Below, in pieces: positions 1 to 64,000 of a stretch of 64,000 nucleotides of DNA (its first letter is position 1; every line of letters starts with the position of its first letter). The stretch covers positions 62,001-126,000 of the forward strand of contig JAODTK010000554.1 in NCBI GenBank assembly GCA_026419785.1, read 5' to 3'. Under the pieces are notes generated by a model. The model was not told the origin of the DNA and ran no database searches. It saw only the letters and a list, made by a program, of their open reading frames with translations. A program made the position numbers and the translations under genes. This stretch comes from Sclerodactyla briareus. Taxonomy: Eukaryota > Echinodermata > Holothuroidea > Dendrochirotida > Sclerodactylidae.

Positions 1-1052
1 ATTTAGGCAGATAGGCCTATGTGACGAAATAGACTCTTGCCTGAATGCAGTTCCAATACCTAAAGTTGCGCGGAATTCCCAGGCAGCATGTTCTAACGTA
101 CCAGTATTAAATATTGAAGTGGATTCTCCCCACCATTGATGGTAGATAATGTTTAGAATTGCAAAAAACATTTTTTAAATTCGTCACGTTGCATCACTCA
201 AACGGATGCCACGTTGCCAAAAAAGCGAGATGGACTCGATGTACGTTTTTATCCGTTCTGATCAATGATGAAAAATAACTCGCGGTTTTAAATGTATACC
301 GAAGTGAATAGCTGCGGGTAGAACCAAAAGCGCAAGCCAAATTATTGTCCCTTGTTATCGGCCGACACTCGGGTGTCGGAAACCTCATTTAAAACGTGTC
401 ACTGTGACATTATAACAATTCGTGGCCTGCTCCAAATTAGAGTCGAGACGAAGTTACATTCTTGAACATTGCGTTCTACCCCGTTTCTCCTTTGTTATAA
501 TCACGTTTCGTTTTCAGTTAGATCCTTCATATAGTTTTTATGAATCAGTTTACTTAAAATTGCTCGCCAAAACACTTTTCACTCACGGATTGTCCTGTTT
601 CAAACGTTCAACACGACCCCGCGCGATACGTGATGTTCCAACTTCGCCACTTGCAAGCGTCTCTAACCGATACCGAACAAATTATCACTTAGGTTGTGGC
701 TCTCAACAAATAGGCTCAGTCGTAGCAAACAATCTATTCATCGTCATTCGAAGCTTTTACGATCAATTGTAACTCATGGTCCAAAAGGACACATTCGGTT
801 AAAACACGTCTTATGTGTTTATATCGTTAGATTTAATTAACAGCTCGGTAAGAGGAAAAACGACTGGTTCTGTAATTTCCGGTAATGTTTGGAAGGGCTC
901 TCTGCAGGGCTACCCACGCTGGTCGAGTGCGAGCGGTTGCATTTGGTACGCCAGCCTTCCCTATTCAGTCGGAACAGGTTGTTCGCATGCCGATCTTTTC
1001 CTGTCACCACCTTACCCACCATCCGTGCTGAGAAAGATAAAACCACAGAGCA
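1..1052. other. Non-coding, nothing recognised
   Basis: No protein with family resemblance in either strand. A TAGGCCTA palindrome lies at 12-19. The short open frames lack any recognisable motif. Confidence 0.6.
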
Positions 1053-1087
1053 CCCCCCCACCCCCCCCCCCCCCCCCCCCCCCCCCC
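1053..1087. repeat. Poly-C tract
   Basis: A nearly pure run of C, broken by a single A at 1060. It is the longest of many C or G homopolymers in the window. Proline- or glycine-rich frames across it are artefacts of the run. Confidence 0.95.
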
Positions 1088-1348
1088 TATTCATTCAATT
1101 GACTCAAATATGTTGCGCAAATACTCGCTGTAACAGGATTGAGGATTCCTCATGGGTATGTGTAAATAAACCCATAAAGTAAGGATGGATAGTGATAATG
1201 AAAAATCTTCAAATTTAACGATTGTTCAAGATATTTGGCAAAGATGCTGGAACTTGCAATGCCTGAATTTGTACATTTTATGCAAGATAATACGTTCATT
1301 AACCGGATTTTCCTCTTGAGATGTGTGCAAACCAACGACATGACCATT

Positions 1349-1374
1349 ATATTTATATATATATATATATATAT

Positions 1375-1445
<71 letters not shown>

Positions 1446-1478
1446 TATATATATATATCTATATATATATATATATAT
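1349..1478. repeat. AT dinucleotide microsatellite
   Basis: About 130 bases of (AT)n with a few TTA and CT interruptions. The region from 1479 to 2430 after it holds nothing I recognise. Confidence 0.95.
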
Positions 1479-2439
1479 GTGCGGAACTAACTGTTACCGA
1501 ATACTCAGGTCCTCAACTACATGAAAGGGTACATATGTCCAGTGTTTATTGCTTGGAAAGTGAATGCACCTTGTACACTCCAGGCGATTCTCCTATTCGG
1601 ATGAATGAAGATTGTTCTGTTTAGGAGATTTTTTTTTGCATTATTTCGTGAGACTGCCATATTGTCTTTTCCACAATGAACGTTTCAACCATAGGGAAAT
1701 ATATAGTTAGAAATCATTCTCATCCCTCTTGTTGTGCCAACTACACAAAAAGCTTGGTTTGGATTATAGTTGTCAATGTAGATTTCGAGATATCTGAACA
1801 AGAATAGACTTTCCGGAGGTAGCTCTCCGGGAATAAATTCGTCACAGTCGTTCCGAACAGCAGGTCCAGTGTGTTAAGTGTTTGCTATGGTTAAATTACT
1901 CAAACAGCGCAGGGCGCCATGAACTGGGAAACAGAATGTTTTATAGTTAATGGTCTGCAGACATGTTTACTCATATCCGCATTAACATAACGATTCTCCC
2001 GAACCAAACAGAAGAATCTCCCGACGACTGTTGAAATGCCATTCTTATCAATGTTTTCATTCAAAAATTTAACCTGTGCACCAATTCATTTCTTGTTCGA
2101 AATATTCAAGTTCAGTGTGGCTTTCAATAGAAGTTTTGAAATCGGCCATAATAAGGTATTCTCTTTATTCCATACGATTGCGATACCACTAATGACACCG
2201 CAGTGATAGGTGTCAACATGTAATATGTGGAAGCGAAGACTTGACAGCTCAATCATTATGTCCATTACAGTGATATGAACCTGATCTCTTTAATGTGCGA
2301 TTAGCAGTTTACAAAGGACATTGCTTCAGTTGTTGGAGATTCACAATTAAACAAGACTCGTGATAGCATTTCTATGGTTTTGAGCGGCACAAGGAGGTAT
2401 ACGCAGATTCTATTCAGAACCCAAGAGTTCTGCTTGCTC

Positions 2440-2660
2440 GTGAGCAATAATATCAAAGAGGGAGTAGCAAAGACAAAATAAGGTGATCATTGAAGGAGCG
2501 AATGGCCTGTATAAGAGAGCGTCATCAGCAAATAAGCGTTGTGTGAGTCTGTACGGTGGGAAATGTCTCTTTATATATAAAAACCAAAACTAGTCACGGA
2601 CAAGTACCATGAGGAACTCCAGAAGGAACAGGAGGCGATGCTGATGAAGTAGTTCTATGA
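2440..2660 (-). mobile_element. Non-LTR retrotransposon RT fragment (jockey/CR1-like)
   Basis: Read on the minus strand, 2603-2626 encodes PSGVPHGT, matching the RT motif SGVPQGT. About 70 bases further along that strand, 2500-2536 encodes LFADDALLYRPF, matching the catalytic LFADD..LYR block. The two are in different frames with a stop between them, so the piece is dead. The flanks decay into sequence that no longer aligns. The family is non-LTR RT; the clade is uncertain. Confidence 0.5.
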
Positions 2661-2805
2661 GTCGGAAAACTATCATCCAAGGAAAAGATTTACCACATAT
2701 CCCGAGTGTTTGGTTTGGCCAGCAACATTACGATGAGACACGGAAGACCATCGAAGAGGCCTTTGAAAAGCCACGAATTCCATTTCGAATCGAACAATAT
2801 TGTCT

Positions 2806-2806
2806 A

Positions 2807-2839
<33 letters not shown>

Positions 2840-3426
2840 TATTATTATATATAAAAAATAAATAAATAATACTGACCAAGCCTTATATACTGTGATTTAC
2901 ATCAAGCTCACGCGCGAAAACGGGCTTATATATTATATATATAGATATATAATATATATATATTATATATATATATATATAATATATATATAATATATAT
3001 ATCAAAAATGTTTTGGAAAAAAATATATATATATATATATATATCACCGTTCGAATCCCGTTCGTACCCGGGATATTATAATCATATCTATATATATCCC
3101 GGTCGAATCCGTTGCGTACCCAGTTTTGCCTCAAACGTCTTCCCTCGGTTCAAAAGGAAGCAAGTGTGCCAGTACGGGGATTCGAACATACATTGGCATA
3201 GAAAATCTTGCACAAGAGTGAGTGTTGCGCCATATTATGATGATATATAAATATAGATATTAATATATATATATATATATTCTATATATATATTATATAT
3301 ATATATATATAATTATATATATATATATATATATAGATATATATATATATATATATTATATGATATATTATATATATATATACACTATATATGATATAGA
3401 TATATATACTACCTATATCTATATAC
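2806..3426. repeat. AT-rich microsatellite island with tRNA-like B-box pieces
   Basis: Long (AT)n tracts at 2806-2855, 2930-3046 and 3249-3426 enclose short non-AT segments. Two of these are near copies of each other, GTTCGAATCCCG at 3049-3060 and GGTCGAATCC at 3101-3110, each followed by CGTACCC. A third B-box-like word is on the minus strand near 3174-3190. They look like remnants of a tRNA-derived SINE caught in expanding AT repeats, not functional tRNA genes, since no cloverleaf can be built. Confidence 0.6.
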
Positions 3427-4919
3427 AATTGAATTGCGTGTTATATAGGCCGGTATGTTTATACACCCGCCCCAGAGGCACATTTACCCCCTTTTCTGCG
3501 CCTACGACTGAATCGAACCTGACTAACAGACTTGTGAAAAGCTTTCCGCTTATGGCAGGTTGGCCTGCACTTTGACTCGCTGTTGCACTTTTCATACTGT
3601 AAGACTAACTGAAAGCTACCCTCATAGAGTGGGCGGCTTTGAAAAAAACTAGGCAGGTTTGTGACTACCTTTGTGAATGTGTGAAGTTCCTATTACCTGT
3701 CAACAAAACGAGTTTCACGGGCCTCACTCCGTTACTAGTCATTTTAACCTTATTAGGCAACACGCAGTTGATATTTTCTCGTTCGGCTAAGCTTGAGGTG
3801 ACTTGTGTCTATTAGGGAACCATGTAACTGGGTCGCCACACTCCCGGCTATTGTTACTGCTTAACCAATGGAGAGGATTATTTCTGAAACTAGAATGTTT
3901 CATTCGATGTATCAGGTATCTGGAGAGTCTGACGGAGATTGATGGGATTGCTATGTGAGGTCGACAGCCCCTTCACACCTGTGTACATCTCTACCTTGGC
4001 ATCTACTGGAATGACAATCTGTCACTTTAACCCCATTACCACCCCTAAACGGTTGCATTGATTAATTCAATCCGATACCCGCCTCAAACGAGTGGTTACT
4101 CCTTAGCCGTGAACGTGCTCAAACTCATAACAAAATGCTGATCCGTACGACCTGATACTGATCAATCTGTCGAAGGACCTGCAGTTTGGACCACTGCATG
4201 ATTGCTATAAGGAGAGTAAATACCTGGGACTGGGAATTTCTAACTGCGGTTCCAAACCCCAGTTAGGATGTTCCTATGAGGAGTTATTGACTTCAAACTT
4301 TCTTTCTTTCCTTCAAGTCCTTTTTTAAAAAAAAAAATGCAATCATTTCACCTGAACCCAACAGGTTGAAAGAAAACATGTCAATTTCCTATGTCTTTTA
4401 AATATGGTATCCCCTATTGTAGTCATTTCCAGCGTAATTATTTTTGAGACTTTAATCGTTTTCAGTGTAAAAAAAGCATGAATAATGAATAGATTACATA
4501 GAACCACATTTCGATGGTTCCCACAGAACTTCACACTGCTTCATATCTGTGCTCTTTTGTGAAAGCTGAAGAAAACTAGAACTTTTGTAAATCACGTCAG
4601 TGTACCTTCTGCTGTTTTGTGGGGGGGGGGGTATGATCGGTTCTGCTTGGATTCCGTTTGAGTGAATATGGGCCGACTCTAAACTGACAGACTGAGTTCT
4701 GCGATATTCTGACCTGAAGGTGACGGTTGTCTACACCTGTATAATGCATCGTCATGGTGGGGGCGGTATTTAGCTGGAGCGATGTATATCGTTATTTGGC
4801 AGAGCAGATTTTGAACAGTATGTCCAACCGGCCCTACCCTAAAGGTGGCAACACTCTGACCATGTATTAGCCGTCCCGACGATGGACTTATGTCACATGA
4901 CGCTTGTGTTGTGTCACAT
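3427..4919. other. Non-coding, nothing recognised
   Basis: No gene or element I can name. A G homopolymer lies at about 4621-4630. Confidence 0.55.
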
Positions 4920-5169
4920 TCATGTAATTGACTGACCAACCACCTTAGCCAATGGCAAGGTCCAACATCGCAAAACCACCCCTTCAGAGACGAGTGGTTC
5001 TACCAGACTTCAGAGATATGGACCAGGGTTTAACTTGTCAATCCGACCTTGTTGAAGCCACGGGGCATATTTGTGGTTGACGACCCCAGCTAACAAACCA
5101 GAGCTCTACAATACGTCTTTTTCTCTCCGTGTTCTCGATGAACATTGTCGCGGTAACTACCAGGTCCGC

Positions 5170-5430
5170 TTAATCCAAACCCCAGAATGTAAACTAGACG
5201 TCTTAGCCGCCCGACGCATCGCAGAGAATTGGCGCAAATGGAGAAAATTCTGGCAGCCCAGAGGATCGTATTGCCTTTAATAACAGAACAAAGCCCAGTA
5301 ACGCACTCTTAGCAGAAACACAACTGAACATGTAGAGTCCTGTTGATAATGCAGATGCCAAGACAATGTACAATGTTCTTAATACCTTTAACTGTTTCTC
5401 CTAGGAAATTCCAGCTTGCATGACTAACCT
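5170..5430 (+). mobile_element. Ty3/gypsy Gag-like fragment
   Basis: The + strand around 5190-5262 reads KLDVLAARRIAENWRKWRKFW, resembling the AENWRKWK..F block near the start of Gag in metazoan gypsy-type elements. Further on, around 5350-5395, DAKTMYNVLNTF resembles the VYNTF block of the same domain. Stops and a gap lie between, so this is a decayed scrap. No LTR, protease or polymerase is visible nearby. Confidence 0.35.
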
Positions 5431-5559
5431 TGAGCTAAGTAAAAAGGTTTGGCTCAGTTCTTCACTGAGCAGGTTGCTGGCATCATGCTTGAGCTTGATC
5501 AGGAGTCCTCACAATCATACTAAGCAGCACCCAGCTTGTGCTGATGTCTAATGATGGTG

Positions 5560-7767
5560 CTACTTTTTTGTCCGTTGACATGGCACCGCTGAGCCTAGTG
5601 GGACGAATGTGTTAACTCTCACTCCGCAATATTTGACTTGCTTTTCACAGGTGAGCGGGAAGAGGTAAGTGAGGGTTATTGCTAACCTTCCTAGCAAAAC
5701 AAGTTTACCTTGATCCAATTCCTACCTGGCTACTCAAACGCTGTATTGAGAACCCTCTACTTCCAATAATAACTTCTATCATTAATAATTCGTATAGGCA
5801 TGGGTCGTTTCCATCAGTACTTACTTTCTCCGTCAAGCAAGTCATCACACCTATCCTGAAGAAATCGAGTCTTGACCCTTCTTCTTTTTGAAATAATTAC
5901 AGCCTGTTTCTAATCTTCCCTCTCTGGGTAAGATATTAGAGTACCCAGCCGTGTCCACCTTCAAGGATCACTATGGTCAAGGGCTTTCTGAGGAATTCAG
6001 TCCGCCATATAATAGATCTCCAGCTCTGAAACGGCCTCTTCTCAAAGTCAAAAGTGACATACTTTGTGAGCTAGATCGTGGGAGGGCAGTTGTTCTCGTC
6101 CTCCTTGATCTCTCCTCAGCATTTGATACTATTGATCATAGAGTTTTAATCGATCGAATGCGTACTGCTTTCTGTATTGGAGACTCGGGCTAGTTCCTTT
6201 GGTGGAGAGTTTTCTAAGCGATCGTAACGATAGGGTACATGTTCTGGTGAATACTCTGACATTTATGATTGCCTAATGGTTGCCCGGGGTCGATTGCCGG
6301 CCCACCCTGTTTTCACTGCCTATATAATCTAAGAAAATAAAAAACATCATTAAATAATAAACGAAAATATTAATAGAAGATAATACGAGCGTTTTCCGTG
6401 TTGACGGTATCTATTTATGGCTGATGAATCAGCTTTAAACAATAATCTAAACTCAATTAATTATCTTATAAATATTACTATTCTTTACAAGTTTTTGATC
6501 CTACTTGTGAGGCTTACACTATGCTGCAGAAAACAAAAAAGGCAAAGGGAGGGGGAAAAAAATAAAGGAGGGTGAAAGAGCAAAAGCAAGCTTCTAATTG
6601 ATAGCGGCGGGCTCACAGATTGGGGTGGTGGGGTATTCGTGGAAGTTGCCGATCAAATGGGTCTGCGAGAACAATAGGTTGAAGGTGAACGCTGAATGAA
6701 CACCGAAAAACATAGCTTTTTGTGGTTGGATTTGGGTGATCTCTCTCCCTATGCAAAAACGAAACAACCACCACTCCTACAGCCAGGAAAGGAGAAGGAA
6801 AAGGGAAGGGGAGAAGGGAGTGGAGGAACAAGGATAAGAAATTGGCGTTTTCATTGGGAGGTCTATTAGCAAAAAACCAAACCTAAATTCTAAATTCTTT
6901 GACGTTGCAGAGAATTGATCCGCATTCGAAACCTACCGTATTTAAGCATCGTTCTAATTCCTTAGACATTGGAGGTCTGCGATCATTCTTCTGCAACTGT
7001 CAAGAATTTCGGTTGTTTTTGATATAACCTCACAATGAAATCCCATGTCGATACCTTGTGCAGAAATATCAATTATCACTTACGTAATTTATACGGGGTC
7101 CGTCGCTTTATTGACCGTTTCACTTGTGCTCATGCAGTTAGATCTCTTATACTCTCCAGACTTGATTACTGCAACTCTCTTCTGGCAGGCATTTCCTCGT
7201 ATGATTACTCCGTGTGCAAACTCTGCAGAATCGCGCTGCGCGTCTCATATAGCAGGTTGATAGAACTACCTCAGCAGCTCCCACTTCTCGTCGAGTTGCA
7301 CTGGCTGCCAATTGAACAACGCATCATTTTTAAGATTTTAGTTCAGGTTTTTAATTGTGTATATACTCTTTCCGCCCAGTACCTGGAAAGGCCTATCACC
7401 ACTTTACAACGTCGGGCCGCCGTTTCTCAGATCCAATAGCGACCGTACTCGCTTGCCATCCCAGTCACTAGCGTTTATCGGTGACAAATCCTTCTCGTTG
7501 ATGGTCCGAAATGTGGGAATTCTCTGGCCCCTCCCGGATTCGTGAAGCGCCAATGGTGGCAATGTTCAAGAAACTTCTGAAAACTCATCTTTTCCGTCCT
7601 GAGTTAAATCCATTAAAATTTTGCATCGTGTCCTTTTATATGTATTTTATCACACATGTCCGTCTGTATTTTTGTAACATATCTTTATTTTTGTAAACAG
7701 CGCTTTTGATCTTTTGGAAGGCGCTATATACTGACTTGAAATAAATAAATAAAATAAATAAATAAAG
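5560..7767 (+). mobile_element. Decayed CR1/L2-type non-LTR retrotransposon
   Basis: RT blocks occur in order on the + strand but in shifting frames. LDPIPTWLLK..I (about 5708-5760) is followed by ITPILKKSSLDP (5845-5880), then LLDLSSAFDTIDHRVL (6100-6147) with the first catalytic Asp. A GVPQGS-like block follows near 6285, and a damaged YADD region near 6415. The C-terminal part is clear at 7035-7360: RLDYCNSLLAGI and ELHWLPIEQRIIFKI, typical of L2/CR1. A degraded FKKLLKTHLFR tail follows. The 3' end is an ATAAA/AAATAAA run (7740-7767), the usual tail of this group. Stops, frameshifts and a purine-rich interruption at about 6525-6900 show it is inactive. The 5' end is truncated or unrecognisable. 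Not a host gene. Confidence 0.88.
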
Positions 7768-9780
7768 GCGCCCACAGACTCTGGACGTATCCAATTGTTT
7801 ACATTGATTGATAGTTGCCGTTCCTTTTCAATACGTCACTGACACTTCACCAATTAGTAAATATGATCCCCCATTGTAAAGAGTAGCCATCTTGATTAAG
7901 TTCATGACTGGTTAAATCTATACAGTGGAGGCTACCATTTTAAAACCTAATAGCCCAAGAGGAAAGGTAATCTTCACAAAAAAATTGAACGATTTTTTTT
8001 ATATCATGTCAACAATTTCGTATGTTTTCATCAAATATCAACCAATGGCTCATTTGTAACTGGGCTTATCAGGTTCATCTTCAGAGGCAAATAAATTTAG
8101 GCGTCCACCTGATATGCGTTATTGTGTGTGTGTGTATGTATGTGTGTGTGCGTGTACGTGCGTGTACGTGCGTGTGTGTGTGTGTGCATGTGTTAGTGTG
8201 TGACACGTCATGTCACTCTTTGTCAGCTCACTATGTTCTAGGCATGTCGTCATGATGTTTCCTGTGTAACTAAACAGCATGTGCCTGTGTTAACAGCACT
8301 TTTATTTCTTGACGTATCGTGAAACAATATTATTGCCATTCATATAAAACTACTTACCAGACGCACTTGCCGTGACCCTGTCAGGTCAGGCATTGAAGGC
8401 CATGAGAGGAAAGATCCTCGGACAGCTGTTCCTGTGATTATCTACAATCGCATGCTGTATCTAGGTAATTATATATAAAAAGTTGCAAACATTAGAGTAA
8501 GAGGTATTCAAAGTTTGTGTTAGGTGATGATGTGAAAGTCATGAGAGGAGAACCGCAAAAACTTTTGTCATACACGATTATCTGAAGTACCGCACGCAAG
8601 CATTGATAACATTTTGGTGTGACCGGGTTCTGCTAATCCGAAGATAATTTTTTTGTCAGAATTTGATAATTATCCATTCTTGTTAAATTTAAAAACTCAC
8701 AGGTCAAAATACCAAGCTATGTACAATACGTTTATGGAAATTTTGTCCTTGCCTATAGGCAAGAGAAATGAGAATTGTAGATTCTAGGGAGAAAATATCC
8801 GTTCACATCGGAATGTGCTAAGATTTCTTAAGACTTATGATACTTAACATTCTGCCCTATATTGGGCTTGTAGTATTTTCGTTTCGTCATTGAACCATTT
8901 CTGATATACTCGATGCCTCTCAATTTCTAGCGCTTTCATTCAAGTTGGTGACACCTTCTTGCGTAAGAACTATCCTACTCATCAGTCAAACAATGTGGCA
9001 AATGGTTTGCAGCGATTTCGTGCAGCTCCGAAGACGAATCGACTTCTGATTTTCAGTCTCAGTTTCCACCAAAATGTGTCACATTTTGTGTCAAACAGCA
9101 GTAACCTCAATCACCGCCACATGTGTATGGAGTAATCACGTGCAAAATAATTATCTTACATTGTGAGAATATATGTCGCAGTGGAGGCCCCCGCCATGTC
9201 GGAATATTGGCTATGGTAGTATTATTCCTAATAAACGTAAGAAGAACGAGAGATGGTCTATAAACTTGGGGTGAAACTGTGACACCGTTTTGAGATCACA
9301 TGACCCATGACAGACACTTTTTAGATATTCAACTCGGGGTCCCCTGGGATTTCTATTCCTAAAGGTAATAGACCGTTTCGCGTTTTGATAACTGCCGGGT
9401 GGTGTTCTTCGGTGGATATCTCCTTGTTTCACTAACTGACTATCGGATGAGACGCGACTTAGTGTTTCCCTGCCTTCACGTTGTTGTTCCTTGCCCTTTT
9501 GGCTAATACCAAACTTTGTATTTGAAAAGAGGCCTCATGGAGAACGCCTATTTAGTAATCGATCTATGAAGACATGGCACGCAGATAATTTTCCCGGGGC
9601 CTGGCCAGCCATATTATTGTGTGTTGTAAAATAAGCTTCAAGTAATCATTTCTCCTTCTTTAGGTGCCCATGTGACTAAAGTTTCACTGTTGGTCACCAC
9701 AACTTCTTTCAGAGGGAAGAACGTTGGGGGCACACGTTGTGAACAGCACCTAGCTTCCGGGCTCAATGATAGACGACGGG
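7768..9780. other. Non-coding with a GT microsatellite
   Basis: A (GT)n tract with GTAC interruptions lies at about 8122-8197. Otherwise nothing recognised on either strand. Confidence 0.55.
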
Positions 9781-9785
9781 CGGGT

Positions 9786-9905
9786 GCCCCCCCCCCCCGT
9801 CCCTCCTGTGCTGAGCACCCAGAAGCCGGCACGGGTACCACTCGCAGTATGTTCGACTCGGATTCGAACTCCGATCTGGCCGGTGGAAGGCAAAGGGAGG
9901 GGGTA
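9786..9905 (-). repeat. tRNA-derived SINE fragment (family B)
   Basis: On the minus strand, CTTCCACCGGCCAGATCGG leads into GAGTTCGAATCC (a B box, about 9858-9873). After it come GTGGTACCCGTGCC and TGCTCAGCACAGGAGGGAC, ending in a G run (9786-9797). The same order of words occurs in the minus-strand SINE at 26910-27070, so both belong to one family. The A-box half is missing here. Confidence 0.55.
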
Positions 9906-10399
9906 TATTCAAATATGCCAAAATCAATAGGGGCTCGTCTTCCCACGTGGGTACTCTATAACCGAAGTGATCTTGATACATGCTGACGAATCTTCAATAG
10001 TGTGGACCCTCACAACCTTGAATGACTTTACCTAACACCGTTAACACCAGTTTGTATGAAATCTCTTCAGAAGCAAGCTGAAGAAGATCCGATTAGCCTC
10101 GAACATTTGAACAGACCCAACAATTTGTGAATGTACTCATTGAAATATGAGATTCAGGATGGCTACTAACAATGTAGACCGTGCTTGGACCAGGGTAGGG
10201 ACGTGGAATAAGCAGTACTCACGGATTAGCCCATGCTCTAGGGTGCATATAACCAGAATATGGGACTGATATTGATTGTCAACCTTGATTATAGCCAAGT
10301 GTGCTAACCCGTTAGTATGTTTGTTATTTGGGCTCATGTGCAAAATACCCATACTCTAAACATCTTTACCAAATAACATATACTGAACATTTCACTTCA
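9906..10399. other. Non-coding, nothing recognised
   Basis: No gene or repeat I can name. Confidence 0.5.
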
Positions 10400-10419
10400 T
10401 TCCTTCGTTTTAAGGTTGG

Positions 10420-10600
10420 GTCGGGTATGGTGTTCGGTGTCCGGACCCTTCTAGTGTCGGTGTTAGGCTCCCTTTTCTCGATACCAGTGTCGTGTTGGTG
10501 TCGGTGTCGAACGCTACCGGTGTCGGTGTTGGTGTTTGGTGGCCGGATGTGCCGTGTCGGACACAACAACACTGATGTGTATGCACACAATATGCCTGGG
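10420..10600. repeat. Degenerate GGTGTC hexamer tract, copy 1
   Basis: The words GGTGTCGGTGTT, GGTGTTTGGTG and related hexamers repeat across 10425-10560. ATGCACACAATATGCCTGGG follows. A second locus at 36838-36965 has the same hexamers followed by GCATGCACAATCACCCCTGG, so the pair are copies of one dispersed element, not independent microsatellites. Confidence 0.55.
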
Positions 10601-10969
10601 ACTGTAGAACGGGAAGAGACCGGGACATCATGAAATTCCCCGTCCTTCCACTAACTATCCTACGCTCTCATTCCGCCTAACACGTGCTAACTGTTTACCC
10701 TAACCCCCACCGCATATCCCTGATAACGAAACCCTTCTACCACCCTGAATCTGTGTATGCACAGTATTACTAACGTATTACTAAGTAGCCCAGGCCGGTA
10801 GGCTAATTGCTGCTAATTATATCCACGCAACAGTACATAAGCCTCTGTCACGTCAGCAGACCAATTAAGTGTGAACATCTCTCGCTCATTACCTATGTAA
10901 AAACATATATATTTGGACCAATTCGCTGTGATTCAAAGCACCAAATACCTACCACATAATTCATCACGA

Positions 10970-11850
10970 CCAAAAAACCCGCAGTTTTGGATATGTTACC
11001 ATTCACTAGTGGTACCTATGGAGTGTTCGGGTATTCAACATCAAAGGTCACTGATAGTAACGGAGACCTACTATGTGAAAAATAGCAGAATGCACCCCTC
11101 CTACAGATCAGGCGGGATTATCATGATGGTGGGCCAGTGATCAGGTCAGGCGGGATTATCATGATGGTGGGCCAGTGATCAGGTCAGGCGGGATTATCAT
11201 GATGGTGGGCCAGTGATCAGGTCAGGCGGGATTATCATGATGATGGGCCAGTGTTCAGGTCAGGCGGGATTATCATGATGCTGGGCCAGTGATCAGGTGG
11301 TATTTTCGACCTCCAGTCCCTATATTGAGGAATGTCAAGTCGAAGATCCTTAAAGGGGCATATTAAGTTGTAATGTAAACAAAACAAACAATTGCATATA
11401 ATCCTACGATTGGGCAGATCATCATGATACTGGGTTATGGGTGTCATTGACTATCGCTGCCTATTTAGGAATTCACGGTCAACGACTATTGAAGGGGCTT
11501 AACATATACATGTGGAAATGACAGAATGCACTAATCCGAACCGAATAAATTATATAGATTATCATGTTAATCGATTAGTTTATCTGTGACTGTAATTTGA
11601 GGTCGAAAGCTATCAATGGGGCTAAGCCAGTTGTTAAGTTAACTTACAAATATCTTCTGAAAATTTGGTTGAAAATATCATGATATTTTTCCGTGCTATC
11701 AATGACCAGTGGTTCCCATGTTCAGAAATGTACAGTGAAAGGTCTTCGAAGGGGCATATTGAGCTATTATGGGAAAAATTAAACTCTTACAATCTCTTAC
11801 AAATTAGGTTACATTTTCACTATAATACCGGTCAGTGTTTTCATATTTGA
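10970..11850. repeat. Old tandem array, unit about 125-145 bases
   Basis: A diverged unit recurs about five times. Anchor words are AAGGGGC-like at about 11352, 11493, 11618 and 11750, with a weaker one near 11062, each preceded by a GTCGAAG/GTCAACGA-type word and a TTCAGGAAT-like word. The units have decayed considerably. One unit contains the expanded 38-base array at 11104-11299, which explains its greater length. Confidence 0.6.
11104..11299. repeat. 38-base tandem repeat, about five copies
   Basis: Unit begins GATCAGGTCAGGCGGGATTA and continues with a TATCATGATGGTGGGCCAGT stretch, about 38 bases in all. The first four copies are almost identical; the later ones carry a few changes. The unit contains the palindrome ATCATGAT. 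It is contiguous, without spacers, so it is a minisatellite and not a CRISPR array. Confidence 0.95.
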
Positions 11851-14300
11851 CCAGCGCTGCTCTGCAAGAAGAGAAAACAAAACACTTGGGTCGAATTTTC
11901 TAGTCACTCACAACACTGCTTGGTATTCAGTGAAACATACACCAATGTTTCTCGTGGAATAGTCAGATAGTGGGCTGATACTCCTGTAGGTCGAGCTTCT
12001 GCACCATTGGTGCTTTCGTTTGGCCATAGGCTGTTGTGTTTCTAACCGCAATGCACGAATTCCACACTCGTGAGCCCCAAAGGGGAAAATCTTTCGAAGG
12101 TGTAACTATTTTACTTAAATATTTGAGTATGATTTCGGTCTTTAAGGGTCTCCGTTCATTTGCAGGAATACTTTCGATATGGCCACAATGTAGAGCTGTT
12201 CTTTGTTAGAACTATATTACAAGTTTTAAGAATGAAATAGTTCAGTTTTACACTTATATATCAGTGTACGATGTATCGATATCGTTTGTACTGGCCGGTT
12301 TTCCATAGTGACGGCATGCACCGGTGTATACTACCATACGATGAAGCCTCTCCAAATTAACGAGACAGTTAACAAGAAATTGAGAAACATAATATGAAAT
12401 TTCGATGGGGGTATCTAAAACAGACAAAATAGTTCTGTACACATTTGACGAACTGACTAAAATAAAAAAGGCACTCACAAAGTTACACGCAATCCATGCA
12501 TTTCTGGCTCATTACTGCCCGAATGCCGCCTTTTTTGCCATGAAGTTCGGTCGGATTCGGTGGGAGGGTGGGGAGTCGATTTGTGAATGGTTTTGCGACG
12601 TTTCCTCTCCGGCTATGTTCTGTAAGAACTTAATAATTTGACAATGCAATTGGTTTCCCCAATTTTCAGCATACTCCTTTAACCAAGGCCGTTTATTCAC
12701 CTTGTGTAAGTAACGAATATGGCAATAGGCTATTATGTGAAAAGTCTTCTCACTGTGCCAGCCAACGCGAAACTGTGGCAATTGGGGGGTCATACAAGCC
12801 GTCAATTAGAAGAATCTTCGCGAAGGGAGAAGTGACCAAAACCACATTCTCCCCTTTCTGATAGTGCAAATGGAATTCTTTTACTCCTTACTCAATCGAT
12901 AAAACGTCACACTTGCTGCTACACCTTATCTGATTCGGCGGGCCATTCACCCATTAAAGCAGGAAACTATTCGAATATAGGTCTCAAAACGCCACGGGGC
13001 GTGTGAAGTTATCACAAATTGCTATGGAAGTTGACCACTTAGTGTTAAGCGAGCAAACCCTTGTGAAATACAACTTCTAGTAATTTGAGGTCCATTTGGA
13101 TAATTGGTCAGTATTTGCCGCAAAATAAAGGGAAGCTGACAGTCAATATTTCGATGAACACGGAGAGCACTTTTCTGGCGTGTCATGGGACTGCTTGTGT
13201 TAGGTAACCAAAACACGTCTAACATCGTCTGCCAATGTGAACGGATTCTATCAGCAATGTCCCCTTTGTGTAGGTACTATAACATATAGGGCAAGGCCTC
13301 AGTCAATGGCGTTGACACAACATGTGAGGCCTTAGTGTGTGAAATAGTGAGATCACATTAGCCCTTCAATATTTTGTCCTATCACGAAAACACACTTGAG
13401 CCTCGATGAGTACGCAAAACGTTTTTATTCATGGTTCTGAATGATAGGAGGAACCGCAGGTACACCCTTCCGTTATAAGTTAAAACACTATATGACAGTA
13501 CCGTATAGGCTAGTAATGTTTCACCTGAACAAGGTTCTAGAAGCGACCTAACAATTACTTAGTCGTGTGTGGTGTGTGCGTGTGTGACAGTGTGGTGTGT
13601 GTGCACAACAAAAGTATCTATCAGTTGTTTATTTAACCCATTTTATAGGCTCGTTAGTAAGAATTACTACCGGCGGGTGGCATGGGTGATGTGGTTCATA
13701 TATAGTTACTGCTGCATAGCGGGTATTAACATTTGGGTCGGATTTTTCACAGCGTAAACTATGCTAATTGCAGTCCACTACCTATAATGCAACTATATGC
13801 GGGAATCCGAGGTTTGTCAGAATTGTAGCGAATTTAATGAAGTGCCCAAGAATTTCACCCATAATTCCTAGACACTGTACAGTTCAATCACATATGTCTA
13901 ATTGGCTTATTGGTTGGCAACACTTTGAAAGTCGATATCCCCCCAAATACTGATTGCATGGGGACTGCTCACTGCTGTTTTTAAAAAAGTTCAATATGTC
14001 TGATTTACATAATTGATCGAATGTATAAAGTCGGTTGGATTCCCATGAAGCTCAATGGATTAGGTCTTGACCTGAAGTATTTAAAATTAGAGATAAATAA
14101 TGTGTCTAATTTCATAGTTTTCATTTACATGTTTATGTACTTAATAGGAATGGTCAAACAGTCATTCACATCCAAACGCGTTTCAAAGGTAGCACTAGCA
14201 GAGTCCCGGCTTTACGATCAAGGTTGGTTGAGAACAAATCATAACTGACCTCAATTGAACAACCACCTGATAAACAGTCGAGAACTAGTTGGATGTGAAT
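11851..14300. other. Non-coding, nothing recognised
   Basis: No gene or named repeat. A short GT-rich tract lies at about 13566-13605. Confidence 0.5.
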
Positions 14301-14309
14301 ATTATCTCT

Positions 14310-14555
14310 TACGTTTCTCCCACTCATCTTTCGCACTTACAAGCACTTATCTCTCCTTTCCTCAATCGCACACTGTTGAACTTACAGATTCGTCACGCAC
14401 TTACTCAGTCAGTCACTTATTCACTACACAACTATTACTCACCACTCATGCATTATTCATTTAGTCACTCACATACTTCAATTACTCTTGCACTCGCTAA
14501 GTCACTTATTCACAGATCAGTCACTCACCTTCCCACGCGTCACTCCTTCATTTCC
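14310..14555. repeat. Degenerate TCAC/ACTC microsatellite
   Basis: Words such as CACTCA, TCACTTATTCAC and AGTCACTCAC recur throughout, the decayed complement of a GAGT repeat like the one at 52284-52409. The 127-residue open frame across it is compositional. Confidence 0.5.
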
Positions 14556-14776
14556 AACCTATGGTACAGGACTGAGGGCAGCCACCGTGAAGAATACGCA
14601 AGTAATTGGCACCAACCAACCCAGGGCTGCAGTGACGCGTCATGCGAGCGGATATTCTTAGTAATAGGTTGAACTATAGAAAAAATGACGGGGCAAATGT
14701 GTTCCAATATTTGACAACCGCGAATGTGGTAATTGGGAACGAATTATTTTCCTATTTCACATGCCAGTCTAAAGAA

Positions 14777-14832
14777 ATAATAATAATCACTAATAATAAT
14801 CAATCATAATACTATAATAATAATAATAATTT
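14777..14832. repeat. AAT trinucleotide microsatellite
   Basis: An interrupted (AAT)n tract. Confidence 0.85.
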
Positions 14833-14839
14833 TCGAAAA

Positions 14840-15985
14840 CTGCTAACATCACATAGGACATGTTCAAGTAGAAGCTGAAGAGCACGTCAAACTAGACAAA
14901 CTCACTGGGCCCGACTAATATAGGGTAAGATCTGCAAGCCTGGGAAGACTGGCATAAAAACACCTGCAGAGATGTAATTGACAGATTTGAAGCCTAATCT
15001 AACGTGACTTAATCGCGGGAGAACAGTTCTCATCCAGGTAGACGCAAAGAAGGGGAACAAGAGCCTTGCACTAACGGCCTAAACACAGGCCTACGACTAC
15101 GTGCTCCCAGGCAAACTGGATGACGACCCATCTAGAAGAACACCGGACTGACTGCGCAAAACAGTAGAGGGCAAGACCTGGTTGTCGAGGAACGAAGGCG
15201 CAACTTTGACATGCGTCGGTCGACACCTTAACATGCGGAGGTCCTTTTTTGGAAAAACCGGCAGGAATCGAGAGCATGTGCGGATTATTTGAAGTCGATG
15301 CTCTCTTACCCCTCCTGTTTTGCATGTGTAGCCCTCAATCCCCTGGGTTATATGCCCAGGCAGGTCAAGCAATGCTACACGGTGCGCACTGCCCAGAATA
15401 TCAACCATCTCCTCTACATGGGCGACTTCTACATACGCTAAATATGAAAGTGTCCTTACAGTACGAATCGGATCTTCATCGACAATATCTGCGTGAAGTT
15501 CGGCCTCGATAGTTGTGCAAGACAAACCATCCACCATCAAAATATCATAATGACCATAAGGCTCGAGTTGGAAATGGGAAAAAATAGAGATGGCGACCCC
15601 AGTGAGGGATACAAATATTTCAGTATCCTGCAAAACATGCAAAAAAGGGCAAGCGGATAGCAGCATCCACCTACGCTCTAAAAAATGATTGGGTTAAAAT
15701 ACCCCATGGGCAAGGTATTTTACCCAGCCTGGGTAAACATTTACTCAAAATAGGTAAAAAACCCAGACTGGGCTAAAACAACTTACCCAGGTGGTATTTG
15801 TACCCAACAATTTTTTAGAGTGTACACAAAGCGAGTGAGACAAGTCTTGAAGTCTAAGCTCAATGCCCGAAACAAAATTCAAACAGTGAATACTTATAGC
15901 CCCTACCCTTGGTCACGAATACAGCGGGTATAATGAGCTTAAATTCAGGCAACATGATCAAAGTCATTAGCCTACAAGGTTATAG
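14840..15985 (+). mobile_element. Dead R2-like non-LTR retrotransposon fragment
   Basis: The + strand encodes RT blocks found in the metazoan elements usually labelled R2-type: GLFEVDALLPLLFCM (15282-15326, normally GIFQGDSLSPLLFC), INHLLYMGDF (15400-15429, normally INHLLYMDDL), KFGLDSCAR (15496-15522), then GYKYFSIL near 15608, and TKRVRQVLKSKLNARNK (about 15826-15876). Stops and frameshifts separate the blocks. The first Asp of the catalytic YMDD is Gly. The piece between 15674 and 15822 is a separate small transposon inserted between GYKYF and TKRVR. The 189-residue minus-strand open frame over 15097-15666 is antisense to this element. Confidence 0.7.
15674..15822. mobile_element. 149-base MITE with terminal inverted repeats and TA duplication
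   Basis: The left end CGCTCTAAAAAATGATTGGG and the reverse complement of the right end CACTCTAAAAAATTGTTGGG match at 17 of 20 positions. TA flanks both sides (15672-15673 and 15823-15824), as expected for a Tc1/mariner-type target site. The interior repeats TACCC and CCCAG words. It splits an R2-like element whose coding resumes directly after it, so the boundaries are well supported. It is non-autonomous, with no transposase. Confidence 0.85.
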
Positions 15986-17448
15986 TGTTATAGTAGTTAC
16001 AACAAAAGAGTGTTCGGGGTAAGGCCTCATTTATTACGGTAGTGCTAATCTATTTCCGGGATTGACTCCAGTGAAGGTTTCACTTCTTTACCATTGAATG
16101 AGAAGTGAACAGGAAGTGCATGTTATATTAGCCAGTTTGCCACATCGGACAATGACGAAATTAGGATATCACTTCAGAGTGGTTTGCATGGAGTGGAAGC
16201 ACCCCGCTGCTTCAACAACGATCTCCAAAACTCTTAGAACTCCCATAGCTCAAAGGTGCTCATTTGGTGTTATCGATGTTCTACGAGTGGATTATGGGTG
16301 CTTCAAAACAGGGGGTACCGTTTACGCCGCTCTTGGTATGAGTTTTTTACCCCTCGTTTTTGTGTCATCGGCATGTAGGGTCTTAAGTGGTCCATCATGA
16401 TTCACGAGCTCCTCGGTCCTTGTCCTTTGTCAGCCTATTCGATTGTGATTTAGCCTGTTTGTCAATGAGGTTCGCTAAGAGCAAGGCAACCCCTTTTTGA
16501 TACACCCGGGTTCATGACCTTCCACATATCTATCAGAAATAATCTTGACAGGCTGGTTTCTCATGCAATCCCTAATTACCACCGTCCTATTACGATTGGC
16601 GCATTCACCTGTTTATTATTCGTATGTATGTATGTATGTATGTATGTATGTATGTATGTATGTATGTATGTATGTATGTATGTATGTATGTATGTATGTA
16701 TGTATGTATATGTAGTTAGTTGTGCTATTGATTTGCCCTATTTTATTATTTTTCACAGAATAGTGTCCTCCTGCCAGCTAACACCTAAAACACTAGTTGA
16801 ATATCGCCATACACCACGTTCCAATATCCAAACAAGAGACCGCCGCCTCACCCCCTCCCCCTCCTATTCCACCTTCCCAACCAAGATCAACACAAGTCAC
16901 CTACGGTTCTGTGGCAAGACGTAAATTTAGTATTAATTAATAGTAACATGACGAGTTATGCTTTGGTCACCTTGACAATACTCATATTCGACTAACAGAT
17001 GCACAGTACTTGGAGGGGGGGGGGGGGGTACGTTATGAGTCTGGAAATGGGACGAAGCAAAAGAAGGCAATACATGCAGAGAACGATTTTGGACATTTCT
17101 ACGTTGTTTCACGTTCAGACCTTAGATCCCCAATTGTTTCGAATTTCTGTAGTATGAAAATGTCAGTTACATTACTTTAACCTTATCTCACATACTCTAT
17201 CAAGCACCCTATACCACAACAGTGAAAAACGCGCGAGACCAGTACTTTGGCAAAACGCCCTCAATTTTCCCAGCGACAACTCGGATCTTGGGCTCATCCG
17301 TCGGACGGGCTCTGGAGGATTCATTTTGAGGACGATGTAAATGCCTTGCCATACACACATTTGACACAGCTCGACTGTCAATTGCTGGTAGTTGACTGAA
17401 TATAATCAGTCAAGTAGCGGCACTGCATCGAACCATTCTCGCGCCAGT
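15986..17448. other. Non-coding with a TATG microsatellite
   Basis: (TATG)n at 16621-16709 and a G run at about 17018-17028. No gene recognised. Confidence 0.55.
16621..16709. repeat. TATG tetranucleotide microsatellite
   Basis: About 22 near-perfect copies. The MYVC repeats read across it are not a protein. Confidence 0.97.
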
Positions 17449-17816
17449 CAGTGGCGTACCCACGGATGGGGGGGGGGGGAGGGGGGTTAGACCCTCCATG
17501 ACCCAAGTATCAACAAATTTTCAACAACAAAATTTTTTTTTTAGGCAGTTCAGTAGTGGTTCTGCAGCTGTCATTTAGCAAATATTGCAGCAACATGTGT
17601 AGGGGCCCATAATAAACTTTGCCAATAGGGAGGGTAAGGCCAAATATGAGGGCGCACTTCCCTTGGGTTCCGGCCTCAACCCCTTCCCCCTCCCCCAAGA
17701 CAAATCTCTTGGTACGCGCCCGCTCTGCCCTACATGTCGTCAACATCTGATACACAACACACTTGCCATGTGACCATAGTGCCTATTTAGCAAGCTTTTT
17801 TTAGACCACGCCACTG
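17449..17816. mobile_element. Small inverted-repeat element beginning CAGTGGCGT
   Basis: CAGTGGCGTACC at 17449 and ACGCCACTG at 17808-17816 form inverted ends around 368 bases that start with a long G run (17469-17479). The same end word occurs inverted near 31582-31590 (GGTTACGCCACCGAC). A clean target-site duplication is not visible. Probably a non-autonomous DNA transposon; the superfamily is uncertain. Confidence 0.5.
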
Positions 17817-18299
17817 GCATACCGTGTATGTTGAATTGTTGATAAGAATTTTCACCTTATTATCCTTTCAGAAAAATATCTCGGACCCCGGACGAAAGCA
17901 TTTCCTTGACCAGAAAGAGTACACCCCAATCTTACCTAACAAGCCAACTAGCTAGGATTTCGGTAAGGTTCCAAATTGTCACATCAGTTACAATATAATC
18001 TAGTCCTTATTATCTCAAAACCGACTCAAATTGTTCATAATATTTTATGGTTTTCAAAGCATCGTTCCACTAGTCTCTAAATATGCACGCCGTCCTTGTG
18101 CAATTGGGCCCTACACATCTATAATCTAAATACCTCCCTGGCTGCTTTGGTGGTGTGTGAAGAGGCCCTAAGCATCCTACCACATTACACTGTAACGGAT
18201 TTTCCATTTTCCCTAAACCTAAGCCGCTCAATTTTACCAGAATAACCATTTTCAGTAAATCACGAACCACGCCGCCTCCACCGGAGTCATGGGTCGTTA
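17817..18299. other. Non-coding, nothing recognised
   Basis: No gene or repeat I can name. Confidence 0.5.
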
Positions 18300-18972
18300 A
18301 ATATCACTAATGCTTTCAGCTCCAATCGTTTACAACCCGCACCGATTGTGGCACCGTTTTGGCCACCAACGCACGTGTTTTGAGTGACGTTTACTAACTG
18401 GCATAGACAGGACAGGTGTATCTTTACCGACAACGCTGATTGGATTTCGCGCCGTCTATCTTGACGAACTAGCCAATCAGAGAAGCAGAAGTAAAGACCT
18501 CACAAATTGCTGTATAACTTCATGGGTGTAAAACTTGGTACTAGTCCTCTACTATCGGTGAGCGACCAGGCGTTACGGCCACACAGGCAGCAGGCGTTTT
18601 TTAGGTCACTCGAATTTGTACTTCGTAACGATTACGGCGCGCCCGAACAACTTTTGGATTCACTGAAAAGTTTCGGCTCAGATCGCTGCCAGTATTATTA
18701 CACTCGATTCTATGGGGAATGCAACGAACCGAGACGATTTTTGGAACCGAAGAATAATGTGAAGGAGATATGATCGTTTTCTGTCACTGATTGCAATTTT
18801 GGAATTACTCCGGAGCAGTTTCAGCCAATGTGGCCATTTTTATTTCATTAACCTGGATTCATTCTTTTAATCACAGCCCACAACTACGAGTGGACTGTTT
18901 CAGTAAAGGCCCTTCCGACTTTGTTTGTGATATTTTTGGCAATTGAGCACTTTCGCCGGATTTTCTCCCAAA
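18300..18972 (+). promoter_or_regulatory. Probable Emx promoter and 5' UTR
   Basis: The stretch directly upstream of exon 1 is free of recognisable repeats. It carries two CCAAT boxes in opposite orientation about 30 bases apart (ATTGG at 18439-18443, CCAAT at 18473-18477), a common arrangement in TATA-poor promoters. A convincing TATA box or initiator is not visible, so the transcription start cannot be placed. An 83-codon ATG-started frame (18522-18773) lies within it and may be a chance frame or an upstream ORF. Confidence 0.4.
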
Positions 18973-19662
18973 ATGCAGACAAAAACACCTCCTCGTAATT
19001 CCCCAGCCCCCACCGGACTGAACCAAACAAACCGTTCTCGAAGGCTTCAAAGTTCAGTATCGAATCGTTGGTCTCAAAGGACGACTCCAAGACCTCTCAG
19101 GACATTCATCCCGCTCTCGCCGACTCGCCCTCTTCCCTCAATTCCTCGCCGAGTCCCTCAAAGTCTTCAACCCCAGAGATCGCCCATCAACAACGCTCGT
19201 CGGATTTTTCCCCTGGGCAGTCCCCGCTACTCCCATGGCAGCCTCACAATCACCTCTCCGGGAACAAAAGAAGTTCATCTCCGACGTCAGAGCCCCTCAC
19301 AATGGGGTCGGGTGCCTTCCATTCCTTGAAGCGACATCGCCCAGACCGGCCCTTTGTCCCCCATCCACAGAGTCTTTCGGCGTCGCGATTGGGATCCATG
19401 CCCGTCCCCGTGACGGGACTGTCGCCCCACACTCTCAGCCCACACAGCCACCAGGCGCTCCTGACGGACTCCACCATTTACATGGTGCCAACATGCCGGC
19501 ATTCCTCGCGCTCCAGTCAGCGGGAGTACCGCCGGGTTCCGCTGCGAGCGTCATCGGCTCACTCCCCTAGCCCAGGGCTCATCGGCAGGGAACCATTTGG
19601 GTCCCTTTACCCCTGGCTATTAGCTCGGAATAGAATGCTAGCTGCCGGCCATAGATTCCCGG
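18973..19662 (+). CDS. Emx: Emx exon 1 (N-terminal region to HRFPG)
   Basis: The frame using codons at 19053 onward reads FSIESLVSKDD, the eh1-like N-terminal motif of Emx/ems (FTIESLVAKD in vertebrates), which in the family is thought to recruit Groucho-type corepressors. A long Ser/Pro/His-rich low-complexity linker follows, then FGSLYPWLLARNR and GHRFPG (about 19596-19661), equivalent to the vertebrate FYPWL...GHRFQG block. The exon ends at 19662 on a consensus donor (G|GTAAGC), phase 1. Start: that frame has a TAA at 18996-18998 and no ATG before the motif. The ATG at 18973 (A at -3) is one frame off, so one base is probably missing between them, for instance in the C runs at 19000-19013. 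An upstream exon spliced at the AG before 19007 is the alternative. Between 19470 and 19565 another frame looks equally protein-like, so a second pair of small errors is possible. Confidence 0.88.
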
Positions 19663-21767
19663 GTAAGCACTATTTTCTGTTTATATCAATAGTCAAATGA
19701 CTTCATTTTCATTTTAATAACGTTTATGAAACGAATATATGTTTTCATACCTTGGAAATATCCGTTGATCACGATCAATAACATCCTTTATATGATTTGA
19801 GATGAAAAAACTTTTGCCATTACCCTGAACTGTAGGAGAGAAACCCTCATTCACCTCCTAATTTTGACTGATCTCTCTTAGAATAACACTAATTTTCTGT
19901 TTTTTAAGTTTAAAGAAATCAGCCATGATTGATCGTAACATATTTCATTCTTCCTCTTTTGTATTCAAGGTGATCATACTGGTTATATTTATTTTCTCTC
20001 AATAACATAACTAATGTCCGACTCTTACTAGCTGCTAGTATGACAGGCCCAGAATGTGCTACCAGACATTTCCTTTGATTTCTGGTAGTATGGTGAATTT
20101 ATCGTTTTAGGTTTCTATGAATCTTTTGGATAATGTTTCTAACTTTCAGAAGTGAACAAATGAATAATTTCCGAACAGGCATTAAGTAGAACGATTTAGG
20201 GATTTCTTATCAGCCTAAGTCACCCCTAAAAATGAGAGAAAATGTGCATATGAAAATGATAATTGCTTGAAAAATAATCATCCTTGCTGTGTCGCAGTGT
20301 GGAACAGTGTCAACTTTCAAAGTAGCTCCAGAAATTCGGTAAATCTCCAATGAGTGCTAGGCCATTTTTTAAATTCAGAGTCAGCCTAGATGTATGAGTT
20401 TTGACAAGTCGAGCGGCATATGATTTTCAGGATAAAATATATCCATTGTCATATCGTTTGCATTTTATTGATAGAAAAGGGAGATTTGGTCAAGACTTGG
20501 CCTGTTAATTGGCTAGTCGGTGAACCAGCCGACTACAATGAGAAAAGTTCTCAAACTCTCGATACCTGTACATGTGATCACTTCCGAGACAGATCGGCCT
20601 ATACGAGCCACATTCGCATCGACAAATGATTTCAAAGTAAAAGGTGATGATTCGCTTGCCCTAAGAACAATACGAAAGGGATAAGGGTCGAGTTGAACAA
20701 AATGGAATGTATTTATACATCACACATTAATTGGTATTATCTGATATAGGCCTACATGTATACTGACAAACTGATAATGTGGGAACAGCGTATGATATAT
20801 GCACGTGTGTTCATGTGTGTGGGCAGGGGAGAGGGGGTGGGTCGGGATGGTGCGGGGGGTGGACCATTTTGGACGGCTTGGGTGTATAGCGCTGTGCATA
20901 ATTTTAATCGGGGTCGATAGGGTTTTGGCAGTTATTTAGTTGTTGTAAATTGTTCTGGTGAATGAATAATCTTGCGAGCAGCGAATATCCATTGAGGTAT
21001 ATCCAGGTTGATCTGGAATACCCTCCCTCAGCTTGATCTTCTCAAACGTCAAGGCATTAACAGTAGGTACATTCCCCTGGTAGGTACAATCAACCTGAAA
21101 TAGGCAAAGGCTCACTGAGTTCGGGAAAAAATGCATTTCTATTTTATGATGTCGCGTCCCCGTCACGAGATGCCGACAGTATAGTTTCAAGTTTCAAGTT
21201 TATTTACCACTCTGTAGATAATAATTACAGCAGAATGACTACAGTACAGTATTAATAATACTAAATTACAGTCTGGAGAGATAAAGATTAAATTATATTG
21301 TGATTACACCCGAAAAACATTTGTTCATACAAATGATCTATAATGAACGATGTCCATTCAGTTCGGAAAATGGTTGGTTGAGGAATGTTGACGCATTGAA
21401 ATGTTGAAGGGGTCCTTCATTACCAGTACGTTCTTCTGGTGGGAGGAGAACGATAAATTTCGACAATTCCACTTCCATTCTTGCGTCGCGAATCGCATCT
21501 CAAAGTTATCGACCAGGTTATAAATCTCAAAATTAACAATGTGTGCGGTGTTAATTGAAAGCCTACACGCGGTTCATATTGCAACCACGGGTTCCGGTAG
21601 AGTATAGGATTCTAGTACAAGACCCGTACAATAATCTGACAAATATTGCACCAAGGCCTGACACGCATGTTTTAATCTACGATTCCAGAGATGCGGTGTA
21701 CGGTATGAATAAATGTGACAATCATGATTTTGCGAGAGAGGTTGATATTTTGAAATAATTGACGGTA

Positions 21768-21769
21768 TG

Positions 21770-21818
<49 letters not shown>

Positions 21819-21819
21819 G
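21768..21819. repeat. TAA trinucleotide microsatellite
   Basis: (TAA)n inside Emx intron 1. Confidence 0.95.
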
Positions 21820-24800
21820 AGGGACATGAATATCTGCCAATTACTGGATGAGGACGTTAACATTGCATAGTGTTCGTTCCAATTTACTTGAATGATATTT
21901 CACCGCTACAGAACTTGTCTCTATACCCTGCAAACCCAATTGCCGATGATTTTAGACTTGTCATATTTTGTTGTATGCGCGTGAATCTGATAATCGTGGG
22001 GTCATACCGCAGCCCACATCCTTAACCTATGGAATCCTAACCTAAAACAATGCCGGTTGTAACATTTGAAATATTCTCTCACTGAGTTCAGAAGCGGATC
22101 TATGTGGGCGCAACAGGCGCGCGCCTCTTCCCCAATTGGCAGTCATGAAAAAAGGCGCACGGAAATGAGAATATCGTCCACATGCATATACACCATGTTG
22201 CAGCTCAGTCCTCATGCAAGAGGAGAACTTTTTTTTCAATGGGGTGAGTTCCCCCTCCCCCCGGCGATCAGTCATGCATCGCGCCCTCTATAAAAAAAAG
22301 GTCCGGATACGTCTCCGACTGAGTTTGAGTGACATTCGTCAAGAGAACATTTTGGGGGTACTTGGTCTGCTGGAAATCACAGTAATGTTCACATATCTAC
22401 TGTAATTTTGAACTTTGAGACCGGGGGCCGGGGCTGAACATGACAAACCAGGTGCTGAGTTTTCATCTTGGTGGTGAACTAACAATCGAAATTCAAACTG
22501 GGTGCAACGCTCAGTATAAATGCCCTGACGAAAGTTAGTACATATGGTTCAATGGCAGGCATATATACACCCATCTGGTTCAATTATACTTGCCAGATTA
22601 CCAATGATATAGTTCGACCGCAATTGAGCGGCGAGGTCGTATACAATTGCGCTCGTTATTTACTTACTTTGAAGAACTTGCGGAACGAAGACAATGATTT
22701 TTTCAAATATGGTTAATTATTACCAATATCAGACAAAACCAAAGAGAAAAGTGGGACTAGAATAAAGAATGAACTGTTGTTTCTGTTATTATCACAACCC
22801 TAACTGCAGACTGTGTATCTCTAGCGCACCCATCATGGAAACTTTGATTGGCGCGCTATTTTGTGGAATGAAACCGGGCCCCTTCCTACGGAACTACGGT
22901 ATCAATATTTTGTATGTGGTGTTCAACAATTTATGCATGCAAAGTCATGTGACCGTACCGATGGGTTTACGGTACCAAAATTGAATTGTGACAATCAAAA
23001 TTACGCAGCGGGTTCGCGGGTTCGAGTAATCACTTAATAAGAAACTTCATATACCTATTTGGGATTATTTATTATCTGGAGGCATAACGTCGATTGAACA
23101 GCTGACCCACAAACGTTTAGGGGTGAAACGATATTCTTCTGGCTCTATCTTGGAATGGATGCGCGCACCGTGAAGCATCACACTATATTAGGAAACTAAA
23201 AATAAATTTGTCAGTCGGAACAAATCGTGCCATGTGAAAATGCCTACTCCAACGAGTTATTTCATGACTGGCATTTAATGTGAGAATTTGTTAATTAACG
23301 TCATTCAATGACGACATCACACAATGAACGCAACTAGAAAAAAAATCACTCATCGACAACATGTAAATTAACTTTTTAATGTTGATCAACAGGACACGAA
23401 TTAGTTTTTTTTTTACATGCGCAGAAGCAAAGCTCATTGAAACAAAGCTGCATAGGCTTTTCTGTTGACATAAATGTTGACCCAACTCTTCAACATTGAG
23501 CATTGATACCGGTAAGTATCTATATTAGTCATTCGTGACACGAACCAATTGTTACTTTCTTGATGGAACGAATTAGGGAAAGGAAGGAGTAAATGTTGGA
23601 GAAAGAAAACAGAATGTGGCACCTGTTCAAGCATGCACGTGCAACAGTATAATGGTCGAATAACGTTGTTGTTGTAGGAATATTATGAACTACGACTATT
23701 CGTCCAGGCAATGCTACACAGAGAGTATTCCCTGGTCAATACCACGAAACGATCGAGATGTTATTAGCTGGTTAGCTAACAAGCTAAGTAAGTTACTTGT
23801 TCACCCTTGTTCAATTAGTGACAGGTGAATCACATGCTTTGGCTTTTACTGTTCTTCCTCATCAACTCATCAATAGCTAGCAGATATCTCCGACGGGTGA
23901 TTGGGCGATAATAGCCACGGCTGAATGGACAACAACGTACAACCGCGCATAGAAAAACTGATTGTCGTACGTAACACTGCAATTGTTCCGATGATAACAT
24001 CAACGACATGAAGGCTATACTGCGGACCCACTTATCCTTACCCATTACTTCCCTCCGGCAATATAGAACTCCGTACGAGCGAGAAATACAAATAAAACAA
24101 CAAAACCATCGCTTTACTTAATCTTTATGAACTATGAGGCAGTACTCTGCAATCCCTCACAATTGAACAATTTTCATTGATGATATGTAGTGTCATGTAG
24201 TGAACTGCATGTGTCCTGGCTGAACTGGGCTAACAGCCTAACATTAACATTATTGATGGATTTTTTTCCCCCTAATAATGGGAATTGCCTCGAAGCCCCC
24301 GACGCAACCGTTTGCGTGGCATTACAGCAAAAGTAACTTCAATGTGCATCGGAAATGATTTTGCATTAGCATACCATACTCTCTTCAATCATAATAGTTG
24401 AAAAACATTCTAATAGGCTGTACTCTGGTTTCAGACCTTTGCTGTATTAAATTAAGAGCCTATGGGGCGAATTTTCCTTTGCAACATCTGGCGAATAATG
24501 GACCGGTCCATTTGCAGGAATAATCGTCCCACAGTGTATCCGAACGAATTTTACATGACTTATCATGAGACTGATTATGTCCCGATGCCAAACAATATCG
24601 ATTGCGGGATTGGATAACCAGTGAACAGAACGTCGACTCAAATTTGACGACGTCATTCACGGATATTGCGAGGTGACCCCCCCCCCCCCCCCATCTTTAA
24701 ATGAGCATAGTCGTTTTTGGTGCCCGTCGGTTAATATGGATTTATAACAATCAAAGAATAGGTGTTTACCCCCGATTCGTGCTCCGTAATGTATGGAGTT

Positions 24801-26564
24801 TATAGTGGTTTTAGGGTTAGGGGTTAGTTTAGGGTTAAGTGTCAGACAATAAGGATATATATTTTTTTTTTATTCAACTAGTTAGAGGTGCGTATTGTCT
24901 CTCCCTCTCTCTCTCTCTTCCTCGGTCGATGCATGTATGTTTCCACAGGTTTTCCATCATTGGTGGGACCTGACTCCAATGTAAACACACGGCCAATCAC
25001 AGAAGTCGTTGCGGAATAATTATGTGTATTAACAGGGCCTATCTCCTTATTGGTACGGATTTATCCGTAGCTCTCACTGAGCCTCCTCCTTGTCATGGCC
25101 CCTATCTACATATTGTTGTCGTACTTAAAGACGCACCCAAATCTCATAATTCTGCTCGTCGCATGGATATGGGTACTAATGACCCATAACGAGGGTTATA
25201 AAGGCCCACTTAGAGAACAGCTCACGAGTGTTCAGTGGGTGTCATGTCATTAGCGGCCGGGCCTCAGACTCAAGAGACCAGATTACCTAGATTATATTAT
25301 TATAGCGAACGCTGATTAGAATCTGCGATGACATAACGGACGCACTTTTCAGTCGCTTCCAGAAATCATGGGACAGTGGAAAGGGTGCTGTTTTTTAATC
25401 GGAATATTCAATTTTAACTGCAATTTATTTGTTTTGCGCTTGAATTCACGAGAATCAGGAGAGCAATATTTGCAGACATGACTACCAATTTCAAATCTCA
25501 ATTAGTAGCAGCCGCCCACACTAAAGTGACCTCGTATGTTCATAAGAGGATGATCAGAACACAACCATCTTACTTGTGCTACTTCACAGAGAACTGGAGA
25601 AAGGAGAACGAAAAGAAGGGTTGTAATTATATTTGATAAATTTAGACCTATCTATATTGAAAAAAATGAGTCTATCGGCATACGACCAATACGTGGTATA
25701 CATGTAATGTCCTTAACTTCCTGACGATTCAGCCTAGATCTATATACGCGGTAATTGGCAATGGCAATCGAGGAGAATTGCGTATATTGCAATAGATGAG
25801 GAATTGATTGAACTGCCGAATCAACGTGAATTGATGCACCTATCTGACCACATTTGATCAGCTTTTAAAACATGTTCAATGAATGATCCAAAAATACATT
25901 CTAGATAGATTCACGCCTTTATATTTCGTTCAACGTGCCAGTAAGCGTACATATTTCAGCTTTATCATATTAACATTCATTCTCAATTCATTGCCTTAGA
26001 AGACGTTCCAAATTTTGAAACTTTTTCATTAGGTGAATCATTATTCATATCTTATTCGTTTCTTAGTGTGTTGTGTATCAGTTGTGTATTTCATCGTCAG
26101 GGGTAAATTTAGCGTTTGGGGCTAACCTAAGTTTTGCTCTTTTGAAGCGTTTGAATGAGAAATAAATATAGGTCATGTAAGTAGAGGAAACAATTGACAA
26201 CTACTTCACAAAAAGTTTAAACTTATTGTTAGTGGTCTAGACACGTAGAACCAACAGCATCGCAAGCCGATGATTTCTTAGACTCCCACCCACAAGTGTG
26301 AAAGCCATACGTTCATGACCTGCTGTGACTTTCAACCGACAGATCGGACGATTAGACTTACAGGAGTAGGTTTTGTGCCGTGCTGACTTACTTTTTGGCA
26401 GAGGATCCCTAACGCGGGCTATGTAGTTCCCAAAGCTGCCCTCCTTTTTTTTCTTTTTCCCTATTTTAAGATGTAAATACTACTATACTAGTAGCCTATT
26501 TTTAACAGGTCATCGGAAGAATACAAAAGGAACACTCGAGTGTTACCGTATTATATGGGGGGCG

Positions 26565-27215
26565 GGGCGTGGTGGCCTTATTGGTTAAGGCGTCGAGCTT
26601 GTAACCCAGGTTGTGGGTCAAGGTTTTGCCCTTGAGCAAGGCACTTCATCCCGCTTGATTCTCTCCGCCCAGGTGTACAAATGGGGACCGTGGGGTATCA
26701 GAACGCAACTTTTTTTTTTTTTTTTTATGGTAGGCCTATACTTGCCGAGCAGAGGATCGTTCCTGTTCAAGGCCCAGCAAGGATGCAGACCTGAACGCAC
26801 CTATTGTTCATCACTACGAATCCCTCACCAAGTACACGGAATAAGGTAATGCCTCTTTTGCGGTCCCTAATATGGGGGTGGGGGTAATCACACCGCGGCA
26901 ACTTGCAAATGCCTAACCCTCGTTTGTCCCTGCTCCAATCCCCTGTGCTGAGGCGTCCACGCTAAGGCACAGGTACCATTTTTAAAATCTTTAGTATGAC
27001 CCAACCGTGATTCGAACCCCGGTCTCCCGGGTGGAAGGGCCACTCTAACCAACTGTGCCAACCACTCGGTTTATTCCAATGACGCTGAAATAGCTGCCGC
27101 GATAGTGACTCTCTGGATCGACGGAGTGGCGTGACTGGTTCCTATGATCGGGGTAATGTCTGTAAAACGCTTTGAACCCTTCGGTGGTGAAGCGCTAAAT
27201 AAAGATTTGACATAA
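26565..27215 (+). repeat. tRNA-derived SINE (family A), interrupted by another SINE
   Basis: The head at 26570-26640 is tRNA-like. The A-box region TGGCCTTATTGGTTAAGGCG is followed by GCTTGTAACCC, then the B-box region GTGGGTCAAGG (normally GGGTTCGAA). CCCTTGAGCAAGGCACTTCA follows, a word common to many deuterostome SINEs. A poly-T tract lies at 26711-26726. The tail at 27165-27210 (AAAACGCTTTGAACC...GAAGCGCTAAATAAA) is the characteristic 3' end of such elements. A minus-strand SINE of another family lies between head and tail. Confidence 0.75.
26910..27070 (-). repeat. tRNA-derived SINE (family B), nested
   Basis: On the minus strand CCGAGTGGTTGGCACAGTTG and GTTAGAGTGGCCC form the A-box half, and CCGGGGTTCGAATCACGG the B box. 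GGTACCTGTGCC and CTCAGCACAGGGGATTGGAG follow. It shares its second half with the copy at 9786-9905. It sits inside the family A SINE, so it inserted later. Confidence 0.7.
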
Positions 27216-27576
27216 TCCTTATTAAATTAGATAGACGAAATACTCAAGTAGCCGTCTACGATAGATCATCCGAAATACCATTTTGTGAGCAGAATAGTGA
27301 TGAAGATTGGGACGTCAGTGTGCATGTATACATTCTAAACATCACTCCCCGACAAACTGGGCACATGGGCTTGATTTTCAGATGTGAATTTAATTTGTGG
27401 TTAAATACTCCTTGGTTCTCACATACCTACGTTACGAGCAGAGACGAAACCAAGTATCGGAAGCTGTACAGGAACTGGGGAGGGGAGGGTCGAGAAGGAG
27501 AGGGGCGATGTTGGCCCCGGGCAGGAAACAGCAACGCAAATGCGAAATATGTTTGTCCTATCCAGCTGGGGGTATT

Positions 27577-27745
27577 GGACTGTACACTCTAAAAATAATC
27601 TGGGTCAGATTGACCAGCATTTGATCAGGGGGAAAACTGAATCAAATACCTGGATCGAAGTTTAGACCCATGTTAAGTTTTATCAAAATTATGTCGAATT
27701 TGACCGAGCGTTTTGTCGCCGGGTTCCCGATTGACCCAGATCTAG
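27577..27745. mobile_element. GGGTCA-rich MITE-like element
   Basis: It starts CACTCTAAAAATAATCTGGG directly after GTA, the same end word as the MITE at 15674. The right side has ATTGACCCAGAT, which is complementary to the left AATCTGGGTCAGAT region, but the last bases of the right end are lost. The interior is rich in GACC/GGTC words. Confidence 0.5.
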
Positions 27746-30700
27746 GCTGCTCGCACCTGTGCCCTCTCAGGGAGGCCCTTAAATATCGTGTTTTATTCGC
27801 AGTTCACCAGTGATTCCATCAAAAATTGGGATGGGCCCACATAAGTGTTTGCTACCTTTGATCAACGGTAGTCCCATTTGCCCATTTGGGGACTCGTGTG
27901 CCCCAGCTCAGGTTAGCCATAGCCAATTCATTTCACAACGTTATTCGCAGTTACTGCAGAATTAAGAAAGGAATTTATGATTCGGTCTAGTGAATCCAGA
28001 ATGGTGTCACAGTTTCACCTCAAGTGCTACTTCATCATGTACAGTATTGCTGACTTTAGGACCACTCACCAAGCTAACGGGGTTGTTTGTGGTGTTGCTG
28101 ATTGTCACAATACTTCAGAGAACAAGCGGAATTAGTTCTCACCGCCGACCACTTCTCTTTTAAAAGAGCCTATATAGATTACATATAAAGTTACAGCCCA
28201 TGTGTTCGACCAGACTGTCAAAGCTGAGGGGTGGGGGGGGGGGGAGGAGAAATCTGTACTGCCATTATATATGGAGTTGAATACAACAGGAAAATATCCA
28301 GGTTGCATCTGGGCGCGAAGTGCCTCAACAACCATTGGCCGTACAAACGACTGGAAAAAAAGATGAGAAAGAGGCTTGGAAATTAGTCACATATAGGTAT
28401 ATTGCACCAATCTGCATCTCAGCTCTTTAACATAAGCGAACAATTCTAGAGAAGAAAAAAAAAAACAGGGGAACCGCATTTCCTTATACCTCTCCCCGGA
28501 CCCTACTATCCCTAGCCCTGGGACATGTGGGATGTAAAGGCTATGCAATTAAAGGACGCAATTGAAAAGAATGATTTTCTTTTGGCAAGGCTGAAGTACG
28601 CCATACTAGGGCCGACGGTAATTCACTTTTCAACTATCACATTGACCTGTTGACTACCATACCACACGGTCACATTTAGCGCCAAATTTCGGGGATATAG
28701 GCCTAGTGGAAAATCTGAAATGCTAAATGAGAGCCTCAAAATTTTAAAGGTTAACGTAGCGTTGTAGTAGCGTTCGAATAACGTTGATATATGTACCGTT
28801 ACTGTTAGAAGACAACTGCAGGGTTGATTTATAAAGCGGCTAATATAATAGCTGGATGAAAAACTGATGCGTCAGTCAACTGAAGTTCATGGACTTTCCG
28901 TTTTACAGAGTTATAGTCCTTTTGAAGTTGGTGTATTGTGAAGTATGTGTATTGCGCAAGATCAAAAGGCATCCCGTCTGCAATAAATAAATTCATACTT
29001 GCACAACCCTGCCAACATTCTCTGTTTTTTATTGAAATTCAAATATTTAATCACTTCGAAAAGCATTTAGTCTATGGGCGAGTATTGCTGTCGAGGTTGG
29101 TAGGTGTTGCTGGTTACTTCAGGTGGCAGAAAGACAACAGAACTTGTTGCTAAATGTTGACTTTTCAACAAAATGAAACAATGAAATGCCTAACATATTG
29201 TCCGTGTTGTCCATGTGAGACGTCATGCGTTATTGCGCAGATTGGGTTCTCCCCAATTTGTATCTGCTTATGGCTCAAACTTTGAGGGTCAATAACCCCA
29301 CGTAGGAACATCGTATTGAAATGGGGTTTGGACCTATAGATAGAGTTTCACATTCTCCACGATACCGCTGTTGTATCCAAGCCTGCAGTTGTCTTTTAAC
29401 TATAGAGAATGTCAACTCTCAACTTCTCAAGGACCTTTTGCGAGTCCATATTCCTACGTCCTCTGAACGTACGTAAGTATGCGAGTATATATGTTTACTC
29501 CTTCAGTCCTTGGTGCCAACCACGGTATCCTAATCTGTGGGGATGATCGAACATGACAAAAACAAAATACAAACAAACAAACTTATTCGGAGTTATATCG
29601 AGATCCAGCCACTTTTTACTCGTTGTGCTGTCACTCTCGATCAGTCAGTAGAGTCATCTGTAATTTCAATCTTGGATAGAGTGAAAATAATTAGGAGTGT
29701 TTTCCCTCTATGCCGGCTATTTAGAGAGGGTAAATACTGATTTGAAGTGACAACGCCATGCATTGAGAGAGTTTCCAAGGTTCACCCCGACAACCCCCTC
29801 CCTTAGTGACCCAAATGAAAGTCCCTAGATATTTTGGCAACTGTTTTGACCTTTATATTGCAGCTTCGCCATGGGGAAGGTTTGCGGGGGCGCCCGACCT
29901 GAACCCCCAAAACAAATCTCTCCCTACGTTACTGCGATGACTATACTGCTCTGTTCACCCGAATTTCGGAGAATGATCACGATCCCCGTCTTTTCGGACA
30001 CTCCAATGGGAATCATGGCGCGTTTACCGGGGTTACGTCCATGCCACGGCGGTTCTCTCCGAACTGCCCTCCCCATGCCCCCCCCCCCCCCCCAGTGCCT
30101 ATTAAGGTTGATATCCTCTCACGGGTAATAGGTATTAACACTCCCATGTAGATATTCAATATGGACAGTGGGTGTGTTGAGACATAATAGAACGCACCCC
30201 CCACGTATACGCTAATACCTCGTTAGGAATCCCCAACTCCCCTACAGAGGAATTCCACTGGTCGGGTCTATTTCCTTAGAAAAGAATTAACCATCCAGTC
30301 ATGACTGGGAGCCGTTCGGTCCTTCCACTTTCCCATGCAGTTAAAGCTCGCAAGCTGCAAGCTATAACTTGTCAATGATAGTGGGGCTTGGCTTACCCCC
30401 GAACCGTAGTCGGGGGTACTATAGGGACAGAAACATACAGATTAGGGGGCGATTATTTTAGCTTAGAGTATATACCGTACCTGTGGTAAAGTACGTACCT
30501 GTGACAGAGCGCTGGTGTCATCGGACGTGCAACCTTTTACGGGCGATTTCAACTGTCCGACTTATAGGGTACTGAATAAAGACCTCTAATGGCCCTAATA
30601 TTATTTCCAAAAGGCGATTTTAAACGACAAGGAAAACAAATAGGTAAACAGGGGTCCCTGCCGCTCCGACCACCACGCGGTAGACCAGTTCTGGGGGCCA

Positions 30701-32234
30701 CTGCGGGTAAATACCTGTCGTAAACCCCCAGAGCATATTTTCGAGGAGATAGAATTCTTTCTGCCTCCTAGTTTGAATGATTTGTAGCTGGTGAAGCCGC
30801 ATAAGGTCTAATATTCCTCGATACCCTCCAAAAGAAGAATGTAGAAAGCGATTACTGTGAATACCCAGGTTAAAAGTGTACACTGCCGAATACTGAGTGG
30901 TATATTTTATATTGGCCTGTGAGCAAAAACCGTCACACAGAAATTCACAATATTGCAGCCCCGCATGCAAAAAAGGATCTCGGGCTTCTTTAATAGTTAA
31001 AAAGAAAAACAAACCAGGGTGGGGGGGGGGGGTTGTAAGGCCGTCTTTTGTACGTATGTGACACACATGTACAGATAAGGAGAGGGGAGGGCTGTAAACT
31101 GGTATGTATTCACTGTGGGATATAGTATCGCAACAATTGTGTGTGCATGGATATTGAAGTTCCATTCACCCTTCGAAATATTCGAGAAAAAAAAGCACCA
31201 ATGGATTGAACTGAATGGCCATCGTTGGAACCCTCAGTATAAGAATTCAGTCAATATGAGTAACCTAAAACCCCCACCATGGAACTCTAACGGGGGTACA
31301 GGGGCGCGACTTCTGAATTTTACCATATGTATCCGCGAACCACGTATGTTACTGACGCTAATAGGGGATGGGAATGGGGAAAATCCTCACTATCCCTTTC
31401 GGCGATTAAATGCAATTTAGGGGCCCCTATAAGCTAGACACATGCTGTTGCAATATTTGGTAAACAACAGCTGTTAAACGTTAAATGAAACAGTAAAAAG
31501 AGTGGTTTTATGATAATAAAAAAAATGTATTAGTTCACACGGTCAGAGGGCAAATCTGGACCCCAAAACCCCCTCCGTTGGTTACGCCACCGACCGCATA
31601 TGATGGTAATTCAGCACCAATTAAAATTTTGTAATAAAAAGTAAGTATCAAAGTTTTAATAACATTAATGTTGGATGTGCCCCACTTTACAGGTGACTAC
31701 TTTTGTTTATCGCCCATTTATATTAATATGACACACCCCGATAAAAGGAATATCAAAATTACACCCCGTGCAATCACGAAGTGCACTAATGGTGCATGGT
31801 ATTTCTTGGAAACCAGCTCTCACAGCGGTCATCGAGTAGCTTTGGTCCTCATGGGTTCGGTGCGCTCGTTCACAAACCCCATGAACCGTAGGCTGCGTGC
31901 GATTGGGTTCGAGCTTGAGGGGGGCCCAAAGCTCGCCACTTGCCAGGAGGCGTTGTATTTTTGTTGGGATGATGTGGTTAGATGAGTCCTACCACTTACT
32001 AACCCCATTATTCGCTCCACAGTTATTCCCATTGACGTTTATCTTCAGAGACATTCGGTCACATTTCAACCTCTACTCAGTGAGGAACCAGCTGGTCAGA
32101 GGGCGTTTGTTTACACGTACTTGTCATCACTTCCAAAAGGCTGTTAGAATTCTGCTGCTATTTGGAGATGATTTCAGTATTGTACGAAGTATGGTTTTTG
32201 GGATATTCTGGTACTGAGCTAATCATAAGTCATG

Positions 32235-32700
32235 CGCCAATACGCCTTTGAGATATTCGAAAAATATGAACATCAATGATAACAAAAAATCAAGTGACAC
32301 CATTCGATAACCTCAGTAATTCATAAGTAATCTTGGAAAAAATGGTGATCAAAGTTCCATTCAGCCTTTATTCCATGTCCCCCTCTCCAACCACGAAGCT
32401 TCAATACGTGATAATCCATTGTATTGACTGATACAAGACCTCAATTGAAAAAAGAATCCGTTGAAACAAAAGTATTAGGTAAAAATTGTAATTTTGTCGT
32501 GATCGCCCTGTGCGAAACCATATACATTTGTTTGCGGCCCGCCGGCTTTTTTGAAAATCCGTGGATCTGATCATCATTTTCTCCAAGAATCGGAATGATT
32601 TGAATGCTGTAACTCTAACGCAAATATCCCGAAAGGCCGGCTGGCCGCGAAAGTTGGATATGATATTCCACAGGGATCTATTCCATCTGATTTTCTCGTT
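32235..32700. repeat. Inverted pair of a dispersed repeat (ATTCGAG family)
   Basis: 32235-32375 matches the minus orientation of the family (GCCTTTGAGATATTCG, CATCAATGATA). 32462-32700 matches the plus orientation, shared words being TTGAAAC, TTGTAATTT, GCCGGCTTTTTT and GGAATGATTTGAATGCTG. The plus part aligns with 38740-39005 and with the reverse of 48537-48815. A shorter minus fragment sits at 31150-31185. Confidence 0.5.
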
Positions 32701-33961
32701 TCAACAGATGCATCACTTCTTTACAGCTCATGTATCAATCTCACGAGAGTGTTGTTTCTTCGTGAAGGGAAGAAAGAAATATGAAGTAAAGGCGGATGAG
32801 CGAAGTTTTCAGTTTCGTTAACGCTGATTCGCCAATAGGCCTATATTGCCATGATTTTCCGTTTTCGAATTGGCTGTGTTAGGTTTTCACCGTAAATAGC
32901 AGAATGGTGGAACGCCTTACTTAATAAGTAAATAGCGCCCTCTCTTTGCAATCTGTGCCTCGACTTGTCGCAATCGACACACTGCCATGCGTAACATGTT
33001 ATTCTTCATAAAAGACTGTTCAATGAGCCAATAAACGATGAGAATGATTGGCTTATACTGATCCAGATTCCTCTTTATTTTTTCTATTCGTTTTGCATCA
33101 TCGTTTAGAGGAAAGAAAGTTAACTGGTTTGAATGCAATGCTGGTATTTTGATCACATGATAGGTCTACTTTAAAAAATCACATTTTCTAGCTAGTCGCA
33201 GCTCAGCTGTTGTTTGTCAACCGCCTGGAAGTGAACGCGACGCGACGCCACCCCCTGTTTAAAATGGGGAAACCTTGTGAGGAGTGACTTTGTGAAGAGT
33301 AGCGACGCCGTATTTTGCGCCCTATTGGGAAGTCCCCCGGGGGACACGAAAATGGGCGTACATGCAAATAGTGCGTCTGAATCACAAGCTAGAAGTGCGT
33401 GCTGTATCTCACATGTGTGGCAAGTCACTGATGATCAGGGTAATATTTGAGAAGCGCTCTGATGCATGTCTTCGACGTCCAAAGCGATATATAAAGAACA
33501 AATATTATATTAAATATTATTTAGCCCTTTCAGCGGGAATCCCCTTCTGCCCTTCAGAAACTGAGGCAGTTCGCTTCCGGAAAAAAGTGGTCTACACATC
33601 ACTCCCACTGCATCTCTGTAATACCAGACTGACAGACTATGATAAAGACTAATTGACAGTTGGAACAAATTGTGTTTTCACATTCAGAGACAATGTGAAG
33701 AAATAATACGAACGTATAATGACACCAACATAACGTGGGGGGGGGGGGGGAGGGTGGGGGTTAGTTTGAGGAAACAGGCCAGAAGAAGTAATACAGAGTA
33801 TGAGCAGTTTGATTCAATTGTCCGACTGATTCAGGATCCGGGAACTTTGGGCAGGAAACGAGCATAATTCGGGAACAAAATATGTGAAACTCGGACAGAA
33901 TTGAAGCAGAAATGTAAAGGTTACTTGATGATTCTATTGACTGTCCGATTTCTTCATTCAA

Positions 33962-34130
33962 ATGTCAGAGTTGGACCAGAATAGTATCAACCTCAAACTT
34001 TTGATTAAATTTGACCCAAATCGGATCAAATCACCCCAACATGGGTCAAACGTTGACCCAGATATTGATTTGGGTGCCTCCTGACCCAATTCTGGGTCGT
34101 TTTGACCCACATATGATTTCACAGCGTGCC
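33962..34130. mobile_element. GGGTCAA/TTGACCC-rich MITE-like segment
   Basis: TTTGACCC, GGGTCAAACGTTGACCCAG, GACCCAATTCTGGGTC and TTTGACCCAC recur within about 170 bases, giving many internal inverted pairs. It resembles the interior of the element at 27577-27745. Ends are not clearly defined. Confidence 0.4.
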
Positions 34131-35074
34131 CCCAAATGGGAAGTGCTTTGTTAGCCTCTGTGCTTTTATTGGTACTTCATTCACAAAAAGGGGCCCATTG
34201 ATCAGTTCGATCAGTGATTACAGTATTTGCAAAACAGACATGACATTCATTCAAAACTAGATGAGTTGTCTCTTCGGGTTAAAAAAAAGTATTCAAAGGG
34301 TTTCACAACACTGGGTAACTGGCACACCTATCCCGGGTGTTGTGTTAGAAATTACACAGCATTGTGTAAACGTTGTGTGAACATTTCACAAATTGTGCAG
34401 ATTTTACCGATGATTGTGGTAATTTCCTACACAACAAAGTGATAGATTGGCTAGTTTTTCACCAACATATTTATGAGTGCGGCTCCAACAGATTTCTGTT
34501 TTTTTTATCTGTCTAGTATTACGTCTATGCTAAATGCTAAGGCCATTGCCGGTTCACAAATGACTCGAATACTGAACAAGTCGCTCGTATTTCAGTCAAA
34601 CGAATGATAAACACACTTTGAGAAATCAATATAAGATATGGCTCATCTTTCATTTGATTTACTTACCAGCAAAACGAATTAGAAAGTCATGTAACAATTA
34701 TAGTATTATTCTAGTGAAGGAGATGAAAAAAACACACAGCACTTGTACTCAGTATATATAGACCTCAGAAAAGGAGAAAAATGTACTGAAAAAGTTATCC
34801 GCATCCACAAATCCACCCTCGTTGAAGCTAATCAGTAGATAACAGCAAAGATATATTTATTACAACAATTAGAGTTAGTATAACAAGTTCGAGCATTCTC
34901 GCCTGCCAGTGCTCCGGACTTTGTCCGACTTTTCCATTGTTTGCTGCCAGAATTTTCGATCTCGACGTCAACCGTGCTCTTGCGGGCTCATAATAAATGC
35001 TGCCACAGCCTGCTGGTGACTGGCGTTAGCTTTCCAAGCCATTTAAGCTCTCATTATATCTTATTCGTCTGAAG

Positions 35075-35255
35075 GTTCAGAACTTGGTCACAACGGGTTT
35101 CTCTTCCATTCACCATTCCGGAAGCCGAAAAGAATACGGACCGCCTTCTCACCATCGCAGCTCCTACGACTTGAACAAGCCTTCGAAAAGAATCATTACG
35201 TAGTCGGGGCAGAGAGAAAGCAGCTTGCAGCAAGTCTAAACCTCACAGAACACAA
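35075..35255 (+). CDS. Emx: Emx exon 2 (homeodomain residues 1-44)
   Basis: The split Gly codon from exon 1 is completed by the first two bases. The exon then reads a short linker ending [18 protein letters not shown], like vertebrate [19 protein letters not shown], and continues [35 protein letters not shown]. This is the Emx homeodomain N-arm, helix 1, helix 2 and the start of helix 3, nearly identical to vertebrate Emx. Core residues F8, L16 and F20 are present. The last codons read LTEH then AA|GTAAGT, whereas the family has LTETQ. One extra A in the AA run at about 35250 would give LTETQ exactly and a phase-0 junction, so a one-base homopolymer contraction is likely. Length is 181 bases as given, 182 if corrected. 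The acceptor follows TTATTCGTCTGAAG. Confidence 0.95.
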
Positions 35256-36439
35256 GTAAGTACTATATTGGACGGCAGAAATAAATGTGCTCCAAATCGA
35301 TAATGGATTAGATTCTTCAAATCATAAAAAGGAATGATAACTGAGAATTAAGCCAATGGGCAGTCTAACAATTCTCTGATCAGAGCTGAAAATGTAATTC
35401 TTCCACATGTTCACCTAGCAAACGGTACAGGAATCGTATGAGAGGGAGGGGGATGTAATTGACCTGAACCTATTCAATACTTAGCTTACCTCCACTTAGC
35501 TGTACTTTTCAGTGAATTTCAAAATCAATTTACAACGCTCAGGTGATTCCATATCAGCTTATGTTGCTCTCTGATGGGACCAGAACATTACTGATGAAGT
35601 GACACGTACCTTACCCTGATCAGTATCGGCCATTTAAGAAATAACTATTCGTTAAACTTCTTTCCGAACCAATTCATTGCATTTTGCTACTTTTCTTCAT
35701 GCATTTCATACTTCATGATATTTCATACTAAATTATTAACGCCTCCGTTTTTGTTTGCTCCTGTTTTGAAGGGGCCGAGAAATAAATCATACTTATATTC
35801 TTTATCACCCCTTGAGGTAATTTATACCTAATTTTTAAAACCCCATTCGCACGGAAGGTGGCAAAACGAATTTGAAACTGACTTAAGTTACTTGCTGATA
35901 TCGTCCGCATCTAACCATAACTGGCGGCCATATTTACGGTTTCTTTAAGTTTATTCCCGTATGTCACGGACTTTATAGCACAACACTTCTGCGGTGATCT
36001 GTGAATCTATGGCTGACAGAGAGCAGCTATTACCTTCGAAAAATCTGTTAAAATTCCCCTCCCCGATCACTTTTCCATAGCAAGATTCTTGCCTCTTGAC
36101 CTGCAGCTTTCAATTTCACCCCCTTGCTTGTCATACTTCATCCTTCTCCCGAAGAATAGGAAGCCTCCTTGTTTAAGTTAACTACTGTTATCTATCGAAT
36201 AATTTGTTTTAAGTGCGCCCTACTAAATCAACAATTTAACTTGCATACTGGTCCGCCGAGGCTGATTTTATTTCCCGAGATCGTGTGGCGAGATCTAAAC
36301 TCCCGTGGCCCCTGCAAGCTAATTATATCGATCTATTTCTTACTATATAGTGTTTTTTCCCCCCTGACGAGACCGTATCCTCTTCGTCGAGTTAAATAGA
36401 ATGAGAATAAAGAGAAGTGAAGGGGAAAACCAGCGGAAC

Positions 36440-36740
36440 CCAAGCAAAACCTACATCCGGCTGCTATTCGACCAAATTTGCGGACTATAATCTAAGAAAT
36501 CTGACCCTATAATTGGGAAATTTACCCCATTAACCAAATTGGTATATTAGTTGTTATCTGCTGATAAATGCGCGCTGACGGAAGTTAATTAGGGGCGTCG
36601 TAATTAAATTTGGCAAGAACCTTAGAAAATAGATTTCGCTGTTTATCGTCCATGGATTTTCACCATGGAGGCGTCATCGGTTGATCGAGGTATAGTACCT
36701 TTTGCGGGAAATCGTTTAGAGGGAATAATGGCGATAATTT
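36440..36740. promoter_or_regulatory. Candidate regulatory block in Emx intron 2
   Basis: A repeat-free stretch about 1.2 kb after exon 2 with two homeodomain-type TAATTA sites 15 bases apart (36586-36591, 36601-36606) and an Otx-type TAATCT at 36488-36493. Emx genes elsewhere are regulated by Otx and by homeodomain factors, so an enhancer is plausible. Short motifs alone prove little in AT-rich DNA. Confidence 0.25.
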
Positions 36741-36837
36741 CAGACGTTCTTTTGCGACCCGTCTACTGACGATTATGCATTCGGACAATTTGCAACGAGA
36801 ACAGAGCCATCAGTATGCAGGGTTGTGCTCGACCCAC

Positions 36838-36965
36838 GAATGCCGGTGTTCGCTCCGACACCGGTGTCGACACCCCTTACACTTTGTATGCAAATCTGTT
36901 GGAGGGCCGGTGTTGGTGTCGGAACTTTTGGTGTCGTGGCATGCACAATCACCCCTGGTATAGAT
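36838..36965. repeat. Degenerate GGTGTC hexamer tract, copy 2
   Basis: CCGGTGTTCGCTCCGACACC, GGTGTCGACACC and CCGGTGTTGGTGTCGG, then a shared flank GCATGCACAATCACCCCTGG that matches the flank of copy 1 at about 10580. It lies within Emx intron 2. Confidence 0.5.
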
Positions 36966-38739
36966 ACAGTGAATTCTTAATATTCTTCATAACGATTAAT
37001 GGTGCCGAAAGAGTGTTTTCTGATGAAATCGATTACGATAATGAATCTACCGACCTCAAGGGCAGGGGTTATTCTTCTTGCAGTTGATAGTCTTGCGTTA
37101 AGACGATATTGTTTTAGCGCTTTGCAGCTTGGTTGTTTTATAGCATGCACAAAAAATATGCAGCCCGACTGGCTGATATATATTCGTCTTGTCCAAATTA
37201 CAAAAAAGTGGGTGGTCTGTGAGAAAATCATGTTTGAATTGTAAACTTGCTGAACAGCAATTCTCGATGTCCGTGTTGTGGTTAAGAGCTAATACAGTCC
37301 AACATTCACGGGACAGATTTGAATTCGGAGCGGGGGTGTGGTCCTACCAGTGTTGTGATTGGCTCCCTCCAAGATTGGAAGGAATTGCATTGGGACCAAG
37401 ACGATGATACAGATCAACATATGATGGCGCACTGCAGAAATTCCGCGAAGGTCGTATATTAAAGCAGGCAGGTAATCGGGAATAATCAAGTATCATCGTC
37501 TTAACACAGACTATTCTTGCAGGGAGGGAAGGGGGGAAAGGACAAATACGAACTGGGGATAGCCGAACTGTGTAGATGTTGTGAATTGTTTTGTTTTTTT
37601 TTCCTCATGCCAATGTTGATTAACACTAACACCATTTTTTACCAGCCGTTCTCTCCCCACGTAGGAGAGTGGCTTCACTTGTAAATTGCTCTCTAAGGCT
37701 GGGATTCCATAGATGCGTACGCGGGTCGGTGGTATGTGAAAAATCGCAAATTACCGTGAAACGTCCTAATTGTATGCAAAGAGATATATTGGTCAACAGA
37801 GACAAAGAAAAGATATGAATAAAGGCACAAAACCAAAACGATGAAAAAATTTTTTTTTTTTTAGGGGGCCGAATAAGCACATAGTGTACCGATGGAGATA
37901 GGAGCGAGTACTGCGAATGAATCTATGGAATATCTCCCTTAAGAAAAGCCAATCAACGGACAGTCGTAGCATGGCTGTGCCTTTTTAGGTCTTTTGCACA
38001 AACTGAAGTTGTCGCTTTTGAAACAAACGTTCGTTTCGTGAATATGTGATTTTCAAATCCAGCACGGACACGCATACGATCTATGAATACCCAGCCTTTT
38101 CCGTCGGACCACGAAGTGGGTGAATGACGGTCCGCGAGCAAATATATTGTAGGGCCTGCTCTGATGATTTTACATTATTCGAGAAGAAAAAGCGGAAACT
38201 AGCCCGTGTCTATCCATTCATGCACCGTTACATTAGCTACAATTGGAACTATTTAAACTAGGAGAGAGACGTTTGAACATAGTGTCTAGATTACCCTGAC
38301 CTTGTTTAATTTGAAAGTCATGGGGGGGGGGGGCATGCAGTTTACATGTCCACATCGTGATGGCAGGGGTGGTTCTTCGCACTTGATCCATCCCTCTTAT
38401 TATCGGCAATGATCGCGAAGACTACAAACAATAATTGTCTGTGGTTTGAGATATCTTACTTTACACCGTAATAGGTTATAGCATTACATGATGAGTGTAA
38501 AACACGAGCGTCATCCAAATTCGAAGAAAACTCTCTGCCCCATCGATGAACATCAATTACACATATTGTTGATCGCTGAATAGCTTGGATTAACGATATC
38601 ATTATCCCACTATCTCTTCTTTCTAAGTCAGTGGAGCACTAGTTACTCAGTTACTCACTAGAGACTATTGCAGGTTTTGGTCTTTCAAAATTCTTATGTA
38701 GGTCACATAACCATGCACTACAATTTAAAAAAAAAATTG

Positions 38740-39005
38740 TTTAAAATTTAGTACTATAGGTATCAAAAATTGGTAATTTCGTGAATGAGGTCCCTGTGGA
38801 GAAACATAACATTTGTTGTGGCCGCCCGGCTTTTTCTTTAATTTCGCGGACTGATCGTAATTTTCTTCAGAATAGAAATGATTTCAGTGCTGGAAATTTG
38901 GACTGTGCTGAAGTTTTTCTTCTTCGTAGATGATGGTACCGACGATTAATCACTTTTAATTATCATCGGATGCTTATTTTCTCGAATATTCCAAAGGCTG
39001 ATGAA
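38740..39005 (+). repeat. Dispersed repeat, ATTCGAG family, plus copy
   Basis: Aligns over about 250 bases with the reverse complement of 48537-48815. Shared words include GGTAATTTCGTG, AGAAATGAT, AATTTGGACTG and TTATTTTCTCGAATATTCCA. The first half also matches 32462-32630. No coding capacity and no obvious terminal repeats. Confidence 0.6.
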
Positions 39006-42000
39006 ACTTTAAGATAGAATACATAGGAGTGGGAGGTATCCGGATAGGATGTATGTCGTGGTTGGTAGGGAAAAAAAAGGGGGTTCCAACAGTCCAAGCG
39101 TATTAAATTTACCAATGCAATACGAGTAATAAAACCTATAAGTCCGCGATGAGGCATTGCACTGAGCCGCATCTACGCAAATGGGGGGATTTCCATATGG
39201 AAAATCCTCATAAAGGATCGTCACTAGGAACATTTGTTTGGACAGATAAATATGATGGACGTTTCTCGTCTCCTAAGTTTATTCCCTGTAAGGAAACATA
39301 AGCATGGTTTCCGCAAAACGCGATTTTGCATCAGTCCGCATGCCGTATTCACACATTCACACTATGTTGATGATGTACTGTTGAGCGTCAACGGGGCAAG
39401 CACTCTAACAGAAAACAAACGGACCAACAAAACAAAGGCTTACAGAAAGTACAAAATAAGTAAGAAATGTGGCTTGTGTTCGGGGAGTGTTAAATGACCT
39501 GATGATAGAGGGGAATTCAATTCTGGGCCACAACTTGAAAACAGATCGGGTTAAATGAGATGTTGCATCCGGTACGGGTGGTGGGAACTAAAAGTATGCT
39601 CATGGAGCGGCGGGGGTATTAACCGCGGTTTTTATTCCACGTTATTTTCACCGCCATTATTTTGGTTGTAAACATTCCATTCGGATGATTATATTTTTTC
39701 CAGGAAGAGTAAACTTCTTTCAGGGGTTTCTAGTTCTAGTTGACATCCTTTCATATCAAATTTTCTTAATTATTTTTCAACTTATATGAAGAAAATTCTT
39801 GTGAAAAACAAAGAAGTGAACACGAAACGAAATAAGGCCGAGCAATCAAACGAGTTTACTCTTTCAACTCTCGTACACAGGTCGCTCAAAGTGCACAGAG
39901 AGCCAAAAAACCAAGCGTCAGTTAAATGGCCACCTAGTCTGCAATTAGGGAGAAAGTTTCATTTCACCCTAGTCATATTTCGTAATCTATAATTTTGCTC
40001 GTTACTCTGCGCAGGCCTGATTAGGGGTTGCTGGTGGCGGCTCTGAGCATACAAAATAGTTGAATACCGTACACGCCACTGCAGGTTCCCCTCCGACTCA
40101 TATTCATATTTACATCGGTGTAAAATCGTGCGATAGTGTGAATTTGAGTCGACACTCGATCCGGTGAACAACTGAGTAATTTATCAGTGAGAATCAGATT
40201 AAATGTATGTGGTCATATTTGATGAATCGAACCATGGATCGGTTCCCATCAGTATCCCTGATAGCCATAATAAATCGAGAATCAGAACGCACCTTCAGCG
40301 TCCGAATTATAAGTATACACATCGCCGATTTCCCCGCCAGGGGCGACACATCACACACCGGAGCTGTACCGGGGTAATTTCGCGCGATATCAGTTTATTG
40401 TTCTCCGTCTCTCAATGACAATTTTCCGATATGGCACTATTTGAAACTCGTTAGCCTTGTCACTAAGTACTACGACATAATCAATAACACTCGATAAGAA
40501 TTGACGCGTGGGTTCACCTTGGACGGCCAACCTACTTCACCTCTGGTAGAACTTAAAAAAAAGAAGGAACTCAGACAGTGAAATGCATAGATAGGCAGAA
40601 CACCGCCATCTATATTTCTCTATTTGTTGGTCTTGAGAAAAAACACGTCTGAACTATTAGCTATTAGTATGTTTGGCCGACGTTCTGAGGGGGAGGAAAA
40701 CCTGGCCATTCTGAAATCACGGAACTATGTATCTATGGTTACCATATATAGTGTCCTCCATGAACTGCTCAGACTTTCGGACAGTTCGCCGAGAATTTCG
40801 GGCAAACGTGGCCCGTACAAGTCATCAGCTGAACCTATAATAACCTTCCACAATCCGGTTATCAGAAGCAACGGAAAGCACGTTTTCGCCTAATTCTACT
40901 TGGAAAACGGGAAAAGTCCACCTCATTCTTCTTGATGTATGATAGCACGGAGTATGAATGACCACCCGGTTTAACGGCATGAGCTGAGACATTTTAATAT
41001 AAAAAAAAATATCAATGTCGTTAATCTAGCTATGATTGATTCCAGATTTGGGAATGCGTGCCTCAGATGAGCACGCACACACACGTGCGTTCAACATGTA
41101 TCACTCTCGAACTGAGAAAAGAAAAGAAAAAACGCGCGGTGGAAAATGGGAAACAATTTGGGCGCCACCAGCACCAGTTAATGCAAACAAAGAGAACTCT
41201 TTAGTCATAGCAGGGGAGCAGGCTTTTCGCCGCATATCACGTCAGTTATTTTATATATTATCATATATTTCTTTAAGCACGCAAACATTTGCCTGTGGTG
41301 ACCACAGTCAAAGTCAAACACCAACGTGTACGAACGGCATGAATAGTCGAGTGAAGGAAATCGTATCGTGTAAATGAAACGTAATAAACTTCTGCTCAAA
41401 CAAATCCATTTCCGGTAAAAATCGCGCTTTCTTTATTTAGCTCGTTTAGTTCAGAGGCAGTCTAGATTACGTTCCACTAAGGTATTCCCTGATTGGCTAT
41501 CCGTATTCTATTGAATTGAATGTGGGAAAAATGAGTAGCTTTAAGAGACTGAAATCCTGAAAGAAACACTACTCATATATAAACGCAGTGTATAATAGGC
41601 ATTGCAGACAATCTTTCCACTTATTGCTCCCTTCCAGAGTTAGGTGCATTTAAAACTTGGAGATGGGCGCCGCCATTATCCCCTCAAATAAATGGCAAGA
41701 GACGTGAACCATCCCATTATGATGTCACAACATAACCCTACCATCAGGGATTTAATGTAGTTCTTTATTTTTCATTACCTTATGATATAAGCACTAATGA
41801 GCATTCCTATTGCACGTTTTTCCAATGATTTACTGAAGTATATACTGTGGATCATGAAATTAACACTAAATTGGCCGAAAATTATGTACACTATTTTGAA
41901 ATATTTGACAACAAATTTAATAAAAACAGAACCTTTTATAACTACAAGGAGTTGAGTGAAAGCAGAATCAATTATCAAATGGCCGACCTTGCTGAACATC

Positions 42001-42465
42001 AAACTGCATATCTCGGAAAGTAAACAATATTTTTCGATCAAATTTGCGGAAGATGTTAATTGAACGTTGGTCTTTTATTTGACATTGTTAGTCATGTTCA
42101 TCAAATCAGACTTACATGCTCGGGCAACATTACGGGGAAAAATGGAAAGTGCACTTCAGTTTGAGGTATAGGTCGTCCACACTGGAAGCACGGAGCTACA
42201 CCCACTGACCTAATTGTCTGCAGGTATATAGGGCCATTGGAAAGCGTGGTGGGAAACATGCTCGTGACACAACCTATATATCTTCCGCCAGTTTTCGAGG
42301 TCACCCCGCTAACTTGAACAATGTTTTTGCCGCACCGATGTACCAGACCGAATAATGATGTGAATAAAGTTTGAATTTAGAGCTGTAAAGAACCAACTTC
42401 ACCATAAGGGATGTAATGATTACGCGGTTTTAAAAGGCCGCGGATTCTTACAGTTTTACAGGCAG

Positions 42466-42616
42466 TTCGCAGTTTTGGGCCCTGCCCAGGGAAGATAAAG
42501 CCCCGGCTTAGCAAAGCCCGCTTGACAGTTATGAAATAGGTCGATAGGGCTAAGCGCTGTATCACTGGCACTTTGTTTGCGATAATGTTTCAAATTTCGG
42601 AACAAGATTGGTACCG
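42466..42616. repeat. Duplicated block X, copy 1
   Basis: About 150 bases alignable to 54090-54240 in the same orientation, roughly 70-75% identical by eye. The best word is TTTGTTTGCGATAATGTTTC; others are ATAAAG, CCCGC, AATAGG.CGAT.GGGCT. It has no element features I recognise. Lies in Emx intron 2. Confidence 0.6.
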
Positions 42617-44618
42617 GTGGACAGCCTTCTCCGTAACCATGGCGGGGTTATTCATCACCAACTAGGGGTACATCATCGGTGTAAAAGGCTGCGAAGCCTA
42701 GGCTAACAGACAGGTTTACCAACGTTCCACATCGCCTTTCACAACCATATAGATTTTCGGAATCTAGATTTCATGACCATTTTCTGGTGGGAATCGTCAA
42801 CGTGTTTCTAGCTTTATTCATTTATTTATTCATGATGGTCAGTGTTATCAGTGGCTAGTAGTACCTACTGACCTACGGGTTGTTTAGGGCCGGATTTAAG
42901 GTTGAGGCTCATTGAATGGTCATAGTGAGCTACTGCTGTGTGGAAATTTGCAAAATGCTTTTCTTCCCACCGTTGGAACATCATCATACTCAGGCAATGT
43001 TATCATTATAGATCAGTATCTATCAGTTTATGGTTGTTCGAGAATTTGGGGAAAATCTTTGGAGTATCATACTAACACAACTCTTCAATGTGTAAATGTC
43101 GCCCGAATTTTTCATTTATTTTCCTTGAACAGAATCGCTCCTGAAAAAATAAAATGTTGGTCTGAATTCTGCACCTTCCGTGCTCTAGTCTGCTAGTACT
43201 ACTTCTCCTTTCTTTTCGGCCCTACATTATTTATTTGTTCACATTTTAGGATCTTTTTAACGTAAACTTTTTATTCAAGCTCTTTATGGGCATTCTGATC
43301 CTGGTTTTCGATACGTCAATGGGTAAACCATAGGCTACACCGTTTCGGGAATGTGAACATCTGCTCCTATATTTTCGCGTGTAAAATAAGGTGTTACTAA
43401 TAACATAGTGTTTGGTTTCGATCCAATTGGCATTTGTTCACCTGTTTAGAGAACCAATGCGTGATTACCAAATCGTGCTCAGAAAACATTCATTTTCCAT
43501 AAGGGAATGGGTGTAGGTGGACTTCAGAGTGATAAAGAAAGCAAAGCCATGCTCAGTTGAGAAAATTCTCTGTAGTTGGTTTACATGGAATACACGCTGA
43601 AGCATTTTCCAAAAAAAAGGAAAAATAAAATCACTAAACACTACCGGTATTCCACATGACTTTATAACTTTTAGGGAATTGACATTGCGTTCTAACTCGC
43701 TAAAAAAGAGACGTTGAAGTAGTGTATGAAAAGCGTGTGATATGAACACATCTGACAACACATTCAGTGTGGAAGTTAAATTTATAACTTTCGTGGGTCA
43801 GAAACAAAAGAAAAAACGGCGATTGGAAGGCGGGTTCTCTACTGTAAAACCTGAACACGATTATTACATTCGTGGTGATGGTTAGTTGAAGACTGTAACT
43901 GTCAAATATTGCGCTACCGTTCAAGCCGCTTTGTGCTCCAAGTCGTGTAATCCCACTCATGAACGCGTGGCCTTACATTGGCCCAAATGTCATGATTTTA
44001 TTGGGAAATAAAAATTGCTGGTGTGATTTGACTTGAGCTAAATATTGCTGACGTGTAGCCTTTTGTCAGTATATCATGCGTTGTGAAGTCTTGAAATGCA
44101 CATATATCCAGAAATACCGCGTCCTCCCGCGACGAGCCTGAGATTGATTGCTCTTTCCCTTACTACCAACAAATTCCCCCTGAAACAATCACAAGAAATG
44201 AACGATATTAGGGAATATATTATGGTACCATTATAAACAAGTAGAAATGTGGCCTAACCTCGATGCGCATAAACCATTCCGTAAGCCCGCCCACCAACAG
44301 AGTAAATAAACATTGACTCTGAGTTCGCGAGCGCGGGAGTTGAGGGGTGACGAGAAGGGAGATAATTTATCCGCGGAAATTTCTAGGGAAAGTTTCACGA
44401 CTGACGACAGGGGGTGGAAGGTTAAATGGCCGATAAATGTGTAATTAAATCCCCCCGCCTTCGGTTGAAAATAAAGTTAAGGCCGACCTCTGTGTTTATG
44501 CTTCCTGGTAGAAGGATATATGTATTATTGTGTAAACACATATACCAGGGCATTTCCAAGGCGATCTCCAAAATAAAGAGAACTATGATTGATGAGTAAA
44601 CTCGATATGTAATGCACG

Positions 44619-44649
44619 TATATATATATATATAATATATATATATAAT

Positions 44650-44682
<33 letters not shown>

Positions 44683-44763
44683 CTATATATATATATATAG
44701 ATATATATATATATATCTATATATATATATATATATCTATATATATATATATTATATATATAT
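44619..44763. repeat. AT microsatellite before Emx exon 3
   Basis: (AT)n with regular CT/AG interruptions, ending about 120 bases before the exon 3 acceptor. Confidence 0.95.
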
Positions 44764-44886
44764 CGTGATGACAAGCAACTTTATAGAAAAATTTCCAGGT
44801 TTTATAGAAAATGTTGATTCTTTGTGTATTCCAAGTATTATGACCATTACGCTCTATACCATATTATTATTTCTCTCTGTTACTAG

Positions 44887-45018
44887 TGAGGTCTGTTCAG
44901 AAACAGGAGAACGAAATATAAAAGGATAAAGGCGGAGGAAGACGGAGAGGAGGAACCGAAGAAAAAAGGATCGCATCACGTGACGAGGTGGCAAATCGAG
45001 ACCCAACAGCAGTCATGA
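44887..45018 (+). CDS. Emx: Emx exon 3 (end of homeodomain and C-terminus)
   Basis: From 44911 the open frame reads [35 protein letters not shown] and then TGA at 45016-45018. Vertebrate Emx has TKFKRQKLEEEG...KKKGTHHINRWRIATKQ at the same place, so this is clearly the Emx C-terminus, acidic then basic. It is shorter here, stopping just after the RW..I.T block. The first 24 bases should encode V(K/R)VWFQNRR (homeodomain 45-53: W48, F49, N51, R53). They read TGAGGTCTGTTCAGAAACAG, which gives that sequence only if several two- or three-base runs are one base short and one AA is one base long. The acceptor ACTAG follows a good pyrimidine tract. Possible readings are clustered run-length error or real damage in helix 3. 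The downstream frame being clean favours error. Confidence 0.92.
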
Positions 45019-48000
45019 CCTTCCTTCATACTGGAGAGTACTCGGTGGACGGACCTGACAGAATAATTAGTTTAGCGGGGCAGTGCTAGTGGCCGGTACT
45101 AATCTCTGGAGGCATGCAATAGGTAAAGCACAGACACGCAGAGAAAGTTGAAGCTGATGGGAATTCAGACGCACATGCTCCTAACATTGGAAGGCACGCT
45201 GTTTGTTGTGTACGATAGCCTAATAGGCCTATATAGAACCCGTTTGCGTTATGACCCACTCTTCTTGTGAACACAGCGTTTAGCTTACACTGTAGGAGTT
45301 CTTTTTATACGAAAGTCATGATCGCACGTGAGAAAGTTTGATTTGAATTTCTACCTCGACCTTACAACAGGAAAATCCGAGGGAATTAATAGAATATTTG
45401 ACCGTTCAGAGCGAATAGCCGACCAAAACGTTTCAATTGGCAGCAAAACTAAACGCCAATACACACATAACATTTTATACTTTCACTCCACGATGTCCAC
45501 GAACATTTTATTCAAATTAACTAAAAGCTAGTACTGACGATAGTCAATTATTCACTGAACCAGATTATTTTTACCTGACTCTCGGGGTAACAATCCACCC
45601 TCTCAATGTAAGATTTGACGGAAATGATGAACATTTGACTACTTCACGAGTAAAAAGAATAATAGAATCGCAACTATGCGTGGTGGTTCCTTGCGGTATC
45701 TAATCTGCTTCTCAAAGCTTATTATCAAACGGCGAATTAAGCGTGGACTGAAAGGAATCTTCCAGCCCAGATTTGGGGGTGATGAATGAGTGAAACCGTC
45801 ACCCTGTATTACAATGATGCCAATTTGAGAGCTATGTGTGCACCAAGCCAAATAGTGATGATCACTGTGGATCTTCAGATGAATAAAACCAATCATATGC
45901 GCTGGACGCGTCCTCATCAACCCACTAACGCAGATACCGACATGCACTCTTATATTCGTTGTACGTTGTGACAAAATGTTGGTTTCTGGTTTTCCATTCA
46001 TATCCCAATTCATGAATACCTTCATTAATTCTGCATTCTGATTGGCCAAGAAGTTCGACTCGCCATTCGAACCCTCTCTATTTTGCATGAAGAAAATAGG
46101 GAGAATGTAAGTATGTATATGGAAATTTGATTGTTAGCTGGTGAGCAGCCCATTACTTACCATGTATCAGCCAGCACACGAAGTGAACTTGAAAAAAACA
46201 TATTAGCCTTTGTTTTGGATAGTTGCTATGGTGATACATTGTGTGGTCACAGCATCATGCTAATCGGCTCGGGGTTTCAACCTGCACGATGACGTCATCA
46301 TCGGTCTCGAATGCAACAAGAGACCTCGGTACCCTCGTATTTATCCCCTAATTCATGAGTCACTTCCGCTAATCCCATGGACCGTAATGTACGAACCATA
46401 ATTCGAATCAGTTCTGAAGTGAGGGAAATGGCGTTTATTTAAAAAAAAAAAAGTCGATGGTTGTCAACTTCAGAGGTGCTTCCTCACGCTGTCCAAACAA
46501 CGCAAACGCTGCGTAATCGTTGCTGAGCTACCGGGTGGGCAGGTAACTTATGACTGCTAAATGTTACTTCTCCTTCACATAAATACACAATAACATGAAG
46601 AGCGGATTCTTACTCTGTGATTGAAGTTATCTCTAGTTTCATTCGAAACGGCTCTATACCTCTTCCCGATACCTCTCTCCTAAAATCCGCCATTGCCCTC
46701 ATTTCTTATTCGCCCTAAGACAGAACATTAATTAACTACCTTCTCTAGCATGTTCCGCGCCGCCCCATTCATGATGAGAAATAGCATACGGTTTATCGGT
46801 TCTTAACAACGAACAGGGGAGTGGCAGACTTTGAATGTTGCTCGGTTGGCACAAAATTAGCGCCGAGGTCAAGAGGCCGTTAGTCAGTTAGTCGCGAGAC
46901 ATCTCTCACAGTCTTTGTCTAGGATTGAGATCACGGACAATAGTAGATGGTACACTCCATCTAATATTGCATCAATTGATTCAGATTCGAGAGAACGGGA
47001 AGGGGGTGTGGGCTTTCGAATCTCGCTCAGTTGGCGAGAACAGTGTTGTCCCATTTCTTTTACCAAAGATTGTGTGGAGGAAATACACGCATATAGCGAA
47101 AAAGGGGGAAACATCTTGGGAGGGTGCATGGTTAACATGAGACATCTGCGCTCCTCTCAATTATCGGGAAAGCGGGACGTGTTTTATTTTTTGCAAACAA
47201 ACATTTTGTAGATTGAGTCTTACCAGAGTGATTTTATTATCACCAGGGTAAGCGATAATATCATCCGAAATCCAGTATACTGTTGTATTGCTGATATCAA
47301 TCATCGAACAGTATGATCATATTTTACAGTTAACGTTTACATGTCATATGAAGGTCCTTCACCATGTAAACATATCCGGTTTTAAGACCCCGCCATGTCT
47401 CGCATTCAAATAATCAGACTCGTCCAATGACATAAGAATCGAACTCAAATGCTTCTCACGAGAAGTTAGTTTGAGAAGTTATGCTTCTGTTAGTATAATT
47501 AAATGATTTTGTATTAGGAATATGTATTATAATAATGTATATAGTAAATCTAAAAGGCCTCAGCTGGATTATTTAATGACAACATCCTGGAACACTTCCA
47601 TAAATCAAGCTCGTTGTATATTCTGTCTATAAATTATATTTGTAGACGCTCATGTAAATGAAATATAATAAGAAAGATGAACGCATCAATTGTCTCGCCT
47701 TTGTTTATGAGTTATGTAAAAACGCTATATACACCGTCACAGTGCGTTCATTTTAAATGACACGGCGGTGACATGATCTTTAAACTCCGTCGTCTGGGAT
47801 CTGGGAACATGAATGTCATTTCTAGGTTCCCTCGCCCACAATTAACGTCAATGTTTATATTATATCCAGTAATTAATGACTTACGTCATCGAGGCAATCA
47901 ACGGGTGGTAGTCAACATATCAGGGGTGTTAACACATTCGACATTTTCCAAACAAAGTCAAAAGGGTATTCTCAAATACATTTGTACATAAGCGTGTGGA

Positions 48001-48536
48001 AACAGATTATGCTGTCGATTCTTCACGAAAAAATAATTTTCAATCCGTACGATCAGTTGTGACTGTAGCTACGGTATAGTAGTGGGGAACACGACTCTAT
48101 ATATATTGTCAAAGAAACATACTTTGTGCTGCCATTTGACTTCGCTAGGCATTACATATTGAAACACTCTAAACAACAAGGTTGACAGTAACAGTATTAC
48201 ACAACAATAAACACTACACGATTAGCAGTTCCCAAAACTCGTTGCGGGAGGTGGTACTGTGCAGCAGTTTAGCAGTTCCAAACGTTTTAGAGTGGTTATT
48301 TCTTGAAAACGACTAATGCGCCAAAAGGGAAGAAAAAAAAAAAAAACGTTTGTCGTGGGCCCGCGATAAGCGAGTTATTTTATCCGTAACTGTTCAACGC
48401 AGCGTTATGGCTCAATGAGCGGATGATGAGTCTTTCATTACCCTGTTTTGTCTAAGGCAGTCTTGTAATCATTTTTGTTTTTTTCTTATTGTATTTTTCC
48501 ACACTTGTTTGAAATAACTGCTCCTCCTACATAATA
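45019..48536. other. Emx 3' flank, no further gene recognised
   Basis: Probably includes the Emx 3' UTR at its start. A 149-residue minus-strand open frame (45639-46088) shows no family resemblance. The rest holds nothing I can name. Confidence 0.55.
45882..45887 (+). terminator. Candidate poly(A) signal for Emx
   Basis: AATAAA about 860 bases after the Emx stop codon. It would give a 3' UTR of roughly 0.9 kb. Without transcript data this is only a candidate; further AATAAA-like words occur downstream. Confidence 0.2.
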
Positions 48537-48815
48537 AAGCTCCATTCAGCCTTTGAAATATTCGAGAAAATAATCATCAATGATATTGAAAAAGAATGCC
48601 ATAGTTCGATACCTCATCTAAAAGAAAATCTCCAGTCCAAATTACAACACACTCACATCATTTCTATTAGAGAAAATGGGTGATCATAAAGTTAACGAAG
48701 TTTCTGAAAAGTCCTGTCTGGCCGTACAACTATGTTTGATTTCGCCGAGAGGACCTTTCCACGAAATTACAAATTGTGACATACCGTAATACTATCGTTT
48801 CAACATATTTGCTAA
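48537..48815 (-). repeat. Dispersed repeat, ATTCGAG family, minus copy
   Basis: Reverse complement aligns with 38740-39005 and 32462-32700. The + strand reads CCATTCAGCCTTTGAAATAT, then TTCGAGAAAATAATCATCAA. Confidence 0.6.
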
Positions 48816-49741
48816 AAAAATGGCTTCTCCTTCTAGAAATCGAAAAACTTGGATTTTGTCATAGTAGGTCAGTATATAATTTTGACTAGAGATATCTATT
48901 GGGTGTCCAGGGAGTTTGAGTCAAGGCTATTTAAGGGAACTTTTGGGTTTAACAGTCAATACTCTTCTCCTATAGAGATTACATGAACAATGGTGCAAAG
49001 GAGTTCAAAGGTCAAGTAGGTGTCGGTTTTTTTTTTTTTTTTTTTTTTTTGCGAATAATTGCACTGTGCCTCTTTCACATTCAAAGTCAGACGATCACGA
49101 AAATTGATTTGCATTTATGAAGGACCAACGCTTCATTGTGTTCAGGGAACTCAGTTTGGCTGAGGGTATTTCGAGGAACGAATACCCCCCCCCCACCGCC
49201 AAAATTACGCGGATGTATTCCTTTCTTCTATCTTGGGGTGGGAACAATATGTAAATATGATTTTGGTTCCAGTTTCATGTTCGTTTTAGGATTTAGCAGT
49301 GGATGAACAGCTCAAGCGGTCGATAAAGTGATGCTGTTCGCCCGATCGTCAGGTCCGTCCCTAAATTCAAACGGTGAAAATCAAGGTACGATGCAATGTC
49401 CATGTGGAGGTTACACGGTAATTCATTCCAAGGCCATTAAGTGTCATTATCAGGCCAATTCGATAATTTATGCTAAATTCACAACAGACCATTTCGAAGT
49501 CATCCGAAGTCATCAAGGCGACGTTGTGGATCTGCCACATGCCAATATTGTGGAACCTATTGATCATGTTGATTGCATCTCTGATTTCGAAATGTCTCGT
49601 ACGCGCTCCTGTACATGCTATTAGTTTCTACTAATCACACTAAGCGCCATAGCTCTCATTGGGTCCTCTCTGTCGGTCCGCTTCAAGTTACCACTTATAC
49701 TGGCTCAATATCTCAAGCGAGCTATTTGATTTCACTCCCGA

Positions 49742-50115
49742 CCGATAATAAATAACTTAGGACGATGACACGACACAAAATCATTCACAAAGAGGGAGAG
49801 GGTAGATTCATAACGCTTGCTATAGTTTATACTGTCAATCAGTTAACCAATCCCCGGTCATTCTTGTAATCCTAGAGATCGGATTCGATGAATCCAAATA
49901 GCCCGTATTGTTATTCCCAATCGGCCGTGATATCGGGTAATAACGCGCGCGCTTACATGTACAATACATACAAATAATGTCATATTCTAAAACTATACCA
50001 TTAAACGCCTCCTCGCAATTATCCGCTGGGTCGTCGGAATTTCAACGCGAGGTCCATAAATTCAGCTAGATGAATTACGAATCTGTTTCGATTAAGGACG
50101 CTGAAGATGAATGAC
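49742..50115. repeat. Duplicated block Y, copy 1
   Basis: About 370 bases alignable along the whole length with 61901-62296, same orientation. Shared words: CCGATAATAAA, TCATTCTTGTAAT, GCCCGTATTGTT, GTAATAACG, and at the end AATCTG.TTTC.ATTA.GGAC. No coding capacity, no terminal repeats, no tRNA-like head. Could be a duplicated non-coding functional element or an unrecognised repeat. Confidence 0.65.
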
Positions 50116-50494
50116 CCGGTCGAAGCGAAGAACACGATATATCAAATCGTATATCCATTATTGCTCGCCACTACCAGTACAGTGAACATATGGAGGAATT
50201 CAAACACCTGGAGATATCGGTGAAGTAATGTCATGTGTATGCATGGCTTGCCGTACATCATAATTTGGATTATGTAAATTGATTGACTGTTAATGTTCGG
50301 AGCCATACGTGTTTCACATTCGCTAGTGTTTCGAAGCACTTTGCGGATACCACCCCTACTACCCCTACGAATCATAACACTCCGGCAACCCCATCTTCTA
50401 GTCAAGTATACGTCGAGTATATGGTTGAAGCTCAAGATTCCTTGGTACGTAGAGACAATGGGTTCACTAAATACTGTGTCCAGTAGCACAAAGC

Positions 50495-50585
50495 TGGTCA
50501 CACTTGTACGGGATTCGAACCCATAACTTTTGTTCTCTCGCATGCTGCTGAAAAAACAGCAGATGATAAGACCATCATAGACACA
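50495..50585 (-). repeat. tRNA-like fragment (B box)
   Basis: On the minus strand GGGTTCGAATCCCG is a perfect B-box region, preceded by GCATGCGAGAGAACAAAAGT. The upstream half does not fold as a tRNA in a way I can support, so this is more likely a SINE remnant than a tRNA gene. Confidence 0.35.
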
Positions 50586-50599
50586 AAGGAAATACACCG

Positions 50600-52283
50600 T
50601 GCCTCACTTCTATTTGATTTCTCCCAAGCAACTTGGAAGGTGATACCACCCCAGGGAGTCATTTATCAGCATCTCACTAACGGAGAGGGGATGATCACCC
50701 CCCCCCCCCCCTCCCCAGAATAAAAAATATCTAGTGAATCGACACTTTCCGAGACAAGTTCCCAGTTCGGCGGACGTACATGGCTGCAAGTTGAATAGCA
50801 GGTCATCGGCCCGAATCATGCCATAATTCATTTAAAACCCTACTCCTTAAGTTCTTGTTCGCTGTTCAATTTAAATATAGACAAATAATGTTCAATTTTT
50901 GGGTTAATGAGAGAGAGAGTCAGACGGGAATAATTCCTATGACACAACCCCGATAACACAGCAACTCGGAGGCAAAGAGGAAAGAGTCCCTATAGACAGA
51001 TAGAACTCGCCCACATTACTGGCGGACCATGGACGAGTTCTGTGACCGCCGGTCGAGTCCTTTTTTATTAAAGCGGCGGAAATCACCAAATCAGCTAATC
51101 AATTTAGTAGTCCTCCTTTCAACGTTTCAAACCAACAACTTATTGTTCATAAAGTAGTGATTCTACACTTGGATGCCATACTGAAGTGAGGATCACCGTT
51201 CACCTCACGTTAATTGCCTAAGCATCCTGACAGCAATATCCTCATTAGCCTAGCTAAACTGGAATAACATTTATTGAGCAGAGGCTCAAATTACCTCAGT
51301 TTCCGAGCAGCCTCTGCAAATTGCTTGGACGTGAAGTGAAGTGCCTCGAATATCACAACCGACATGCAAAACATTGCACCGATCGTTGTTGAAGAATATC
51401 TACGAGATGTATAGAATCTTTCCGAGGAGTTTAAAGACCCGCGAACTGGGGTCCCTGTGTGGGAAACATTACAACTAACTAATATCTTGCCAAGAAGAGG
51501 GCCACCCATTAATAACAATCGCTCTTTTGTGAAGTCACTCTCGAAACCACGTGAGGACATTGCTGGTGATACCCAAACTCTCCAATTGGAGCAGGAGACA
51601 TTACAGGGCAGCTAAATAACTGTAAGGAACCTCAACAGCTGGTGGTGTGGTGGTTAACGAAAATGAAACAATAGCAAAAGAGAAGGTAACACCTGTTAGT
51701 GATTGAGTGTAGGAGGTAATTTATATGAAAGATAGGATACACCGGGTTAGTTACTGACCCCCCCCCCCCCCTCCCCTAAAGGAAACACTGAGTGAATTCC
51801 TGGGGTTAGCCCATCTAAGATTTGTTTTCCGTCGTCGATTGCTTTGTATGTTCATATTTTCGTCTAGCCTTTTCCGGTACTTACGCAAACACCAAACTAC
51901 TGGTTACAACAGTATAGGGGCATCACGCAACATGCACAAGCTCAAAGACCCGAGGATAAACCATCTTTGTCGACATTGTCAACAATCTGGATTCATCTTG
52001 CTCAGATGGCTTGAAAGTGTGACGGTTCCAATCTAGAACGGTTAGACAAAATGACCTTTGAAAGCATCTGTTAAGAACGCAAACCCGTCTGTAACTGGAA
52101 CCATTCGCTAATGATGATCTGGATTGACCATTGTTGCACTCAACAAAATCGGGTACTGGACGAGCTACAAGTTTATGGAAAAGCTCGAGTAGTCAATCGC
52201 ACCGGCCTTCTCTCCTCCAGTGTCGGCAAGTTGTTGAAAAAGAGCCGACACATTTGTCAATCGTCGATAGGCTTTGCAAATAG
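50600..52283. other. Non-coding, nothing recognised
   Basis: C homopolymers at about 50699-50711 and 51759-51771; no gene recognised. Confidence 0.5.
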
Positions 52284-52409
52284 TAAGTCAGGGAGTGAGT
52301 GAGTGAGTGAATTAATGAGTGAGTAAGTGAGTGAGTGAGTGAGTGAGTGAGTGAGTGAGTGAGTGAGTGAGTGAATTAATGAGTGAGTAAGTGAGTGAGT
52401 GAGTGAGTC
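52284..52409. repeat. GAGT tetranucleotide array with a duplicated internal variant
   Basis: (GAGT)n in which the variant block GAATTAATGAGTGAGTAAGT occurs twice, about 69 bases apart, showing that a longer segment was duplicated during expansion. Confidence 0.95.
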
Positions 52410-52419
52410 CGTCAGTCAG

Positions 52420-52815
52420 TAAATAAATAAAACTTCATTTCATACCAAAAGGGAAATTTTAAGCTCGCATGTACATATAAGACAAATACAAAATAATCAA
52501 AAGTAGAAAGACAGATACGAATGGCATACTTAAGAGTTCATAGTATCAAAGTAAGAAAGTTCAAAGGAGTGATGAGTGAACAAATGTCACATCATAAACT
52601 TGCACTTCGAAGCATTTAGATCCATCTGCCGAGATTTGTCCTCGACGGAACCTCGTCCAAATCTTATTGATGTCCACGCCTGTCATTAATGCATCCAATA
52701 GTTCCGTATAAGTGCAGTCATCAGCAAATATTCAAATGTTAGATCATTATTTGTTGTATCTTTGTATAAGGGGAACATGCAGCTGTGGTCTAGAACTGTA
52801 CCTGAGGTTCACCTC
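52420..52815 (-). mobile_element. Non-LTR retrotransposon remnant (CR1-like), 3' part of RT
   Basis: On the minus strand 52789-52812 resembles the PQGTVLGP motif and 52711-52728 encodes FADDCT, the catalytic block, at about the right distance. Downstream the frame continues open for about 100 bases, then decays. The end at 52420-52435 reads AAGTTTTATTTATTT, the kind of tail expected at the 3' end of such an element. Dead. Confidence 0.5.
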
Positions 52816-54089
52816 AAGAGGCTCACCTGAACAATGGTGCTACCCATATAACCAATGAAATTATCCAGACTAATTATTCGCCCTCAGAATTTGACAAGTC
52901 CCAATTATTCAAGTGGAAATTCTAACACTGGCGATATAGGCTGATGAGGTGACCGAGCAAATCGTGGCAAAGGTTTCCTTTTACCCCATTTCGAAATACC
53001 GCCACCACATTCGGAACTGATTAGAACTCCCGACAAGTCTTCGTGGCTATAACATTTTCAAATGCAACAAGCCATTACATTGTACTCTCCAATGTTTATC
53101 TTGTACCATGCCGTGAGGTCAAACATGTAAGTGATGAAAACCTACCACCATGTTAGAAATGAGGCCGCCCCGAGTTTGAACGAGTAGAAGGAAGTCTCTA
53201 TTATCGATTGCAAATGGATTCAGTTCCGGGCGCACCATAACTCATCCTCCATTTAAAACAGCCCGTCAGAGGTTCGCCGAAGGTACAACATATTTTACGC
53301 GTAATTAATTTGTTAATATCTCTCAGGAGTAGAGATCAGGGACTGGATGTTTCGTGTCAAGTTTAAAGGAACATTCTGCGTTGGTATTGCAGCTGAGCTA
53401 GGAGTAGTTCGAATGGTTTTATCGGTATTTGGATTTTTTTCGTCAGTTCCTTGAAAAGGACCCGCTGAATGTTGACGATGCGCGCCGTGGTCAGATGTTG
53501 ATGATTGGTATTGGCGGTAGGTAGGCTTCGGTCCGCGATATGATCGATGATATCCATCGAGTTCGCTCGAAACCAGTCCAATCGTTTTTTTTTCTCTTGT
53601 ACTTGCATAATGTCACGATGAAGAACCTTAGCAATGCTATTTTATATAGTTACTTTATACGGCGCTATAATAAGTTAATACAATTATATTTTCGATATAT
53701 CTTGGGACGGTTTTCGTCGTGACGTCATGCACACCTCATTAACTTTTTTTTTTTCTTGTCGTTGTATCAGGTCGAATATCAGTTATTAAATAGGGAAGAA
53801 AGAACAGTTATCTATGTAATGTTTCTGTAGGAAAACAGCTTCGCAAAGGTAGCCCCTCTTTCAGACTTTGAAAACGACCCCCCGCCCTTAGAACTCCCTT
53901 CCGGTATAGGCTCATATAAAACTTCATGGGTATAACGTGACTGTAGTCACTGCACAAAGCCTATGATATGGTTTGGTTTCCCTGGTAACCTCATTTTAAC
54001 GCATCCATGATGTACCACGCCGAAGCTTGTTTTAAGATCGAATATTACAATTTAGAAGAAACGACAATATCTCGACAGCTTTACATCTC
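52816..54089. other. Non-coding, nothing recognised
   Basis: No gene or element I can name. Confidence 0.5.
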
Positions 54090-54240
54090 TTCGCCGTTTC
54101 GGGCCCACTGGGGACAAATAAAGGCACCGCTGATAAAGGCCCGCCTGTCACTTAATAAATAGGCCGATGGGGCTGAAGAATGTTTTGTTGCCATTTTGTT
54201 TGCGATAATGTTTCAATTCTAGGACAGGATCTGCCCACCA
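54090..54240. repeat. Duplicated block X, copy 2
   Basis: Same-orientation match to 42466-42616, best across TTTTGTTTGCGATAATGTTT. Confidence 0.6.
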
Positions 54241-56690
54241 GCTCGATAAATATGTCGAGGTGAGGCAAACGTCTAGGTAGTGGTACACGTCACCATAAAC
54301 GATGAAGACACTCCGTGGATAGGGCCTTCATAATCATGAGTCATGTTCAAGGAGCTCACATCAGGAGTTCATGTAAATGCTTGGCGATGGTGGGCCAATT
54401 ACCGCCTTTCCTTCGACCTTAACTGCTTAATGGGATCAGCATGATCGATTGATGATGTTCAGCGACTTATATCGTTGGGCGCACATATCCTGCGGGGAAT
54501 GGGGAGCATATATACCCCCACTTCTGGGGGATGCCCTCAATGACTTCCACATTCTCGCACAGTAATTTCTGGTTTAAAGGCCCATACACCCCCCCCCCCC
54601 CCCCCACACACACAAACTTCTTCACATGGACGTGCTCCACTGATATATTTGTACGACAATGTTGAAAAGTATAGCGTTTTCCTCTTCTACTTTTTGCCCC
54701 ATCTTGTCTTTTCTTCCATTCTCAATTCTTAAGTCCGGCCATTTTGCCAAGAATAAGAGAAATAATAGAAAACACACAAGAAACGACAGCAGCAAAACAC
54801 ACACAACAACAGCACACTCATTATAATTGCTTATAGCAGTATAGTTACCCATGGGTCAACGGTCGTCTGAGTTTTATGTTTTACCAGAAGTGGGCAAATC
54901 CAGATCATGCGTTTGCAGTAATTCGCCAGTATTATTGTTTGCCAGTGGCGCATATTAGTTATTCCAGTCGAGGGGCATCTAGGGGTAAATCATAGCTATT
55001 TTGAGGGGAAAAAAAAATCGCTGTTTGGCACAATATAGCACACTCTTAATAAAACTCACTCAATTATTCCATAGATGACGATACGATGCAGTAAATCAGT
55101 GTCAGTTTGTTGAGGGATGAAGAAGGGGTTTCGACTCGATTACTGCATTATTTGTGCTCGATTATCAAGACTAGAACATCCAGGACCATGCCAAAAAAGT
55201 TGCTTTCCCCAAGTCCTGCTCTATCCTACATACGTGCTATATTAACTAGCCACACGAGATACTTCGCCGACTTCGTAATAATACATATTCAAAATTTGCT
55301 TTGACGAACTTCCAAATAATCTGGCATGTTTATAACTCAACTCTTGCACTAGCAGTATGATTTAGTCCGTTATCTAAGATTATTGCGATCAACGATTGTG
55401 CGGATATAATATACCCTATCTGCATATACATTTTAATGATATGTATAGCCTCCTAGTGTTGACAAAACCAGTTATTCGATTAGGTCCCGTCGCGTTATAG
55501 CTGTATAGTTTAAATGCAGACGTCACGAGAACCGTAATAAATACAAACGCACAGTAAATTTCATGTTATATGTACAATACCTTAGTCAGATAGTCTGGTA
55601 ACAATTTCATTCGAAGGTTTTAGTGTTAAACTAGTACAGGTGACAAGAGGACATATCAAAACCCCATTCTCAGACCGAATAAAAAATATGAAAAAAGGTT
55701 ATAGCCATCTACTTCGAGGGAATTTATGACTTCACGGGGAATGTACTCATGGAACCGCTCATTTTTTGCGCCTTCACAACAAACAAGACGGAAAGATAAG
55801 GGACTGAAAGCTTTATAGGCGATGGTCACAGTACTTTTTTAAACGAAAAATAGTTTTTATTTGGGTGCGAGTGAAGAAACAACTAACATTGTCCTTCTAC
55901 TACTTGGGTGTTAAGAGATATATTTGAAGATAATGATAGGAGTATTTTAGAGGGAGGCTTCGTTCTCTAATTCTGTGGTTGTAGGAATAGGGATGAAGGG
56001 CAATTTTCCGACCTTTATCGAGCCATGAACCAGTCTCGACTCGAAATTTCAGCTAAAAAACCTAAATAATAGGATTGGTTCCGCCTCGTCTGTTATTTAG
56101 TTGAGCTTTTGAGTCTCGACTGTTTATTCTTCCTACAAAATGCTCCATGTCTAATACTAATAATAAATAAATAAATAACTAAATAAATAAATAAATATAC
56201 AATAAATAAATAAATTAAAAAATAAATAAATAAATAAATAAAAACTCATTATCGGTTTTGGACTTCCCAGCAAATGATCCATGTGAGAATCGATGTGTGT
56301 GTGTGTCTATGTGTGCGTGTGTTCAATATGGATTGTAATCAGGGAAACTCGAAAACGGGTTATCTCAGTGATTTTGTAAATATTTACCTATAGTCTGAAC
56401 AAATGGTTGTAGAGGCAACCCCAATTTTTTCAATATGTCATATATTAAAAAATAGCAATGGCTCATCAATACAGGTCACGATTGGCCGATCTGTTGCAAT
56501 TTGGTGTATTTGGGGTGGCGGTTCACTCCAAATCATACTCCGAACGCAATCCAATGTCAGCGAAGGTCATATAGTGGTTGTGAAAACACACGCAAATGAC
56601 CAATAACGGCATGTCGGAAAGGTTGTGGAGAAATATGCGCCATCGCCAATTCTAGTGACCCTCGTCTGTGTGAGCTCAATTTGACCCATG
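54241..56690. other. Non-coding with simple repeats
   Basis: C run followed by CA at about 54590-54612; an (AAAT)n tract at 56155-56245; a short GT tract at about 56293-56322. No gene recognised. Confidence 0.55.
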
Positions 56691-59600
56691 GGCGTCGATC
56701 CTGGCGGGACAGGGGGGACACGTCCCCCCCCCAACATTCGAAGTGGGGGGCATCATATCAAGTCCCCCCACTTTTTCTTTGATCTCGATTTGAGACGAAA
56801 GTACATGTCCGTTTTTACACGTATCTGTTAACGTGGCTGTGTGGGACTAAAAAAAATATTGAGAAGCAGCCTCACAAAGACCACAGTGACCTTTATTCCG
56901 AACCCGTGTCCAAAATTTCCGCGTGCTGAGCGCGCAGACGACCTGTAACTGTTGTTTCTATTGTGTCGTGAGCAAGCATTTGAGGCATAGGTCTGGCGAT
57001 TATGAAGCTTTATGCAAAGTTTTCTCACTCAAGAAACATAAGTGAGAATATTATATTTTTGTTTTTAACAAAGTAGATTCACAATAAAATGTCCATTGAT
57101 TTTAACACGAAGCGGCCGTTGACAAATACGAGGCGGTTGAGGAGTCAGACGATCCAAAACCACATTATGGAAGTAAAAGCAGTTGCAGATCGAGGAAAAA
57201 AAAAACGGCTGGGCAAAGAAAAGGCACAATTTGGCAGACAACGATGCCCAAAGTGGATAAATGCCCACAATGTCAGCCGAGATATAGAACAGGCCAGATA
57301 ATAGACAGATCAGATTGCCGATTTCTCTCGTCGGAAGCCCGATTGATTGAGCAAAAAAATTTGTCAATCTTGTAAAGTTGGGACATTGCGATTTCATCGA
57401 CTTGGTCAAGAAAGAAATTTTGCAACAACATTCGTCCCGGTACGGTAGCTCTGGGATGGTGTTCGCTGTCAGTACTGAAGACCACATGCACGAGCGATAC
57501 TAGAGATTCCGTAAAAAATATTTTGAGTGCAATTTTGTAATTCTTGGATTATATTTACCAAATTGCTTTCGGACATCGGCATGCGTTTCTAGCAAGCTGA
57601 AGGAATCGATAGACGATGCACTCCAACTTGAACAATATATTTTGCAGGCTTCAATTTCAACAAAAACCAGTCCGTGTGGTTCTGATCGAAACGAGCTGCA
57701 AACAATTGTGGAGCGCGGCGAGATATTCCTACATTGTAATGCGCGATATAGGTATTATGAATAGGTTATGTTAACAAAACACGGGCAAGAAATGTATATA
57801 AATTGCAAACAAACATTCAGACAAATTTGTGATATTCAGTCCAAAATTTCCGTCGAAAGAAACGGGTACGAGCCTCGAGGCCAAAACGAGAAATTTACCT
57901 GGGTTCTTCAGAATGGGCTAACCGGTTTGACTTCCGGGCCTTTCCAGGCCTTTTCCTAGACACAAACTAAGGTGGTCCCTGGGAGAAGGTAGGGTTCAGG
58001 CCAATAACCAAGTACAGAAGGAAACTTATGCCTTGCATGGTGGACAGCAATTTTCGCACAAAAAAAAATCACATTTTAGAGCATGAATTTGCACCTAAAG
58101 CCAAACTTTTCAAGGGGACGGGTAAACCCTGACTGCCTGAGGACCCCTCTCGCAGGGTCCTGATAAATGTTAGCCCCTGCCTAGTCAGAAGTGTCTTACG
58201 GTCACTGCTGCCGACAGAGTGGAGTGAAACACATAAAGGTAGACCTCAGTTTTCCTTTTTTTTTGCAACATGAATACATGGCAATTACTAACTAATTCGC
58301 AGGCGAAAATAACCTCCACCCAATAAATAAATTGAGTTACGCCTTAGTTGGACAGCAGAGTAACTAGGCTACATAGTTTGTGCACAATTCAATTAATGTA
58401 AATCCAAACTGCTTGACTTTCGGCTCAGACTTACCGTAGCCCGTCGAAGAGCACGAAGTTATTCTGAGATTGAAAAGATCGGGCAAATATGGAAATTGAA
58501 TCGGGAAAATCTGGACAGTGTAAAAAGGCAAAAGTGAAGGAAATGACCTAAATTCTGCTGACTGGCCTGAATTTTCAAAATTTTCGGCACGCTTCGCGCG
58601 GGACTGCCTTTCTGTGAAGGCAAAACCTGTTCTGCAAAAAAATCAGAAGGGTCCGGTACGCCTAGGCCAGCTGATCAGCACTTTTTCTCCTTTCGAATTT
58701 TATTCTGCAGTCGCCTACGAATGCCATGAGGGGTGGACCAAAATGTTCACTGATGTGATCGAACAAGCTTGCACTGACATAACATTGGCTTTGCGTAATA
58801 GTCGAGGGCGCAATTCTCCTGGCTGAAAGTTGAGGTCAAGGTGGTAAGAGTGAAAACACATTTAGGAGGGACTTCCAAAAAGTTGGGGGTCACGACCCCA
58901 CAAAGACGCGCCTTGGATTGGAAATAGCCCTAGCAGATACACCGTATATGGCTAATTGGCCAACATTTATTTTCATTCATTTTTTTCAACCCCAAGTTAG
59001 GTGATATTGTAAACCTTATGCCCAATAATAGTAAGATTTAAAGTATCATCACGGAGGCGTACAGAACCAACTTAGGGCAAACCAATTATGATATTCGAGA
59101 CTGGGTCGGGCCTGGTTGCAGGATAATTTGAGAGTGAAAACACGAAGGAAATACCCAAATTCGGAGAAACAATAGAAGAAATTTGGGCAAAGTGAGAATG
59201 AAAAGTTTTTGATCAGGGATTTGGTAGCCGAATTTTCGCGCGCAACAGTACTGATATAAGTTGTAGCGTATAAACTGCAATGAAATCCACTAACCTTTTT
59301 TTCTGGGTAAGTACGTTTCTGACCCCAATTTTACGTACGTCACCGTGCACCTGGTCATTTATTATAGTGGGTGTGCGGTGGCTTACAGTGATAATCTACT
59401 TTGATGATGCGTCTAAACTGATTCAATATTGTCTAATAACCGAACAATTAATCGCGTTGGGGAAATTGTCTTGATCCCCTTAATTCCACGTGCTTACCCC
59501 AGATGAAGATCTACCCGTGTTTCATACCGAGTGCTCGAATTTTGAATCGAAAGAAGGGCCCAAAAAGTTGCAATGATTTTCAAGGGCGTCTTTCTACCGG

Positions 59601-60251
59601 CGTTGTAAATATGCGATGTAATTCTTGAATCATTCGTTCACTCGAATAATTTCAGAAGCCTTTGGGGGTAGACGTCCCCCCCCCCCCCCAATTCGTCTGA
59701 GAAATTCGGGCGAAAATTCGTGGGAAATTTGGGAAGGAGAAAGGGCAAAGTTTAATAATGCCGGAATTTTCTGCTGAACTTTTCGATAACATGCCCGGAA
59801 AACATGCAAAAAATTCTGCGCGCTTCGCGCGCGCTGGTAGTCTTCGATGGCTGACTTTTAAAATTCCGCAATATTTACTCTTCCCAAATTTGAGTGGTCC
59901 CCGTACGCCTATGGCTTTCCCTGCGATCCCACCATGGACCGTTTGGCAGACCTCTAGATCCCACGCAAAAGAAGCCAGAGTAGAGAGGTAATAAAAAATA
60001 CCATGTGAGATATGCGGTAAATCATCTTAGTATGCACCATGACAACTTTTTGTCTGTCTCTTACTCAAATCACACATGTAAGATGGGTGCTATCGAGTCT
60101 GGCAAGTGCCGTTTTCCGGCGCGATCTGAAGGGTAGGAAAAGCTAAAAAATTCTTGCTACGCTTCGCGCGAACCAATGGTGCCGCTCCGCTTAGATGGTC
60201 ATTTGCATTTGATGTGTCCCCCCCCCCCACTTTTCAAAACGGATCGACGCC
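56691..60251. mobile_element. Composite repeat with inverted GGCGTCGATCC ends
   Basis: GGCGTCGATCC at 56691 and its reverse complement at 60241-60251. Each is followed inward by a G run and GGGGACAC. Inside, a module with a CGCTTCGCGCG palindrome recurs at about 58592, 59819 and 60161. At two of these, modules with AATTTTC upstream and GTACGCCTA about 85 bases downstream look like copies of each other. C runs at 56727 and 59679 belong to it. Either one 3.6 kb element or several inverted insertions of one family. No transposase recognised. Confidence 0.4.
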
Positions 60252-61900
60252 ACGACTGACTCTGAGGACCTTTACTTGTTTATGTGCCAAATTGAGTTTT
60301 CGTGGCTATTGTCGGATCATGAAGGTTGACACTGTTCGACCTTCGTGTAAGGAGCTCTTTGAGGTCAAAGTTTTAGGATTAGTACGGTTAGGATATTCAC
60401 AGAGCTGCGTGAGTCGTAATCGTACTTTTTTAATCAGTGGATCAAACAACATCTGATGATGAGGTTAGAAGATCAACTAATAAAAAGGAATCAAATAATA
60501 ATTAAGCCTAGCACTACGTACTGACTCGTACTGACGCATTTGAGCTTGGTGTATTTATTAACTATTAATGGAAAACTATTATTAGAGACCCAACGTTCCC
60601 CCACTGGTTCACATGTCGAGCACGGCTTAATTTTACCGACCCTACATTTGCATTTTGTAAACCAAAACAAGGCTGCAGAAGTCCGAGCTGCCGCGAGCGA
60701 TTTCCCATATACGTCAGCTCAGTTTGGTGACCATTTCAGTAACAAGCTCACAGAGTCTGCTGCTGTACTAGCCAACTAGCTGCATGAACTGCGCATGACT
60801 CCACTTACACAGGCTTCCATGGGATCAATATCTAAGGGAAATCTGACAACGTGAACTTAAGTTGACCTCCCGTTAGCGTCTGTTACTTCCTAACTCCAGA
60901 GCACACTATAACCACACACTAATATACTGTCTATTCGGATTACCACGAAGGTCATGATTTCTCTGTCAAATACGAAATATCTGTTATCTGTGCATTCAAC
61001 CTTTTCACCTTTCCCCAGATAACGGCAAACCAAAATTATTTCACGTCCACTAAACTGCAATTTTTACAATATCAATTGTTGTATTTTGAAATGGACAATA
61101 ATTGACGCATTTCTTTTAATTTAACTCCCGCGTTTAATACGTAGGTTTTTCGAACAGTGAGGCATTACTGACTTGTGAAGTGGATTCGCCATTATTTGTA
61201 TACTAAAGGGGCTAGAAACTGCCCCATTGTTGAACTTAGGTCCGTCTCACTTAACTTTCTAAATTTATGTTTACTATGACCATATATCATTCATTTACTG
61301 CATACAGGGAATTCTGTTGAGACCGAAATGGGATCAGCCATATTTGGGGGGTCGAGTGAAGTAGTGGAAAACTTCAATGTTGCCACAGTAAGCTTATAAT
61401 CCTGCGCAAGATGGGAGTTGAATCCTTGTAAACTTTAATTGCAATTATAAGCTGACGATACCCGGCTACGATGTTGTAAATCACCCTAATATTATCCAGC
61501 CTGGGATTTCAGCGCTTGAAAGTGATTCATGTGGAAGCTAAACTGCTGCCCAAAATCATGGAGGTCCAGCCTAAATGACAAACTTATGTTTGTAAACAGT
61601 ACAGCAAGGAATCTTCGACGCAGTTTTGCGTTCTTATTGTGTCATGTCATGTTATGTCTATAGATACACCCTCAGACCTATAAAACAGATACATTTATAA
61701 ATGTACAACGAATCAGGTTATCATATTGTTCGAGGCTGGCTGTTGTACGAAAAACCTTTCTAATACCTGATAACCGCGTAGATAGCTGCATGCTTTTGGC
61801 TGTTGGCAGATGCGCAATTGACTCTTACGACGTACTCCATCCAGAGCCAATCACAGCTTCATCTTCGCATAAGATCCTAAACCGATCGCACAACTTTTCT
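60252..61900. other. Non-coding, nothing recognised
   Basis: No gene or repeat I can name. Confidence 0.5.
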
Positions 61901-62296
61901 CCGATAATAAACAACTAGGATGAAGAAATAACACACAAAAACGAAAGTCTGATTCATTAACGCACGACGTTGTTTATAGACTGGTAGTAAGTTAATCAAT
62001 CGCGCTTCATTCTTGTAATTCCAGAGATAATTAGATATCAACGAATCAAATCAGGCCCGTATTGTTGTTAGTAATAGACAGTGATGATCGCGTAATAACG
62101 GTAATGCAAGATGAAATATATATCTGATATATTTATACTTTCCACCATTAAAAAAACGTCTCTCTCTCCCCCCTTTCTCTCTCTCTCTCTCTCTACGATC
62201 ATTCGCCGTGTCGATGGGAGTCTACGCCGTAGACCTCATTAACTGAGCCAAACGAAATACATCATCTGCTTTCAATTAGGACTGATGATAAATGAC
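61901..62296. repeat. Duplicated block Y, copy 2
   Basis: Same-orientation match to 49742-50115. It carries an inserted CT microsatellite (about 62160-62195) that the other copy lacks. Confidence 0.65.
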
Positions 62297-64000
62297 TAGG
62301 CTAGCGCGTAGGTAGGTAGGAATCTAAGACTAGTAGGAATCGAGATTACACAAGACCACATTCCGGTATATGACATCATGAATATATACCTTGCCAATTT
62401 CACGAATAAGAAATGGAAACATAAACGTAGATGCGTTGGTAAGTCGTCATGTTATACTGTCCATTCCATTATCTCCCTATCAGCAGATCGGCTAACGTAT
62501 CAACTGATAAACAGTCTAGGGAGGCAGACTGAACTTTCTAGTTCAAATAATATATTGGTATGGAATTTATTTTAAATATAGTATTTTTGGCTCATACTCG
62601 AAAAACAGCAGGGGTGATAAAATTGGCAATTTTCAACATTCATTCAGGATGTTACCTAACCGTTATTTATCGGCCAATTGTTTTCTACTATCCACTTTGA
62701 CTAACTGACACTATTTCCTCCTCTTTTACCCAATATACCGCCCGACCCTGTTTGATGAGACATATTTATTAGGCTTGCTTCGACTGTGTTGGATTGGTAA
62801 CAACACAACCATTATTATCAAGGTTTACACCAACAATACTGAGCAACATAATGACCAGTTCGTCAATCTTTTTTCAACATTTTTCTCAACATCTTGTCCC
62901 CTCCACCTGTCCAAACACCAACAACTATTGCGGTAACCGGTTCGAGTCAGGACGGATACCAGCACGTCTTATGTTATTTATTTTACAGGTGTTTCGACAT
63001 TTCCCCATAGCATTGTTCATTCACAGCTGCATTCCATAAAAAATTAGTGCATTTTATTTTGCACAGGGTGAAATTTGACCACAGTTACCTGCCATAATTA
63101 AAATCTGAACGCGGAACTGATCGCCCACTTGACAAAAAAGTGACTTCTATATACACAGGATACACAGGGCAATCTCGAGAAAGAGACATGGTCTCATCCC
63201 TTTAGTATTGCGACATGATCCAATATGATAGTTTGGTATTTCGTCAGTAAGTAACACAGCTAAAAACGAGGCGGGTGCGCGGCTCACAAAAATGGGGATA
63301 GATGGCGCCATCTCTATTTCCTGCAAACATGGATTGAGCAATTCTCTTTTTGTCTTGATTGAATAGTTAACAGAATCATTCTCTTAGGCCGTTTTCTTCG
63401 ATGCATGAGAAGAGCGAGAACCAGAAGTGACGCGCGAGGGGCTACGATAAGATACAATGACATTATCCTAAATTTTTAAATAGTCATAAATACTAGCCTT
63501 TTCAAGTCTTCACTGGTGTTGCGGTAGTCTTCCTTGTTAGAACAGAACATGACGGCAAAAGTGAGGGTTGATAGTATGAGGAGGAGGAGCCTCTTGTGTT
63601 GGGCCAGCTCAAGATTAAGATAATTGAAAAATAAGGATCGGGCAACACCGACGTCTGAACCCGTCCGACTTAAGTGACTCTCGCAAACAAATGTATTCAA
63701 TTTCGTTGATTAATTTTTCCTTTCTCTGATGTGTGGTTAAGTTTTGTGTTCGCTCTGATGTTATGTGCTGTTGGGGTCTTGATTATTTTGATTTTTCTTG
63801 CTGAATTGCAAAGGGAAATCTATGCAGTCACGCGTTTTGTGTTGTTGTGGGTGTGTGCATGTGGCTGTGACGGTAACTTGGGTACACAATAAGTGGAATA
63901 CGCAAAGCCGGACTGTACTCATTTTTGGTTGGTGGATCCGGATGAGTAAGAGGTTCATTATTGTTTTTGAGAGAGGTTCAAAGGTCAGTTGGGAGCAGCA
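62297..64000. other. Non-coding, nothing recognised
   Basis: No gene or repeat I can name on either strand. Confidence 0.5.

Follow-up and report, generated by a model that had tools for sequence, protein, structure and literature searches.

A three-exon Emx gene with frame breaks in every exon points to consensus errors in a sea cucumber genome assembly

A three-exon Emx homeobox gene lies at positions 18973 to 45018, on the forward strand, of the 64-kb stretch of DNA analyzed here (the window; contig C550, positions 62001 to 126000, in an assembly of 319,486,128 bases [319 Mb] and 3171 contigs), and none of its three exons keeps the reading frame intact (Table 1). We put at roughly 95% the probability that this is one ordinary, presumably functional holothurian gene whose breaks are consensus errors of an under-corrected assembly. 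We infer an intact frame in the animal, Emx function, and a long-read origin of the assembly: the breaks would be single-base consensus errors, left by insufficient correction as in uncorrected long-read assemblies, and the product would act like any Emx, as a homeodomain transcription factor contacting DNA via helix 3. The case for assembly error is carried by unrelated genes, which show damage as well.

Table 1. Exons, frame breaks, and a neighboring repeat at the Emx locus, in window coordinates
Feature	Position	Strand	Description
Exon 1	18973-19662	+	Start ATG to phase 1 donor gtaagc; FSIESLV and YPWLLARN motifs inside
Break 1	18991-19010	+	One base short downstream of the ATG, ahead of the FSIESLV frame; at 18991, 19000, or 19009, depending on the relative
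Break 2	19464-19465	+	One base short ahead of GLHHLH; identical place against P0001, P0002, and P0004
Break 3	19568-19571	+	One base extra (or two short); identical place against P0001, P0002, and P0004
Exon 2	35075-35255	+	Homeodomain residues 1-44; borders ag and gtaagt
Break 4	35248-35250	+	One base short in the LTETQ codons; one edit
TA microsatellite	44619-44763	+	~120 bp upstream of exon 3
Five-edit cluster, exon 3 start	44885-44904 (end approximate)	+	Edits to the VKVWFQN codon pattern plus acceptor AG; at least three shifts
Exon 3	44887-45018	+	Homeodomain end and C terminus, TGA included

A sequence check finds GT and AG at all four exon borders. The ATG at 18973 begins MQTKTP, a start shared with the Emx protein of Holothuria leucospilota (P0003) and with P0001. 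Exon 2 matches the Pfam homeodomain profile PF00046 (E = 1.2e-11; profile positions 1 to 42 of 57); submitted as separate queries, neither the frames of exon 1 nor the 26-residue piece of exon 3 gave a Pfam match. With exons 1 and 2 combined as a single query, P0001 ranks at the top (E = 3.3e-81), followed by P0002 (Apostichopus japonicus) and P0003, and the named proteins among the 120 listed of 815 hits are mostly EMX or empty spiracles. The best matches are holothurian, suggesting that the window itself is holothurian. Among solved structures, 47 homeodomain-containing chains match exon 2, none of them named Emx.

Assignment to the Emx family rests on a homeodomain of Emx type (PF00046, protein matches, and frame-aware alignment), on the FSIESLV and YPWLLARN motifs N-terminal of it, which we read as family markers off an alignment of 13 proteins, and on two introns, one following HRFP and the other separating homeodomain residues 44 and 45. 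These intron places match the points where database models of relatives leave P0001: P0003 departs after HRFP, P0004 ends at HRFPGE, and P0002 departs after LTETQ. Vertebrate Emx intron positions served for comparison. As the sequence stands, helix 3 (VKVWFQNRR) cannot be read in a single frame, five edits being required, a failure that we attribute to assembly error because the same damage occurs in other genes. The splice borders, the homeodomain match, and the sea cucumber Emx best hits thus bear out the original prediction of a three-exon Emx spanning 26 kb.

Frame-aware alignment to the proteins of relatives (P0001, P0002, and P0004) places the breaks, and together with the edit counts it agrees with the earlier claim that every exon is affected. 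The total is nine single-base edits (three in exon 1, one in exon 2, and five in exon 3), and seven or more of these shift the frame. Break 1 corresponds to the lack of an ATG in the exon 1 frame, and the single edit at break 4 to the mismatch between exon 2 and its own end, both noted beforehand; the frame-aware alignment of exon 2 ends one residue short of this break. The breaks previously listed are recovered, but the list was incomplete: exon 3 takes five edits rather than four, and the breaks at 19464 and 19568, which offset each other, had been overlooked because a 233-residue open frame passes through both. Three extra +1 shifts at 19239 to 19277, seen against P0002 and P0004, were left out of the count because the stretch is poorly conserved and they are absent against P0001.

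The five edits needed where exon 3 begins compare with a lowest cost of 13 among 3000 random 35-mers of the window. They consist of four deletions and one insertion, unless substitutions are priced like indels, in which case two of the five become substitutions and residue 50 is R. Two of the edits cancel, and the frame-aware alignment of exon 3 therefore begins at F49 and reads F-R-N unshifted. The TA microsatellite upstream is perhaps a cause of poor local quality.

The frameshift-tolerant comparison with Emx of relatives, proposed at the outset, shows a conserved protein almost unchanged around the breaks. Exon 2 is identical to P0001 at 56 of 58 aligned residues and exon 3, from F49 onward, at 38 of 40, and a stretch of 30 residues is identical in the window gene and P0001. 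Exon 1 is about equally distant from P0001 (145/220 identical), P0002 (142/221), and P0004 (138/223); P0001 in turn shares 76% identity with P0002 and 66% with P0004. Given just 145/220 for exon 1 and 66% between P0004 and P0001, conservation tells little in this exon. P0001 and P0003 are 100% identical where aligned, and the frame of both is intact. Holothuria leucospilota has two Emx proteins, P0003 and P0006, with very different N termini and encoded on one contig of 49,263,487 bases; the window gene belongs to the P0003 type, not the P0006 type. A possible duplication of Emx in holothurians may merit attention. A literature search on Emx in sea cucumbers gave nothing on the subject among the matches listed.

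The exon 2 protein retrieves itself alone from the assembly (six candidates scored), as does the DNA of exon 1 and of exon 3. P0006 retrieves window exons 2 and 3, plus three other matches, all weak (25.7 to 29.7 bits; 12 candidates scored). No second, intact Emx turned up in these searches of the assembly, in which few candidates were scored and badly broken copies would escape. A gene of the P0006 type, not seen here, may be missing from the assembly or so badly broken that the search passes it over, and its absence may be a sign that the assembly is incomplete. COX1 was not found in the assembly either; mitochondrial contigs are often omitted from assemblies and use another code, so that this absence is a weak sign of incompleteness.

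Elsewhere in the window, pieces at 5673 to 7439 on the forward strand resemble a reverse-transcriptase element, with an RVT_1 match at 5897 to 6190 that falls under the Pfam cut-off (E = 0.00069), and a tandem array with a 38-base unit occupies 11104 to 11298 (5.1 copies, 96% matches, 0% indels). Scanning the 64 kb against Rfam and for tRNA genes returned nothing, and Pfam gave no match for ten other long open reading frames of the window.

A faulty assembly would have to show breaks in further conserved genes as well. Examination of this prediction revealed similar damage in unrelated conserved genes on other contigs, namely, all four of the Hox-like homeodomains aligned, every histone H3 locus (four of four), and actin (six of the ten aligned loci), as anticipated by the earlier claim that assembly error would reach other genes. 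Of the actin, histone, and homeodomain reference sequences, a database record supplied one, among the four for homeodomains.

The homeodomain profile search gave 15 matches from 26 candidates, none of which covers all 57 positions, a count to be read with the caveats that some matches stop near position 46, likely at a real intron, and that there was no animal control genome. Thirteen loci were aligned; L008, the window's own exon 2, and L016, which repeats L013 (the two are halves of one homeodomain gene), were left out. Shifts occur in ten of the 13, and L004, L006, and L015 have none. Six shifted loci were not relied on, owing to a likely exon end (L009 and L010) or weak alignment (L011, L014, L017, and L018). 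The Hox-like homeodomains L005, L007, L012, and L013, best aligned to Hox-type references, carry 3, 3, 5, and 1 shifts, respectively. Two frame-broken Hox-like homeodomains lie ~180 kb apart on one contig (G000:C2999, 54008-54179 and 235269-235376), perhaps as part of a Hox cluster.

The histone search yielded four matches from seven candidates, all best aligned to H3; they carry 2, 8, 6, and 10 shifts, and substitutions are numerous as well. Actin yielded 16 matches from 18 candidates, of which L032, L036, and L037 (exons shared with others) and L041, L042, and L043 (weak) were left out. Among the rest, L028 and L034 carry one shift each, L029 and L035 two, L040 five, and L039 fifteen; L030, L031, L033, and L038 carry none. 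Locus L039 (G000:C2088, ~15017-15401) packs its shifts into ~500 bases and is far worse than the other two actin contigs. Without it, the actin load is 11 shifts in ~3.0 kb, and that of Emx is at least 7 in ~1.0 kb. True pseudogenes may be present among the H3 and actin copies. With no shift in 4 of 10 actin loci and 3 of 13 homeodomain loci, the error load is uneven, yet it is not special to Emx.

A recent pseudogene, that is, a dead gene accumulating frame shifts, would also present three broken exons. Its residues, however, should not have been spared: exons 2 and 3 show just four differences from P0001 in 98 residues beside at least four shifts, the opposite of neutral decay, so that relaxed constraint is not apparent there, exon 1 being too variable to judge. 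Further, the splice borders are intact, conserved genes elsewhere in the assembly carry the same damage, and no replacement Emx was found, with few candidates scored in an assembly that may be incomplete. We regard a pseudogene as very unlikely. Alternatively, the sequence could be correct and spliced in another way, with exon 2 ending in phase 2 and joining the AG at 44899-44900 and with an inner ATG used in exon 1. So joined, the unaltered sequence does keep an open frame all the way from exon 1 to the terminal TGA, and the join yields an open frame (represented by a 13-residue sequence) that skips most of helix 3. Such a frame is expected by chance, however, because 4 of the 10 AGs in 44887-44949 leave the frame open. 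The join would also delete V45 to Q50, a segment that 11 of the 13 aligned proteins retain (P0002 and P0004 end earlier), and would leave unexplained the breaks at 19464 and 19568 and those in other genes. We find this account scarcely credible. It is equally far-fetched that the animal uses the inner exon 3 acceptor of a correct sequence to make an Emx variant lacking most of its DNA-recognition helix; if true, the variant would perhaps be a dominant-negative or protein-binding form.

Errors of the assembly remain the preferred explanation, and their nature differs in part from what was proposed. The original prediction had ascribed most of the breaks to homopolymer run lengths. Exon 3 is in keeping with this, as each of the five edits can, by our reading, be assigned to a run two or three bases long; by our sum, however, ~47% of window bases already belong to runs of at least two. 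It does not fully extend to the other genes, where at least three actin shifts lie, again by our reading, in no run (the second of L029, that of L034, and the second of L035) and where H3 loci carry substitutions as well. Run-length error as the sole process is therefore improbable, and the errors are more fairly described as general single-base noise. This assembly would be an unreliable basis for calling genes, for claiming gene loss, and for testing selection, because actin, histone H3, and Hox-like genes read as broken too. In itself the Emx orthologue is biologically ordinary, and its value is as a warning on the data quality of the assembly.

The window gene resembles Holothuria leucospilota P0003, and P0001, in its start, motifs, and intron places, but differs from them in that the frame of the relative is unbroken and in the exon 1 divergence from P0001 given above. 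The putative EMX1 of Apostichopus japonicus (P0002) is comparably close in exon 1 and similar in exon 2, and its database model diverges past LTETQ, without exon 3. At the level of the assembly, passages of the Polypolish (PMC8812927) and Kastor (PMC12007338) reports describe residual homopolymer errors and frameshift-causing errors in long-read assemblies of bacterial or small genomes. The damage seen here is like that of the uncorrected long-read assemblies in those passages in that conserved genes are broken by single-base errors, and unlike what they describe for bacterial or small genomes in that substitutions, and shifts outside runs, occur too.
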